Positions 1-64,000 of a DNA stretch of 64,000 nucleotides are shown one piece after another (position 1 is the first letter of the stretch; every line of letters begins with the position of its first letter). This DNA is from Citrobacter farmeri (lineage in GTDB: Bacteria; Pseudomonadota; Gammaproteobacteria; Enterobacterales; Enterobacteriaceae), in the NCBI RefSeq assembly GCF_019048065.1, contig NZ_CP077291.1, positions 3,968,001-4,032,000 on the forward strand, given 5' to 3'. The notes beneath the pieces were generated by a model. The model searched no databases and was not told the DNA's origin. It saw only the letters and a program-made list of their open reading frames with translations. The translations under genes were made by a program, and so were the position numbers.

Positions 1-952
1 AACCGCCTGAGGTTCCGACCACGTGTGTACTGTTGTAATGCACGTTGTAAAAATTAAAGGGGACTTTAAAGCGACTCTCCGTTGGGCCTGCAAAGAAGTT
101 CAGGCAACCGTCTTCGGCCAGTATATCGTCAGCCATCTCCACGACGGCCGGCACGGCGGCATAGACAAAAACGTCATCAAACCCGGCTCCGCCGGTTAAT
201 TCACGCAGTTGCGTCGCAGGGTTAGCCATACCAGACGAATTCACATAGATGAGCTCGATTCCCTTGCTCGCCGCCCGTTCGACCGGGAGCAGCTTTTTAG
301 CCTGCTCCAGACGTGCTTCATCGATATCCACAACCACCACGCGCGACGGTTGGATCCCACCGTTAATGGCATAATCAATTGCACCAATCCCCATTGGCCC
401 GGCGCAGGCTAAAAGGGCGATATTGCCGCCGGGTTTAATTCCCATTCGATGCTCATAAACATAAGGCGTTGTATGATAATTCGCTTTATAAGCACCAATA
501 ATGCAGCACATCGGTTCCGCCAGCGACGCGGCCGCAAAATAAGAACCGTGGTACGGCAATACGCACCCCAGATTTACCGCGACTTCAGGGATAATCATAT
601 ACGTGGCATTACCACCGAAATATTCGTAGCTGTATCCTGCAGAATAACCGCTTGGCAATCCCATTGCAGGTTGTAAAACAAAACGCTGCCCTTTCTTATA
701 TTTTTCGGTCAGGTTTTTTCCGACGTCGACAATAATCCCTGCACATTCATGGCCGGTAATCACCGGGTGATTCTCCAGATCGTCAGGAACACGCTTATGT
801 TCACTGGCTAATGTCGCGGCCTTCCAGGTGGATAAGCATACACTGTCAGAAATCACGCTGACTAACAGTTCATTTTCCGTAATTTCAGGTAATTCAAACT
901 CACGGATACGGACATCCTGTTTGCCATATATTGCAGCAACTTTCGTTTTCAT
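1..952 (-). CDS. yggP: Zinc-dependent sugar-alcohol dehydrogenase YggP, partial
   Basis: The gene starts at 952 and runs off the left edge, so about 317 N-terminal residues are visible and the C-terminus is missing. It is a medium-chain alcohol dehydrogenase resembling sorbose-1-phosphate reductase (SorE). A cysteine at residue 39 and a GHEC motif at 67-70 fit the catalytic zinc site, and a Rossmann-type segment (ACAGPMGIGAIDYA) fits NAD(P) binding. It lies 23 bases after cmtA on the same strand, as in E. coli cmtB-cmtA-yggP, so it probably oxidises or reduces a sugar phosphate imported by that PTS. The substrate is not known from sequence. Confidence 0.88.
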   Translation of the reverse strand, partial: MKTKVAAIYGKQDVRIREFELPEITENELLVSVISDSVCLSTWKAATLASEHKRVPDDLENHPVITGHECAGIIVDVGKNLTEKYKKGQRFVLQPAMGLPSGYSAGYSYEYFGGNATYMIIPEVAVNLGCVLPYHGSYFAAASLAEPMCCIIGAYKANYHTTPYVYEHRMGIKPGGNIALLACAGPMGIGAIDYAINGGIQPSRVVVVDIDEARLEQAKKLLPVERAASKGIELIYVNSSGMANPATQLRELTGGAGFDDVFVYAAVPAVVEMADDILAEDGCLNFFAGPTESRFKVPFNFYNVHYNSTHVVGTSGG

Positions 953-975
953 ATTTACTCCAGGAACCAGAAATG

Positions 976-2355
976 CTAATTCGACGTTAAGTGATTAAAT
1001 AAATCGTCAAGGAGCGGATCGCCAATATAGTTTTTTATCAACACCAAGGGCTTATGACTCACTCGCTTAACGCGTCCCTCAAGACTGGCGTGAGTTACAA
1101 TAATATCGGCATCATCAGGGACATTTTCGATGGCGTAATGTTTGACATCGATAGACAACCCGGCTTTTTCCAGACGCTTACGAAACGTCGTTGCCCCCAT
1201 CGCACTGGACCCCATGCCCGCATCGCATACAAAGGCGATACGTTTGACATTGCGCCAGGAAAAATTGCCTTCCTGCTTCATCGTTTTGACGGCGGTAGCG
1301 GAATCGCTGAAGGTATCTTTGTTTTCGACTTCGCTATTTTTCTCCATTTTCAGGATGAAGGAAGTAATGACAAAGGTCACCAGCGTTCCCGCCGTGACGC
1401 CCGCAATCGTGGCAAGGAAAGCACCTTTTGGCGTTAATGCCAGGTAAGCGAAAATCGATCCCGGACTGGGCCCCGCGACCAGACCACCCCCTAGCAGATT
1501 AAAGACCCATGTTCCGCTCATTCCCCCGGCAATCATGCCGATCAGGGTCAGTGGCTTCATCAGCACATACGGGAAGTAGAGTTCGTGGATACCGCCGAGA
1601 AAATGGATAATCATGGCGCCAGGTGCAGATTTCTTCGCCATCCCTTTCCCAAAGAAAGCAAACGCCAGCAGTAAACCTAAACCGGGGCCAGGGTTTGAGG
1701 CAACCATGAAGAAGATGGATTTTCCCGTCTCCGAGGCCTGCTGCATGCCCAGCGGATAATAAACGCCCTGGTCGATCGCATTATTCAGAAAAAGGATTTT
1801 CGCAGGTTCATTAATCAATGAAAGCAGTGGCAGATAACCCGCATGTACCAGTGATTCAATACACTCTTTCACAAAGTTATTGGCAATGAGTACCGCCGGG
1901 CCAATGACTTCAAACCCCAGCAGGCACAATAACATCCCGGCGATGCCTAAAGAGAAGTTATTAATCACCATTTCAAAACCCGCGGGAATACGCTGGTCCA
2001 GCAGGCGATCGATGTATTTAATCACCAGACCACCCAGAGGCCCCATGATCATTGAGCCGAGGAACATTGGGATATCCGCGCCAATAATCACGCCGATCGT
2101 ACCGATTCCCCCCATGACCGCCCCACGCTTTCCGCCCACCAGATGTCCGCCGGTGGAACCAATCATCACGGGTAGCAAATAGGTAATCATCGGGCCGACT
2201 ATTTTGGCGAAATGCTCATTGGGCATCCACCCGGTCGGAATAAATAATGCAGTAATAAAACCCCAGGCAATAAAAGCACCGATATTAGGGATGACCATTG
2301 CAGTCAAAAATCCCCCAAAAGCCTGGACCTTTGCACGAGCAGACTTGTGTTCCAT
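976..2355 (-). CDS. cmtA: PTS mannitol-type permease, EIICB component CmtA
   Basis: 459 residues. The N-terminal two thirds are a polytopic EIIC membrane domain (glycine-rich hydrophobic segments, with GGIHELYFPYVL near the sugar-binding region). The C-terminal EIIB domain carries the phosphorylated cysteine at about residue 377 in CDAGMGSSAMG. No EIIA domain is fused, unlike MtlA; the partner EIIA is the next gene upstream, cmtB, 27 bases away. CmtA of E. coli is 462 residues, so this copy is full length. In E. coli the system is annotated as a cryptic mannitol PTS; the true substrate here is uncertain. Confidence 0.93.
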   Translation of the reverse strand: MEHKSARAKVQAFGGFLTAMVIPNIGAFIAWGFITALFIPTGWMPNEHFAKIVGPMITYLLPVMIGSTGGHLVGGKRGAVMGGIGTIGVIIGADIPMFLGSMIMGPLGGLVIKYIDRLLDQRIPAGFEMVINNFSLGIAGMLLCLLGFEVIGPAVLIANNFVKECIESLVHAGYLPLLSLINEPAKILFLNNAIDQGVYYPLGMQQASETGKSIFFMVASNPGPGLGLLLAFAFFGKGMAKKSAPGAMIIHFLGGIHELYFPYVLMKPLTLIGMIAGGMSGTWVFNLLGGGLVAGPSPGSIFAYLALTPKGAFLATIAGVTAGTLVTFVITSFILKMEKNSEVENKDTFSDSATAVKTMKQEGNFSWRNVKRIAFVCDAGMGSSAMGATTFRKRLEKAGLSIDVKHYAIENVPDDADIIVTHASLEGRVKRVSHKPLVLIKNYIGDPLLDDLFNHLTSN

Positions 2356-2382
2356 GATAATATCCTGTCGAGGAGAAAATGA

Positions 2383-2826
2383 TTATGCGCGGGCGATAAT
2401 ATCCGCCAGCTGTTTTTCTGATTTAGCAGCAAGTAATGCTGCCAGGTTTTCCTCTTCACATAATAGTTCGCTTAAAGCCTGGATAGCGCCGATATGTGAA
2501 TCGGCATTCGCCGCTGATAACCCAATAAGTAATTTTACGGGTTCATCATCGTCGGCAAACTGCACTTCCTGTTTAAGTAGGGTTAATGACATACCTGTTT
2601 TTAACGCACCACATTCCGGGCGAGCATGAGGCATAGCCACACCAGGAGCCAGAATATAATAAGGACCATTGTTGATCGTCGAATCTTTTATAGCCTGGAT
2701 ATAATTGGCATTCACATAATTATTTAACAGCAATGATGACATGGAAAAATCAATGGCTTCCTGCCAGTTCTTTGCCATCGTTTTTATTGAAATAGAGGCT
2801 TCAGGAAAATAGTCAATCAACCGCAT
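2383..2826 (-). CDS. cmtB: PTS mannitol-type EIIA component CmtB
   Basis: 147-residue cytoplasmic EIIA of the mannitol/fructose family. It takes phosphate from HPr and passes it to the EIIB domain of CmtA. The phospho-accepting histidine is at residue 67 in the motif GVAMPHARPE. It is the first gene of the cmtB-cmtA-yggP transcription unit; upstream lies an AT-rich gap to tktA that must hold the promoter. Length equals the E. coli protein. Confidence 0.92.
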   Translation of the reverse strand: MRLIDYFPEASISIKTMAKNWQEAIDFSMSSLLLNNYVNANYIQAIKDSTINNGPYYILAPGVAMPHARPECGALKTGMSLTLLKQEVQFADDDEPVKLLIGLSAANADSHIGAIQALSELLCEEENLAALLAAKSEKQLADIIARA

Positions 2827-3144
2827 AAATTATCCTTATTTTATTTTTAGGGTACAACTTATCGCTAAAAACAAAATACGCGCGCGGCAAAATGAAATCA
2901 ATCGAGGGAAAAACAGAGCCAGGTAAAAGGGGTAATAATACAATTCATTAAAAAACAGTGAGTTGCATTTAAAATAAAAAATAGCAAGAGTAATTATGTG
3001 ATAGACATTGCAAATATGAAAACCCACTAAATATCAACTTTGTGAACCACATCAACAATAAGCGATTGCCTAATCAAAAATAATTACCTTTCCAGATGAT
3101 AACGGGTCGCCGAAGCGACCCGTTAAAGACTGTTGTAAGGATGA
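2827..3144. other. Intergenic region cmtB-tktA
   Basis: 318 bases between two genes on the minus strand. The part next to cmtB is AT-rich and presumably carries the cmt promoter; the part next to tktA carries its terminator hairpin. A 63-codon open frame at 2836-3027 has no recognisable features and is not called as a gene. Confidence 0.6.
3101..3124 (-). terminator. tktA terminator hairpin with UUCG loop
   Basis: A perfect stem (AACGGGTCG pairing with CGACCCGTT) lies 20 bases beyond the tktA stop. Read on the minus strand the loop is C-UUCG-G, an exceptionally stable tetraloop. No long T-run follows, so termination may be partial or the hairpin may mainly protect the 3' end. Confidence 0.7.
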
Positions 3145-5136
3145 TTACAGCAGCGCTTTTGCTTTCGCGACAACGTTGTCGACGGTGAAGCCAAACTCTT
3201 CGAACAGCAGCTCTGCCGGAGCAGATTCACCGAAGGTGGTCATGCCAACGATCGCGCCATTCAGGCCCACGTATTTGAACCAGTAGTCAGCGATTCCGGC
3301 TTCCACTGCCACACGAGCGGTAACCGCTTTCGGCAGCACGGATTCACGGTACGCGGCATCCTGTTTGTCGAACGCGTCGGTAGACGGCATGGAAACCACG
3401 CGCGCTTTTACGCCTTCTGCGGTCAGTTTGTCCCATGCAGCCACCGCCAGTTCAACTTCAGAACCGGTCGCGATGAAGATAAGCTCAGGCTGGCCTGCGC
3501 AATCTTTCAGTACGTAGCCACCGCGAGCGATGTTTGCCAGTTGCTCCGCAGTACGCTCCTGCTGTGCCAGGTTCTGACGGGAGAGGATCAGCGCGGTCGG
3601 ACCGTCCTGACGCTCAACGCCGTACTTCCACGCCACCGCAGATTCCACCTGGTCACACGGACGCCATGTGGACATATTCGGAGTCACACGCAGAGAAGCC
3701 ACCTGCTCAACCGGCTGGTGAGTCGGGCCATCTTCGCCCAGACCGATAGAGTCGTGGGTGTAGACCATCACCTGACGCTGTTTCATCAGCGCAGCCATAC
3801 GCACCGCATTACGGGCATATTCCACGAACATCAGGAAGGTAGAGGTGTACGGCAGGAAACCGCCGTGCAGGGAGATACCATTGGCAATCGCGGTCATACC
3901 GAATTCACGAACACCGTAATGGATATAGTTACCGGCGGTATCTTCGTTAATGGCTTTCGAACCAGACCACAGGGTCAGGTTAGACGGCGCCAGGTCGGCG
4001 GAGCCGCCGAGGAACTCAGGCAACAGCGGGCCGAAGGCTTCGATTGCATTCTGAGACGCTTTACGGCTGGCAATTTTCGCCGGGTTGGCCTGGAGTTTAG
4101 CAATGAATTCTTTCGCTTTCGCATCGAAGTCAGACGGCATTTCGCCTTTCATACGACGAGTGAATTCAGCGGCTTCCTGCGGGAACGCTTTCGCGTAAGC
4201 GGCGAATTTTTCATTCCATGCAGATTCTTTTGCCTGGCCTGCTTCTTTCGCATCCCACTGAGCATAGATTTCAGACGGGATTTCGAACGGCGCGTATTTC
4301 CAGCCCAGTTGTTCGCGGGTCAGCGCGATTTCGGCATCACCCAGCGGCGCACCGTGAGAGTCATGAGTACCGGCTTTGTTCGGGGAACCGAAACCGATGA
4401 TCGTTTTGCACATCAGCAGGGACGGCTTATCGGTTACGGCGCGAGCTTCTTCAACTGCGCGTTTGATAGCATCAGCATCATGACCGTCAACGCCGCGCAC
4501 AACGTGCCAGCCGTAGGCTTCGAAACGTTTAGCGGTATCGTCGGTGAACCAGCCTTCAACGTGACCATCGATAGAGATGCCATTGTCATCGTAGAATGCA
4601 ACCAGTTTACCCAGCTTCAGCGTACCGGCCAGAGAGCATACCTCATGAGAGATACCTTCCATCATGCAGCCGTCGCCCATGAACGCATAGGTGTAATGGT
4701 CAACGATGTCATGACCCGGACGGTTGAACTGTGCCGCCAGTGTTTTTTCAGCGATAGCCATACCGACCGCGTTCGCAATCCCCTGACCCAGCGGACCAGT
4801 GGTGGTTTCAACACCCGCGGTATAACCCACTTCCGGGTGACCCGGGGTTTTGGAATGCAGCTGACGGAAGTTCTGCAGCTCAGACATCGGCAGATCGTAA
4901 CCGGTGAGGTGCAGCAGACTGTAAATCAACATGGAGCCGTGACCGTTAGACAGCACAAAACGGTCACGATCGGCCCAGGACGGGTTGCCTGGATTGTGGT
5001 TCAGGAAATCACGCCACAGGACTTCGGCAATGTCAGCCATACCCATCGGGGCACCCGGGTGACCGGATTTGGCTTTCTGTACTGCGTCCATGCTCAGCGC
5101 ACGAATAGCATTGGCAAGCTCTTTACGTGAGGACAT
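3145..5136 (-). CDS. tktA: Transketolase 1
   Basis: 663 residues, the E. coli TktA length, when started at [10 protein letters not shown] (5136); a 10-codon in-frame extension upstream is ignored. It is a thiamine-diphosphate enzyme that moves two-carbon ketol units between sugar phosphates in the non-oxidative pentose phosphate pathway. Visible marks are the [10 protein letters not shown] segment, the ThDP-binding MGDGCMMEG loop and the C-terminal pyrimidine-domain residues around [16 protein letters not shown]. It is monocistronic, with its own terminator. Confidence 0.97.
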
Positions 5137-5414
5137 TTTGACTCCAGATCGGATGATGAAGGCCATACCCGCAACGACTTGACGACAGCGCGTTTTGGGC
5201 TACGCCGGAAAAAAGTGCGAACAATGTAACCCAAGCCGCCGGTCATGTACATGGAGCATCCTTTTGCCGCTTCAGAAATCTCTGGATCACACTCGCATGT
5301 TGCGCAATCTGCTCGCCCGCTTGTTGTTCTTTTCTTTATACTTAGCGTCAGCGCTGATTCATCTGCAAATGGCGCACTTTTTGAACAATCCTCATTTCGT
5401 GTGGAAGAAAAAAC

Positions 5415-6173
5415 ATGAAGATTCGCGCGTTACTGCTTGCTATGGGTATGGCGACGGTGCTGACCGGTTGCCAGAATATGAACTCCAATGGACTGCTCTC
5501 CTCGGGTGCCGAGGCTTTTCAGGCCTACAGCCTCAGCGACGCGCAGGTCATCGCATTAAGCAATCAGGCCTGTACGGAAATGGATGGTAAAGCAACCATC
5601 GCGCCTGCCAGCAGCGAGTACGCGAAGCGCCTGAGTAAAATCGCCGCGGCGCTCGGCGATAACATCAACGGACAAGCGGTAAACTATAAGGTCTACATGG
5701 CGAAAGACGTGAACGCCTTCGCGATGGCGAACGGCTGTATTCGCGTATATAGCGGCCTGATGGACATGATGACGGATAACGAAGTCGAAGCGGTGATTGG
5801 CCATGAAATGGGCCACGTTGCGCTCGGACACGTGAAGAAAGGTATGCAGGTAGCGCTGGGTACCAACGCCGTTCGCGCCGCTGCGGCCTCTGCAGGCGGG
5901 ATTGTCGGCAGCCTGTCGCAGTCACAGCTCGGCGATCTGGGGGAAAAACTGGTGAACTCGCAGTTCTCCCAGCGGCAGGAATCAGAAGCAGACGACTACT
6001 CGTACGATCTGTTGCGCAAGCGCGGCATCAACCCGGCGGGTCTTGCCACCAGCTTCGAAAAACTGGCGAAACTGGAAGAGGGTCGTCAGAGTTCCATGTT
6101 TGACGATCACCCGGCCTCCGCAGAACGTGCGCAACATATTCGCGATCGCATGAAAGCGGACGGGATTAAGTAA
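5415..6173 (+). CDS. loiP: Outer-membrane zinc metalloprotease LoiP
   Basis: 252-residue M48-family lipoprotein protease (YggG). The N-terminus is a lipoprotein signal ending in the lipobox LTGC, with the acylated cysteine at residue 19. The zinc site is HEMGH at 130-134 and the third ligand lies in ESEAD at 189-193. In E. coli LoiP is induced at low osmolarity, cleaves Phe-Phe bonds and depends on BepA. It is divergent from tktA across a 278-base gap that must hold both promoters. Confidence 0.95.
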   Translation: MKIRALLLAMGMATVLTGCQNMNSNGLLSSGAEAFQAYSLSDAQVIALSNQACTEMDGKATIAPASSEYAKRLSKIAAALGDNINGQAVNYKVYMAKDVNAFAMANGCIRVYSGLMDMMTDNEVEAVIGHEMGHVALGHVKKGMQVALGTNAVRAAAASAGGIVGSLSQSQLGDLGEKLVNSQFSQRQESEADDYSYDLLRKRGINPAGLATSFEKLAKLEEGRQSSMFDDHPASAERAQHIRDRMKADGIK

Positions 6174-6182
6174 CCATTGAGC

Positions 6183-6287
6183 AGTGCCGGATGGCGGCGT
6201 AAACGCCTTATCCGGCCTACAGAACAACAAATTCAGTGTGCTAGGCCGGATAAGATGCGTTAGCATCGCCATCCGGCACTTAGCCCG
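6183..6287. repeat. REP/BIME palindromic repeat pair
   Basis: Two inverted REP-type units (GCCGGATGGCG...CGCCTTATCCGGCCTAC, then CTAGGCCGGATAAG...CATCCGGCA) fill the gap between the convergent genes loiP and speB. This is the usual enterobacterial position and form for such elements, which can act as transcript-end stabilisers and gyrase/IHF sites. Confidence 0.85.
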
Positions 6288-7208
6288 TTACTCGCCTTTC
6301 TTCGCCGCCTGGATGTACAGCATCTCCAGCGCCAGCGTTGCCGCCGCCAGGGCGGTGATTTCGGACTGATCGTAAGCCGGCGCCACTTCCACCACGTCCA
6401 TCCCTACGATGTTCAGATCTTTCAGACCGCGTACCAGTTTGATAGCACGATCGGAGGTCAGGCCGCCAATCACCGGCGTACCGGTCCCCGGCGCGAAAGC
6501 CGGATCCAGGCAGTCGATATCAAAGGTCAGATAGACCGGCAGGTCACCGACAATCTGCTTCACCTGAGCGATGATGTCATCAACGCCGCGATCGTTCACC
6601 TGACAGGCATCCAGCACGGTAAAGCCGTTGTCCTTATCAAATTCCGTACGAATACCGATCTGCACAGAGTGATTCGGGTCGATAAGACCTTCGTTCGGCG
6701 CGGTATAGAACATAGTGCCATGGTCAAACTCACAGCCGTTCGCATAGGTATCGGTATGGGCATCAAAATGTACCAGCGCCATTTTGCCAAAGTGTTTTGC
6801 GTGCGCGCGCAGCAGCGGCAGCGTCACAAAGTGGTCACCGCCAAAAGAGAGCATACGTTTACCGGCTGCCAGCAATTTCTCTGCGTGCGCCTGCAGTCTT
6901 TCGCTCATTTCACGCGCGTCGCCAAAGGCGTAAACCAGATCGCCGCAGTCCACAACGTTCAGACGCTCACGCATATCGAAGTTCCACGGGAAGCGGTTGT
7001 GTTCCCAGGCCAGATTCGTTGACACCTGACGGATTGCCGCCGGACCGTGACGTCCACCCGCGCGACCGGACGTCGCCATGTCAAACGGCACGCCAGTGAT
7101 CACCCAGTCCGCATCGCTGTCATACGGCTGGAAATTCAGCGGCAGACGCAGGAAACCAAAGGCGTTAGAAACCAGGGAGTTATCGTACTGATGACCTAAG
7201 GTGCTCAT
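6288..7208 (-). CDS. speB: Agmatinase (agmatine ureohydrolase)
   Basis: 306 residues, identical in length to E. coli SpeB. It hydrolyses agmatine to putrescine and urea, the second step after SpeA. Binuclear manganese site motifs of the arginase family are present: [17 protein letters not shown] and [18 protein letters not shown]. It lies downstream of speA on the same strand; a hairpin between them allows partial uncoupling, and speB may also have its own promoter in the gap. Confidence 0.97.
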
Positions 7209-7238
7209 GGCAAAAACCTCATATTCGTCGATATAAAA

Positions 7239-7277
7239 AAACCCTCCCGCGTCGTTAGGCCCGACGAGAAAGGGTTT
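7239..7277 (-). terminator. speA-speB intergenic terminator
   Basis: Outer arms AAACCCT and AGGGTTT plus an inner pair (CGTCG/CGACG) form a hairpin that on the minus strand ends in a run of seven T. It sits between the speA stop and the speB start. Confidence 0.75.
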
Positions 7278-7351
7278 GATTCGTAAACACAGTAATTCGC
7301 TAAATTATCGCTGCTTAATTGCCCAGGTTCAAGTCACCCGGGCATCAGCCA

Positions 7352-9328
7352 TTATTCGTCTTCGAGATACGTGTAGCCGTACAGACCCGCCTCGAACTCT
7401 TCGAGGAACTGCTGCTGCAGCGCGTCATCCAGATCGGTTTGTTTCACCTGATCGCGGAAATGCGTCAGCAACGTTTTCGGATCCAACTGTACGTATTGCA
7501 GCATGTCCGCCACGGTGTCCCCTTCATCCGACAGCTCAACTTCCACGCTGCCGTCCGGGAAGACAAACACGTCAACCGCTTCGGTGTCACCGAACAGGTT
7601 GTGCATATTGCCGAGGATCTCCTGATACGCACCGACCATGAAGAAACCGAGCATCGGCGGGTTATCCGGATCGTACTCCGGCATCGGCATGGTTGTCGCA
7701 ATGCCGTCGCCGTCGATGTAGTGATCGATAGCACCGTCAGAATCACAGGTGATGTCCAGCAGCACCGCACGGCGTTCCGGCACCTGATCCAGTCCTTCCA
7801 GCGGCAAGACCGGGAACAGCTGATCGATACCCCACGCATCCGGCATCGACTGGAACAGCGAGAAGTTGACGTACATTTTGTCCGCCATACGCTCCTGCAG
7901 TTCGTCGATGATCGGACGGTGCGCGCGGTTTTGCGGATCAAGCTGTTTCTGCACTTCGTGACACATGCTTAAGTAAAGCTGTTCCGCCCACGCACGTTCC
8001 TGCAGGCTGAAGGTGCCAGAAGAATAACCGATGTGAATATCGTGCAGATCCATCTGGCTGTCGTGCAGCCATTCGCGCAGCGAGCGACGGGTGCCCGGCT
8101 CGTGCATCTCCTGCCAGGTTTCCCACATGCTTTGCAGCGCGCGCGGCGCGTCGTCAGCCGGGGCGACAGGCACGGTATATTCGTTACGCTCAACGCCGAT
8201 GATGTTGGACACCAGCACCGTGTGGTGCGCGGTAACCGCACGACCAGACTCGGTGATCACCGTTGGATGCGGCAGGTTATTTTCCTCACAGGCATCACCA
8301 ATCGCCCAGATGATGTTGTTGGCGTACTCATTCAGGCCGTAGTTCACCGAGCAGTCAGACTGCGAGCGAGTACCTTCGTAGTCCACGCCCAGACCACCGC
8401 CCACGTCGAAGCACTGGATGTTAACGCCCAGCTTATGGAGCTCAACATAGAAACGGGCGGACTCACGTACGCCGGTGGCGATGTCGCGAATATTCGCCAT
8501 CTGCGAACCGAGGTGGAAATGCAACAGTTGCAGGCTATCGAGACGCCCGGCTTCACGCAGGGTTTCCACCAGTTGCAGGACCTGCGTTGCCGCGAGACCG
8601 AATTTGGATTTTTCGCCACCGGAGGACTGCCATTTACCGGACCCCTGCGATGCCAGACGCGCACGCACGCCCAGACGCGGAATGACGTTCAGACGTTCGG
8701 CTTCATCCAGCACAATCGCGATTTCAGACATCTTCTCGATGACCAGATAGACCTTGTGGCCCATCTTCTCACCGATCAACGCCAGACGAATGTATTCACG
8801 GTCTTTATAGCCGTTACACACGATCACGGAACGGGTCATCCCGGCATGCGCCAGAACCGCCATCAGTTCCGCTTTAGAGCCGGCTTCCAGCCCCAGCGGT
8901 TCGCCAGAGTGGATTAGGGATTCGATCACACGGCGATGCTGGTTAACCTTGATCGGGTAGACCAGGAAGTAGTCACCGTTGTAGCCGTACGACTCGCGCG
9001 CGCGTTTGAACGCGGCGTTAATAGAGCGCAGTCGGTGTTGCAGGATCTGCGGGAAGCAGAACAGCGCAGGCAGGCGTTGCCCCTGCGCTTCACGCGCTTT
9101 CACCAGCTTAGCGAGATCGACGCGCGCTTCCGGTACGTCCGGGTCCGGGCACACGCTAATGTGACCCAACTCATTGACGTCGTAGTAGTTATTGCCCCAC
9201 CAGGCAATATTGTAAGTACGCAGCATCTTGCTGGCTTCCTGGGAGCTCATTGCAACCTCCTGCATGGAGCGTAGTACACCCTGTTCGCCTGCTGACGAAG
9301 GCGAACCCAAAGACATGTCGTCAGACAT
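7352..9328 (-). CDS. speA: Biosynthetic arginine decarboxylase
   Basis: 658 residues when started at MSDDMSLG (9328), the E. coli length. It is a fold-III PLP decarboxylase converting arginine to agmatine. The PLP lysine is at 127 in [20 protein letters not shown] and [14 protein letters not shown] are further cofactor-pocket motifs. It begins 8 bases after the small gene yqgB, so the two are probably co-transcribed, and feeds agmatine to SpeB downstream. Confidence 0.97.
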
Positions 9329-9336
9329 AGCGAACC

Positions 9337-9468
9337 TCAAATTTTAGTAACAAGTGTAAAACAGTTGACTACTATCGCAATCCGAAGAGGCGATAACAAC
9401 CCATAAACAGTCGGATTTTCCAGCAGAAAGTGCTGGTACTCCGCCTGCGCGACCGGTTTCTTTTTCAT
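9337..9468 (-). CDS. yqgB: Small conserved protein YqgB
   Basis: A 43-codon gene that a simple length cut-off would miss. It starts ATG at 9468 with MKKKPVAQ and ends at a stop only 8 bases before speA. The protein has a basic N-terminus and a hydrophobic C-terminal stretch ([13 protein letters not shown]). Position, length and start match E. coli YqgB, whose function is poorly known. Its tight coupling to speA suggests a leader-like or co-regulated role in polyamine synthesis; that is inference. Confidence 0.85.
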
Positions 9469-10122
9469 ATCATTGTAAAACACGTAACCGAACTTACGTA
9501 TGACGGTTCGGCGAAACCACGAGAAAACTCTTGTTTGTACAAGAGCGCCCTTGTTCAGTCCTTAGTGCCTGTTACCGGCTCTGGAGTCCTGAGAAGCGCC
9601 GAGATGGGTATAACATCGGCAGGTATGCAAAGCAGAGATGCAGATTGCAGGAGACATGCGCACACCAGAACGGTGCGACAGATTCAGCAGAAAACAACGG
9701 TTCATTATCTCTTATCACCTCCATGGTCGCTCCATCAGGAACGAACCCACAAGCCAAAGCTAACGTTTTAACCCGGCTGGAAGTGGCGACACGAAGAAAA
9801 CGTCGTGTGCTTTTTGTTAGAGCCGCGCGCCGCGTTTTATACCGGGATGAACGCCAAAAAGCAAAACATAAATGCGCACATTGCCAGCAGTATCTGTAAA
9901 AATTTCCACCAGGGTTTTCAACACAGTGAGACCTGATTCAAAAAATAGTGGAAATCAGGTGAAGAAGTGACCTAAAATAGCCATCCAGATGTTAATCCAT
10001 CCATACTGATTAACACTCAGACTGCCAGTGTCACTAACCTGCAGGCCTTGGTAGAATCTTCTGCTTTGGCTTTTCCGCACAACAGTTTGAGCTAACCAAA
10101 TTCTCCTTAGGTGAAACAAAAA
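9469..10122. other. Intergenic region yqgB-metK
   Basis: 654 bases between divergent genes. It must hold the yqgB-speA and metK promoters. Upstream of metK a tract beginning AGATGTTAATCCATCC (about 9988) could be a run of weak Met boxes for the MetJ repressor, but matches to AGACGTCT are poor. Plus-strand open frames at 9430-9771 and 9531-9899 overlap each other and look like chance frames; E. coli yqgD is annotated in this interval, but I cannot support a homologue. Confidence 0.5.
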
Positions 10123-11277
10123 ATGGCAAAACACCTTTTTACGTCCGAGTCCGTATCAGAAGGGCATCCTGACAAAATCGCTGACCAAATCTCTGATGCC
10201 GTGCTGGATGCTATCCTGGAACAGGATCCGAAAGCCCGCGTCGCGTGTGAAACCTACGTAAAAACCGGCATGGTTTTAGTTGGCGGTGAAATCACCACCA
10301 GCGCATGGGTCGATATCGAAGAGATCACGCGTAACACCGTGCGCGAAATTGGCTATGTGCATTCCGACATGGGCTTTGATGCCAACTCGTGTGCCGTCCT
10401 GAGCGCCATTGGTAAACAGTCTCCGGATATCAACCAGGGCGTTGACCGTGCCGATCCGCTGGAACAGGGCGCTGGCGATCAGGGCCTGATGTTTGGCTAT
10501 GCCACCAACGAAACCGACGTGCTGATGCCCGCGCCGATCACCTACGCACACCGTCTGGTGCAGCGTCAGGCCGAAGTGCGTAAAAACGGCACTCTGCCGT
10601 GGCTGCGCCCGGATGCGAAAAGCCAGGTGACCTTCCAGTACGACGATGGCAAAATTGTCGGCATTGATGCAGTAGTGCTCTCCACCCAGCATGCGGAAAA
10701 TATCGATCAGGCGACGCTGAAAGAAGCGGTGATGGAAGAGATCATCAAGCCGGTTCTGCCGACCGAATGGTTGAACTCTGCCACCAAATTCTTCATCAAC
10801 CCGACCGGTCGTTTTGTTATCGGCGGCCCAATGGGCGACTGTGGTCTGACTGGTCGTAAGATCATCGTTGATACCTACGGCGGCATGGCGCGTCACGGTG
10901 GCGGCGCATTCTCCGGTAAAGATCCATCGAAAGTGGACCGTTCTGCGGCTTACGCGGGGCGTTATGTCGCGAAAAACATCGTTGCTGCGGGTCTGGCTGA
11001 CCGTTGCGAAATTCAGGTTTCCTACGCCATCGGCGTGGCTGAGCCCACGTCCATCATGGTGGAAACTTTCGGTACCGAGAAAGTGCCTGCAGAGCAACTG
11101 ACGTTGCTGGTTCGCGAATTCTTCGACCTGCGCCCATACGGTCTGATTCAAATGCTGGATCTGCTGCATCCGATCTACAAAGAGACCGCAGCGTACGGTC
11201 ACTTTGGTCGCGAACATTTCCCGTGGGAAAAAACCGACAAAGCGCAGGTACTGCGCGAGGCTGCCGGTCTGAAATAA
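10123..11277 (+). CDS. metK: S-adenosylmethionine synthetase
   Basis: 384 residues from [10 protein letters not shown] (10123), the E. coli length; an in-frame GTG four codons earlier is unlikely to be used. The enzyme makes SAM from methionine and ATP. Family motifs present are [11 protein letters not shown], the [11 protein letters not shown] loop and the phosphate-binding [19 protein letters not shown] links this gene to the spe genes (spermidine synthesis) and to the accessory methylthioribose-type kinase cluster elsewhere in the window, since both pathways handle SAM by-products. Confidence 0.98.
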
Positions 11278-11297
11278 GCGACTGATAGCGGTATTCG

Positions 11298-11324
11298 AAG
11301 GCCAGCCTCGTGCTGGCCTTTTTT
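11298..11324 (+). terminator. metK intrinsic terminator
   Basis: Stem AAGGCCAGC / GCTGGCCTT with a five-base loop, followed by a T-run, 20 bases after the metK stop. Confidence 0.9.
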
Positions 11325-11364
11325 GTTTGCTCTCCCCACCTGAAGTAGCGCCGCACGCCATCAA

Positions 11365-11380
11365 TTGAAACCGCTTACAC
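11365..11380. promoter_or_regulatory. Distal GalR/GalS-like operator
   Basis: TTGAAACCGCTTACAC differs from the GalR consensus GTGKAANCGNTTNCAC at two positions. Its centre is 182 bases upstream of the perfect operator before galP, so the two could be bridged by a repressor loop. Confidence 0.45.
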
Positions 11381-11546
11381 CTGATGATAAGAGCACCATT
11401 TTCAGAACAATCACTTTGCATGTTCTGACTTTACCTGCTGTTACATTCCATTTCAGTTAAGTCTGAAATCCAGGCAAATGCGATAAATATCAATTTAATT
11501 AATCTATAATTTTCAATTTGTTAATTAATACATTGATAACACCGTA

Positions 11547-11562
11547 GTGTAAGCGATTACAC
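11547..11562. promoter_or_regulatory. GalR/GalS operator of galP
   Basis: GTGTAAGCGATTACAC matches the GalR/GalS consensus GTGKAANCGNTTNCAC at every defined position. It lies 85 bases upstream of the galP start and directly abuts a CRP site. Confidence 0.88.
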
Positions 11563-11565
11563 TTA

Positions 11566-11581
11566 CGTGATAACAATCACA
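11566..11581. promoter_or_regulatory. CRP site of galP
   Basis: CGTGATAACAATCACA matches TGTGA-N6-TCACA with one mismatch. It is separated from the GalR operator by three bases, which fits catabolite activation competing with GalR repression. Confidence 0.75.
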
Positions 11582-11646
11582 TATTTTTGTGATGTACTCA
11601 CCTACCCTAATCATCAACAAAACTGATAACCCAACCGGAGGGCATA

Positions 11647-13041
11647 ATGCCTGACAATAAAAAACAGGGGCGTTCCAATAAGGCGATGACTTTTTTTGTC
11701 TGCTTCCTTGCAGCCCTGGCAGGATTACTTTTTGGCCTGGATATCGGCGTTATCGCTGGCGCATTGCCGTTTATTACGGATGAATTCCAGATCTCCGCGC
11801 ACACCCAGGAATGGGTGGTCAGCTCTATGATGTTCGGTGCAGCGGTCGGGGCCGTCGGCAGCGGCTGGCTCTCTTTCAAACTCGGGCGTAAGAAAAGCCT
11901 GATGATCGGCGCGATTCTGTTTGTTGCCGGTTCCCTGTTCTCCGCTGCGGCGCCGAACGTTGAAGTGCTGATCCTCTCCCGCGTACTGCTGGGGCTGGCC
12001 GTTGGCGTAGCCTCTTACACCGCTCCGCTATACCTGTCAGAGATCGCACCGGAAAAAATTCGCGGCAGCATGATCTCCATGTACCAGTTGATGATCACTA
12101 TCGGGATCCTCGGCGCCTATCTGTCGGATACCGCCTTCAGCTACAGCGGCGCATGGCGCTGGATGCTGGGCGTGATTATCATCCCGGCGATTCTGCTGCT
12201 GATCGGCGTCTTCTTCCTGCCGGACAGCCCGCGCTGGTTCGCCGCGAAACGGCGCTTTGTCGATGCAGAACGCGTACTGCTGCGTCTGCGTGATACCAGC
12301 GCGGAAGCCAAACGCGAGTTAGATGAGATCCGGGAAAGTCTACAAGTGAAACAGAGTGGTTGGGCGCTGTTCAAAGAGAACAGCAACTTCCGCCGCGCGG
12401 TGTTCCTTGGCGTGCTGTTGCAAGTGATGCAGCAGTTCACCGGGATGAACGTCATCATGTATTACGCGCCTAAAATTTTTGAAATGGCAGGCTACACCAA
12501 CACCTCTGAGCAGATGTGGGGCACCGTGATTGTCGGTCTGACCAACGTGCTGGCTACCTTTATCGCAATCGGCCTGGTTGACCGCTGGGGCCGCAAACCA
12601 ACGCTGACGCTGGGCTTCCTGGTGATGGCGGCCGGAATGGGGATCCTCGGGACGATGATGCATGTCGGCATCCACTCACCGTCCGCGCAGTACTTCGCTA
12701 TCGCGATGCTGCTGATGTTCATCATTGGTTTCGCCATGAGCGCCGGTCCGCTGATTTGGGTGTTATGTTCTGAAATCCAGCCGCTGAAAGGCCGTGATTT
12801 CGGTATCACCTGCTCCACCGCCACCAACTGGATTGCCAATATGATTGTCGGCGCAACGTTCCTGACCATGCTGCAAAACCTTGGTAACGCGAATACCTTC
12901 TGGGTCTACGCGGGTCTGAATGTGCTGTTTATCCTGCTGACGCTGTGGCTGGTTCCGGAAACCAAACACGTCTCGCTGGAACACATCGAACGTAATCTGA
13001 TGAAAGGTCGTAAGCTGCGCGAAATCGGCGCACACGATTAA
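11647..13041 (+). CDS. galP: Galactose:proton symporter GalP
   Basis: 464-residue major facilitator sugar porter with 12 predicted membrane segments. Family marks include the loop-2 LGRKK, RWGRKP in the second half, DSPRWF after helix 6 and the terminal PETK. It imports galactose and glucose with protons across the inner membrane. The upstream GalR operator and CRP site fit the known galactose control of this gene. Length equals E. coli GalP. Confidence 0.96.
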
Positions 13042-13051
13042 TCCATCCTTT

Positions 13052-13075
13052 GCGTCCTCCCCCATGGGAGGGCGC
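13052..13075 (+). terminator. galP hairpin
   Basis: Ten-pair stem (GCGTCCTCCC / GGGAGGGCGC, one G-T pair) with a CCAT loop, 10 bases after galP. The following tract is only partly T-rich, so readthrough into sprT is possible. Confidence 0.5.
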
Positions 13076-13118
13076 TTCCCCTTGCAGTCCCGTTCCTGTC
13101 GCACTATTCTCTGCCGTT

Positions 13119-13619
13119 ATGAAAACCACCCGTCTCCCTATTGCCATCCAGCAAGCCGTCATGCGTAGCCTGCGGGAAAACCTCGCGCAGGCTAACCTGA
13201 AGCTCGGACGCAGCTATCCTGAACCGAAGTTGGTCTATCAGCAGCGCGGCACCTCTGCCGGCACCGCCTGGCTGGAGAGTTACGAAATTCGCCTTAACCC
13301 GGTGCTGCTGATGGAAAACGTCGAGGCGTTTATCAACGAAGTGGTGCCGCACGAACTGGCGCATTTACTGGTGTGGAAGCGGTTTGGCCGGGTCGCGCCG
13401 CACGGTAAAGAGTGGAAGTGGATGATGGAAAGCGTGCTCGGCGTCCCCGCACGTCGTACGCACCAGTTCGAATTACAATCGGTGCGCCGCAACACTTTCC
13501 CTTACCGCTGCCAGTGTCAGGAGCATCAGTTGACCATCCGCCGCCATAATCGCGTCGTGCGCGGCGAAGCCACCTACCGCTGCGTTCACTGCGGCGAACC
13601 CTTAGTGCCGCTTGAATAA
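13119..13619 (+). CDS. sprT: SprT-family zinc metalloprotein
   Basis: 166 residues from [10 protein letters not shown] (13119); E. coli SprT has 165. The SprT/Spartan-like zinc site HELAH is at 78-82, and two C-terminal cysteine pairs (YRCQC and YRCVHCG) form a likely zinc ribbon. In E. coli it is linked to expression of the bolA gene; the catalytic role is not settled. An in-frame upstream start would overlap the galP hairpin and was rejected. Confidence 0.92.
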
Positions 13620-13710
13620 TCAGAACTATCAGGAACTTTCCTGATCCGGCTGATTGCATCGCACATCAACTTTCGTTACGTTGCGGGCTCGTTTTGATAC
13701 GGAGTTCATG

Positions 13711-14418
13711 ATGTACCGTTATCTTTCTTTGGCAACCGCTCTTTTTACGGTAGCCCTTTCAGGCCAGACGTTGGCCGCAGGTATTAACAGTTTTTCACAG
13801 GCAAAAACCGCTGGCGTCAAAGTTAACGCCGATGTCCCTGGCGACTTCTATTGCGGATGCAAAATCAACTGGCAGGGTAAAAAAGGGGTTGTCGACCTCG
13901 ACTCCTGTGGCTACAAAGTGCGAAAGAACGAGAATCGCGCCAGCCGAATCGAATGGGAACATGTGGTTCCTGCATGGCAGTTTGGCCATCAGCGTCAGTG
14001 CTGGCAGGACGGCGGACGTAAAAACTGCGCTAAAGATCCGGTTTATCGCAAAATGGAAAGCGACATGCACAACCTGCAACCCGCCGTGGGTGAGGTGAAT
14101 GGCGATCGCGGTAACTTCATGTACAGCCAGTGGAACGGCGGCGAAGGTCAGTACGGACAGTGCGCCATGAAGGTCGATTTCAAAGAAAAGATCGCCGAGC
14201 CGCCAGCCCGCGCGCGCGGCGCGATTGCACGGACCTACTTTTATATGCGCGACCAGTACAACCTGACGCTTTCCCGCCAGCAAACCCAGCTTTTCAACGC
14301 CTGGAATAAGATGTATCCGGTCACCGACTGGGAATGTGAGCGCGACGAACGGATCGCGAAGATTCAGGGAAACCACAACCCTTACGTCCAACGCGCTTGC
14401 CAGGCGCAAAAGAGCTAA
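13711..14418 (+). CDS. endA: Periplasmic endonuclease I
   Basis: 235 residues from [10 protein letters not shown] (13711), preceded by GGAG. A signal peptide ends near residue 21. The body carries [13 protein letters not shown], the catalytic histidine/metal motif of this nuclease family, and many cysteines expected to form periplasmic disulfides. It cleaves double-stranded DNA in the periplasm and is inhibited by tRNA in E. coli. Full length relative to the E. coli enzyme. Confidence 0.95.
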
Positions 14419-14497
14419 CCTACACTAGCGGGATGATTGATTAACCCCTTACCCCGCGCGGCGAGGCTGCGTGGGGAGATGACGCGGATTTTTAACT

Positions 14498-15229
14498 ATG
14501 CGCATTCCCCGCATTTATCACCCTGAGCCCATCACCGCCGGTAGCCAGATTTCCCTGTGCGAAGATGCCGCTAACCATATCGGACGCGTCCTGCGGATGG
14601 GGCCAGGTCAGGAGCTGCAATTGTTTGATGGTAGCAATCAGGTTTTTGCTGCCGAAATCACCCACGCCAGCAAGAAAAGCGTGGACGTGAACGTGCTGAG
14701 TAGCGAGATTGACGATCGTGAATCGCCGCTGCACATCCATCTTGGTCAGGTCATGTCGCGCGGCGAGAAGATGGAGTTCACTATCCAGAAATCGATTGAA
14801 CTGGGTGTAAGCCTCATTACGCCACTTTTTTCTGAGCGCTGCGGCGTTAAACTGGACAGTGAACGTCTGAACAAGAAGCTCCAGCAATGGCAGAAAATCG
14901 CCATTGCCGCCTGCGAACAGTGTGGGCGCAACCGGGTGCCAGAAATTCGCCCGGCCATGGATCTGGAAGCCTGGTGTGCCGAACAGGACGAGGGGCTGAA
15001 GCTGAACCTCCATCCTCGCGCCAGCAACAGCATTAACACATTGCCGCTGCCGGTTGAACGTGTTCGTCTGTTGATTGGCCCGGAAGGCGGACTATCGGCA
15101 GAGGAAATTGCCATGACCGCACGCTATCAGTTTACTGATATCCTGTTAGGACCTCGCGTTCTGCGTACTGAGACAACTGCGCTCACCGCCATTACCGCGC
15201 TTCAGGTGCGATTTGGCGATCTGGGCTAA
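14498..15229 (+). CDS. rsmE: 16S rRNA m3U1498 methyltransferase
   Basis: 243-residue SPOUT-class methyltransferase. The knotted SAM site is seen in [13 protein letters not shown] and [14 protein letters not shown] near the C-terminus; the N-terminal part is a PUA-like RNA-binding domain. It methylates U1498 in the decoding region of 16S rRNA. It ends 12 bases before gshB on the same strand, suggesting co-transcription as in E. coli. Confidence 0.95.
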
Positions 15230-15241
15230 CGGAGAAGAATA

Positions 15242-16189
15242 ATGATCAAGCTCGGCATCGTGATGGACCCCATCGCAAGCATCAATATCAAGAAAGACTC
15301 CAGCTTCGCTATGCTGCTGGAAGCGCAACGTCGTGGTTACGAACTTCATTATATGGAGATGGCCGATCTTTATCTGATTAACGGTGAAGCCCGCGCCCGC
15401 ACGCGCACGCTGAGCGTTGAGCAGAACTACGACAAATGGTATGAGTTTACCGGTGAGCAGGATCTGTCGCTGGACTCCCTTGACGTCATTCTGATGCGTA
15501 AAGATCCGCCGTTTGATACCGAGTTTATCTACGCCACCTATATTCTGGAGCGCGCGGAAGAGAAAGGAACGCTTATTGTCAACAAGCCGCAGAGCCTGCG
15601 CGACTGTAACGAGAAACTGTTCACCGCCTGGTTCTCTGACCTGACGCCAGAAACGCTGGTCACCCGCAACAAAGCGCAGTTGAAGGCGTTCTGGCAGAAG
15701 CACAACGATATTATTCTCAAGCCGCTGGACGGTATGGGTGGCGCGTCGATCTTCCGCGTTAAAGAAGGCGACCCGAACCTCGGCGTGATTACAGAAACCC
15801 TGACCGAGCATGGCACCCGCTACTGCATGGCGCAGAACTATCTGCCGGCAATTAAAGATGGCGACAAGCGCGTGCTGGTCGTTGATGGCGAACCGGTTCC
15901 TTACTGCCTGGCGCGTATTCCACAGGGTGGTGAAACCCGTGGCAACCTGGCCGCCGGTGGTCGCGGCGAACCGCGTCCGTTAACCGACAGCGACTGGGAA
16001 ATTGCGCGCCGTATCGGTCCAACGCTGAAAGCCAAAGGACTGATTTTTGTCGGTCTGGATATCATTGGCGATCGTCTGACTGAGATTAACGTCACCAGCC
16101 CGACCTGCATCCGCGAGATTGAAGCCGAATTCCCGATCTCCATCACCGGGATGCTGATGGACGCTATCGAAGCACGTTTGCAGAAATAA
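15242..16189 (+). CDS. gshB: Glutathione synthetase
   Basis: 315-residue ATP-grasp ligase that joins gamma-glutamylcysteine to glycine. Diagnostic segments are MRKDPPFDTEF, the ATP-lid and nucleotide region KPLDGMGGASIFR, and the metal-binding GLDIIGDRLTEINVTSPT. It provides glutathione for Gss and YghU encoded later in the window. One residue shorter than E. coli GshB. Confidence 0.96.
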   Translation: MIKLGIVMDPIASINIKKDSSFAMLLEAQRRGYELHYMEMADLYLINGEARARTRTLSVEQNYDKWYEFTGEQDLSLDSLDVILMRKDPPFDTEFIYATYILERAEEKGTLIVNKPQSLRDCNEKLFTAWFSDLTPETLVTRNKAQLKAFWQKHNDIILKPLDGMGGASIFRVKEGDPNLGVITETLTEHGTRYCMAQNYLPAIKDGDKRVLVVDGEPVPYCLARIPQGGETRGNLAAGGRGEPRPLTDSDWEIARRIGPTLKAKGLIFVGLDIIGDRLTEINVTSPTCIREIEAEFPISITGMLMDAIEARLQK

Positions 16190-16195
16190 GCCGTT

Positions 16196-16305
16196 TGCTG
16201 GATGACGACATCCGGCATGCCGCTGTAGGCCTGATAAGCGCAGCGCCATCAGGCATTAAGACACCGATGCCGGATGGCGACGCGAACGTCTTATCCGGCC
16301 TACGG
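16196..16305. repeat. REP/BIME palindromic repeats
   Basis: Three imperfect REP-like units (TGGATGACGACATCCGGCA, TAGGCCTGATAAGCGCAGCGCCATCAGGCA and GCCGGATGGCGACGCG...CTTATCCGGCCTAC) lie between gshB and yqgE. They are variants of the units found after loiP and nupG. Confidence 0.82.
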
Positions 16306-16379
16306 TAGTGACATCTGTGCGCTTTACCCACATACTGACCCCTGTTGCTTTTTTGAACCAGGAAACAGAACCTCTGACA

Positions 16380-16943
16380 ATGAATTTACAGCATCACTTT
16401 CTTATTGCCATGCCTGCTCTCCAGGATCCGATTTTCCGCCGTTCTGTGGTGTACATTTGCGAACATAACGAAGATGGCGCAATGGGGATTATTGTGAATA
16501 AGCCTCTGGAAAATCTTCAGATTGAAGGGATTCTGGAAAAACTGAAAATCGCGCCGGAACCGCGCGATCCGGGGATTCGTCTGGATAAAGCAGTGATGCT
16601 TGGCGGCCCGTTAGCGGAAGATCGCGGGTTTATCCTGCACACACCGCCGTCGAGTTTTGCCTCCAGTATCCGCATCTCGGATAATACCGTGATCACCACA
16701 TCGCGCGACGTGCTCGAAACCTTAGGCACGAGCGAACAGCCTGGCGACGTGCTGGTCGCACTCGGCTACTCCTCCTGGGAGAAAGGCCAGCTTGAACAAG
16801 AACTGCTGGACAACGCCTGGCTGACCGCCCCGGCCGATCTCAATATTCTGTTCAAAACGCCGATTGCCGATCGCTGGCGTGAAGCAGCCCGACTCATTGG
16901 CATCGATATCCTGACAATGCCCGGCGTGGCAGGACATGCCTAA
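16380..16943 (+). CDS. yqgE: Conserved UPF0301 protein YqgE
   Basis: 187 residues from [10 protein letters not shown] (16380), the E. coli length; a 24-codon extension into the REP area is not supported. UPF0301/AlgH family, with motifs [10 protein letters not shown] and MGIIVNKPL. Molecular function is unknown. Its stop overlaps the ruvX start in TAATG, so the two are translationally coupled. Confidence 0.92.
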
Positions 16944-17359
16944 TGAGCGGAACATTCCTGGCCTTTGATTTTGGCACCAAAAGCATTGGTGTGGCGATTG
17001 GACAGCGGGTAACCGGCACGGCGCGCGCGCTGCCCGCCATTAAAGCGCAGGACGGTACGCCGGACTGGAATCTGATCGAACGGCTGCTCAAAGAGTGGCA
17101 ACCGGATGAGATCATCGTTGGACTGCCACTGAATATGGACGGCACCGAGCAACCGCTCACCGCCCGCGCACGCAAATTCGCCAACCGCATTCACGGGCGT
17201 TTCGGCGTCACGGTCACTTTGCACGATGAAAGACTCAGCACCGTGGAGGCGCGCTCTGGCCTGTTCGAGCAGGGCGGTTATCGCGCGTTGAACAAAGGTA
17301 AGATCGATTCCGCCTCCGCCGTCATTATTCTCGAAAGTTACTTCGAGCAAGGCGACTGA
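16943..17359 (+). CDS. yqgF: RuvX/YqgF, RNase H-fold nuclease for pre-16S rRNA
   Basis: 138 residues. The RNase H-like fold shows in the N-terminal [13 protein letters not shown] motif and the [10 protein letters not shown] strand-turn. In E. coli it takes part in maturing the 5' end of 16S rRNA and has been linked to transcription antitermination at Rho sites. Start is inside the yqgE stop codon overlap. Confidence 0.93.
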
Positions 17360-17372
17360 AGACTCGCGTTTC

Positions 17373-18353
17373 TTAAAGCTTTCCCTGCGCCTGTCGCTGT
17401 TGCAGGCTCTGGGCAAACGTCATCATCCCCACCTGCTGCCCGGTCTGAATGATATGGGGCAACTGGTGGGACTTTCCTTCCCGAATTAAATTCCCCGCAG
17501 CCGGGGTGTTAATCAAAAGTTCAAACAGCGCAACGCGTCCCTCCTGCTTGTCAGCTTCCAGCTTTTGCGACAGCACGGCACGCAGACTGCCAGCCAGTTG
17601 GCTGCGCACCGGGTCTTTTTCCTGCGCCGGGAAAGAATCAACCAACCGCTCGATCGCCTGCGCAGCGCCACGCGTATGCAGCGTCGCCAGCACCAGATGC
17701 CCCGTTTCCGCCGCCGTTAGCGCCAGACGAATGGTCTCGCTGTCACGAAGCTCCCCCAGCAGAATCACATCCGGATCTTCACGCAGCGCCGCGCGTAACC
17801 CTGCGGCAAACGAAGCGCAGTGTAATCCCACCTCACGCTGTTGAATCAGACAACGCTGGCTGGCGTAGACATATTCGATGGGATCTTCGAGCGTCAGAAT
17901 GTGCCCATCAACATGCTGATTCAGCCACGTCACCATCGCCGCCAGGGTAGTCGATTTTCCACTGCCCGTGGCGCCCGTCACCAGAATTAAGCCGTTCTCG
18001 CTGCTGAGCAGTTCAGGCAGCACGGAGGGTGTCCCCAGTGTTTCCAGCGTCGGGCACTTCGTCGGCAGCAGTCGCAGTGCCAGCGACGTTCCCTGTCGCT
18101 GGTGAAATGCGCTGGCCCGCAACCGCAGGTTTCCCACAAGCGAAACGGCGAAGTCCAGTTGTCCATTTTGCTGTAACGCCGCCTGCTGCCCTTCATCCAG
18201 CCAATCCGCGAGCAGTCCGGTAATGTCGGCTGCGGTGAAAGGGGCGCATTCCATACGCCCCCGTTTTCGCCAGCGCGCAGGCCACGCATTGCTTAGGTGT
18301 AGATCCGAGACGTTATGCTTTACACTAAGGGCCACAATTTCTTCCATATTCAT
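17373..18353 (-). CDS. yggR: PilT-like ATPase YggR
   Basis: 326 residues from MNMEEIVALS (18353). It is a type IV pilus retraction-type ATPase with Walker A GATGSGKST, an Asp box LTLEDPIEY, Walker B DVILLGELRD and the HTRGAAQAIERL His-box region. No pilus assembly genes are nearby, so any partner is elsewhere. It is divergent from yggS with 17 bases between starts, so their promoters overlap the genes or each other. Confidence 0.9.
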   Translation of the reverse strand: MNMEEIVALSVKHNVSDLHLSNAWPARWRKRGRMECAPFTAADITGLLADWLDEGQQAALQQNGQLDFAVSLVGNLRLRASAFHQRQGTSLALRLLPTKCPTLETLGTPSVLPELLSSENGLILVTGATGSGKSTTLAAMVTWLNQHVDGHILTLEDPIEYVYASQRCLIQQREVGLHCASFAAGLRAALREDPDVILLGELRDSETIRLALTAAETGHLVLATLHTRGAAQAIERLVDSFPAQEKDPVRSQLAGSLRAVLSQKLEADKQEGRVALFELLINTPAAGNLIREGKSHQLPHIIQTGQQVGMMTFAQSLQQRQAQGKL

Positions 18354-18370
18354 ACACAGATCCTCGGAAA

Positions 18371-19075
18371 ATGAACGATATCGCGCATAACCTGGCACAG
18401 GTCCGGGACAAAATCTCAGCCGCCGCATCGCGTTGCGGGCGCGCTTCAGAGGAAGTTACGTTACTTGCAGTGAGCAAAACCAAACCTGCGAGCGCCATCG
18501 AAGAAGCCATCGCTGCCGGTCAGCAGGCCTTTGGTGAGAATTATGTACAGGAAGGGGTAGAGAAAATTCGCCACTTTCGCGAAAAAGGAATCGCAGGCCT
18601 GCAATGGCACTTTATTGGCCCATTACAGTCCAACAAAAGCCGTCTGGTCGCTGAGCACTTTGACTGGTGCCATACCCTCGATCGCCTGCGCATTGCTACC
18701 CGACTGAATGAACAGCGTCCGACTGAGCTGGCGCCGCTGAACGTGCTGATTCAAATCAACATCAGCGATGAGAACAGCAAGTCCGGCATTCCGCTGGAGG
18801 AACTGGATGCGCTTGCCGCAGAGGTCGCTGAATTACCAAATCTGCGTCTGCGTGGTTTGATGGCGATCCCCGCCCCTGAGTCAGATTATGTAAGGCAGTT
18901 TGAAGTTGCACGCCAAATGGCTGTAGCATTTGCCGGGCTGAAAACGCGCTATCCTGACGTCGATACCCTGTCGCTGGGTATGTCGGATGATATGGAAGCC
19001 GCGATTGCGGCAGGTAGCACGATGGTACGTATCGGCACCGCCATTTTTGGTGCACGTGATTACACAAAAAATTAA
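18371..19075 (+). CDS. yggS: PLP homeostasis protein YggS
   Basis: 234 residues of the YggS/PROSC family. It binds pyridoxal phosphate through the lysine in AVSKTKPA and has the C-terminal phosphate-binding MVRIGTAIFG. No enzyme activity is known; the family controls free PLP and affects amino-acid pools. It starts a run yggS-yggT-yggU-rdgB-hemW on the plus strand with short gaps or overlaps. Confidence 0.95.
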   Translation: MNDIAHNLAQVRDKISAAASRCGRASEEVTLLAVSKTKPASAIEEAIAAGQQAFGENYVQEGVEKIRHFREKGIAGLQWHFIGPLQSNKSRLVAEHFDWCHTLDRLRIATRLNEQRPTELAPLNVLIQINISDENSKSGIPLEELDALAAEVAELPNLRLRGLMAIPAPESDYVRQFEVARQMAVAFAGLKTRYPDVDTLSLGMSDDMEAAIAAGSTMVRIGTAIFGARDYTKN

Positions 19076-19093
19076 GGAAATCTGAGGAACGCC

Positions 19094-19660
19094 ATGAATA
19101 CGTTGACCTTCTTGCTCTCAACGGTAATTGAGCTGTACACCATGGTGCTGTTATTGCGCGTGTGGATGCAATGGGCTCGCTGTGACTTTTACAATCCTTT
19201 CTCCCAGTTTGTGGTGAAAGTGACGCAACCCATTATTGGGCCGCTGCGCCGTATTATTCCCCCGATGGGACCGATCGACAGCGCGTCGCTGTTGGTCGCG
19301 TTTATTCTCAGCTTTATCAAGGCGATAGTGCTGTTTAAAGTGGTGACTTTCCTGCCGATCGTCTGGATCGCCGCCGTGCTGATCGTGCTCAAAACCATTG
19401 GCCTGCTGATCTTCTGGGTGCTATTGGTGATGGCCATCATGAGCTGGGTAAGCCAGGGTCGTAGCCCGATTGAGTATGTGCTGATTCAACTGGCCGATCC
19501 GCTGCTGCGCCCGATTCGTCGTATTCTCCCGGGTATGGGCGGCATCGATTTCTCGCCAATGGTTCTCGTCCTGCTGTTGTACGTCGTCAACATGGGGATT
19601 GGTGAGGTTCTGCAGGCAACCGGTAACATGTTGCTGCCGGGGCTGTGGATGGCGCTATGA
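19094..19660 (+). CDS. yggT: YggT-family inner-membrane protein
   Basis: 188 residues made of two similar halves, each a hydrophobic YggT domain ([16 protein letters not shown] and the later [14 protein letters not shown] segments, each followed by LRPIRRI-type loops). Four or more membrane segments are expected. In E. coli it has been linked to osmotic-shock tolerance. Its stop overlaps the yggU start in ATGA. Confidence 0.9.
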
Positions 19661-19947
19661 GTGCGGTGACACGCTGTGATGAGGGACTGGTTTTACGGCT
19701 CTATATTCAGCCGAAAGCCAGCCGCGACAGCATTGTCGGTTTACATGGCGACGAACTGAAAGTCGCCATTACCGCCCCGCCGGTGGACGGCCAGGCGAAC
19801 AGTCATCTGGTGAAGTTTCTCGGTAAGCAGTTCCGCGTGGCAAAGAGCCAGGTCGTTATTGAAAAGGGCGAACTTGGCCGCCATAAACAGGTTAAAATCA
19901 TTCATCCGCAACAGATCCCGCCAGAAGTCGCGGCGTTAACTGATTAG
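19657..19947 (+). CDS. yggU: DUF167 protein YggU
   Basis: 96 residues from [10 protein letters not shown] (19657), overlapping the yggT stop by four bases. The DUF167 signature [14 protein letters not shown] and [16 protein letters not shown] is intact. Function unknown. Confidence 0.92.
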
Positions 19948-19954
19948 GTATCCT

Positions 19955-20548
19955 ATGCAAAAAGTTGTCCTCGCAACCGGCAATGCCGGTAAAGTGCGTG
20001 AGCTCGCGTCGCTGCTCAGCGATTTCGGGCTTGATGTGGTGGCGCAAACCGATCTTGGCGTTGATTCTGCCGAAGAGACCGGGCTGACCTTTATTGAAAA
20101 TGCGATCCTGAAAGCACGTCATGCCGCGCAAATCACCGGGTTACCCGCCATTGCCGATGACTCTGGTCTGGCCGTTGAGGCGCTGGGCGGCGCACCAGGC
20201 ATTTATTCCGCGCGCTATGCTGGCGAAGACGCAACCGACCAACAGAACCTGGAAAAGCTGTTGCTGACCCTGAAAGATGTACCGGACGATCGCCGTCAGG
20301 CACGTTTTCACTGCGTGCTGGTCTATCTGCGTCATGCAGACGATCCCACGCCACTGGTATGCCACGGCAGTTGGCCGGGCACTATCACCCGTACGGCAGC
20401 AGGCAACGGCGGCTTTGGCTATGACCCAATCTTCTTCGTGCCTTCGGAAGGCAAAACTGCCGCCGAACTGACGCGTGAGGAGAAAAGCGCAATCTCTCAC
20501 CGTGGGCAGGCGCTGAAGCTGCTGCTGGAAGCCTTACGTAATGGTTAA
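19955..20548 (+). CDS. rdgB: dITP/XTP pyrophosphatase RdgB
   Basis: 197 residues. This HAM1-family enzyme removes non-canonical purine nucleoside triphosphates from the pool. Motifs are [11 protein letters not shown] at the N-terminus, the catalytic-region [15 protein letters not shown] and YSARYAG, and C-terminal SHRGQALK. It overlaps hemW by 8 bases. Confidence 0.96.
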
Positions 20549-21677
20549 GTTGCCACCGCTAAGTCTCTACATTCACATCCCGTGGTGCGTGCAAAAATGC
20601 CCGTACTGCGATTTCAATTCGCATGCGTTAAAAGGTGAAGTCCCGCACGATGATTACGTCCGGCATCTGCTGAACGATCTCGACGCGGACGTTGCGTATG
20701 CGCAGGGCCGTGAAGTGAAGACCATTTTTATCGGTGGCGGTACGCCGAGCCTGCTTTCCGGCCCGGCGATGCAAACGCTGCTGGATGGCGTGCGTGCGCG
20801 CCTGAATCTGGCAGTGGATGCAGAAATTACGATGGAAGCGAATCCGGGCACGGTCGAAGCCGATCGCTTTGTCGATTATCAGCATGCCGGGGTGAACCGA
20901 ATCTCCATCGGCGTGCAGAGCTTTAGTGAACCGAAACTGAAGCGTCTGGGACGTATTCACGGTCCACAGGAAGCCTGTCGCGCGGCACATCTCGCCAGCG
21001 GGTTAGGCCTGCGCAGCTTCAACCTCGATCTGATGCACGGCCTGCCGGATCAGTCGCTGGACGACGCGCTGGATGACCTGCGCCAGGCGATTGCGCTGAA
21101 TCCGCCACATCTCTCGTGGTATCAGTTGACGATTGAACCTAACACGCTGTTTGGTTCTCGCCCGCCGGTGTTACCCGATGATGATGCGCTGTGGGACATC
21201 TTCGAGCAGGGTCACCAGTTATTAACCGCTGCAGGTTATCAGCAGTATGAAACCTCAGCCTATGCCAGACCGGGCTACCAGTGCCAGCACAACCTGAACT
21301 ATTGGCGTTTTGGTGATTATCTGGGCATTGGTTGTGGTGCGCACGGTAAAGTCACGTTCCCCGATGGCCGCATTTTGCGCACCACCAAAACGCGCCATCC
21401 ACGCGGTTATATGCAGGGGCTTTATCTCGAAAGCCAACGTGACGTGGAGCAGGTCGATAAGCCGTTTGAATTCTTTATGAACCGATTCCGTTTGCTGGAA
21501 GCCGCGCCGCGCGCTGAGTTTACGCAGTATACGGGGTTGTCTGAAGCGGTGATTCGTCAGCCGCTTGATGAGGCCATCGCCCAGGGATATCTGACGGAGT
21601 GCGCAACATACTGGCAGATCACCCAGCACGGCAAGCTGTTCTTAAACTCGCTGCTTGAGCTGTTTCTCGCCGAGTGA
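20541..21677 (+). CDS. hemW: Heme chaperone HemW
   Basis: 378-residue radical-SAM protein with the iron-sulfur motif [10 protein letters not shown] close to the N-terminus and GGGTPSLL following. It is related to the oxygen-independent coproporphyrinogen oxidase HemN but in bacteria acts as a heme-delivery chaperone. E. coli has yggM between hemW and ansB; here ansB follows directly on the opposite strand. Confidence 0.94.
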
Positions 21678-21687
21678 GGCAAAAAAT

Positions 21688-21711
21688 CAGGCCGGGCGAT
21701 GACCCGGCCTG
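21688..21711 (-). terminator. ansB terminator
   Basis: Stem CAGGCCGGG / CCCGGCCTG; on the minus strand it is followed by ATTTTTT. It lies between the convergent ends of hemW and ansB and may serve both. Confidence 0.88.
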
Positions 21712-21716
21712 TGAGA

Positions 21717-22763
21717 TTAATACTGATTAAACATCGTCTGGATCTGTTTCGGATCTTTGGTCTGGGTCAACGCCAACTGAAGCAGTACGCGTGCCTTCTG
21801 CGGGTTCAGAGAACCAGAGGCAACGAAACCGTACTTCGCATCATCGATTTCAGCATCCTGAGTGGTTGAACCGGTCGGTACGCGGGAAGAACGTACCACA
21901 ACGGTCCCTTTATGCGCAGCGGTCGCCAGCGTATCAAAGACGGTTTTGTACAGGTTGCCGTTACCCACACCGGCGCTCACAATCCCATCATAGCCCGCAT
22001 CCACCAGCGCTTTTGCCGGAAGATCTGACGCATTCGCGTAGTTATAGACGATCCCCACCTTCGGTAGCGCGTTCAGCTTAGAAACATCGAATGGCGTGGA
22101 GGTGGTGTGCTTACGCGCAGGCGTACGCTGGTAGTCGATTTTGCCGTTATGAATGTAGCCCAGCGGTCCATAGTTTACGGATTTGAAGGTTGCCACATCC
22201 GTCGTGTTGGTCTTGGTCACGTCACGACCGTCAAGCACGGTGTCGTTCATCACCACCAGCACACCACGATTAGCAGAAGCTTTATCCGCCGCCGTCACCA
22301 CCGCGTTATAGAGGTTAAACGGACCGTCCGCACTCATTCCGGTAGACGGACGCATTGCGCCAACCAGCACTACCGGCTTGTTGCATTTAACGGTCAGGTC
22401 GAGGAAATAAGCCGTCTCTTCCATCGTGTCAGTACCGTGAGTAATCACGAAACCGTCGGTGCTGTCACACTCGGTGTTGATCTTCTTCGCCAGGGTTAAC
22501 CAGACATCGTCATTCATATCCTGTGAACCAATATTGACGACCTGCTCGCCTTTGACGTTAGCGATATCCTTAAGCTGAGGCACGGCTCTGACCAGATTCT
22601 CTACACCGACCTTACCCGCCGTATAGTTAGATTTCGTTGCGGAGTCACCGCCCCCGGCAATGGTCCCGCCAGTTGCTAAAATTGTGACGTTCGGTAAGGC
22701 GAGCGCAGCACCGCTGAAGCCCATCACCAGTGCAGCCAGTGCCGTTTTCCTGAAAAACTCCAT
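21717..22763 (-). CDS. ansB: Periplasmic L-asparaginase II
   Basis: 348 residues with a signal peptide ending near ALA-LPN at residue 22. The two active-site threonines lie in ATGGTIAGGG and HGTDTMEET. It hydrolyses asparagine to aspartate and ammonia in the periplasm and is typical of anaerobic, nitrogen-rich growth. A possible CRP half-site lies upstream. Length matches E. coli AnsB. Confidence 0.97.
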   Translation of the reverse strand: MEFFRKTALAALVMGFSGAALALPNVTILATGGTIAGGGDSATKSNYTAGKVGVENLVRAVPQLKDIANVKGEQVVNIGSQDMNDDVWLTLAKKINTECDSTDGFVITHGTDTMEETAYFLDLTVKCNKPVVLVGAMRPSTGMSADGPFNLYNAVVTAADKASANRGVLVVMNDTVLDGRDVTKTNTTDVATFKSVNYGPLGYIHNGKIDYQRTPARKHTTSTPFDVSKLNALPKVGIVYNYANASDLPAKALVDAGYDGIVSAGVGNGNLYKTVFDTLATAAHKGTVVVRSSRVPTGSTTQDAEIDDAKYGFVASGSLNPQKARVLLQLALTQTKDPKQIQTMFNQY

Positions 22764-22819
22764 GTTATTTCTCCAGTTACGTGAATTTGCCGCATTATCC
22801 CAATGCCAGAGACGAATAA

Positions 22820-22835
22820 TGTGATTTCATCCAAT
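22820..22835 (-). promoter_or_regulatory. Possible CRP site of ansB
   Basis: On the plus strand TGTGATTTCATCCAAT has one perfect CRP half-site. A minus-strand -10 element GATAAT at 22794-22799 would put the site centre about 41 bases before the start of transcription, a class II position. The other half is poor and no clear FNR site was seen, so this is tentative. Confidence 0.4.
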
Positions 22836-22952
22836 TAACCAGATAAATGTATCTGCCAGATTGTTAAATTTAGAGGTGGATATCAAAATGAAGCAGGAAG
22901 GCAAAAGAAAATGGCACAGAGGCGATCTGTACCATTGTTTTATATGAAAAAA

Positions 22953-23672
22953 TTATTTAAGGGTGCTGACCAGCGCCTTGCGGTTATCTTCCAGAGTGAC
23001 CACGCGGCTGCACACGTCTTTGCCGAACTGCTGGAAATCTTTTTCCTGATTCTTCCATTCGTCCTGAATTGCCGTTTGTAGTCCGCCGAGGCTACCAAGC
23101 ACGCCCTGCAACGGATTACCGCCGCCTTTCAGGACGGCTTTCGCTCCCATTTCGTTGATGCTGTCCTGCAAAATACCGCCCATCGCCTGGTTCACCAACT
23201 GTTGACCGTCAGCACGAACCTGATCGATAGCCTTGTAGTGGAAGGTCAGACCGTCGGTACGATGCTCGATAATCCGGTTCATCTGCGCTTTCAACTGGGC
23301 ATCCAGTTTCGTCAGACGCCCCCGCATGTTACTGCTCTCGCCGACTTCTTTAGCGATAATTTTATCCAGCGCCACGCGCCCTTTTTCGACACGGCTTCTG
23401 GCGCCTTCATCAATCCACGGCAGGGCGCTGCGCAGTTCGGCCTGGTAATCTTTCGCCTGCTCGCGCTGTGCGGCGGTCAGCGTGTATTGCTTACCGTTGA
23501 ACATCACATTGCCGTCCGGCGTGATCACCAGGTTGCCGTTTTCACCCTTCACCTGCACCGTCTGCGGGCTCAGAATCACATCGTCACGCGGCGTGACGCT
23601 GCACTGGTAGTCTGCATGAGCGGCCATCGCGGTGACAGAAAGGGCTGCCGCCAGCAGCATTTTGTGCATCAT
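22953..23672 (-). CDS. yggN: DUF2884 periplasmic protein YggN
   Basis: 239 residues with a clear signal peptide (cut after AMAAHA, about residue 20). The rest is hydrophilic with a helical middle and matches the DUF2884 protein YggN in this genomic position. Function unknown. It is downstream of yggL and trmB on the same strand, separated by about 50 bases. Confidence 0.9.
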   Translation of the reverse strand: MMHKMLLAAALSVTAMAAHADYQCSVTPRDDVILSPQTVQVKGENGNLVITPDGNVMFNGKQYTLTAAQREQAKDYQAELRSALPWIDEGARSRVEKGRVALDKIIAKEVGESSNMRGRLTKLDAQLKAQMNRIIEHRTDGLTFHYKAIDQVRADGQQLVNQAMGGILQDSINEMGAKAVLKGGGNPLQGVLGSLGGLQTAIQDEWKNQEKDFQQFGKDVCSRVVTLEDNRKALVSTLK

Positions 23673-23724
23673 AACTTTCCCTCAAGACAAATCGGGCCAG
23701 CAAATGCTGGCCCCGTATGCGTTG

Positions 23725-24051
23725 TTAGTCCCACCAAACGTCGAAAAGTTCGCTGGTACGCACTTCTTCCAGTTTGTGCTCTTCCAGCCACTTACGCACA
23801 ATCGCCTGATGCTCTTCAGTGCATTTGCCGATTTCCTGCATGCAGATCAGACCTTCCCACGCCAGATAACCGCTGCCGTCAAAGGCCAGTTTGTTCGGTT
23901 CAATAACGTCATTGATAAAATCATCAACGATTTGATCAACCTGCTCTTCAGATGTGCCTTCCGGAAAACGCCATGCAACCGAAAATCCTAATTCCTGGAA
24001 TTCGTCGATGTGCATTTTTTTACGCAGACGACGGCTACGGTTCTTTGCCAT
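23725..24051 (-). CDS. yggL: YggL, ribosome-associated DUF469 protein
   Basis: 108 residues from [10 protein letters not shown] (24051). A basic N-terminus precedes an acidic body ending in FDVWWD. The start overlaps the trmB stop in TAATG, so translation is coupled. YggL of E. coli has been reported to associate with the large ribosomal subunit. Confidence 0.92.
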   Translation of the reverse strand: MAKNRSRRLRKKMHIDEFQELGFSVAWRFPEGTSEEQVDQIVDDFINDVIEPNKLAFDGSGYLAWEGLICMQEIGKCTEEHQAIVRKWLEEHKLEEVRTSELFDVWWD

Positions 24052-24770
24052 TATTTCACCCTCTCGAACATTAAGTCCCATACGCCGTGACCAAGACGAT
24101 GGCCACGTTGTTCAAATTTGGTTACCGGGCGCGATGGTGGGCGCGGTACATAATCGTTGCTCTCTGACAGGTTTTTATACCCGTCAATGGAGGACATCAC
24201 GTCAAGCATGTGCACCGCATAGGCTTCCCAGTCGGTCGCCATGTGAAACACGCCGCCCAGCTTCAGTTTGCTTTTGACCAGTTCGGCAAACGGCACCTGA
24301 ACGATACGGCGTTTATTATGACGTGCTTTGTGCCACGGGTCAGGGAAAAAGAGCTGAACCATCGTTAAAGAATTGTCAGGAATCATTTTATGCAGCACTT
24401 CGACTGCGTCATGGCACATCACACGCAGGTTCTCAACGCCCTCTTCATGGGCCGACGCCAGACACGCGCCCACGCCCGGGGAGTGAACCTCAATGCCGAG
24501 GAAATTCTGCTCCGGACGCGCTTTCGCCATCGCAACCAGCGAGGCTCCCATACCAAAGCCAATCTCAAGCGTGACTGGCGCTTCACGGCCAAACAACGTC
24601 GCGAAATCCACCGGCTCTTCGCTGAACTCAACGCCCATCACCGGCCAGTAGTTTTCCAGCGCGTGTTCCTGCCCTTTGGTCAGCCGCCCCTGGCGACGAA
24701 CAAAACTACGAATCCGGCGCAGTGGACGGCCGTTTTCATCAAATTCCGGTGAGATGACGTCGTTTTTCAT
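24051..24770 (-). CDS. trmB: tRNA m7G46 methyltransferase
   Basis: 239 residues, the E. coli length. The SAM-binding motif [15 protein letters not shown] and the [13 protein letters not shown] catalytic region identify TrmB, which makes 7-methylguanosine at position 46 of tRNA. It is divergent from mutY with a 162-base gap and is coupled to yggL. Confidence 0.96.
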
Positions 24771-24932
24771 AAAAGTTAAGTCTGCTTGTGATTAAAGTCT
24801 GAAAACGGGCATTATCCAAAGTTAGTTGCCGGATGCAAGTAAAGGAAGCGGTCACGCTGCGGAAAGTTCCGGTTTACACCCTGTTGCCACTGTGCTGCAA
24901 TCTTGCCCCCAACAATAATGAATTTGGTGACC

Positions 24933-25985
24933 ATGCAAGCGTCTCAATTTTCAGCCCAGGTTCTGGACTGGTACGACAAATACGGGCGAAAAACCCTGCC
25001 CTGGCAAATTGATAAGACGCCTTACAAAGTATGGCTCTCAGAAGTGATGCTGCAACAGACTCAGGTGACGACGGTTATCCCCTATTTTGAGCGGTTTATG
25101 GCCCATTTCCCGACGGTAACCGATCTCGCCGACGCGCCGCTGGACGAAGTGCTCCACCTGTGGACGGGGCTCGGCTACTACGCCCGGGCCCGCAACCTGC
25201 ACAAGGCAGCGCAACAGATTGCCACACTGCATAAGGGGATTTTCCCGGAAACCTTTGAAGCGGTGGCGGCGCTCCCCGGCGTCGGACGTTCAACCGCGGG
25301 CGCCGTGCTGTCACTCTCGCTGGGTAAACCTTTTCCTATTCTTGACGGCAACGTTAAACGCGTGCTGGCGCGCTGCTATGCTGTTAGCGACTGGCCAGGT
25401 AAAAAAGAGGTCGAGAAAACGCTCTGGGATCTGAGCGAACAGGTTACGCCTGTGAAGGGCGTGGAGCGCTTTAACCAGGCAATGATGGACTTAGGCGCGA
25501 TGGTGTGCACGCGCTCAAAACCGAAATGTTCGCTGTGCCCGTTACAGAACGGTTGTATCGCTTTTGCGAACGACAGCTGGTCGCTCTACCCCGGTAAGAA
25601 GCCAAAGCAGACGCTGCCAGAGCGGACAGGTTATTTTCTGCTGCTGCAACATCAGGATGAAGTCCTGGTGGCACAGCGCCCGCCAAGCGGATTATGGGGC
25701 GGCTTGTTCTGTTTCCCGCAGTTTGCCAGTGAAGAGGAATTACGAGAATGGTTGGCGCAACGACAGGTTAACGCTGATAATTTGACCCAACTTAACGCGT
25801 TTCGTCATACCTTCAGCCATTTCCATCTGGATATTGTGCCTATGTGGCTTACTGTGTCCTCATGCGGTTCATGCATGGATGAAGGCAACGCTCTCTGGTA
25901 TAACTTAGCGCAACCGCCATCCGTTGGCCTGGCGGCTCCGGTGGAGCGTTTATTACAGCAGTTACGTACCGGTGCCCCCGTTTAA
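24933..25985 (+). CDS. mutY: Adenine DNA glycosylase MutY
   Basis: 350 residues from [10 protein letters not shown] (24933), after GGTGA. The glycosylase removes adenine mispaired with 8-oxoguanine. Helix-hairpin-helix [14 protein letters not shown], the catalytic aspartate in ILDGNVKRV and the iron-sulfur loop C-X6-C-X2-C-X5-C ([17 protein letters not shown]) are intact, as is the C-terminal NUDIX-like 8-oxoG domain. It leads the mutY-yggX-mltC run. Confidence 0.97.
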
Positions 25986-26009
25986 CGCACCGGACGATAA
26001 AGAGGATGA

Positions 26010-26288
<279 letters not shown>

Positions 26289-26292
26289 GCGC

Positions 26293-26330
26293 GTTGCCGG
26301 ATGGCTCTGCGCTATCCGGCGACAACGCAT
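26293..26330. repeat. Single REP unit
   Basis: GTTGCCGGATGGCTC...GCTATCCGGCGACAAC is a REP-type inverted repeat between yggX and mltC. Confidence 0.75.
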
Positions 26331-26361
26331 AATGACAAACACAACACGCACTCCCGGAATG

Positions 26362-27444
26362 ATGAAAAAATTTCTCGCGCTTGCTGTTATTGCGCCGTTG
26401 CTCATCTCTTGTTCCAGCTCGACCAAAAAAGGCGATTCTTATAACGAAGCCTGGGTCAAGGATACCAACGGTTTTGACATTCTCATGGGGCAGTTTGCCC
26501 ATAACATTGAAAATCTCTGGGGTTATCAGGAAGTGCTGATCGCCGGTCCGAAGGACTACGTGAAGTACACCGATCAGTATCAGACCCGCAGCCATATCAA
26601 CTTTGACGACGGGACCATTACCGTTGAGACCATTGCCGGGACAGAGCCAGCGGCGCATTTACGTCGCGCCATCATTAAAACGTTGTTGATGGGTGACGAT
26701 CCCACCTCCGTCGACCTTTACTCTGACGTCGATGACATTCAGATCTCCAGAGAACCCTTTCTGTACGGTCAGGTGCTCGATCACACGGGACAACCCATCC
26801 GCTGGGAAGGCCGGGCCACGAACTTCGCCGATTACCTGCTACAAACGCGGATGAAAAGCCGCAGCAACGGGATCCGCATGATTTTCAGCGTGACGATTAA
26901 CCTGGTGCCGAATCACCTGGATAAACGTGCGCATAAGTACCTCGGCATGGTGCGCAAGGCGTCCCATAAATATGGCATTGATGAGTCGCTGATTCTGGCG
27001 ATCATGCAGACGGAGTCGTCCTTCAACCCCTACGCCGTGAGCCGTTCCGATGCGCTGGGTCTGATGCAGGTGGTTCAGCATACCGCCGGGAAAGATGTTT
27101 ATCGTTCACAGGGGCGCTCCGGTACGCCAAGCCGCAGTGAACTGTTCGATCCGGCCAGCAATATTGATACCGGCACTGCGTATCTGGCGATGCTCAATAA
27201 TGTCTATCTGGGCGGAATCAATAATCCCACCTCGCGGCGCTATGCGGTAATCACCGCCTACAACGGCGGCGCAGGCAGCGTGCTGCGCGTCTTCTCCAGT
27301 GATAAAGTGCAGGCCGCGAATATCATCAACAGTATGACGCCAGGGGATGTATACCAGACGTTAACCACGCGTCACCCCTCATCTGAATCGCGTCGCTACC
27401 TGTATAAAGTCAACTCCGCGCAAAAAACCTACCGCCGGAACTGA
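26362..27444 (+). CDS. mltC: Membrane-bound lytic transglycosylase C
   Basis: 360 residues from [10 protein letters not shown] (26362); a second ATG lies one codon earlier and longer upstream frames cross the REP unit. A lipoprotein signal ends in LLISC (acylated cysteine about residue 16). The C-terminal SLT domain has the catalytic glutamate in [12 protein letters not shown] and the [13 protein letters not shown] motif. It cleaves peptidoglycan glycan strands to 1,6-anhydro ends. Confidence 0.95.
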
Positions 27445-27495
27445 TACGTCTCTTCCCCGCCCCCGGTAAAACGGTGGGCGGGCGACGCTAATAAT

Positions 27496-27555
27496 CGTGA
27501 CAAACATCACTCTTTAGCATTGCAAAAGGGAATTGTTTTGCAATTATTTGTCACA
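27496..27555 (+). promoter_or_regulatory. nupG control region with CRP and CytR-like elements
   Basis: CGTGACAAACATCACT (27496-27511) matches TGTGA-N6-TCACA with two mismatches, and a second half-site TTGTCACA ends at 27555. Between them are GCATTGCAAAAG and TTTTGCAATT, resembling CytR half-sites. The arrangement fits the known CRP/CytR control of nupG, but the individual assignments are by eye. Confidence 0.5.
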
Positions 27556-27659
27556 GGTAACAAAAAAACACCCACAGCCATTGATAGAATCACATCATAC
27601 AGCAACGGCATTTGTGCCAATCGAAACATCCGTTCGCCTTTCGGTGTGAGGAAATTAAC

Positions 27660-28916
27660 ATGAATCTTAAGCTGCAGCTGAAAATACTCTCCTTTCTGCA
27701 GTTCTGCCTGTGGGGAAGTTGGCTGACGACCCTCGGGTCCTATATGTTTGTCACCCTCAAATTTGATGGTGCTTCTATTGGTGCAGTCTACAGTTCACTG
27801 GGGATCGCGGCGGTTCTGATGCCGACGCTGTTGGGAATTGTGGCGGACAAATGGCTCAGTGCAAAATGGGTCTACGCCATCTGTCACGTGGTGGGCGCGG
27901 TGACGCTGTTCATCGCCGCCGAAGTTACCACGCCGGGCGCGATGTTCTTCGTGATCCTGCTTAACTCGCTGGCATATATGCCAACGCTTGGGCTTATTAA
28001 CACCATTTCCTATTATCGCTTGCAGAACGCAGGCATGGACATTGTTACTGACTTCCCGCCAATTCGTATCTGGGGCACCATCGGCTTCATCGTCGCCATG
28101 TGGGCGGTGAGCTTCTCCGGTTTCGAACTGAGCCATATGCAGCTGTATATTGGCGCGGCGCTCTCTGTGGTACTGGTACTGTTTACGTTGACCCTGCCGC
28201 ACATCCCGGTGGCAAATCAGCAGAAAAATCAAAGCTGGACCTCTATGCTGGGTCTGGATGCCTTCGCGCTGTTTAAGAACAAGCGCATGGCGATCTTCTT
28301 CATCTTCTCGATGATGCTCGGCGCTGAACTGCAAATCACGAACATGTTCGGGAACACCTTCCTGCATAGCTTCGATAACAACCCGCTGTTCTCTGGAAGC
28401 TTTATTGTTGAGCACGCGTCGGTGATGATGTCGATCTCGCAGATCTCCGAAACGCTGTTCATCCTGACCATTCCGTTCTTCCTGAGCCGTTACGGTATCA
28501 AGAATGTGATGCTGATCAGTATCATCGCGTGGATGTTGCGCTTTGGCCTGTTCGCCTACGGTGACCCGAGCCCGTTTGGTACCGTCCTGCTGGTTCTGTC
28601 GATGATTGTTTACGGCTGCGCCTTCGACTTCTTCAACATCTCCGGTTCGGTGTTCGTTGAGAAAGAAGTTCGCCCGGAAATTCGCGCCAGCGCACAGGGT
28701 ATGTTCCTGATGATGACCAACGGCTTCGGCTGTATCCTCGGCGGCGTGGTGAGTGGGAAAGTGGTGGAACATTACACCCTGAACGGCATTACCGACTGGC
28801 AGACCGTGTGGCTGATTTTTGCCGGCTATTCACTGGTTCTGGCCTTCGCCTTCGTGGCGCTGTTCAAGTACAAACACGTTCGCGTACCGGCTGGCACACA
28901 GACCGTCGCACATTAA
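27660..28916 (+). CDS. nupG: Nucleoside:proton symporter NupG
   Basis: 418 residues from MNLKLQLKIL (27660), the E. coli length. A major-facilitator membrane protein (12 segments expected) with the family segments QFCLWGSWLTTLGSYMF and TDFPPIRIWGTIGF. It imports purine and pyrimidine nucleosides. That could also bring in 5'-modified nucleosides, relevant to the kinase-isomerase-aldolase cluster at 46.8-50.9 kb; this link is inference. Confidence 0.96.
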   Translation: MNLKLQLKILSFLQFCLWGSWLTTLGSYMFVTLKFDGASIGAVYSSLGIAAVLMPTLLGIVADKWLSAKWVYAICHVVGAVTLFIAAEVTTPGAMFFVILLNSLAYMPTLGLINTISYYRLQNAGMDIVTDFPPIRIWGTIGFIVAMWAVSFSGFELSHMQLYIGAALSVVLVLFTLTLPHIPVANQQKNQSWTSMLGLDAFALFKNKRMAIFFIFSMMLGAELQITNMFGNTFLHSFDNNPLFSGSFIVEHASVMMSISQISETLFILTIPFFLSRYGIKNVMLISIIAWMLRFGLFAYGDPSPFGTVLLVLSMIVYGCAFDFFNISGSVFVEKEVRPEIRASAQGMFLMMTNGFGCILGGVVSGKVVEHYTLNGITDWQTVWLIFAGYSLVLAFAFVALFKYKHVRVPAGTQTVAH

Positions 28917-28921
28917 TCTCT

Positions 28922-29003
28922 CTGCCGGATGGCGACGCTTTCGCGTCTTATCCGGCCTACACCGAACACCTGGCCGGATAAGCGCAAGCGCCATCCGGCA
29001 TTC
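28922..29003. repeat. REP/BIME pair between nupG and speC
   Basis: Two facing units (TGCCGGATGGCGACGC...CTTATCCGGCCTAC and CTGGCCGGATAAGCGC...GCCATCCGGCA) fill the gap between the convergent ends of nupG and speC. Confidence 0.85.
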
Positions 29004-29011
29004 TTCTTCGA

Positions 29012-31147
29012 TTACTTCAAAACATACCCGTACAACCGCTTAATTCCATCGGCATCGGTTTCACTGTAAACGCCCTGCAACTCCGGTGAGAATCCCGGCA
29101 GCAGGTTGACCCCTTCTTCCAGCGCCAGGAAATAACGTTGTACCGCGCCGCCCCACACTTCGCCCGGCACCACGCACAGTACGCCAGGAGGATACGGCAG
29201 CGCCCCTTCCGCCGCGATACGGCCTTCGGCATCACGAATGCGCACCAGTTCAACATCACCACGGATAAAGGCGCTGTGGGCATCCTGCGGGTTCATCGCT
29301 ACCGTCGGGAAACTCTCCTGGCGGAACATCGCTTTTTGCAGGTCCTTTACGTCAAAGCTGACGTACAGATCGTGCATCTCCTGGCACAATTCGCGCAGGG
29401 TATAGTCGCGATAGCGCACCGGATATTTATTGAAGAGGGTCGGAAGTACCTCTGCAAGCGGGGAGTCGTCTTCGATATGCTGCTCGAACTGCGCCAGCAT
29501 CGCCGCCAGATGCGCCATTTTTTCCGGATTCTCGGCGGGCGTCAGCAGGAACAGAATCGAGTTGAGGTCGCATTTCTCCGGCACGATGCCGTTTTCGCGC
29601 AGGTAGTGGGCCAGAATGGTCGCCGGGATACCAAAATCGGTATAACGCCCTGTCTGCGCATCAATACCCGGCGTGGTGAGAAGCAACTTGCACGGATCGA
29701 CAAAATACTGGTCGTCGGCATACCCTTCAAAGCCGTGCCATTTTGCGCCCGGCGCAAAGCTGAAGAAACGTCGCTCGCGGGCAATCACCTCTGTGGGATA
29801 CGACTGCCACGCCTGACCATCAACCACCGGCGGAATGAACGGCTGAAGCAGCTTACAACGGTTAAGAATCGCCTTACGCGCCTCAATCCCCAATGTCACA
29901 CATTCTGCCCACAGGCGCCGTCCACTTTCCCCTTCGTGGATTTTGGCATTGACGTCCAGCGCGGCAAACAGCGGGTAGAACGGACTGGTTGAGGCGTGCA
30001 GCATAAACGCATTATTCAGCCGTTTATGTGGGCAGAAACGCGCCTGACCGCGAATGTGATTATCTTTCTTGTGGATCTGCGAAGTCTGTGAGAACCCGGC
30101 CTGCTGCTTATGCACCGACTGGGTGACGAAGATACCCGGATCGTTTTCGTTCAATTCCAGCAGCAGCGGCGAACCGTCGGCCATCATCGGGATAAACTGC
30201 TCATAGCCAACCCAGGCAGAGTCAAACAGAATGTAGTCACAGAGATGACCAATTTTGTCGATCACCTGACGGGCGTTGTAGATCGTTCCGTCGTAGGTTC
30301 CCAACTGGATAATTGCCAGTCTGAAGGGGCGCGGTAGCGCCGCCTTTTCCGCAGCCACATCGCGGATCTGTTCGCGCAGATACGCTTCATCAAAGCAGTG
30401 TTCATCGATCCCGCCGATAAAACCAAACGGGTTACGGGCAGCCTCCAGATACACCGGGGTCGCCCCCGCCTGAATCAGCGCGCCGTGATGATTCGACTTG
30501 TGGTTGTTGCGATCGAACAGCACCAGATCGCCACGCGTCAGCAGTGCATTGGTGACCACTTTATTCGCGGCCGACGTGCCGTTCAGAACGAAATAGGTTT
30601 TATCGGCGTGAAAGACCTTTGCGGCAAACTTCTGCGCATGTTTGGCCGAACCTTCGTGAATCAGCAGATCGCCGAGCTTCACGTCGGCATTGCACATATC
30701 TGCACGAAAGACATTTTCGCCAAAGAAGTCATAGAAGTGACGTCCGGCAGGGTGCTTTTTAAAGAATGCGCCATGCTGATGCCCCGGACAGGCGAACGTG
30801 CTGTTCTTCATCTCCACATACTGCGTCAGCGTGTCGTAAAATGGCGGCAGAAGGTCTTCCTCATACAGAAGAGCAGCTGACTCCAGCTCCAGCCACTCCT
30901 GCGCATTTCCGCTAATGAGCGCCGTCGCGCCTGCGGGCAGCTCCATTTTCTCTTCAGTGAGAATAAAGACCGGCAGATGAAAACCGGTGCGTTTGAGCAG
31001 CGCAAGGATGCCGCTACGGCTATCGGCAACGGTCATGACGACCGCGGCGACATCGGTAAAGTCGGTACTGTCCAGCGCCACAACGCCACGATGAGTAGAT
31101 AAATGAGAGACCAGCTCACTACTGGCGGCAATGTTCATTGATTTCAT
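29012..31147 (-). CDS. speC: Constitutive ornithine decarboxylase
   Basis: 711 residues from MKSMNIAASS (31147), the E. coli length. A fold-I PLP enzyme: N-terminal receiver-like wing domain, PLP lysine in SVHKQQAGFSQ, and the DSAWVGYEQF cofactor strand. It makes putrescine from ornithine, parallel to the SpeA-SpeB route in this window. No Shine-Dalgarno sequence is visible before this start, and the frame stays open upstream to a GTG at 31210; see the leader entry. Confidence 0.96.
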   Translation of the reverse strand: MKSMNIAASSELVSHLSTHRGVVALDSTDFTDVAAVVMTVADSRSGILALLKRTGFHLPVFILTEEKMELPAGATALISGNAQEWLELESAALLYEEDLLPPFYDTLTQYVEMKNSTFACPGHQHGAFFKKHPAGRHFYDFFGENVFRADMCNADVKLGDLLIHEGSAKHAQKFAAKVFHADKTYFVLNGTSAANKVVTNALLTRGDLVLFDRNNHKSNHHGALIQAGATPVYLEAARNPFGFIGGIDEHCFDEAYLREQIRDVAAEKAALPRPFRLAIIQLGTYDGTIYNARQVIDKIGHLCDYILFDSAWVGYEQFIPMMADGSPLLLELNENDPGIFVTQSVHKQQAGFSQTSQIHKKDNHIRGQARFCPHKRLNNAFMLHASTSPFYPLFAALDVNAKIHEGESGRRLWAECVTLGIEARKAILNRCKLLQPFIPPVVDGQAWQSYPTEVIARERRFFSFAPGAKWHGFEGYADDQYFVDPCKLLLTTPGIDAQTGRYTDFGIPATILAHYLRENGIVPEKCDLNSILFLLTPAENPEKMAHLAAMLAQFEQHIEDDSPLAEVLPTLFNKYPVRYRDYTLRELCQEMHDLYVSFDVKDLQKAMFRQESFPTVAMNPQDAHSAFIRGDVELVRIRDAEGRIAAEGALPYPPGVLCVVPGEVWGGAVQRYFLALEEGVNLLPGFSPELQGVYSETDADGIKRLYGYVLK

Positions 31148-31153
31148 AAGCGC

Positions 31154-31210
31154 AAAAAACCCGTTTCGGGAGAATAAGAGTCCCGGACAAGGCTCTATGC
31201 CCTGCCCCAC
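31154..31210 (-). promoter_or_regulatory. speC leader with attenuator-like hairpins
   Basis: On the minus strand CCCG-AAA-CGGG followed by TTTTTT (31170 down to 31154) ends six bases before the speC ATG and looks like a small intrinsic terminator. Its 5' arm, TCCCG at 31171-31167, can instead pair with CGGGA at 31185-31181 across a nine-base loop. The two pairings exclude each other. The segment also lies in an open frame continuous with speC that could start at GTG 31210. Regulation by this structure is inference. Confidence 0.4.
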
Positions 31211-31575
31211 GAGATGTTTGGGTCAAACTGGTCACCAGCTCCGACCGCCAGACATCAGTAAAAGCAGACCGCTTCTGATTTTACTGTTGTCCTGCAGTGA
31301 GCATACGTTGCCCTCACCGCATGGTGAGTAAAAGGGAAGGAATAACGTGAAAGGGCAGCCATCGCGCTAAGCGGCGATGCGAAAGGCGATGTGAAGGTGT
31401 AGCGTTCATCCCATGCGGCCCCAAACAGACTGGAGAAAATTCGCGCAATCATGGCACCTTTAACCAGGAGGGGCAACATTTAATTCTTATGCACACTTGT
31501 TGCGGTTAAACAACACTGTAAATGAGAATCAGGTCATAATAATGCAATCTGACAAAATAATTAGCAGGAGCTAAC
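31211..31575. other. Intergenic region speC-yqgA
   Basis: 365 bases between divergent genes. It must contain both promoters. A minus-strand open frame at 31255-31479 shows no known features. AGGAG stands just before the yqgA start. Nothing else is recognisable. Confidence 0.5.
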
Positions 31576-32283
31576 GTGGTAATCGGACCTTTTATTAACG
31601 CCGGCGCCGTTTTGGCAGGCGGCGTTATCGGCGCCCTTCTTAGCCAACGTTTACCGGAACGGATTCGTGTCTCAATGACCTCCATTTTCGGTCTCGCGTC
31701 ACTTGGCATTGGTATTTTACTGGTGGTCAAATGCGCTAATCTTCCGGTTATGGTGCTGGCAACGCTGGTCGGTGCGCTAATTGGTGAGTTTTGCTATCTG
31801 GAAAAAGGGATCAACACCGCTGTTGCGAAAGCGCAGACGCTCTTTATGCGACAGGGTAAAAAGCAGCCCCATGAATCGTTTATCCAGAACTATGTCGCCA
31901 TCATCGTTCTTTTCTGCGCCAGCGGCACGGGGATTTTTGGGGCGATGCGCGAAGGAATGACCGGCGATCCGAGTATCCTGATTGCTAAATCCTTCCTCGA
32001 TTTCTTTACCGCCATGATTTTCGCCTGTTCGCTCGGTATTGCCGTTTCGGCTATCTCGGCCCCGATGCTGCTCATCCAGCTTTCACTGGCGACCTGCGCG
32101 GCGCTAATATTGCCGCTCACCACCCCCGCGATGATGGCCGATTTCAGCGCGGTGGGGGGATTACTGCTGGTCGCCACCGGTTTACGCATCTGCGGTATCA
32201 AAATGTTTGCCGTAGTCAATATGCTCCCGGCGCTAATCCTCGCCATGCCGCTTTCCGCCGCCTGGACCGCGTATTTCGCTTGA
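31576..32283 (+). CDS. yqgA: DUF554 membrane protein YqgA
   Basis: 235 residues with about seven hydrophobic segments and glycine-rich starts (GPFINAGAVLAGGVIGALLS). DUF554 family, equal in length to E. coli YqgA. Function unknown. It is the last backbone protein gene before the tRNA-Phe locus. The start uses GTG after GGAG. Confidence 0.9.
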   Translation: MVIGPFINAGAVLAGGVIGALLSQRLPERIRVSMTSIFGLASLGIGILLVVKCANLPVMVLATLVGALIGEFCYLEKGINTAVAKAQTLFMRQGKKQPHESFIQNYVAIIVLFCASGTGIFGAMREGMTGDPSILIAKSFLDFFTAMIFACSLGIAVSAISAPMLLIQLSLATCAALILPLTTPAMMADFSAVGGLLLVATGLRICGIKMFAVVNMLPALILAMPLSAAWTAYFA

Positions 32284-32388
32284 GAATGCGTGCAATAACA
32301 GCAAAGTGGTGATAGATTGTGCAGTCTGCATTGAATTGAAGAAATTTCGTTGACGAAACGAGGCGGATCGGTTTTAATGCGCCCCGTT

Positions 32389-32464
32389 GCCCGGATAGCT
32401 CAGTCGGTAGAGCAGGGGATTGAAAATCCCCGTGTCCTTGGTTCGATTCCGAGTCCGGGCACCA
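32389..32464 (+). tRNA. pheV: tRNA-Phe (GAA)
   Basis: 76 bases including the encoded CCA. The cloverleaf is complete: acceptor GCCCGGA/TCCGGGC, anticodon GAA at 32422-32424 in a GGGAT/ATCCC stem, and T-loop GGTTCGATTCC. The E. coli gene at this position is pheV, a well-known integration site for genomic islands, and here too accessory DNA follows directly. Confidence 0.97.
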
Positions 32465-32474
32465 CTATTCAAAG

Positions 32475-32499
32475 AACCCAGCTTTATAGCTGGGTTTTT
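32475..32499 (+). terminator. tRNA-Phe terminator
   Basis: AACCCAGC / GCTGGGTT stem with a six-base loop and T-run, 10 bases after the CCA end. Confidence 0.9.
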
Positions 32500-33257
32500 G
32501 CTTTTTAGCCCCGCGACAATCAATTCCCCCAACCCGTTCAGCTTAGCGATGCTCAATCAGACGTCACTCATACCACCTCTCTGGCACTGACAGAATTCAT
32601 GATCAGAAGAGTACGAGTGGGCTCACCCTAAAAGTCTTGCAGACAGAAGCGGTTATTAAAGAGATAAGCAGTAACGCAAACATCCTCATCCTGGTGTTGA
32701 GGATTTACCTGGTTTTTTTTAAACTAGCCGATTACAACTTACCCCTTAACCTTCCTTTATCGACACTTTATTTCCTTATATAAAATTAACCATTAAAAAT
32801 TTTATACTCCATATAAAAAGAACAATTAAATAAACAAGTTATCCATATAAACAACATATCATATGCACCTGTACCTGAAATGCTGTCACGCCATAAAACC
32901 ACCACTAACACACTGATAAATAACAACATTACAACCAACAAAAATCACTTCCCAATAAGATTCTTGGTTACATCCCCTCTTAATAAATAAAAAGTCTAAA
33001 ATTGGACTGTATTTTTTTGACTCAATTTAATATTTTTATTAACCTGCCGCCCAGAACAATCAATATTATTGATGCCAGACCCATGCAAATATGCCGGTTC
33101 AGGGAATACCACTGACAGACTGGCGGGTGAAAGCTGTTCATCAATTATAATTTTATTAATTGAATATAATATTCAATATTAAGAATTGATTTCAGCATCT
33201 ATCTATTCGGCCGTGGTGAAACTGCGGATGGCAAACTTCTTATTTAGTGAACGACAC
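32500..33257. other. AT-rich non-coding entry to the accessory region
   Basis: About 760 bases without a credible gene. From about 32,650 the composition becomes strongly AT-rich with many A/T runs, unlike the backbone to the left. This is typical of horizontally acquired DNA and of H-NS-bound promoter regions. No integrase gene or repeat of the tRNA 3' end was found here. Confidence 0.6.
33159..33177. promoter_or_regulatory. Palindrome upstream of the fimbrial chaperone
   Basis: ATTGAATATAATATTCAAT is a perfect inverted repeat with nine-base arms around one central A, 81 bases before the chaperone start. It has the form of an operator for a dimeric regulator, but the surrounding AT-richness makes chance palindromes more likely. 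Confidence 0.35.
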
Positions 33258-34010
33258 ATGATGACTTTACACTCCACGCTAAAAACGGCCCTCGGCGCCC
33301 TGACGCTTATCCTTCTGGCGCAACAGGCGCAGGCCGCGATCGCACTCGATCGCACCCGGGTGGTCTTTAACGGCAGCCAGCGCTCAACAACGCTCACCAT
33401 AAGCAATCAGAACACCACGCTCCCTTATCTTGCTCAGGCATGGATTGAAGATGCGAAGGGGACAAAAGTGGAGTCGCCATTGAGCACGCTTCCGCCGGTG
33501 CAGCGTGTTGAACCCGGTGCCAAAGGGCAGATTAAAGTTCAGCCAACGGGCAACCTGTCTTCGCTGCCGCAGGATCGCGAAACTCTCTTTTATTTCAACG
33601 TTCGTGAAATTCCGCCCAAAAGCGACAAACCTAACACGCTGCAACTGGCTCTCCAGACGCGGATAAAAATGTTTTACCGTCCGCAGGCTATTGAGCTGCA
33701 CAGAGGCGAAGAAAGCGAGGCGCAGAAAAAAATAACGCTGACCCGCCAGGGCGACGGTTATCAGCTGAATAACCCGACACCGTATTACGTGACGATTGTC
33801 ACCGCCGCCGCATCGCAAAAAGGCGCAGAGATCGCCAGTTTCAAACCCGTAATGGTTGAACCCAAAGGCAGCATATCACTGGGTATCAGCGCATCCGCAC
33901 TGGGGAGCCAGCCCGTTCTGGCCTTTATCAACGATTTTGGCGGCCGCCCGAAACTCGTTTTTAGCTGCAGCAACAGCACCTGCTCGGTAAGCAGCGTGAT
34001 CGCAGGCTGA
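33258..34010 (+). CDS. Periplasmic fimbrial chaperone, PapD-like
   Basis: About 250 residues if started at the ATG pair at 33258/33261, which gives a clean signal peptide ending QAQA. A start at 33228 is also possible. The two-immunoglobulin-domain chaperone pattern is present: LDRTRVVFNG at the mature N-terminus, LPYLAQAWIED, the FYFNVREIPPK strand and YRPQAIEL between domains. It would cap a fimbrial subunit, most likely the product of the next gene 57 bases on. No usher gene is present anywhere in the window, so assembly must borrow one or the pair is a remnant. Confidence 0.85.
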   Translation: MMTLHSTLKTALGALTLILLAQQAQAAIALDRTRVVFNGSQRSTTLTISNQNTTLPYLAQAWIEDAKGTKVESPLSTLPPVQRVEPGAKGQIKVQPTGNLSSLPQDRETLFYFNVREIPPKSDKPNTLQLALQTRIKMFYRPQAIELHRGEESEAQKKITLTRQGDGYQLNNPTPYYVTIVTAAASQKGAEIASFKPVMVEPKGSISLGISASALGSQPVLAFINDFGGRPKLVFSCSNSTCSVSSVIAG

Positions 34011-34067
34011 TAAAGCAGCGGCAACCTTTGAAATGGCCTGTCCATAAGGCAAGAGGATACGTAGTCT

Positions 34068-35039
34068 ATGAGTACCACTTTAATTCAGTATGGTAAGAGA
34101 ATTAACCCCAGGGGGATATTATTCACTCTGATGCTATCAGCGTTTATCTGGTCATGCCTGCCCGTTTCTGCATTAGCGGATGCGGTGGTACGCCACGGAA
34201 ATGGCTTAGCACGTAATTCTAGTCGCCTCACCGACCCCACTTGCCCGTCTGGTGGCGACTGGATTTCTGCAGGTGATGGTGCAGCGATTGTTGGTAATGG
34301 TTGTAATATTTTGTTCGGCGATGTTTATATTCCAAAAGCTGGAATGTATTTTATCCGGTTTTATGTGGGGTTACGGAGTAACCACTCGGTTCGTGAGTAT
34401 GCGGATAGTACAAAATTCTATCTGGATATAACGAAAACGATATCCGACCAGGCTGGTAGCATATCGATAACCACATACACTAAAAATTTAAGCTCGCAAT
34501 TGGTTCACCATGATGTCGCTTTTTGTGATGTGCTGGTTGATGAGCAAGGGGAGGAATATTCACTAATTCCCGGAGATGCTTGTGCGAGTGCGATACCACT
34601 TCCTCCCGATCCGCCGGCGCCAGAGACGTCCTGCAATATTAATAACGGCAGCGGCCTGAGCGTTCATTTTGATACGATTGATCGCGCGGATTTATCCACC
34701 GAACCTGGCGTTGGCAATACGGCAATAAAAAACCTTCAGATCCCGGTTACCTGTACGGGGGGCGTTGATGTTTCCGTTAAGATGCAGCTGACGCAGTATA
34801 CCCCTCTTACAATTAACAGCACGGAGGTTATAAAAACCACCGCCAACGGAGTGGGAGTGGCCGTACTTTATAACGACCAGCCATTGACCTCCGCAGCGAA
34901 TATTCCCGTTACGCTGATAAGCGGTTCGAATACGCTGAATCTGGATTTTCAGGCGGTGCGCAATCCGGCGGTTGCTGCAGGCGATGTGCCTCCCGGGTAT
35001 TTTACCGCAAGTGCTGTTCTGGTGATGACGCAGCAATAA
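34068..35039 (+). CDS. Fimbrial adhesin-like subunit
   Basis: 323 residues with a signal peptide (cut near ALADA, residue 38). Two parts are visible: an N-terminal domain of about 150 residues with paired cysteines, and a C-terminal pilin-like domain starting near ETSCNINNGSGLSVHFD with a second cysteine in VTCTGG and a final alternating strand (FTASAVLVMTQQ) as used for donor-strand exchange. That layout fits a two-domain tip adhesin. The receptor cannot be inferred. It follows the chaperone and ends at a bidirectional terminator. Confidence 0.72.
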   Translation: MSTTLIQYGKRINPRGILFTLMLSAFIWSCLPVSALADAVVRHGNGLARNSSRLTDPTCPSGGDWISAGDGAAIVGNGCNILFGDVYIPKAGMYFIRFYVGLRSNHSVREYADSTKFYLDITKTISDQAGSISITTYTKNLSSQLVHHDVAFCDVLVDEQGEEYSLIPGDACASAIPLPPDPPAPETSCNINNGSGLSVHFDTIDRADLSTEPGVGNTAIKNLQIPVTCTGGVDVSVKMQLTQYTPLTINSTEVIKTTANGVGVAVLYNDQPLTSAANIPVTLISGSNTLNLDFQAVRNPAVAAGDVPPGYFTASAVLVMTQQ

Positions 35040-35040
35040 A

Positions 35041-35066
35041 AAAACCCAGCCGATGGCTGGGTTTTT
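35041..35066. terminator. Bidirectional terminator between adhesin genes
   Basis: AAAACCCAGCC-GAT-GGCTGGGTTTT, an eleven-pair stem with A-run and T-run on both sides, between the convergent fimbrial and intimin-like genes. Its core CCCAGC/GCTGGG is the same as in the tRNA-Phe terminator. Confidence 0.9.
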
Positions 35067-35087
35067 ACTGACAGCGAGTTTTTCTCT

Positions 35088-35570
35088 TTAGAACAGGCTA
35101 CTGTTCACTGTCATATTGTTATTACTTGATTTAAATGAATAGGTCGTACTCCCTACTCTACATGAAAAAGTGAGTAGGTCGCCGCCACCCAACATTCCCA
35201 CTCCTACCACTGGATAGCTTATTTGCCCTGAAGCAGCTAATACGACACTAAAAGTATTCCCTGCTCCGCCGTTTTGGTATACAGATGTCCTCTTGCTAAA
35301 TGAATAAGTCTTTGTATTAGCATTAAAAGTAGAACTATCATTACTCCAGTAAGACGCTGCAAAGGTATGGCGATTTGCCATAGTCGTATTCGCATTTGCT
35401 GCAAAACCCGTCCCACCGTTCCCGACCACAGTTACGCTATCACATTGCATTGGCGTCCCTGCGGAGGTCAGAAAACGAACCGCTGAGCTAAACTCCCTGT
35501 AAGTACTGCCGTTACTTCCCCCCTGATAAGACCACCAGGCATTTATTTGCGCTGTTGCCGGAGGTGGAGT
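35088..35570 (-). other. C-terminal tip domain of the giant adhesin
   Basis: Residues 3329-3488. Not repeated elsewhere in the protein and rich in aromatic, Ser, Asn and Gly residues. Cysteines at about 3371 and 3465 could close a disulfide loop. In intimin a disulfide-bearing C-type-lectin-like domain occupies this place and binds the receptor; whether this domain has that fold is not visible from sequence. Confidence 0.6.
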
Positions 35571-38500
35571 GGTCAGCGTCACTGTCACACCGTTATCCGC
35601 ACTCGAAATAGTGCCTGCTGGAAGCCCATACGAAACCCAGAACCTCACGCTTCCTGCCGTTGTTCCGGCTTTCACTGTCTTGTAGTACACCCCATCCGTG
35701 GTACTGGCCAGAGCATATTCGGTTCCCGTCACAATCAGCGTGCCGTCAGTGTTTTTCAACAACGAATCCGTGCCTGCCTTTATCCTGAGACCCGTCAGAT
35801 TTTTAACCGGGTTCCCGTTCGCATCTTTAACGGTGACAACCACTTTTGTTTCGTTAGAACCGTTGGCAACCAGCGACGTGCTTGTCACCAGAGCAGTACC
35901 ATCCGTTCTGGATGACAGTCTTATCGATGTGTTGGCACTGGATGGAGTGTCCGCGACCAGATTAACCGTCACACCATTATCCGCATCCGAAATAGTGCCT
36001 CCAGGAAGGCCATACGAAACCCAGAACTTCACGCTTCCTGCCTTTGTTCCTGCTTTCACTGTCTTGTAGTACACCCCATCCGTAGTACTGGCCAGAGCAT
36101 ATTCGGTTCCCTCCGCTATCAGAGTGCCGTCAGTGTTTTTCAACAACGAACCCGTACCTGCCTTTATCCTGAGATCAGTCAGATCCTTAACCGGGTTCCC
36201 GTTCGCATCTTTAACGGTGACAACCACTCTTGTTTCGTTAGAACCATTGGCAACCATCGACGTGCTTGTCACCAGAGCAGTACCATCCGTTCTGGATGAC
36301 AGTCTTATCGATGTGTTGGCACTGGATGGAGAACCTGCCGTCAGGTTAACCGTGACATTATTACTGCCTGCAGGGATCAAGCCTTCATCCACTCCGCCCG
36401 TCACACTGAACTTGACGGTACCGGCTGTTTTTCTGGACCAAACGTTCCGGTAATACACCCCGTCAACACCTGAGGCTATCATGTCAAAATCAGTCCCTTG
36501 CGTCATCGAGACGCCACCTGAAGTCAGCAGACCGCCTCCCGACTGCGCCGCTATCTTCAGGCGCAGATCGTTAACACCGTTTCCATTCGCATCCTTCACC
36601 GTGACGACAACCCTGGTATAGCTGCTGCCATCAGCCACTATCGATTTCGTGCCCGTAAGCGCAGTACCATTCGTTTCGGATGACAGGTATATCCCGGCAA
36701 CGGACGGGTCGCCTGCCGTCAGGTTAACCGTGACATTATTCCGGCCAGTAGGAATCACGCCTGGATTGAGTCCTCTCGTCACGCTGAAGGTGACGGTGCC
36801 GCTTGTGTTTCCGGACCAAACGTTCAGGTAATACACCCCCTCAACATCTGAGGCTATCATGTCAAAATCGGTCCCTTGCGTCATTGAGACGCCGCCTGAA
36901 GTCAGCAGACCGCCTCCCGACTGTGCCGCGATCTTCAGTCCTTCCAAACCCTTGACACCGTTTCCGTTCGCATCCTTCACCGTGACAACAACCCTTGTAA
37001 AGTTGCTGTTAGCAACAGCCACTAACGATTTCGTTGACTCAAGCGCGGTACCATCCGCTTCGGATGACAGGTATATCCCGGCAACGGACGGAGCGCCCGC
37101 AGTCAGATTAACCGTCACATTATTACTGCCTGCGGGGAGCACGCCTGGATTCAGCCCATCTGTCACGCTGAACGTGACCGTGCCCGTTCTTGTTCCGGCC
37201 CACACGCTCAGGTAATACACCCCGTCCTCCGTTCCGGCCACCATGTCAAAATCGGTCCCTTGCGTCATCGATACGTTGTTTGCATTTCTCAGCAAACCGC
37301 CGCCCGACTGTGCCGCGATCTTCAGGCGCAGACCGGTAACACCGTTTCCGTTCGCATCCTCCACCTTGACAACAACTCTCGTATAGCTGCTGCCATTAGC
37401 CACTAACGATTTCGTCGCCTCAAGCCCGGTACCATCCGTTTCGGATGACAGGTATATCCCGGCTACGGACTGCTCGCCTGCCGTCAGGTTAACCGTCACA
37501 TTATTTTGGCCTGCGGGGATCACACCGGGGTTAAGTCCACCCGTCACGCTGAACTTCACGGTACCGCTTGTTGTTTGGGCCCAGACGCTCAGGTAATACA
37601 CCCCGTCCTCCGTTCCGCGCGCCATCGTAAAATCGGTCCCTTCCGTTATCGATACGCCGTTTGCATTTTTCAGCAAACCGCCGCCCGACTGCGCCGCGAT
37701 CGTCAGGGGCAGACCATTAATACCGTGCCCGTTCGCATCTCTCACCGTGACGACAACCCTGGTATACGAAGAGCTGTTGCCATCAGCCACTAACGATTTT
37801 GTCGCCTCAAGCCCGGTGCCATCCCTTTCGGATGACAGGTATATCCCGGCAACGGACTGCTCACCTGCCGCCAGGTTAATCGTGACATTATTAGTGCCAG
37901 GGGTGATAAGGTCTTGCGGCAGCCCATTAGTGACGTTGAACACGACGGTGCCGAGCGTTGTTCCGGCTTTCAGCGTCAGGTAATACACCCCATCAGCTGT
38001 ACCAGGCTCAAATCCTCCATACTCCGTTCCCCCGGCTATTTCTGTACCCGAAACGGTACTCAGTAGTCCACCTGTGCTTGTTAGTACCCTGAGCCCATCC
38101 TCCAGCCCCGTCACACCGTGTCCGTTCGCATCCTTCACTACGATCACAATATTTTTCCGATCGGTACCATTGGCTGCCAGGGTTGTGGTTCTCGACGCAA
38201 TATCGGTACCATCCGTTTCGGATGACAGGTAAACACCCGCACTGGCTGGTTCGCCGGCAGTCAGGTTGACCGTCACACTATTACTGGTAATAGCGATATC
38301 ATTTTCTGTTAATCCTGAAGTGACGCTGAATCTCACCGATCCCGTATCCGTACCTGCCACGACGGTTTTGTAATACACGCCATCCGTCGTACTGGGAACC
38401 AGGTCATATTCAGTTCCCGCCGTCATCACGCTACCTGCAATTTCCTTCATCAGAGACTGATTTGCTTTTATCTTCAGACCCGTCAGGCCAACAGCTGGTC

Positions 38501-41500
38501 TCTGATCCTGATCCTTAATAACGACAACCACTCGCGTCTGATCCGTGCCGTTTGCAGCTATCGAGATGTCACTGCTGAGATCGGTCCCGTCCGTCTCAGG
38601 TGAGAGGGAAATTGTTGCGGTGTATATCTCATACCTTACAAACGTCAAATCCGCACTGACCGGCGTATCACTTCCCAGGCTGGCGTTCACCGTAAAGGTC
38701 CCCACCACCGTACTGGTCAGCGGCACCTCCAGTTCACCATTATTGTTAGTAGTGGTACTCAGAGTGGCTGCGTTATTGCTGAACAAAGGGCCATCTGCCG
38801 GGACACTCAGCGTTACAGTATGGGTACCCGCCAGCGCGTTATTTTGCGCATCCACGACCTTCAGCGTTACTGGGTGCGGATCCGCTCCGGTCGCGGTTTT
38901 CGTGTCAGCAGAGGTTTCGATGATCAGTCGTGCCGTGCTGAGATCCGCCGCAAATGTCACCTGTGTACTGACCGCTGTACCACTCCCCAGACGGGCACTC
39001 ACCGTAAAGGTTCCCGCCACCATACTGGTCAGCGGCACCTCCAGTTCACCGTTGTCGTCAGTGTTGGCACTCAGACTCACGCCGTCATTACTGAAGAGTG
39101 GACCTGCTGTCGGCACTTCCAGCCTCACGGCACGGACGCCAGCCAGTGCGTTACCCTGCGCATCCTCGACCTTCAGCGTGACCGGATGCGAATCCGTTCC
39201 GTTCGCGGTTGTCGCGTCTGAAGATGTTTCAATAACCAGTCGTGCCGTGCTGGCATCCGCCGCAAACCTCACCTGCGCACTGACCGGTGTATTACTTCCC
39301 AGACGGGCGCTCACCGTAAAGGTTCCCGCCACCGCACTGGTCAGCGACACCTCCAGCTCACCGTTACTGTCAGTACTGGTACTCAGAGTAGCTGCGTTAT
39401 TGCTGCTGAACAGAGGACCATCTGCCGGGACACTCAGCGTCACGTTATGGACGCTGGTCAGCGGGTTACCCCGCGCATCTTCGACTTTCAGCGTGACCGG
39501 ATGCCTGTCCGTTCCATTCGCGATGGTCGCATCTGAAGACGTTTCGATAACCAGTTGTGCCGTGCTGGCATCCGCGATAAACGCGACTTCCGCGCTGCCG
39601 TTCAGCGACAGACTTGCCGCTGCGGCGGACACCGTAAAGGTTCCCGCCACGATGCTGGTCAGCGTCACCGTTACCGTGCCGTTATCATCGGTGGTACCGC
39701 TGGCTTCGCCGCTAAACGCCGGTCCGCCATTGACGGTAAAGCTCACCGGCTGGCTCTGCAGTGGGTTGCCGCCCGCATCCGTCAGCGTCGCCGTCACCGT
39801 CCGGGTGGCCGTGCCGTTTGCCGCTGCGGTTTCCTCGCTGTCAGCGGCCACGGTCAGGCGTGCCGTGCTGATATCTGCCGCGAACCTCACCTGCGCACTG
39901 ACCGGTGTATTACTTCCCAGACGGGCGCTCACCGCAAAGGTTCCCGCCACCGCACTGGTCAGCGACACCTCCAGCTCACCGTTACTGTTAGTAGTGGTAC
40001 TCAGAGTAGCTGCGTTATTGCTGCTGAACAGAGGACCATCTGCCGGGACACTCAGCGTCACGTTATGGACGCTGGTCAGCGGGTTACCCCGCGCATCTTC
40101 AACTTTTAGCGTGACCGGATGCGTATCCGTTCCGTTCGCCGTTTTCGTGTCAGAAGACGTTTCGATAATCAGCCGAGCCGTGCTGGCATCTGCCATAAAT
40201 GCCACCTCCGCACTGCCGCTCAGCGACAGATCTGTCGCCACACCGGACACCGTAAAGGTTCCCGCCACGATACTGGTCAGCGTCACCGTCACTGTGCCGT
40301 TATCATCGGTGGTACCGCTGGCTTCGCCGCTAAACGCCGGTCCGCCGTTGACGGTAAAGATCACCGGCTGGCTCTGCAGCGGGTTGTCGCCCGCATCCGT
40401 CAGCGTCGCCGTCACCGTCCGGGTGGCCGTGCCGTTCGCCGCTGCGGTTTCCTCGCTGTCAGCGGCCACGGTCAGGCGTGCCGTGCTGATATCTGCCGCG
40501 AACCTCACCTGCGCACTGACCGGTGTATTACTTCCCAGACGGGCGCTCACCGCAAAGGTTCCCGCCACCGCACTGGTCAGCGACACCTCCAGCTCACCGT
40601 TACTGTTAGTACTGGTACCCAGAGTAGCTGTGTTATTGCTGCTGAACAGAGGACCATCTGCCGGGACACTCAGCGTCACGTTATGGACGCTGGTCAGCGG
40701 GTTACCCTGCTCATCTTCGACTTTCAGCGTGACCGGATGCGTATCCGTTCCGTTCGCCGTTTTCGTGTCAGAAGACGTTTCGATAATCAGTCGTGCCGTG
40801 CTGGCATCTGCCGTAAATGCCACCTCCGCGCTGCCGCTCAGCGACAGATCTGTCGCCGTACCGGACACTGTAAAGGTCCCTGCCGTGATGCTAGTCAGCG
40901 CCACCGTTACCGTGCCGTTATCATCGGTGGTACCGCTGGCCTCTCCGCTAAACGCCGGTCCACTGTCTGCGGTAAAGCTCACCGGCTGGTTCTGCAGCGG
41001 GTTGCCGCCCGCATCCGTCAGCGTCGCCGTCACCGTCCGGGTGGCCGTGCCGTTTGCCGCTGCGGCTTCCCCGGTGTCTGCAGTCACGGTCAGTTGTGCC
41101 GTGTTGGTATCTGCCACAAACGCCACGTTCACGCTCCGGCTGCTGCCGTTGATCGACGCCGTCACGGTCACATCACCTGCCACCAGGCTGGTCAGCGACA
41201 TAGTTATAGTACCGGCACCATTGGTCGTACCGCTGGCCGCAATCGTCGCCCCGTTATCGGCGCTGAAGTTCACGACCTGGTCAGGCAAAGGGGTCCCTCG
41301 CGCATCCGTTACCGTCGCCTTCACCCGGTTGGTCGTCTCCCCGTCAGCCCACGCCCCTGTATCCACGACCTCCAGTGCCCCGGCGGCAATCTGTGCCGTA
41401 CCGGTGTCGGCCACAAACGCCACTTCCACGCTTTCACTGCTGTTGTTGATCGACGCCGTTACCGTCGAATCACCCACTACCGGACTGGTCAGCGTCATGG

Positions 41501-44500
41501 TCACCGTGCCGTCATCACCGGTTGTACCGCTGGCCGCAATTGTCGCCCCGTTATCGGCGCTGAAGTTCACGACCTGGCCGGCCAGGAGGTTCCCGTTCGC
41601 ATCCGTCACCGTCGCCTTCACGCTGTTTGGCGTCTCACCGTCCGCCAGCGCCCCGTTGATCACCCGCACCAGCGCGCCGTCGGCGAGCCGCGCCGTACTG
41701 GCGTCAGCGATAAACGCCACGCTCACGCTCCGGCTGCTGTTATTGATTGACGCCGTCACCGTGGCGTCACCCGCCACCGTGCTGGTCAGCGTCATGGTCA
41801 CCGTGCCGTCATCACCGGTCGTGCCGCTGGCCGCAATCGTCGCCCCGTTATTCACGCTGAAGTTCACGATCTGTCCGGCCAGGAGGTTCCCCTGCGCGTC
41901 CGTCACCGTCGCCTTCACGCTGTTGGGCGTCGACCCGTCCGCCAGCGCCCCGTTGGTCACCCGCACCAGGGCACCGTCGGCGATCTGCGCCGTACTGGCA
42001 TCTGCCGTAAACGTCACGCTCACGCTCCGGCTGCTGCCGTTGATCGATGCCGTCACGGTGGCGTCACCCGCCACCGGGCTGGTCAGCGTCATGGTCACCG
42101 TGCCATCGGCACCGGTCGTACCGCTGGCCGCAATCGTCGCCCCGTTATCGGCACTGAAGTTCACGACCTGACCGGTCAGGAGGTTCCCCTGCGCGTCTGT
42201 CACCGTCGCCTTCACGCTGTTGGTCGCGATATTGTTCGCCAGCGCATCGTTGATCACCCGCTCCAGGGCACCGTCGGCAATCTGTGCCGTACCGGTGTCG
42301 GCCACAAACGTCACGTTCACGCTCCGGCTGCTGCCGTTGATCGATGCCGTCACCGTGGCGTCACCCGCCACCGGGCTGGTCAGCGTCATGGTCACCGTGC
42401 CGTCATCACCGGTCGTGCCGCTGGCCGCAATCGTCGCCCCGTTATTGGCGCTGAAGTTCACGACCTGACCAGAGAGAGGGTTCCCCTGTGCGTCCGTCAC
42501 CGTCGCCTTCACGCTGTTGGGCGTCTCCCCGTCCGCCAGCGCCCCGTTGATCACCCGCTCCAGCGCGCCGTCGGCGAGCTGCGCCGTTCCGGCGTCAGCC
42601 GTGAACGTCACGCTCACGCTCCGGCTGCTGTTATTGATTGACGCCGTCACCGTGGCGTCACCCGCCACCAGGCTGGTCAGCGTCATGGTCACCGTACCGT
42701 CGGCACCGGTCGTGCCGCTGGCCGCAATCGTCGCCCCGTTATCGGCGCTGAAGTTCACCACCTGGCCGGCCAGGAGGTTCCCCTGCGCGTCCGTCACCGT
42801 CGCCTTCACGCTGTTGGTCGACGTTCCGTCCGCCAGCGCCCCGTTGATCACCCGCTCCAGGGCACCGTCAGCAATCTGTGCCGTACCGGTGTCGGCCACA
42901 AACGTCACGCTCACGCTCCGGCTGCTGCCGTTGATCGATGCCGTCACCGTGGCGTCACCCGCCACCGGGCTGATCAGCGTCATGGTCACGCTGCCGTCGC
43001 TGCCGGTCGTGCCGCTGCCGGCAATCGTCGCCCCGTTATCGGCGCTGAAGTTCACGACCTGACCGGCCAGGAGGTTCCCCTGCGCATCCGTCACCGTCGC
43101 CTTCACGCTGTTGGTCGCGATATTGTTCGCCAGCGCCCCGTTGATCACCCGCTCCAGCGCGCCGTCGGCGATCTGCCCCGTGCTGGCATCTGCCGTAAAC
43201 GTCACGTCCACGCTCCGGCTGCTGCCGTTGATCGATGCCGTTACCGTGGCATCGCCTGCCACCAGGCTGGTCAGCGTCATGGTCACGCTGCCGTCGGCAC
43301 CGGTCGTGCCGCTGGCCGCAATCGTCGCCCCGTTATCGGCGCTGAAGTTCACGATCTGGCCAGAGAGAGGGTTCCCCTGCGCGTCCGTCACCGTCGCCTT
43401 CACGCTGTTGGGCGCCGAGCCGTTCGCCACGGCATCGTTGATCACCCTTTCCAGCGCGCCATCGGCGATCTGCGCCGATCCGGCGTCGGCCGTAAAGGTC
43501 ACCCTTACGCTCTCGCTGCTGCCGTTGATCGACGCCGTTACCGTCGCCTCTCCCGCCACCGTGCTGGTCAACGTCATGATAACGCTGCCATCAGGACCGG
43601 TCGTGCCGCTGGCCGCAATACTCGCCCCGTTATCGGCGCTGAAGCTCACGACCTTGTCAGCCAGAGGGTTCCCCTCTGCGTCAGTCAGCGTCACCTTCAC
43701 GCTGTTCGGTAAAACACCATCCGCAATGGCGTTATCCGTGACCACACTGAAATCCATAGCAACAACGGAAGCAACAAAGGTCACCGGTTTACGCAGAGAA
43801 GACAGGGCTGAACCATTCACCACTGGCGCCATCCAGGCTTCGCCAGCAATATTGCCGGATACGGTGGCGACATAAACCCCGGCGCTGACTTCACGAACGC
43901 TGCTGATCGTCAGTCCACCAAGGGAGGATTCGTGTTGCAGGATCTCCGGATTCAGCGACGAGATCGGCAGACTCTGTTCGTCCATCGCGCGGAAAGTCAT
44001 CGTGGCCGTCGTGACGCCATCGGCTTCAATGATGGCAACACGGGCATTCGGATCGTCCGTAGGGACAATCTCAAAGCTTGAATTTTCAGCATGAACGGCT
44101 GACTGTTCCACAAAGATGTATGTGGAAGCCTGTGGAGAGTGGTTACCCGCTTTATCATGGGCAACCGCACTAATCACATACGTGTTAGCGTCGATTCCGC
44201 CGGTTTTCCAGAGAGGCAGGGTAACCACGCACTGCGTATTGGCTGTACAGGTCACTTCCCCGCCAGCGGCACGGAGTGCGCTGTCATCCCATACAATACG
44301 CTCAAGCCCGTGTCGGGCATTGACCACCACATCCAGGGAAAGACGATCGCCCTGATAGCCACGTAAAGCGTCGGCCATTTTCAACGTCAGGTTATTTTTC
44401 TCCCGGTACTCCAGGACAATATTGTTGTTACGATCGACCAGATGATAACGACTGCCCGCCAGGGTTCGCATCTGTCCCACGGCGTCAGTATCAAGAAGTT

Positions 44501-45554
44501 TGTGCAGAGGAGTATCAAACTGCCAGGAAAATTCCACGCCCAGACGGGTGTCATTTTCACCGCCTTCACCCATGCGATGATCGGCGCTGAGCGTCATCAA
44601 CGGGAACGGGGTGTAGCTCAGTCCTGCTGTCACTGCCCGCGGATCCTGCTGGCGATTATCCCGGCCAAAGAGGCCGACCTCGTTACCGTAGTACTGCTCA
44701 TAAACAAGTTTTCCACCCAATTGTGGATAAACCGGCAGATACCCTTCGCCGCGAATGTCCCAGCCGTTAGCCGGACGCGCTTCGTAATCGGCCAGATCGG
44801 ACGCATCTTTCCATCCTGACAGGCGAAAATAACCATTCGCCGCCAGTTTCAGATAATCCCGACCGTATTCCAGCCCCATCCCCATACGGGAGTGTTCACC
44901 TGAAAAATCATAGTCATAGAATGCGTTAACACCGGCCATCCAGTCCGGTGTGTAATAGCGATATCCGGCCCCCAGGTTTCCCTGGGTCCGGTCATCGGTG
45001 CGGTGCAAACTGTGCTGAGAAAAAAGTAACGTATCTGGACTGTCATACCAGGGGATCAGTAAATCAACGGAAGAATTTTTCAGAGAGAATTCTTCGTCAA
45101 CCTGCACTTTAACCCGCGCCGTCCCCACACGGTTAAGCCACTGTTCTATTTCAGCACTGGCTTTCCCGGTCGCCATCTGTCGGGCTATACCTGCCGCCGC
45201 ATCGCCGCTGGCATTATTCAGAAACTGCCCTGTCTTGCTTGCCAGCTGTGCCGCCTGGGTTTCCGTCGCCTTCTCGCTTTCATCCCCGCTCTTCTCATCA
45301 CCAGCAGGACTTCCCCCCAGAGTGGGGAGCTCGCTGGCTGAAGCAGAAAGCGCCTGTTGCTCTGAAGGGGTTTGATACCATTTGACCTGCGCGGCGCGCA
45401 CTGCTGGCGTGAACGCCAGCATCAGTGGCAGGAAAAATTGCAGGGCGATGTTAACCCATACCCAGAAACGAAACTGCCGGGAAAAGGAAATACCTTTCCG
45501 GGGTTCGGACTGAGTAACCCGGTGAATTTCAGAAGAATGGGGACGTGGCGACAT
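35088..45554 (-). CDS. Giant inverse autotransporter adhesin (intimin/invasin family)
   Basis: 3,488 residues in one uninterrupted frame; start at 45554 after AAGGA. Order: an extended signal region with a hydrophobic stretch (residues about 28-55, cut near AVRA); a charged periplasmic part without an evident LysM motif; the intimin-type outer-membrane beta-barrel (about 145-385, closing with HLVDRNNNIVLEYREKN); two further domains to 597; then 25 immunoglobulin-like repeats in four classes (598-3328); and a C-terminal domain (3329-3488) with two cysteines 94 residues apart. The barrel inserts in the outer membrane and the repeats hold the tip away from the cell. It is of a size with the largest known members such as YeeJ. 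Ligand unknown. Confidence 0.93.
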   Translation of the reverse strand: MSPRPHSSEIHRVTQSEPRKGISFSRQFRFWVWVNIALQFFLPLMLAFTPAVRAAQVKWYQTPSEQQALSASASELPTLGGSPAGDEKSGDESEKATETQAAQLASKTGQFLNNASGDAAAGIARQMATGKASAEIEQWLNRVGTARVKVQVDEEFSLKNSSVDLLIPWYDSPDTLLFSQHSLHRTDDRTQGNLGAGYRYYTPDWMAGVNAFYDYDFSGEHSRMGMGLEYGRDYLKLAANGYFRLSGWKDASDLADYEARPANGWDIRGEGYLPVYPQLGGKLVYEQYYGNEVGLFGRDNRQQDPRAVTAGLSYTPFPLMTLSADHRMGEGGENDTRLGVEFSWQFDTPLHKLLDTDAVGQMRTLAGSRYHLVDRNNNIVLEYREKNNLTLKMADALRGYQGDRLSLDVVVNARHGLERIVWDDSALRAAGGEVTCTANTQCVVTLPLWKTGGIDANTYVISAVAHDKAGNHSPQASTYIFVEQSAVHAENSSFEIVPTDDPNARVAIIEADGVTTATMTFRAMDEQSLPISSLNPEILQHESSLGGLTISSVREVSAGVYVATVSGNIAGEAWMAPVVNGSALSSLRKPVTFVASVVAMDFSVVTDNAIADGVLPNSVKVTLTDAEGNPLADKVVSFSADNGASIAASGTTGPDGSVIMTLTSTVAGEATVTASINGSSESVRVTFTADAGSAQIADGALERVINDAVANGSAPNSVKATVTDAQGNPLSGQIVNFSADNGATIAASGTTGADGSVTMTLTSLVAGDATVTASINGSSRSVDVTFTADASTGQIADGALERVINGALANNIATNSVKATVTDAQGNLLAGQVVNFSADNGATIAGSGTTGSDGSVTMTLISPVAGDATVTASINGSSRSVSVTFVADTGTAQIADGALERVINGALADGTSTNSVKATVTDAQGNLLAGQVVNFSADNGATIAASGTTGADGTVTMTLTSLVAGDATVTASINNSSRSVSVTFTADAGTAQLADGALERVINGALADGETPNSVKATVTDAQGNPLSGQVVNFSANNGATIAASGTTGDDGTVTMTLTSPVAGDATVTASINGSSRSVNVTFVADTGTAQIADGALERVINDALANNIATNSVKATVTDAQGNLLTGQVVNFSADNGATIAASGTTGADGTVTMTLTSPVAGDATVTASINGSSRSVSVTFTADASTAQIADGALVRVTNGALADGSTPNSVKATVTDAQGNLLAGQIVNFSVNNGATIAASGTTGDDGTVTMTLTSTVAGDATVTASINNSSRSVSVAFIADASTARLADGALVRVINGALADGETPNSVKATVTDANGNLLAGQVVNFSADNGATIAASGTTGDDGTVTMTLTSPVVGDSTVTASINNSSESVEVAFVADTGTAQIAAGALEVVDTGAWADGETTNRVKATVTDARGTPLPDQVVNFSADNGATIAASGTTNGAGTITMSLTSLVAGDVTVTASINGSSRSVNVAFVADTNTAQLTVTADTGEAAAANGTATRTVTATLTDAGGNPLQNQPVSFTADSGPAFSGEASGTTDDNGTVTVALTSITAGTFTVSGTATDLSLSGSAEVAFTADASTARLIIETSSDTKTANGTDTHPVTLKVEDEQGNPLTSVHNVTLSVPADGPLFSSNNTATLGTSTNSNGELEVSLTSAVAGTFAVSARLGSNTPVSAQVRFAADISTARLTVAADSEETAAANGTATRTVTATLTDAGDNPLQSQPVIFTVNGGPAFSGEASGTTDDNGTVTVTLTSIVAGTFTVSGVATDLSLSGSAEVAFMADASTARLIIETSSDTKTANGTDTHPVTLKVEDARGNPLTSVHNVTLSVPADGPLFSSNNAATLSTTTNSNGELEVSLTSAVAGTFAVSARLGSNTPVSAQVRFAADISTARLTVAADSEETAAANGTATRTVTATLTDAGGNPLQSQPVSFTVNGGPAFSGEASGTTDDNGTVTVTLTSIVAGTFTVSAAAASLSLNGSAEVAFIADASTAQLVIETSSDATIANGTDRHPVTLKVEDARGNPLTSVHNVTLSVPADGPLFSSNNAATLSTSTDSNGELEVSLTSAVAGTFTVSARLGSNTPVSAQVRFAADASTARLVIETSSDATTANGTDSHPVTLKVEDAQGNALAGVRAVRLEVPTAGPLFSNDGVSLSANTDDNGELEVPLTSMVAGTFTVSARLGSGTAVSTQVTFAADLSTARLIIETSADTKTATGADPHPVTLKVVDAQNNALAGTHTVTLSVPADGPLFSNNAATLSTTTNNNGELEVPLTSTVVGTFTVNASLGSDTPVSADLTFVRYEIYTATISLSPETDGTDLSSDISIAANGTDQTRVVVVIKDQDQRPAVGLTGLKIKANQSLMKEIAGSVMTAGTEYDLVPSTTDGVYYKTVVAGTDTGSVRFSVTSGLTENDIAITSNSVTVNLTAGEPASAGVYLSSETDGTDIASRTTTLAANGTDRKNIVIVVKDANGHGVTGLEDGLRVLTSTGGLLSTVSGTEIAGGTEYGGFEPGTADGVYYLTLKAGTTLGTVVFNVTNGLPQDLITPGTNNVTINLAAGEQSVAGIYLSSERDGTGLEATKSLVADGNSSSYTRVVVTVRDANGHGINGLPLTIAAQSGGGLLKNANGVSITEGTDFTMARGTEDGVYYLSVWAQTTSGTVKFSVTGGLNPGVIPAGQNNVTVNLTAGEQSVAGIYLSSETDGTGLEATKSLVANGSSYTRVVVKVEDANGNGVTGLRLKIAAQSGGGLLRNANNVSMTQGTDFDMVAGTEDGVYYLSVWAGTRTGTVTFSVTDGLNPGVLPAGSNNVTVNLTAGAPSVAGIYLSSEADGTALESTKSLVAVANSNFTRVVVTVKDANGNGVKGLEGLKIAAQSGGGLLTSGGVSMTQGTDFDMIASDVEGVYYLNVWSGNTSGTVTFSVTRGLNPGVIPTGRNNVTVNLTAGDPSVAGIYLSSETNGTALTGTKSIVADGSSYTRVVVTVKDANGNGVNDLRLKIAAQSGGGLLTSGGVSMTQGTDFDMIASGVDGVYYRNVWSRKTAGTVKFSVTGGVDEGLIPAGSNNVTVNLTAGSPSSANTSIRLSSRTDGTALVTSTSMVANGSNETRVVVTVKDANGNPVKDLTDLRIKAGTGSLLKNTDGTLIAEGTEYALASTTDGVYYKTVKAGTKAGSVKFWVSYGLPGGTISDADNGVTVNLVADTPSSANTSIRLSSRTDGTALVTSTSLVANGSNETKVVVTVKDANGNPVKNLTGLRIKAGTDSLLKNTDGTLIVTGTEYALASTTDGVYYKTVKAGTTAGSVRFWVSYGLPAGTISSADNGVTVTLTTPPPATAQINAWWSYQGGSNGSTYREFSSAVRFLTSAGTPMQCDSVTVVGNGGTGFAANANTTMANRHTFAASYWSNDSSTFNANTKTYSFSKRTSVYQNGGAGNTFSVVLAASGQISYPVVGVGMLGGGDLLTFSCRVGSTTYSFKSSNNNMTVNSSLF
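35571..38615 (-). repeat. Class D repeats, 8 units of about 127 residues
   Basis: Residues 2314-3328. Units carry a start like IYLSSETDGT, a middle VVVTVKDANGNGV and an end NNVTVNLTAG. D3 to D6 are closest to one another; D7 and D8 form a near-identical pair beginning SIRLSSRTDGTALV. Longer than standard Big-1 domains. Confidence 0.85.
38616..41096 (-). repeat. Class B and C repeats, order B-C-B-C-B-C-C-C
   Basis: Residues 1487-2313, eight units of about 103 residues. B units contain ANGTATRTVTATLTDAG; C units contain HPVTLKVEDARGNPLTSVHN. The B-C dimer recurs as a 206-codon, 618-base unit: the tract at 39841 reappears nearly base for base at 40459. Confidence 0.88.
41097..43763 (-). repeat. 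Class A repeats, 9 Big-1-type units of about 99 residues
   Basis: Residues 598-1486. Typical unit: QIADGALERVINGALADG, NSVKATVTDAQGN, VVNFSADNGATIAASGTTG, VTMTLTSPVAGDATVTASI. Nucleotide identity between units is very high in blocks, so recombination or assembly errors could change copy number. Confidence 0.9.
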
Positions 45555-46794
45555 GTGTTTTATCCTTATAACTTTTCTACTTAATCCTGGTAACCTGTTT
45601 TACAGATGCGATTTGTCAAAAAAACTAATTTCCCAGTTGCATCAGGCTGTTACTAATTTTCTGTACGTATATATACGTGGCGTTGTTTTGTCATTAATCA
45701 GAAAGAACCCTTTATCTTTGGCGTGTATAAATAGTTCATTCCTGAAAGAAAATTTATAAAACCTTCTTTCTATATTTTATATATCCTGCCTCGGGCAGTA
45801 ACAGAAAATACAGAACGGCGAAATCGATAAGAAACCAAATTATTTACCTAAATTTCTTTAAGCATTATAAGTCTCAATAGTGTTGTTTAAATCCGGGTTA
45901 TTGAATAAGCATTACAGAAGTAAAACAAACTGCCAAATCAAATAAACACAGGATAAAACACCACAAAATAAGTAATAAATAGATTATAAATTCAAAATGG
46001 CAATAAATATGATGTCAACCGTTCAGAAATAAGGACTTATTCCCATGAAGATATAAACGTTTTTATCTACATAAATTTAAATAATAATTTCATTGTTACT
46101 GGAGCGTTAAAATAATTAACAGCGAATGTTATTTACTTTTTTCATACTCTATTTACGTTGAATTTCTCCGTCACCTTTTGAAAACTATCGCCACAAAATG
46201 TGTTTGCCTGTAGCAAAATAGAGCCCGGACATTCCTCACACATATTCAAATTCCGAAAATAATCGCGACGCGCCTTTGCCGGTTCGTGGAACGCAGCAAA
46301 CAAAAAGTGCACTAAAATACCGGTTGTTTCCCAGGGTAAATACCAACTGCTACTGCGCATAAACGGGTATATCTGGACGCGTCAGACACTTGTTATCATT
46401 TCATTGCCGCCCTGACTCGGCAGAAAGCGTCCGGGAACCAGTATCTCAAAACGACAGCATAGCAATGCCACACCGCCAAAACAAAAGATAAATCAAATAA
46501 AACAATTGTATTCCTCTGAAACAATATTATGACTGCCACTCTACTTTCCCCTCCGCCAGACGTTACCTGAACAATCCGCACCCCTCTCTTAAAATCAATA
46601 AAAACACCTTTATTACAATAAGTTAAATAAAAAAACGATCCTGGGACTCATGAAGAATCGGCAATCTCATGCAAGATAGCTCGAATTATCTCCGGTTCAA
46701 AAAATCTACATGCATCACAAACATGCTTACATTTGATAATGTATAGTTTTCATATGACAAGCAATGACTATTCTTGTGTACAAGGAGAACTGTT
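45555..46794. other. AT-rich gap between adhesin and kinase genes
   Basis: 1,240 bases between divergent genes. Strongly AT-rich, with a likely adhesin promoter on the left and the kinase-operon promoter on the right. Two minus-strand open frames (46142-46360, 72 codons; 46396-46581, 61 codons) have no recognisable product; they could be remnants. Near the right end, ACATTTGATAATGT (46729-46742) is an inverted repeat overlapping a possible -10 element, a candidate operator for the SorC-family regulator. Confidence 0.5.
45665..45678. promoter_or_regulatory. Perfect palindrome upstream of the giant adhesin
   Basis: ACGTATATATACGT is a 14-base perfect palindrome centred about 117 bases before the adhesin start, in its likely promoter region. 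No regulator can be assigned. Confidence 0.35.
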
Positions 46795-48054
46795 ATGACG
46801 GATTCAATTCCATCAGGTTACAAACCGCTGACATGTGACACCCTGCCTGGCTATCTCTCATCCAGACTGACCCCTGCATGCGAACCTGGAGGGTTGCCTG
46901 AAGAGTGGAAAGTTTCAGAAGTGGGGGACGGAAACCTGAACATGGTGTTTATTGTTGAGGGGGCGAATAAAACGATCATTGTAAAACAGGCTCTGCCCTG
47001 GCTTCGCGCAGGGGGAGAAGGATGGCCTTTATCTCTGAGCCGTGCAGGTTTTGAGTACAATGTCTTATGTCAGGAAGCCAAGTACGCGGGCCATACACTG
47101 ATACCACAGGTCTATTTTTACGACCCGGATATGGCACTGTTTGCCATGGAGTACCTGACGCCACACGTCATTCTTCGTAAGGAGCTGATCAACGGTAAAA
47201 AATTTCCAAAACTTGCTGAAGATATCGGAACATTTTTAGCCCAAACCCTCTTCCACACTTCCGACATTGGCATGCCGGCCGATCGGAAAAAAGCGCTTAC
47301 CGCAGAATTCGCCTTGAATCATGAGCTGTGCAAAATAACGGAAGACCTGATCTTCAGTGAGCCCTATTACAACGCTGAACGGAATGACTGGACCTCTCCT
47401 GAACTGGACGATGCCGTCCATAACGCCTGGGCTGATACAGAGATGCTCCAGGTCGCCATGCGTTATAAGTACAAATTTATGACGGAAGCGCAGGCATTGT
47501 TACATGGCGATCTTCATTCAGGTTCAATCATGGTGACCGACACGGATACCAAAGTGATTGATCCAGAATTCGGTTTCATGGGGCCAATGGCGTTTGATAT
47601 CGGCAACTATATCGGGAATCTTCTGTTAGCTTTCTTCTCACGTCCTGGATGGGATGCGAATGAGCAAAGCCGCACCGCTTATCAGGAATGGCTACTTCAG
47701 CAGATTGTAGAGACCTGGTCTGTTTTCACCCGGGAGTTCCGCCAATTGTGGAACAACAAAACACAGGGCGAAGCATGGCCAACAGAAATATATCAACAGA
47801 ACAAGGCCGCACTGAAGGACGCGCAGGATCAGTTTTTTGCAACGCTGCTTGAAGATTCTCTGGTAAACGCCGGCATGGAAATGAATCGCCGGATTATCGG
47901 TTTTGCTGGCGTTGCCGAGCTAAAACTGATTGAAAATACAGCGCTTCGCGCAGAATGTGAACGACGTGCATTGACCATGGCACGCGATCTTATCGTCAAT
48001 GCCCGCCAGTTTAAAAATATGGATTCCGTCATCCAGTCTGCGAAGGTTAAGTAA
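46795..48054 (+). CDS. mtnK: 5-methylthioribose/5-deoxyribose kinase (MtnK family)
   Basis: 419 residues from ATG 46795, preceded by AAGGAG seven bases away. A protein-kinase-like sugar kinase: catalytic loop HGDLHSGS at 237-244 (Asp239), metal-binding DPEFGFMGP at 256-264, and a nucleotide-binding region around VGDGNLNMVF. MtnK phosphorylates C1 of 5-methylthioribose, and in the dihydroxyacetone-phosphate shunt also 5-deoxyribose. It is the first gene of a four-gene plus-strand run, with mtnA 9 bases later. Confidence 0.9.
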   Translation: MTDSIPSGYKPLTCDTLPGYLSSRLTPACEPGGLPEEWKVSEVGDGNLNMVFIVEGANKTIIVKQALPWLRAGGEGWPLSLSRAGFEYNVLCQEAKYAGHTLIPQVYFYDPDMALFAMEYLTPHVILRKELINGKKFPKLAEDIGTFLAQTLFHTSDIGMPADRKKALTAEFALNHELCKITEDLIFSEPYYNAERNDWTSPELDDAVHNAWADTEMLQVAMRYKYKFMTEAQALLHGDLHSGSIMVTDTDTKVIDPEFGFMGPMAFDIGNYIGNLLLAFFSRPGWDANEQSRTAYQEWLLQQIVETWSVFTREFRQLWNNKTQGEAWPTEIYQQNKAALKDAQDQFFATLLEDSLVNAGMEMNRRIIGFAGVAELKLIENTALRAECERRALTMARDLIVNARQFKNMDSVIQSAKVK

Positions 48055-48063
48055 GAGGTCATT

Positions 48064-49164
48064 ATGAATATTAAAGGTAAACACTACCGTACGGTCTGGG
48101 TTTCCGGGGATGGAAAAGCGGTAGAAATCATCGATCAGACCAGGTTGCCTTTTAAGTTTGAGGTGGTGGCGCTTACCTCTGCGGAGATGGCCGCAACGGC
48201 TATTCAGGAAATGTGGGTTCGCGGCGCCCCGCTTATTGGTGTCGTTGCAGCATACGGTATCGCGTTGGGTATGAATCACGACGCCAGTGATAAGGGTCTG
48301 CAGTGTTACTATGACCTTCTCATCAAGACTCGTCCGACGGCAATTAACCTTAAATGGGCTCTCGACAGGGTGGTCGCTACACTGAAAGATCTTTCCGTAC
48401 CCGATCGTAAGGATGCAGCCTGGGCGCTCGCGGCAGAAATTGCCGAGGAAGATGTCGCGTTATGTGAACAAATTGGATTACATGGTGCAGAGGTCATCCG
48501 CGAAATAGCCCAGAAAAAACCGGCCGGGAGTGTGGTCAATATCCTGACGCACTGTAACGCAGGCTGGTTAGCAACTGTAGACTGGGGAACAGCGCTTTCT
48601 CCCATTTATAAAGCACATGAAAACGGAATTCCCGTTCATGTCTGGGTGGATGAAACGCGGCCGCGCAATCAGGGTGGGCTCACGGCATTTGAACTGGGCT
48701 CACATGGTATTCCTCATACCTTGATTGCCGATAATGCGGGTGGTCACTTGATGCAGCATGGTGACATTGATCTCTGCATTGTGGGTACCGACCGAACGAC
48801 AGCCAGAGGGGATGTCTGTAATAAAATAGGCACCTATCTTAAGGCACTGGCAGCCCATGATAACCATGTCCCCTTTTACGTCGCTTTACCTTCACCCACC
48901 ATTGACTGGACCATCGAAGACGGAAAAACCATTCCGATTGAGCAACGTGACGGAAAAGAACAGTCGCATGTCTACGGGATAAACCCTCAGGGAGAGTTGA
49001 GCTGGGTTAATACTGCCCCCGAAGGAACCCGTTGTGGAAACTACGCTTTCGACGTCACGCCTGCCAGATATATTACTGGCCTCATTACTGAACGGGGAGT
49101 CTGTGCTGCGAATGAGTCAGCCCTGGCGGGTATGTTTGCTGACCTGAAGAGTAAAGCGCGCTAG
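48064..49164 (+). CDS. mtnA: Methylthioribose-1-phosphate isomerase (MtnA family)
   Basis: 366 residues. Isomerises the aldose 1-phosphate to the ketose 1-phosphate. Catalytic residues of the family are present: cysteine 164 in LTHCNAG and aspartate 243 in [17 protein letters not shown], with the substrate loop [18 protein letters not shown]. It follows mtnK closely and precedes an aldolase, which matches the order of reactions. Confidence 0.93.
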
Positions 49165-49203
49165 CGGCATTGAAGCGATTTTCACTGCTGTTAAGGAGCA
49201 GGA

Positions 49204-49845
49204 ATGGAAAGGAAAAAGTTAGCAGAAAATATCATTTCCACTTGTCGGGAAATGAATGCTTCAGGTCTTAATCAAGGAACCTCTGGTAATGTGAGTGCCA
49301 GATATGCCGGTGGCATGTTGATTACACCGAGTGGGATCGCCTATTCAAAGATGACGCCGGACATGATTGTCTTTGTAGACGATAAGGGAATACCAGAAGC
49401 GGGTAAAATACCGTCAAGTGAATGGTTATTTCATCTGGCGTGTTATCAAGCCAGGCCAGAACTGAATGCCGTCATACACACGCATGCGGTCAATTCCACG
49501 GCGGTGGCAATACTGAATCATTCAATTCCGGCAATTCATTATATGATGGCGGTAACGGGTACGGATCATATTCCCTGTATTCCCTATCATACCTTTGGTA
49601 GTTCTGAACTGGCCGATAGCGTAGCGAAGGGGATAAGAGAAAGTAAATCCTTGCTTATGCAGCACCACGGTATGCTGGCCATGGAGGTCTCACTGGAAAA
49701 AACGCTGTGGCTGGCGGGTGAAACCGAGACGCTGGCGGATTTATACATCAAGTGTGGCGGATTACATCACGATGTTCCCGTATTGTCTGAAGCCGAAATG
49801 ACCGTCGTCCTTGAAAAATTTAAAACGTATGGTTTGAAAGCGTAA
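49204..49845 (+). CDS. Class II aldolase, fuculose-phosphate aldolase family
   Basis: 213 residues of the FucA/AraD fold. Zinc ligands H92, H94 (HTHAV) and H155 (QHHGML) and the proton-donor glutamate E73 (SSEWLFH) lie at the same positions as in E. coli FucA. Next to mtnK-mtnA the predicted reaction is cleavage of 5-deoxyribulose 1-phosphate, or its methylthio form, into dihydroxyacetone phosphate and an aldehyde, the role called Ald2 in the published shunt. True fucose or rhamnose genes are absent here. Confidence 0.88.
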   Translation: MERKKLAENIISTCREMNASGLNQGTSGNVSARYAGGMLITPSGIAYSKMTPDMIVFVDDKGIPEAGKIPSSEWLFHLACYQARPELNAVIHTHAVNSTAVAILNHSIPAIHYMMAVTGTDHIPCIPYHTFGSSELADSVAKGIRESKSLLMQHHGMLAMEVSLEKTLWLAGETETLADLYIKCGGLHHDVPVLSEAEMTVVLEKFKTYGLKA

Positions 49846-49947
49846 TCACAGTTTTATTTTAATTAAACAACATGACAGCCATTCGCAGAATGGCTGCTAT
49901 CTCCCCTGTCCACAACGATTGATTATAACTACCACAAGGAGTTATTT

Positions 49948-50952
49948 ATGTTTATCGTGGAATCGTATTCTGTCGCCATAATAATGTGTTTTATCACCAT
50001 GATTTGCTGGGGTTCATGGGCTAATACCACCAAACTGGTAAGCAATAAAAAATGGGAGTTTCCGCTTTTCTATTGGGATTATTCAATTGGATTATTACTG
50101 TGTTCCTTGTTATTTGCCTTCACTCTGGGTTCTTTAGGTGAAGCCGGGCGCAGCTTTATACCTGATATTCAGCAGGCGAGCAGCAGTAGTCTGCTGTCGG
50201 CAATACTGGCAGGGATTATCTTCAATATCTCCAATATTCTTCTGGTGGCTTCTATTAATCTTGCCGGTATGGCGGTGGCCTTCCCTGTGGGTGTGGGGCT
50301 GGCACTGGCTCTGGGGGTTATCACCACCTATATCGGCAATCCGCAGGGCGATCCGCTCATTCTGTTCCTCGGTGTCGCCTGCGTCGTGGTCGCCATTATT
50401 TTCACCGCGGTGGCTTATGGTCGGGTCACCCAGGAGTCTGACAAATCCCGTCGTAACAAAGGTCTCATCACCGCCATTCTGGCGGGTATCATCATGGGAT
50501 GGTTTTTCCGCTTCCTGGCGGACTCCATGTCTGACAATTTCAGCCAGCCCGCAAGCGGTCTGATGACGCCATACTCCGCGCTTGTCCTGTTTGCTTTGGG
50601 GCTGTTTCTGTCAAACTTTGTCCTTAACACGCTGGTCATGAAAAAACCGATTTCAGGAGAACCGGTTAACGGGAAAATGTATTTCTCCGGTAGTTTACGG
50701 GACCATGTTTGCGGTTGGCTGGGCGGTATGATTTGGTGTGTTGGTCTGGCATTTAGTCTGATTGCGTCTGGTCAGGCGGGGTATGCTATTTCTTACGGCC
50801 TGGGACAGGGTGCGACAATGATTGCCGTGATCTGGGGAGTATTCATCTGGAGAGAATTTGCCAGCGCGCCAGCCGGCACCAATAAACTGCTGCTGACCAT
50901 GTTTATTTCATACATTGTGGGCATTGTTCTTATTATCGCCGCTAATCAGTAA
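49948..50952 (+). CDS. Sugar/nucleoside-type transporter, drug/metabolite-transporter superfamily
   Basis: 334 residues with about ten membrane segments. The N-terminal motif MICWGSWANTTKL and FYWDYSIGLLL resemble the glucose/ribose porter and ureide-permease branches of the superfamily, and the general layout resembles RhaT. It is 102 bases after the aldolase with its own AAGGAG. Context predicts uptake of 5-deoxyribose, methylthioribose or the parent nucleosides; the substrate is inference. Confidence 0.82.
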   Translation: MFIVESYSVAIIMCFITMICWGSWANTTKLVSNKKWEFPLFYWDYSIGLLLCSLLFAFTLGSLGEAGRSFIPDIQQASSSSLLSAILAGIIFNISNILLVASINLAGMAVAFPVGVGLALALGVITTYIGNPQGDPLILFLGVACVVVAIIFTAVAYGRVTQESDKSRRNKGLITAILAGIIMGWFFRFLADSMSDNFSQPASGLMTPYSALVLFALGLFLSNFVLNTLVMKKPISGEPVNGKMYFSGSLRDHVCGWLGGMIWCVGLAFSLIASGQAGYAISYGLGQGATMIAVIWGVFIWREFASAPAGTNKLLLTMFISYIVGIVLIIAANQ

Positions 50953-50956
50953 AACG

Positions 50957-50980
50957 CTGCCCCATATCCACATGGGGCAG
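50957..50980. terminator. Bidirectional terminator, transporter-regulator
   Basis: CTGCCCCAT / ATGGGGCAG stem between the convergent transporter and SorC-family genes, with T-rich flank on the plus strand. Confidence 0.8.
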
Positions 50981-50992
50981 TTGTTCATTCTT

Positions 50993-51979
50993 TTACTGCG
51001 GTAACTGACACGCCAGTAAAAATTCTGCTGTGCCTTCATCAACAATCAGATCCGTGACATACCCCCCCAGCAGGGCACCCAGCGTCGCGTCATAGCCTCT
51101 TTCCCCACCAGCAAGAAAGATCTTCCGTTCAATCTGCCTTAACTGAGCCAGACTGATCCCCAGAATACGCTGGTCAACATCCGCCACGACGGGCATCCCT
51201 TTCTTGTCATAGAAGCGACCACAAATGACCCCCACCGCGCCTAAATCCCGATATGTCTGCATCTCCTTCTTACTCAGCACACCCACCCGAATAAGGGGAT
51301 TTTCATCAAGAGCGTTACCCACGACGAAAAAGGCTTTTGTACAACGCGTCAGAACGTCAAAATTCGATCGAATAATAGGCTCTGCCTGTAGCTCCATTGC
51401 CAGTCTGGCACTGGATACCACGGCGGGAACATGAAGAGAAGCGACACGACCAGAAAGCTTGTAGGCGATTTGCGATGAGGATTCAATAATCGTAAGGTCC
51501 GGTTGAGATGGCATGGAACCGAGCATCTGAATAACGGTGACATTCTTACATGACTTCGGCGTCATGGTTTTGCTCATCTGATGGATTGTTCTTCCCCAGG
51601 CAACCCCCAGCACATCACCATTTTCAATAACCTGATTCAGATACATTCCTCCGGCACGCGAAAGACGAGTCCGCATCAGCTTTGTATCATCACGTTTCCC
51701 GGCATGTTCGCCATCAGGCACGATAAGCACTCTCTGGAGATTGAATTTGTCGCGAATCTGCAAAGCGGCATCTATCGATCCAAAAACATTCACATCCAGG
51801 TTGATATGAACCAGGCCATTTTCGCGGGCTGTCTGCAAGTATTTGACAACCGTGACACGGGATACCCCCATGATGGCCGCAACTTCAGTCTGGCTTTTGC
51901 CTTCCTGATAGTACAGCCATGTTGCATGAAGTACGGGATCGTCATTGAACAGGCTGCTGTTGGTTTGTTCTCTATCCAC
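50993..51979 (-). CDS. SorC-family transcriptional regulator
   Basis: 328 residues. An N-terminal helix-turn-helix (KSQTEVAAIMGVSRVTVVKY, about 29-48) precedes the SorC sugar-phosphate-binding domain. Relatives such as SorC, DeoR of Bacillus and LsrR sense phosphorylated sugars. Placed convergently after the kinase-isomerase-aldolase-transporter run, it probably responds to a pathway sugar phosphate, perhaps 5-deoxyribose 1-phosphate, and acts at the operator-like site near 46,730. Effector and sign of control are unknown. Confidence 0.88.
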   Translation of the reverse strand: MDREQTNSSLFNDDPVLHATWLYYQEGKSQTEVAAIMGVSRVTVVKYLQTARENGLVHINLDVNVFGSIDAALQIRDKFNLQRVLIVPDGEHAGKRDDTKLMRTRLSRAGGMYLNQVIENGDVLGVAWGRTIHQMSKTMTPKSCKNVTVIQMLGSMPSQPDLTIIESSSQIAYKLSGRVASLHVPAVVSSARLAMELQAEPIIRSNFDVLTRCTKAFFVVGNALDENPLIRVGVLSKKEMQTYRDLGAVGVICGRFYDKKGMPVVADVDQRILGISLAQLRQIERKIFLAGGERGYDATLGALLGGYVTDLIVDEGTAEFLLACQLPQ

Positions 51980-52136
51980 TTTTGTATCCCTGTATTAGGC
52001 CGGGGAAATGCTCATCTTGACCCGGAGAGTTAATGCAGATTACCAGTTGTATGATTTTATATAGATATTTTATGCTTTTACATTAAATAAACCAGCATAC
52101 CAAATGAATGATCGACTCCGCTCCCCCAGTCTGAAA

Positions 52137-52159
52137 AAGCCGGAGATACGCCCCGGCTT
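52137..52159 (-). terminator. gss terminator
   Basis: AAGCCGG / CCGGCTT stem followed on the minus strand by TTTTTC, 25 bases after the gss stop. Confidence 0.75.
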
Positions 52160-52183
52160 ATTCAGTTCCTTACGCGAGATGAC

Positions 52184-54043
52184 TCACTCCTTCAGTACTA
52201 TCAGCGGTTCGATATCGCTCTCTTTTTTGATAACCAGTGATTCATCGCCGCGCAGACAGGTGCCGCCGTAGTTTCCACCGACGGTAAAGGTGCACACCTG
52301 AATATACTTACCGGCAACGTTTGGCAGGCACCACAGCTGCTGATAAATGTTCTTCTGCTCAGCAAATTTTCCGCTGGTTTTATCCAGCAACTCTTCCTGA
52401 TGGCTGACCAGATCGATATTGCTCCCACAGCGTCCGGCAATCGGTTTCACCGCATACCCGGTTTGCGCCAGTTCCTCGTTGACGATGAAATCGGTATCCA
52501 GCAGGTAGCGGTGATGCGGGAAAAGTTGCCAGAGGATCGGCAGAATCGCTTTGTTACCCGGGATCACCGTCCACAGCGGCTCGAAGACCAGCACTTCCGG
52601 GCGCAGCAGCACATCAATCAGCCGTACATCCTGATCGGTATGCCCGGTTCGAATCGGCACAGCGGCATACTCGGTTTCGCTGACTTCGCGCACCTGCTCA
52701 ATCGCCGTTTCCCACGCCCAGGTTTTCCAGACGCAGTTCACCAGGCGTCCGTCGCCATCAATCAACTGACCGGCATCATCCCAACGCAACTCATCCAGCC
52801 CACGCAGGATCTTACTTTCAAACCCCGCCTGATGCAGCGCCTGCTGCATAAACTGTGCGTGGTAGTTCTCCTCGATATCCTTATCCTGCATGATGTGCAC
52901 AAAAGGTCGCGCGTGACTGTGTTTCCAGGCGCCTGCCAGCTCGTTAATCAGCCCTTCAGCCGGGTTATGCCCCAACCCTTTATAACCCTGCTCCGCCCAG
53001 CGCTCGAGAATTAGCCCCGCCTCGGTATGACACGATGCGGAATCGGCGTTGTATTCGTACACCTTCAGCCCACGCTCATCCATACAGAAATCCATACGAC
53101 CGGTGATCATATGGTGGCGGCGACGCTGCCAGGAGAGTCGCAAACGCGGCCAGAGAATTTTGGGAATGTCGAACAGCGCCAGCAGGTTATCATCTTTCAA
53201 CACCTTGTCTGTGGCGTGCAGATACATCAGATGCAGCTCGTTGGTCGCTTTGATCAACTCCTGCTCGGCACTCTCTGTAATTGTGAAATACTGGTACGGA
53301 TCCTGATTGATCACGTGACCGTTCGCCATCACATAGGCTTTTTGCAGCGGATCCTGTTCGTCCAGCCACTTACCGTCGAACAGCCCCTTTTCTTCCAGTC
53401 TTGCCGCACCAATCTTCAGCGAATCATTGGCGATCTCCGGCTGCGCCAGGCTGTGTTCGGTATCGTCGGTCTGGATCATCCAGCCAAGAATGGTGGTGTC
53501 GTCGAAAGTGTCTTTCAGGGTATAGCGGCCATTTTCCACCACCATCTCCAGCTCACGCGTCCACTGCTGTCCGGGAGGAAGCGGGGTGTGAATGACGTTC
53601 TGCTCGGCAATGCGGATTTTGTTGTCCAGCAGTTGAGTGATAATCGCGACGTGGCCGGTGTCTTTAAACTCACCGCCTTTCTGCCAGATGAGCAACGCCC
53701 CGGCGACCGGCGCGCGGGGCGACCCGTTAGGAAACGCCTGCAATGGCAGAATGTTGTCGTTCACCACTTCGCGCAGAAAACGCAGCGAAAAGATCTCCCA
53801 CGCCATGCCGACGTCGGTGAACACCGCACCATAATTCAGGAAGAGGAAACGGCGCGCGAATTCGACGCACTGCCATTTGTGACCCATATATTCATTGTCG
53901 ATATAGCTGCGAAATGCAGCATCATCGTCATAGTCCCGTGGGTCGAGGGAGCTGTAATCTGAAGAGTAGATCGCTACACCACCGGGGGCATAGCCCAATA
54001 ATGTCCCGAACGGGGCATCCTGACTGGTCGTTCCTTTGCTCAT
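52184..54043 (-). CDS. gss: Bifunctional glutathionylspermidine synthetase/amidase
   Basis: 619 residues, identical in length to E. coli Gss. The N-terminal CHAP-type amidase has its nucleophile Cys59 in GHKWQCVEFARR; the C-terminal ATP-grasp synthetase contains DFCMDERGLKVYEYNADSA and AGRCGSNIDLVSH. It joins glutathione to spermidine and can hydrolyse the product, tying together the glutathione and polyamine genes of this window. It marks the return to backbone order. Confidence 0.96.
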   Translation of the reverse strand: MSKGTTSQDAPFGTLLGYAPGGVAIYSSDYSSLDPRDYDDDAAFRSYIDNEYMGHKWQCVEFARRFLFLNYGAVFTDVGMAWEIFSLRFLREVVNDNILPLQAFPNGSPRAPVAGALLIWQKGGEFKDTGHVAIITQLLDNKIRIAEQNVIHTPLPPGQQWTRELEMVVENGRYTLKDTFDDTTILGWMIQTDDTEHSLAQPEIANDSLKIGAARLEEKGLFDGKWLDEQDPLQKAYVMANGHVINQDPYQYFTITESAEQELIKATNELHLMYLHATDKVLKDDNLLALFDIPKILWPRLRLSWQRRRHHMITGRMDFCMDERGLKVYEYNADSASCHTEAGLILERWAEQGYKGLGHNPAEGLINELAGAWKHSHARPFVHIMQDKDIEENYHAQFMQQALHQAGFESKILRGLDELRWDDAGQLIDGDGRLVNCVWKTWAWETAIEQVREVSETEYAAVPIRTGHTDQDVRLIDVLLRPEVLVFEPLWTVIPGNKAILPILWQLFPHHRYLLDTDFIVNEELAQTGYAVKPIAGRCGSNIDLVSHQEELLDKTSGKFAEQKNIYQQLWCLPNVAGKYIQVCTFTVGGNYGGTCLRGDESLVIKKESDIEPLIVLKE

Positions 54044-54238
54044 GCACCTTACCTCAAAACTATACAGCGGAGCAGCTTCTGCTTGCCTGCTCTACACCGC
54101 CGACCATCATACACCTCAACGCAGCGGGAGCGCGCGCAACAACAAAAAATAGCCAGGTGTAAATGTGCCAATCTGTTAAATGCGCGGGTGGCGACCTGCT
54201 ACACTGCTTCAACACAACCACTCAGAAGGCAGGTCAAC

Positions 54239-55105
54239 ATGTCAGATAACACTTATCAGCCCGCGAAAGTCTGGACGTGGGAAAAATCCAGCGGCGGTGC
54301 GTTCGCCAACATCAACCGTCCGATCTCCGGTCCAACTCACGACAAAACGCTGCCCGTCGGTAAGCATCCGCTTCAGCTCTATTCGCTGGGCACGCCGAAC
54401 GGCCAGAAGGTCACCATCATGCTGGAAGAGCTGCTGGCGCAGGGAGTGAGCGGCGCAGAGTACGATGCGTGGCTGATTCGCATTGGCGAAGGCGATCAGT
54501 TCTCCAGCGGCTTTGTAGAGGTTAACCCGAATTCGAAGATCCCGGCATTGCGCGATCATTCGCAGAACCCGCCGGTGCGCGTGTTTGAATCGGGATCGAT
54601 CCTGCTGTATCTGGCGGAAAAGTTCGGCTATTTCCTGCCGCAGGATCGGGCAAAACGTACAGAAACCCTGAACTGGCTGTTCTGGCTCCAGGGTGCAGCG
54701 CCCTTCCTCGGCGGCGGCTTTGGCCACTTCTATCACTACGCGCCGGTGAAGATTGAGTACGCGATCAACCGCTTTACGATGGAAGCCAAACGCCTGTTGG
54801 ACGTGCTGGATAAACAGCTGGCGGATAACGCTTTTGTGGCGGGCGATGAGTACACCATTGCCGATATGGCCATCTGGCCGTGGTTTGGCAACGTCGTGCT
54901 GGGCAATGTGTACGATGCAGCGGAATTCCTTGACGCAGGCAGCTACAAAAATGTGCTGCGCTGGGCAAAAGAGGTCGCTGAACGTCCGGCCGTTAAACGC
55001 GGACGGATTGTGAATCGTACCAATGGGCCACTGAATGAGCAGCTTCATGAGCGTCATGACGCCGGTGATTTTGAAACCCAGACAGAAGATAAGCGTCAGG
55101 GTTAA
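54239..55105 (+). CDS. yghU: Nu-class glutathione transferase YghU
   Basis: 288 residues from MSDNTYQPAK (54239), the E. coli length. A thioredoxin-fold domain (LYSLGTPNGQKVTIMLEEL, NPNSKIPALRD) is followed by the helical GST domain. The family has disulfide-bond reductase activity with glutathione. Divergent from gss, as in E. coli. Confidence 0.94.
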   Translation: MSDNTYQPAKVWTWEKSSGGAFANINRPISGPTHDKTLPVGKHPLQLYSLGTPNGQKVTIMLEELLAQGVSGAEYDAWLIRIGEGDQFSSGFVEVNPNSKIPALRDHSQNPPVRVFESGSILLYLAEKFGYFLPQDRAKRTETLNWLFWLQGAAPFLGGGFGHFYHYAPVKIEYAINRFTMEAKRLLDVLDKQLADNAFVAGDEYTIADMAIWPWFGNVVLGNVYDAAEFLDAGSYKNVLRWAKEVAERPAVKRGRIVNRTNGPLNEQLHERHDAGDFETQTEDKRQG

Positions 55106-55111
55106 CGATGA

Positions 55112-55142
55112 AAAATGCCGGATAGAAAATATCCGGCATTTT
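55112..55142. terminator. Bidirectional terminator yghU-hybG
   Basis: A 13-pair perfect stem AAAATGCCGGATA / TATCCGGCATTTT with a five-base loop between convergent genes. Confidence 0.92.
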
Positions 55143-55145
55143 CTC

Positions 55146-55394
55146 TCAGGCGCTGGTCACGTCGTACTCCATACGGCGTAGCGCATCCAGCGTGGCTTTG
55201 GCTTCTTCTTCATCAATGATGCTCATCGCAAAACCCACATGCACTAACACCCACTGCCCGACCAGTTGTGCAGGACTGTCTTCACAGATCAGCGCAATAT
55301 TCACATCACGCTTGATGCCGCACACTTCCACCTGCGCCAGCTGGTGAATATCTTCACCGACGGCCAGTACCTGACCCGGAACGCCTATACACAT
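55146..55394 (-). CDS. hybG: Hydrogenase maturation chaperone HybG
   Basis: 82 residues of the HypC family with the essential N-terminal [12 protein letters not shown]; Cys2 carries the Fe(CN)2CO moiety with HypD. Last gene of the hyb operon, 30 bases after hybF. Confidence 0.96.
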
Positions 55395-55424
55395 ATCTGA
55401 CTCCGCCCCATGTCACAGCATGGG

Positions 55425-55766
55425 TTATTCAACTTCAATACTTTTCACTTTCAGCGAATCGCCAGTATCAACACGCAGACGGTCGCCATGACAACGCGGA
55501 CATTGCGCATCGTGCTGAGTGATTTCAACCGCCTGGCTGCAATCCCAGCACCATGCCTGCGCCGGTTTGTAGTCAATGTGCAGTTCACAGCCTTGCGCCA
55601 CCGTCCCCTGGCAGACAATGTCAAAACTAAAACGTACCGCGCTCTCTTCGACACAGGACAGCGCGCCAATCTCCAGCCACACGCCGGTGACGCGCTTTAC
55701 GCCGTGCTGTTCAGCCTGCTGTTGAATAATTTCAACCGCACTCTGACAAAGAGACAGCTCATGCAT
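55425..55766 (-). CDS. hybF: Nickel-insertion protein HybF (HypA family)
   Basis: 113 residues from MHELSLCQSA (55766). His2 is the family nickel ligand, and two CxxC pairs (CWDC, CPRC) form the zinc site. It delivers nickel to hydrogenase large subunits with HypB. The start overlaps hybE by 8 bases. Confidence 0.95.
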   Translation of the reverse strand: MHELSLCQSAVEIIQQQAEQHGVKRVTGVWLEIGALSCVEESAVRFSFDIVCQGTVAQGCELHIDYKPAQAWCWDCSQAVEITQHDAQCPRCHGDRLRVDTGDSLKVKSIEVE

Positions 55767-56250
55767 TCTGCAAGCCCCGACGCCCGAACAGCAGCGCGCG
55801 ACGTCCCGCCTGCTGCGGTGCGTCCGGATCGCTGACCGGCAGCGACAGCAGCATCCGCGCGCAGTCATCGGCCAGACGTATGCCCTCTTCCGTCGACAGG
55901 CTGTGGTTGAGCGGCGACATCAGGGAACAGGAGAGGTATTGCGATACGCCATCCAGTTCGCCCACGGTGAACGTCATCGTGCCATACGGTAGATGCAGTC
56001 CAATCTTTTCACTCACTTTGCGCACCGGCCAGAGCTGGTCTGGCCCGGGGAAAATCAGCGCACTCAGCATCCACGGCGTAATCACGCATCCGGTCCACTG
56101 CCCTTCAAACAGCGTAAAATCAGAGACATACACCGGCATTTCAGGATGCAGGAAGGACAGATCGTGCATCGAACGCTGCGCAATTGCTTCAAACGCGGCC
56201 TGAACCTGCGCCTTCGGGGCAGTCTGGAACCCGGAAATCTCCTCAGACAC
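55759..56250 (-). CDS. hybE: Hydrogenase-2 assembly chaperone HybE
   Basis: 163 residues from a GTG start at 56250 (VSEEISGFQ), placed after GGAGG and inside the hybD end with an 8-base overlap. A longer in-frame start 25 codons upstream would run through hybD and is rejected; E. coli HybE has 162 residues. HybE prevents premature Tat export of the small subunit HybO. Confidence 0.93.
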   Translation of the reverse strand: MSEEISGFQTAPKAQVQAAFEAIAQRSMHDLSFLHPEMPVYVSDFTLFEGQWTGCVITPWMLSALIFPGPDQLWPVRKVSEKIGLHLPYGTMTFTVGELDGVSQYLSCSLMSPLNHSLSTEEGIRLADDCARMLLSLPVSDPDAPQQAGRRALLFGRRGLQNA

Positions 56251-56737
56251 GAGCCACCTCCCGTGGGATCGCTTCAACGCCCGACTCACGCAACGCAGCC
56301 AGAACCTGCGCAAGCGCAGGTTCAATCATCGCTTCAACCGTTGGCGTTAAGCCAATGTTCGGTTCCAGCGATTCCGGAATGACGCCAATCAACGTCAATT
56401 TTTTCGGAAACTCGCCGGTGAAGCGAAGGGCCGACAGAACGTCGGCCAGGCCCAGCTGATGCGGGGAGATCTTGTTGGTAAACAGCGCCGGCACCTCATC
56501 ATCCCGCAGGATCATCAGCGTACCCGGGGCGTTTTTTCTCGAGACAATGGCATCCGCAATGATCAGATGATCCCGGTTTGCCATGTCGCCGAGCAACTCC
56601 ATGCCCGCCGTACCGCCATCAAGGATTTCCACGAAATCCGGCAATTCATATCGCTGCTCTAAGGCTTCAACGATACGAACGCCGATGGCTTCATCGGTCA
56701 GCAAAATATTGCCGACCCCTAAAACTAAAATCCGCAT
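56243..56737 (-). CDS. hybD: Hydrogenase-2 maturation protease HybD
   Basis: 164 residues. The nickel-binding residues E16, D62 and H93 of the HybD structure are conserved. It cleaves the HybC C-terminus after nickel insertion. Its ATG overlaps the hybC stop in TAATG. Confidence 0.96.
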   Translation of the reverse strand: MRILVLGVGNILLTDEAIGVRIVEALEQRYELPDFVEILDGGTAGMELLGDMANRDHLIIADAIVSRKNAPGTLMILRDDEVPALFTNKISPHQLGLADVLSALRFTGEFPKKLTLIGVIPESLEPNIGLTPTVEAMIEPALAQVLAALRESGVEAIPREVARV

Positions 56738-58440
56738 TACAGAACCTTCACAGAGACAACTTCGTTTCCGTCAGCATCAACAACGTGCACCGCGCACGCC
56801 ATGCAAGGATCGAAAGAGTGAATAGTACGTACCACTTCCAGCGGTTTTTCCGGATCGGCAATCGGCGTACCTACCAGAGACTGTTCGTACGGGCCGACGT
56901 CATCGTTGAAGTTACGCGGACCGGAGTTCCAGGTTGACGGTACCACCGCCTGGTAGTTACTGATAATGCCGTCTTTAATCACCATCCAGTGAGAGAGCAT
57001 CCCGCGCGGCGCTTCGAGGAAACCGACACCTTTAAATTCGCCCGTCGCCGGAATATTCGGTTTCACGAACGTGGTGTGGTCACCTTTACCGATATTGGCA
57101 ATCAGCGCACTGTACTGGCTCTGCAGGATACCCTGCAGTTCACAGCAGTGAACAGTACGACCAATAATGCGACCCAACGTGGAGTGCAGCTGTGCCACTT
57201 CCAACGTTTTACCGGTCAGCGCCTGATAAATCGCAACGATTTCATTCAGTTTCGCCTTCGTGGACTCACGTCCGGCGGCCAGTTTAACCAGCATATTCGC
57301 CAGCGGCCCCACTTCGACGGTTTTACCGTAGAACGTCGGGGATTTCACCCACGAGTATTTGCCGTCATCTGACCAACCGTTATATTCCGGAATGGTGGTC
57401 CCTTCCCACGGTGCCTGCGGGGCTTCGTCTTTATACCAGGCGTGTTTGGCACTCTCCTGAATCCCTTTGATCAGGTACTCGTCGGAGTGGGAGGAGATCG
57501 GGCGATAGCTCGACAGATCCGCATTTTCGATATAGCCGCCCGGGAACAGGAAGCTGCCGTTCTTACCGTCGGTCGGGAATTCCGGCGCAGCCAGATAGTT
57601 GACCGCCCCTTTACCATGCTCCAGCCAGTCCGGATAGAACGCGGCAATCACCGCCGTATCCACCTTGTAGACCTGTTCAACAAAGTCGCTCAGTTTATCG
57701 ATGAAAGACTTGATGTACATCAGGCGTTCCAGGTTCAGTACGCCCAGGCCGTCGAGGTTGATCGGGTTGGCAACGCCACCCACCGCCAGGTTCTGGATGT
57801 GCGGTGTTTTACCGCCCAGCAACGCCACCACGCGGTTAGCATCACGCTGACATTCCAGCGCCTGCAGGTAGTGAGCAACAGCAATCAGGTTCACTTCCGG
57901 CGGCAGTTTCATCGCCGGATGTCCCCAGTAACCGTTGGCGAAAATCCCCAACTGGCCGCTGGCAACCAGGTCCTTGATCTTATTCTGAACCTTCGTGAAC
58001 TCTTCCGCGCTGTTCAGGTGCCATGTCGACACGCCGTTCAGCATCGCTGACGCTTTTGCCGGATCGGCTTTCAGTGCCGAGGTGATGTCCACCCAGTCCA
58101 GCGCCGAGAGCTGATAGAAGTGCACAATGTGGTCATGGGTGGTATGCGCCGACAAAATGATGTTACGGATATACTGGGCGTTAACCGGAACGTCGATGTT
58201 CAGCGCGCTTTCTGCCGCACGAACGGAGGCAATCGCGTGCGTTGTCGTACAAACGCCGCAAATACGCTGCACAATCATCCACGCGTCACGCGGATCGCGA
58301 TTCTTCACGATCTCTTCCATACCGCGCCACATGGTGCCGGAAGCCCATGCTTTTGAAACAACGCCATTTTCGATTTCGCAATCGATACGTAAGTGCCCCT
58401 CAATACGGGTTACAGGATCAATAGTAATTCTCTGGCTCAT
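56737..58440 (-). CDS. hybC: Hydrogenase-2 large subunit
   Basis: 567 residues. The NiFe site cysteines are in RICGVC (C61, C64) and DPCMAC (C546, C549). The sequence continues 15 residues past His552 (VVDADGNEVVSVKVL), the peptide removed by HybD. It binds H2 in the periplasm. Its start overlaps the hybB stop in ATGA. Confidence 0.98.
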   Translation of the reverse strand: MSQRITIDPVTRIEGHLRIDCEIENGVVSKAWASGTMWRGMEEIVKNRDPRDAWMIVQRICGVCTTTHAIASVRAAESALNIDVPVNAQYIRNIILSAHTTHDHIVHFYQLSALDWVDITSALKADPAKASAMLNGVSTWHLNSAEEFTKVQNKIKDLVASGQLGIFANGYWGHPAMKLPPEVNLIAVAHYLQALECQRDANRVVALLGGKTPHIQNLAVGGVANPINLDGLGVLNLERLMYIKSFIDKLSDFVEQVYKVDTAVIAAFYPDWLEHGKGAVNYLAAPEFPTDGKNGSFLFPGGYIENADLSSYRPISSHSDEYLIKGIQESAKHAWYKDEAPQAPWEGTTIPEYNGWSDDGKYSWVKSPTFYGKTVEVGPLANMLVKLAAGRESTKAKLNEIVAIYQALTGKTLEVAQLHSTLGRIIGRTVHCCELQGILQSQYSALIANIGKGDHTTFVKPNIPATGEFKGVGFLEAPRGMLSHWMVIKDGIISNYQAVVPSTWNSGPRNFNDDVGPYEQSLVGTPIADPEKPLEVVRTIHSFDPCMACAVHVVDADGNEVVSVKVL

Positions 58441-59615
58441 GCTTTGCTCGCCTCATGACGATTGTGATCGTTTTGTTTTAAAGGAGGAAGTATCGGCAGT
58501 AGACGAATGAGTACGATGTAAGCGCAAATCTCAATAGCCACAAAACCAATAGAAATCAACAGTTCTTCCCAGGTCGGGAAGTAGTGGTAGCCACCGCCTG
58601 GATTAAATGCCACCAGCGAATAGGACAGACGCCATGCAGCACAACCCAGAAGCGCACTGAGCGCAGACAGGTACAGCATACGAGAGTCATTGCGCAACTT
58701 CGCAACGCGCAGCACCACTATCGGGAAGACCATCAGCACGACTTCAAGCCAGAACATTGCTGAATAGAAATCGCCGGCAAAGGCATACGACAGCTTGTCC
58801 CGGTAAATCAGTTCACCAAAGCGAAGAACGACAAAGATCGCCAACATTACGCTGATGGTGTTCGTCAGCTTAATGAACAGGTTTTTCTCATCCGGACCGT
58901 TTCCTTTCAGACCAGCCTGAACCAGCGAGCCTTCAAAGATGACGATCGAGAAGCCCATAATAAAGGCCGTCAACACCGAGAACAGCGGCAACATTTCATA
59001 GCTTTGCCACAGCGGATGCACCTTGTAGCCTGCCGAGATCATCAAAGACCCCATTGAAGACTGGTGCATAGTTGGCAGCAGCGCACCGAGGGCGATGATG
59101 AAGAACATCAGCTTGTTCAGACGCTTCAGCGACACCTTCCAGCCCAGACGTTCAAACAACGCTGGGGCAAATTCCAGTGCCATCACCCCAATGTAGATGG
59201 TCATACAGACCGCCGTCTCGAACAGAACCGAGTTCACGTTGAAGTGACCTGGAATGTAGAAGTACGGCAGGTTCCAGTAACGCCCTACGTCAATGGTGAT
59301 TGACAGGCCACCCAGAGAATAACCAAACAGGCTCGCCAGCAGCGCCGGACGTACCAGCGGATGGTATTGCCCCCGGTTGAAGACATATACCGCCCACGCC
59401 AGCGCCCAACCGCCACAGGCAAAGCCGGTGCCGATTAACAGGTCAAAGGCTATCCAGACCCCCCACGGGAAACCGCCGTTCAGATCGGAGACAGACCCCA
59501 ATCCAAATACCAGACGCTTCACGATCAGGAGCATACAGAGGATGATTAACGGCCCGAAGATGATGACCGGTTTGCTGATAATTTTGCCGCCCAGCGGTTT
59601 AGGATCATGACTCAT
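58437..59615 (-). CDS. hybB: Hydrogenase-2 membrane subunit HybB
   Basis: 392-residue NrfD-family membrane protein with about ten hydrophobic segments and no heme-binding histidine pattern evident. It passes electrons between HybA and the quinone pool. It overlaps hybA by 11 bases. Confidence 0.94.
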
Positions 59616-60591
59616 GATCGTCTCCTCCGTCGTGATGGTCGTTTTTGGTATTACGACGAACCAGCACGGTCAAGCCCGCCAGCACGGCCAGTGGTAGCAT
59701 CATGCCTTTATACAGGGTGTGTTGAACATGTTCGGAACGCGCGCCGGTTGAAATCTCATCCAGCTTTGGCAGATCCAGATTCTCGTAAGGCACCCCGGTC
59801 AGTACCAACACCTGAGTTCCGCCGCCCTCTTTCTCACCGTAAAGATGCGGATAGTATTTCGGCACGGTATGCACGTAGGTATCGCCCGTTTTCACGGTTT
59901 GACGCGGATAGTGGTATTCGCTGCCGGGTTTCAGCGCCAGGCGTTTTTGCGCCTCGGCCATCAACTCTTCGCGGGTACCAAAAATGACTGCACCGGCAGG
60001 ACAAACCTCGACACAGCCCGGCAAGCCGCCCTTATCGAGACGTTCAACGCCTTTCTGGTTGCACAGTTCACATTTGTGGAGCGCACCAAACGGGTTGTTG
60101 TAGTCATACTTCGGCACGTTGTACGGACAGGCAACCATGCAGTAACGGCAGCCGGTACAGACGTCTTTGTTATAATGGACGATGCCGGTTTTCGGATCTT
60201 TTTTCAGTGCGGAAACCGGACAGACGGAAACGCAGTTGGGATCGACGCAGTGCATACACTGTTTCTTGATGTATGCATAGCCATTCTCTTCCTGATCTTT
60301 ATTCACGCCTGTACCGCTACGCCACACCTGAATGATGTTATTGGTATACGGCGACAGTTTGTCGTTATTCGACCAGGTCTGCTCCCCTTCCGGGTTACGC
60401 ATCGGGAAGTTGATATCCTGACACTTGGTCACACAGGCCTGACAGCCCACGCACAGCGTTGAGTCATACAACATGCCCAGAGAACCGGGGATGGGCGGGC
60501 GATTTTCTGCAGCCGCGTGGCTGATAGACGGCGCAGCGCCTAACAGCAACGCCCCGCCGGAGGCTGCTTTGATAAAGTTACGTCTGTTCAC
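59605..60591 (-). CDS. hybA: Hydrogenase-2 ferredoxin subunit HybA
   Basis: 328 residues. Tat signal NRRNFIKA at the N-terminus, four iron-sulfur cysteine groups ([43 protein letters not shown]...CVEVC) and a C-terminal hydrophobic anchor. It carries electrons from HybO to HybB. Confidence 0.96.
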
Positions 60592-60593
60592 GG

Positions 60594-61712
60594 TTATTCT
60601 CCCCGTGAGTCAGCGTTATCTTTCTTTTGCTGACGCCCCAGTTCACGTACCGCCATCACGCTGACGCCGGCCACCAGACCGACAACGCCGCCAAGCAACC
60701 CGATCGCGCCAGCAGAGATGTTGCCGCCCTCTTTCATGTTCACATCAGGTTTTTCGGAGCGTGGTGTCTGATTTTCCACATGAGCAAGTTGGTGAATACC
60801 CTTATGGAAACCAATGCCCTCTTCATTACAGCCGTAGCAAGGGTGACCAATCGCCACTGGCCATACGCCACCAACGTCGCAGAATTGCAGCGTCGAGCAG
60901 TTACCCCAGGTTTCTGGTCCTTTACAACCAAGATGGTAGAGGCACCAGCCTTCGCGGTGACCTTCATCGCCGAACTCTTTCGCAAAGCGACCGGCATCGA
61001 AGTGCGGGCGTCGTTCGCAGTGTTCGTGAATCAGGCGGCCATAGGCAAAGGTTGGACGGTTTTTCGCATCCAGCTTCGGCGGCTTGCCCCAGGTGATGAT
61101 ATGGGCAACTGTCGCCAGGAAGTTATGCGGGTTCGGCGGGCAGCCTGGAATATTGATGATGGTTTTACCTGGCAGAACCTCCTGCAGGCCAACCGCACCG
61201 GTCGGGTTCACGCCAGCAGCGGCGACACCGCCCCACGCTGCACAGGAACCGATAGCGATAATCGCTGCTGCGCCTTCTGCCGCTTTGCGGATATGGTCCA
61301 CAATCGGCTCACCGGCAACCATACAGTAAATACCGTTATCTTTTAGTGGGATAGAACCATCAACGACCAACACATACTGCCCTTTATACTTCTCAAGCGC
61401 ATTGTGTTTGTTCTCTTCAACCTGGTGGCCGAAGGCGGCGGAAAGTACCTCATGATATTCCAGAGAGATGGTCTCCAGAACGAGGGTTTCTACCGTGGGG
61501 TGGGTCGCACGAAGGAGGGATTCGGTACACCCTGTGCACTCCTGAGCACCAATCCAGACAACCGGCGGGCGCTGCGGACGGGATACCGATTCAGCCATTT
61601 CGGCGGCGGCTTTGCTACTGAGCCCCATCGTGGCGGCGAGTGCTGCACAAAGCTTCATGAAATCACGACGGTTTACGCCATGGGAATTAATGAGAGTGTT
61701 ATCTCCAGTCAT
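60594..61712 (-). CDS. hybO: Hydrogenase-2 small subunit HybO
   Basis: 372 residues, first gene of the operon. Tat signal NRRDFMKLC, iron-sulfur ligands starting with [13 protein letters not shown], and a C-terminal transmembrane anchor ([19 protein letters not shown]). The upstream gap of 189 bases to yghW carries the operon promoter; TTTTGC...GCAAAA at 61748-61766 is an inverted repeat in the leader. Confidence 0.97.
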
Positions 61713-61901
61713 TTTATAGTTATTCCGTTACGAAGACCTGGCTCTTATTTTGCATCAATCGCAAAACCGTAACTGCGATCGGTGCGCCATTTACCACACT
61801 TTTGTTATGGTTATGTAGCCTATAATACTGCGCGGGAATAATAAAACGAAGGGAGTAGCGGCTAGTGTAAGTAATTAAAGCAAGATAATACCCCCTTTGG
61901 A

Positions 61902-62189
61902 TCAACCTTCGAGTCGATAACCGGCCATGAAAAAGCGAATTGTGGTGCTGGATTGATTTTCCCGAAAGAAATCCATCACCATCTCTTTATCCAGGCCGTA
62001 GCGGCGCGTCAGGATCCCCGCTTCCCAGGCACTGAGTTGCCTGTCACCGGTTTTTTCAAACATACGATGTGAGAATCCTAATACGAAGCCGCGTTTATAA
62101 TCCGAACAAAAATCCGCCACATTGCGGGCGCTGTCAGCCTGCGTGGCGCTTAATCCGGCCATCAGGCCCTTGCCAAAATGATTGTTCAT
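61902..62189 (-). CDS. yghW: DUF2623 protein YghW
   Basis: 95 residues, the E. coli YghW length, with the conserved core [26 protein letters not shown]. Start after GGAGGGG. Function unknown. It sits directly upstream of hybO as in E. coli, so a link to hydrogenase or anaerobic metabolism is possible but unproven. Confidence 0.9.
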
Positions 62190-62201
62190 GTCCCCTCCTT
62201 A

Positions 62202-62229
62202 ATCGCTATATATCAAATTATATAGCGAT
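62202..62229. promoter_or_regulatory. Perfect 11-base inverted repeat before yghW
   Basis: ATCGCTATATA and TATATAGCGAT, separated by six bases, lie 12 bases upstream of the yghW start, over its expected leader or promoter. Form and place fit an operator; the regulator is unknown. Confidence 0.5.
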
Positions 62230-62274
62230 CTTTTAAGCAAAGGCCAGAGGGGTCATCGACTTTTTTACTGTTCC

Positions 62275-63915
62275 TTAGAATGCCACCCACTCATCGCCTG
62301 GCGTAGCGGCTGCCGGGCGTCTTTGACCGGCGGGAGCTGCACTTTTGGCGGGGAGATTAGGCGTGTCATTTTGCGATAAGCGGAACTGCTGAACAGAACG
62401 CTGTAGATCTTCTGTTTGTCTCTCCAGCGCAGCGGCGGCGGCGGAGACTTGTTCCACCAGCGCCGCGTTTTGCTGCGTGACGCCATCCATCTGAGTAATC
62501 GCGACACCCACCTGAGAAATCCCTTTGCTCTGCTCTTCAGACGCCGAGGCAATTTGTTTCATGATGGTATTGACCTCCGTCACGCCGCTCAGGATCGCTT
62601 CCATCGTCGAACCGGTATCCTTCACCAGCACTGCACCATGGTCGACGCGGCGAGCAGATTCAGCAATCAACGTTTCAATCTCTTTTGCTGCGTTGGCGCT
62701 ACGACTCGCCAGATTACGCACCTCGCCAGCAACGACGGCAAACCCACGCCCTTGCTCACCCGCACGTGCCGCTTCGACCGCAGCGTTCAATGCAAGAATG
62801 TTGGTCTGGAAGGCAATACTATTGATGACGGTCGTAATTTCAGCAATCTGCTTCGAGCTGGCGGAAATGCCGTCCATTGTCTCGACCACTTCAGACACCA
62901 GCGCCCCCCCTTTCCCTGCCGTCCGTGATGCAGCCTCAGCCAGAAGGCTAGCCTGGCGCGCGTTATCCGCATTCAGCTTCACCGTGGCGGTAAGCTGTTC
63001 CATGCTCGCGGCAGTCTCTTCCAGCGCAGCGGCCTGCTCTTCCGTTCGTGATGAAAGATCGTTGTTGCCGCTGGAGATTTCCGTGGCACCGCGCCAGATA
63101 TTGTCGCTGCCTGAACGGATCGTGTGTACCGCATCGCGCAGGCTGTCCTGCATCCCGCGCAATAAAGGCACCAGTTGACCGACACAGTTGCGGCCAATGT
63201 CGTCAATCGGCTGGCTGAGATCGCCCTGAGCTATCTGGCGAAACTGTTGACGGATCCGCGCCAGCGGTTTCACCAGCATGGTCACCAGATAGCGATCGGT
63301 GAAGAAGAGGATCGCGATGCCCAGGATCGCCGCGCCGACGATCAGCGTACGGATGATCGACGTTTTACTATCCACCATCACGCGGGTTTGATCGAGAATA
63401 ACGCCTGCGGCTTTATTAAAGCGCTCCGCACTGGCACCAAACGCCCGGCTCAATGCCGGCGTCACGTTGTTTGCCTGTTCGCTCCAGGCGCTCTGAGTCC
63501 CCTGTTGCGCCAGTTGCATTTGCGGCGTGACGCCTTTGTCGAGCAGATCCTGCCAGCTCGCCAGCACGGCGGCGGAGACGTCGGGATCCATTGGGCCTGG
63601 CGAAAGGGTTTTCATCTCTTGCAGTTTTTTGCTCATATTATCCAACGCCTGTTGCACGGGAGCGAAATCCGGCGTACCGCCGCTGGCTTTCAACTCCATC
63701 GCGCGACTGAGTCGGGTAACAAAGCGGAAATACTGATCGTTGCCCTGGCTGAGCACCGTCATCTGACGAACAAGATGGCGATCGACTTCGTTGCCATCAG
63801 CGACACGAGAAAGAGACCAGGTGCTGTACAAACCCACACCCACCCACATTAAACAGAAAATACCAAGGATCGTCAGCATGACTACCCGGATGGTGAAATT
63901 ACGCAGTATGTGCAT
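62275..63915 (-). CDS. Methyl-accepting chemotaxis protein
   Basis: 546 residues. TM1 about 10-30, a four-helix-type periplasmic sensor to about 188, TM2 about 189-212, HAMP, methylation helices and the invariant tip [20 protein letters not shown]. The C-terminal five residues EWVAF fit the xWxxF tether for CheR/CheB, so it is a full receptor of the Tar/Tsr type. The ligand is unknown. A receptor gene next to hybO is also known to me from Salmonella, though not from E. coli K-12. Confidence 0.94.
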
Positions 63916-63967
63916 ATATGTTCCTTGCCGTTAGGGAAAAGTCGCCCAGAGGCGAGTCTTAATCTCG

Positions 63968-63994
63968 TTATCGGCAAAGAACGAAGAATATATA
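63968..63994 (-). promoter_or_regulatory. Sigma-28 (FliA) promoter of the chemoreceptor
   Basis: On the minus strand TATA-N15-GCCGATAA differs from the consensus TAAA-N15-GCCGATAA at one base. It lies 53 bases before the receptor start, linking the gene to the flagellar regulon. Confidence 0.82.
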
Positions 63995-64000
63995 CTGCCT

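Follow-up and report, generated by a model that had tools for sequence, protein, structure and literature searches.

The five genes at positions 46795-51979 of the window (the whole 64,000-nucleotide stretch of Citrobacter farmeri DNA analysed here) very probably form a dihydroxyacetone-phosphate (DHAP) shunt operon of the E. coli type, with a probability of about 0.94. The reading of all five was confirmed: mtnK, mtnA and ald2 adjoin on one strand and are followed by a transporter of the GRP type, and the gene of a SorC-family regulator converges on them from the opposite strand. The identification follows from the same genes standing in the same order and orientation in E. coli ATCC 25922, where experiments have been published, together with the family matches, the presence of MtnN, the lack of MtnB and MtnC matches over cut-off, the split of the Ald2 clade and the co-occurrence of Ald2 with MtnK.

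46795..48054, + strand: mtnK, 5-methylthioribose/5-deoxyribose kinase (NCBIfam TIGR01767, MTRK equivalog, 516.5 bits, cut-off 275)
48064..49164, + strand: mtnA, 5-methylthioribose-1-phosphate/5-deoxyribose-1-phosphate isomerase (TIGR00512, salvage_mtnA, 410.8 bits, cut-off 279)
49204..49845, + strand: ald2, class II 5-deoxyribulose-1-phosphate/5-methylthioribulose-1-phosphate aldolase (Ald2 clade, 100/100)
49948..50952, + strand: GRP/ureide-permease-type transporter, probable 5-deoxypentose importer (Pfam PF07168, PF06800)
50993..51979, - strand: mtnR (yjhU), SorC-family repressor (PF04198, 266.3 bits)
52184..54043, - strand: gss, glutathionylspermidine amidase/synthase, flanking gene (decayed 3'-end remnants travel with relocated copies of the locus)

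The operon and its E. coli counterpart

5-Deoxyribose is a waste sugar left from the use of S-adenosylmethionine. The locus in E. coli ATCC 25922 can be aligned to that of the window with 91.3% DNA identity over 5,192 aligned bases, and the encoded proteins are 93.6% (MtnK), 95.3% (MtnA), 93.4% (Ald2), 97.9% (permease) and 98.2% (MtnR) identical. In that strain mtnK-mtnA-ald2-permease is an operon repressed by the convergent YjhU, renamed MtnR, and CRP binds the promoter and is required for growth on 5-deoxyribose (PMC12632272). Growth of ATCC 25922 on 5-deoxyribose and 5'-deoxynucleosides is described in PMC10986504 and PMC12632272. With this operon, E. coli lineages that are frequent in extraintestinal infection can use the waste sugars of S-adenosylmethionine chemistry.

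An earlier note on this DNA had named mtnK- and mtnA-type genes, a sugar-type transporter and a convergent SorC-family regulator, and these assignments hold: both enzymes exceed their NCBIfam equivalog cut-offs, the transporter exceeds the Pfam cut-offs for Ureide_permease (68.5 bits) and Sugar_transport (30.1 bits), and the regulator, with its PF04198 domain, converges on the transporter (stop codons at 50952 and 50993). Its suggestion that the combination of transporter and SorC sensor with the shunt may be undescribed has been overtaken, as the five-gene combination was described in E. coli in 2024-2025 (Huening 2024, PMC10986504; Huening 2025, PMC12632272), which makes the locus mostly ordinary. 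The two copies share gene content, order, orientation and a promoter block but differ in their surroundings: in E. coli the operon is part of the tRNA-leuX island, where yjhF follows mtnR, and in the window its neighbours are an intact gss and a giant gene resembling those of surface proteins. What the window adds is this operon in a genus other than Escherichia, next to gss, together with a probable source of the E. coli copy and a revised family assignment for the repressor. Our search of the open-access literature found no report joining 5-deoxyribose with Citrobacter, and at gathering thresholds Rfam gave no RNA regulator match in 45000-53000.

MtnR and the mtnK promoter

Neither the DeoR-type helix-turn-helix (PF08220), which we take to define the DeoR/GlpR family (E. 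coli DeoR, GlpR and FucR), nor the sensor domain of that family was matched in MtnR at E 0.001. The protein carries the Sugar-bind domain PF04198 together with helix-turn-helix matches that fall below their own cut-offs, as in the B. subtilis DeoR subfamily of SorC proteins, and its best relative of solved structure is Bacillus subtilis DeoR (8r7y, E 2.4e-41, residues 17-321 of 328). Its domains therefore place MtnR in the SorC family, near Bacillus DeoR, and not in the DeoR/GlpR family used as the model in PMC12632272. B. subtilis DeoR resembles what we propose for MtnR in having an operator in two halves, but it regulates deoxyribonucleoside use and binds its effector, dR5P, covalently (further sources: PMC13001218, PMC11229326); for MtnR a pathway sugar phosphate is the inferred effector. 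In 3 of the 8 genomes that bear MtnR there is no close MtnK, so the regulator may have other targets; efeU is likewise reported to be affected (PMC12632272).

Three elements were recognised upstream of mtnK.

46704..46719, + strand: CRP-like site, ATCTACATGCATCACA (TCACA half invariant in 6/6 aligned promoters)
46728..46743, + strand: candidate MtnR operator dyad O1, TACATT-TGAT-AATGTA (proposed from conservation)
46747..46760, + strand: candidate second half-operator O2, TTTTCATATGACAA (proposed)

CRP binding has been published for the corresponding E. coli promoter (PMC12632272). O1 is perfect in five of the six promoters and has one mismatch in Providencia rettgeri, and the pattern TACATT-N4-AATGTA has no second perfect copy anywhere in the genome (4.96 Mb), where about 0.3 would be expected by chance at equal base frequencies. 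The O2 pattern, TTGTCA-N2-TGACAA, is found in three of the six and is looser in the window, C. amalonaticus and P. rettgeri. PMC12632272, which itself calls the MtnR recognition sequence unknown and maps the P1 start 72 bp upstream of mtnK, proposes a different operator, CAAAT-N9-ATTTG over the P1 -10 region. This proposal is possible, if somewhat doubtful: the dyad, its arms 8 and not 9 bases apart, is intact in E. coli, Citrobacter sp. On2M and C. amalonaticus, but it is absent from the other three promoters (the window, the G248 genome and P. rettgeri) despite good conservation of MtnR (identity to the window protein 98.2% in E. coli, 97.9% in G248 and 88.7% in P. rettgeri), and the near-complete conservation of O1 also argues against it. 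O1 and O2 would offer a specific alternative operator that is open to direct test.

The conservation of O1 could instead reflect its overlap with a -10-like GATAAT. A genome scan with O1 returned one perfect and six one-mismatch sites against 4 for a reversed-pattern control, and we therefore make no regulon claim. An operator common to the distant MtnR loci (G106, G206, G093, G417 and G506) was rejected, other palindromes being present upstream there with no single consensus established. Upstream of mtnR no autoregulatory site was recognised by eye.

Pathway and aldolase

The nucleosidase MtnN/Pfs, encoded elsewhere in the genome (G000:C1:3751398-3752081, 442 bits), can feed the pathway. It would convert 5'-deoxyadenosine or methylthioadenosine to 5-deoxyribose or methylthioribose; alternatively the sugar would enter from outside, probably aided by the GRP-type transporter. 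MtnK would then phosphorylate carbon 1, and MtnA would isomerise the resulting sugar phosphate to a 1-phospho-ketose, which Ald2 is predicted to split into DHAP and acetaldehyde (or methylthioacetaldehyde). The SorC-family repressor MtnR would keep the mtnK promoter off when substrate is lacking, and CRP would bind that promoter and be required for growth on 5-deoxyribose. By analogy we infer the same pathway function here as in E. coli; the shunt, the growth on 5-deoxyribose or 5'-deoxynucleosides and the SorC-type sensor that had been predicted from the window fit the experimentally studied orthologue. The late salvage genes had also been called absent and, for mtnB and mtnC, genome-wide profile scores bear this out: neither MtnB nor MtnC had a match over its family cut-off anywhere in the genome, so the universal methionine salvage pathway, which has both, is not what the locus belongs to, and a methionine salvage remnant was rejected.

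Other DHAP shunts are reported to dispose of inhibitory 5-deoxyribose or to salvage sulfur, in Bacillus thuringiensis or Rhodospirillum (PMC12632272). That the window locus mainly serves such a role, rather than feeding growth, is improbable, neither role having been seen in E. coli, where the orthologous operon is a carbon pathway under CRP control.

The aldolase Ald2 is distinct from FucA. The window protein scores 174 bits with Pfam Aldolase_II and, as had been claimed of it, retains all zinc ligands of the FucA fold: it has H92, H94 and H155, and also E73 (FucA numbering), residues that we take to be the zinc ligands and the catalytic Glu. The phylogenetic check suggested at the outset places it outside the FucA-side proteins, in a separate clade; a single 100/100 branch divides 12 Ald2 rows from 13 FucA-side rows (13 of the 39 such places in the genomes searched) in a tree that left out the Ald2 homologue search (1320 proteins, 120 listed). 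With the fucA equivalog model the window Ald2 reaches 324.5 bits, under the cut-off of 400.25, and the genome's own fucA gene elsewhere (C1:984070-984705) scores 412.4 bits. All four Ald2 proteins scored fall under this cut-off (317.8-358 bits) and three of four FucA-side proteins lie over it, but the fourth, L055, also fails (325.0 bits), and the cut-off alone does not separate Ald2 from the FucA side. That the locus is a true fuculose- or rhamnulose-phosphate aldolase operon with mtnK and mtnA incidental is therefore highly improbable and was rejected because of the tree and because the genome has its own fucA elsewhere: the best solved-structure relative of Ald2 is E. coli FucA over its full length, an NCBIfam subfamily model labels it L-fuculose-phosphate aldolase and failing the equivalog cut-off is not decisive by itself, but ald2 adjoins mtnA and mtnK in seven genomes and E. 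coli Ald2 functions in the shunt according to the published work.

Distribution, transporter and origin

Among the 246 genomes searched, seven, all Enterobacteriaceae, carry a close MtnK (at least 60% identity); Ald2 is present in all seven, with ald2 adjoining mtnA and mtnK in each. As for the expectation that regulator and transporter would accompany the enzymes elsewhere, the regulator is found with the shunt in 5/7 and the transporter in only 2/7, so the system does not always include the GRP transporter. Other Enterobacteriaceae carry MtnK and MtnA enzymes as lower-identity pairs (MtnK 37-44% identical), which we take as canonical methionine salvage; unlike the window genes, mtnK and mtnA are divergent in 5/5 loci examined, and no Ald2 match was found within roughly 4 kb of each of these five.

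The E. coli orthologue of the transporter is annotated as a GRP family sugar transporter, and a PfkB sugar kinase lies beside or near the transporter in 6/7 non-shunt relatives; a solved-structure search gave no hit at a meaningful E-value. Its gene neighbours suggest that it probably imports a 5-deoxypentose, a candidate substrate. Two loci from other families of the order (G417 and G506) likewise unite MtnR, MtnK, MtnA and Ald2 but, instead of the GRP transporter, encode a ribose-type ABC importer made up of an ABC ATPase, a BPD_transp_2 permease and a Peripla_BP_4 protein, so the importer appears exchangeable. The description of the shunt as having its own transporter needs qualifying: a GRP-type gene lies at the locus, but K-12 supplied with mtnK-mtnA-ald2 alone can grow on 5-deoxyribose at 5 mM (PMC12632272, PMC10986504). 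This growth and the predicted nature of the transporter substrate were counted against our best explanation.

In the window the locus is flanked by the giant, surface-protein-like ORF on one side and gss on the other. Beside the locus the gss gene is intact both in the window and in one congeneric relative, whereas a decayed gss 3' end lies next to mtnR in the E. coli copy, in two Citrobacter copies and in that of G023. In the open-access literature searched, yjhU and glutathionylspermidine together lead only to a copper-resistance evolution study. The contrast between intact and decayed gss makes a gss-side copy the likely ancestor of the E. coli-type copies; comparison at yjhF showed a single arrangement common to the copies of E. 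coli and G023. We consider it probable that the Escherichia/Citrobacter shunt operon originated at the gss-side location found in this genus and that a segment from the mtnK promoter into the gss end was relocated, in one case to a site beside yjhF on the leuX island, now a mark of many E. coli strains. On the same reading the coding block would have undergone a further exchange between these lineages, MtnR would act as a SorC-type repressor, expected to be a tetramer, on a two-part operator (O1 and O2), and uptake would be a swappable module. The location of the E. coli operon describes E. coli strains and is no functional requirement.

The locus and its counterpart in Escherichia coli

The five open reading frames have the coordinates and strands claimed for them (window 46795–51979), and each fits its expected family.

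mtnK product: methylthioribose kinase family match
mtnA product: methylthioribose-1-phosphate isomerase family match
Aldolase (ald2): class II aldolase family match
Transporter: matches to Ureide_permease and Sugar_transport
Regulator (mtnR), convergent: Sugar-bind (SorC) family match

The first four genes are separated by 9, 39 and 102 bases, short gaps consistent with a single operon. E. coli ATCC 25922 carries all five genes in identical order (91.3% DNA identity; proteins 93.4–98.2% identical). Of 5426 complete E. coli genomes, 1591 match a 5.4-kb stretch with the locus partly or wholly, and 1077 cover 80% or more of it at a single place; many of the remaining matches are to the regulator only, for example in laboratory K-12 derivatives. 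The 2024 paper (PMC10986504) reports that the E. coli operon allows growth on 5-deoxyribose, 5'-deoxyadenosine and methylthioadenosine, and the 2025 paper (PMC12632272) shows a four-gene operon with CRP dependence that is repressed by YjhU, renamed MtnR. Thus, the combination of enzymes, transporter and SorC regulator, which the earlier note thought might be undescribed, is already in print for E. coli, and the locus is a known system, correctly read by that note, in a new host and a new place. Our analysis makes three small additions, a gss remnant, an exchangeable importer and an operator alternative, for which a narrow literature search revealed no earlier report.

Enzymes, distribution and importer

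The genome encodes MtnN/Pfs, while MtnB and MtnC gave no match over the cut-off in it. On sequence grounds, Ald2 is distinct from FucA. In a 25-row tree a single 100/100 branch divides 12 Ald2 rows from 13 FucA-side rows (13 of 39 such places, with labels assigned from identity and neighbours), and the clustering with true fuculose aldolases that would have told against the shunt was not found. Long branches occur on three rows, including Ald2_G506, the exact position of which is therefore unsure. The separate fucA of the genome (60% identity) passes the fucA equivalog cut-off of 400.25 with a score of 412.4 and the four Ald2 proteins scored fall below it (317.8–358); a FucA-side protein, L055, does so too (325.0), and hence the cut-off by itself is not decisive.

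An MtnK match is present in 86 of 246 Enterobacteriaceae genomes, at 60% identity or more in only seven. Ald2 at 68% or more accompanies the close MtnK in all seven, MtnR in five and the GRP-type transporter in two. Within the window's genus, two of eight genomes have the transporter. Three genomes, G023, G082 and G200, have MtnR and no close MtnK, the G023 copy being interrupted by a stop. The orthologues in G082 and G200 (loci L041 and L042) are 58.5 and 61.4% identical, and shunt genes are absent within the 16–17 kb examined. At the threshold used, MtnR was found in 4 of 394 genomes of the order, two of them from other families (G417 and G506).

In G417 and G506, mtnK-mtnA-ald2 adjoin mtnR and are accompanied by a ribose-type ABC importer. 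Thus, the importer is an exchangeable part, and MtnR and the enzymes stay. In G417, a gene for an RbsD/FucU-type protein, a probable sugar mutarotase, separates mtnR from the ABC importer (L039, 9148–9579), suggesting that this version includes an anomer-conversion step. A scan of genome contigs yielded ten transporter loci, of which three are shunt loci. A PfkB-type sugar kinase adjoins or lies near the transporter in six of the seven others (three of the seven, L012–L014, being near relatives), once also with a nucleoside hydrolase; the seventh, L009, has no sugar kinase among the three neighbours scanned. These kinase neighbours suggest that the transporters are a family of ribose/nucleoside-sugar porters that was recruited to 5-deoxypentoses. 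Growth of K-12 on 5 mM 5-deoxyribose when given only mtnK-mtnA-ald2, reported in PMC10986504/PMC12632272, counts against the transporter being necessary.

Regulator and candidate operator

The 2025 paper (PMC12632272) places MtnR in the DeoR family and models it on GlpR, FucR and DeoR of E. coli. As judged by its sequence, MtnR belongs to the SorC family and is nearest to Bacillus subtilis DeoR, a protein with a two-half operator that forms a tetramer on DNA. The published operator candidate, CAAAT-N9-ATTTG, is missing from three of the six promoters aligned. Five of these mtnK promoters carry a perfect TACATT-N4-AATGTA dyad, and that of P. rettgeri deviates from it at one base; a short way downstream is a second dyad. 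Together these dyads are a candidate alternative MtnR operator, for which the evidence is suggestive only, as five of the six promoters are from close relatives and the conserved block also holds a -10-like GATAAT. Two TACATATGTA palindromes, ~21 bp apart, are located upstream of mtnK in loci L032 and L044; in form they closely resemble the right-hand part of the operator bound by B. subtilis DeoR.

The gss remnant and a probable source of the E. coli operon

An intact gss adjoins mtnR both in the window and in G248, a member of the same genus; the two other genus members examined (G125 and G227) contain gss and no MtnK match. A decayed gss 3' end lies behind mtnR in E. coli, Citrobacter sp. 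On2M, C. amalonaticus and G023, aligning to the G248 gss over 72 (80.6%), 81 (81.5%), 39 (89.7%) and 72 bases (80.6%), respectively, with E-values of 1e-14 to 2e-11 or better. The gss end and intergenic DNA align collinearly over 267–307 bases in the four copies. In controls, 1000 base-shuffled versions of the four stretches reached an E-value of 1.7e-4 at best; no gss match from the P. rettgeri flank was better than 1.2. E. coli also retains gss elsewhere in its genome, and C. amalonaticus has different neighbours behind mtnR and an intact gss ~120 kb distant. As in E. coli, yjhF follows mtnR in G023 (447 of 449 residues identical to E. coli YjhF), and in On2M an ORF that matches it in length and start does so; the four copies are therefore not four independent moves. 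The simplest reading of these alignments is that the ancestor of the remnant-bearing copies adjoined gss, an arrangement still seen in the window. In G023, which is from another genus, the broken mtnR and gss remnant lie beside a YjhF-like permease (L043, 6306–8728), and mtnK, mtnA and ald2 are absent within the 18 kb examined.

Between the window's genome and E. coli, identity is higher in the shunt (91.3%) than in the hyb region (~85.5%) or, for strain 203740, over 1,495 bases of gss (83.3%). The coding blocks of E. coli and G248 are 97.0% identical (94.2–98.9% across ten 500-column windows), whereas the flanks behind mtnR are just 77.8% alike, and tree support values are low (78, 55 and 32). 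This complicates the gss-side origin: the coding block was probably exchanged again between the two lineages, in either direction.

Upstream of the shunt, across an AT-rich 1.2-kb spacer (35.1% G+C), is a 3488-aa ORF (window 35088–45554, minus strand) with many repeats and, by eye, a likeness to invasin/intimin-type surface proteins. G248 has DNA related to this region at the same place.
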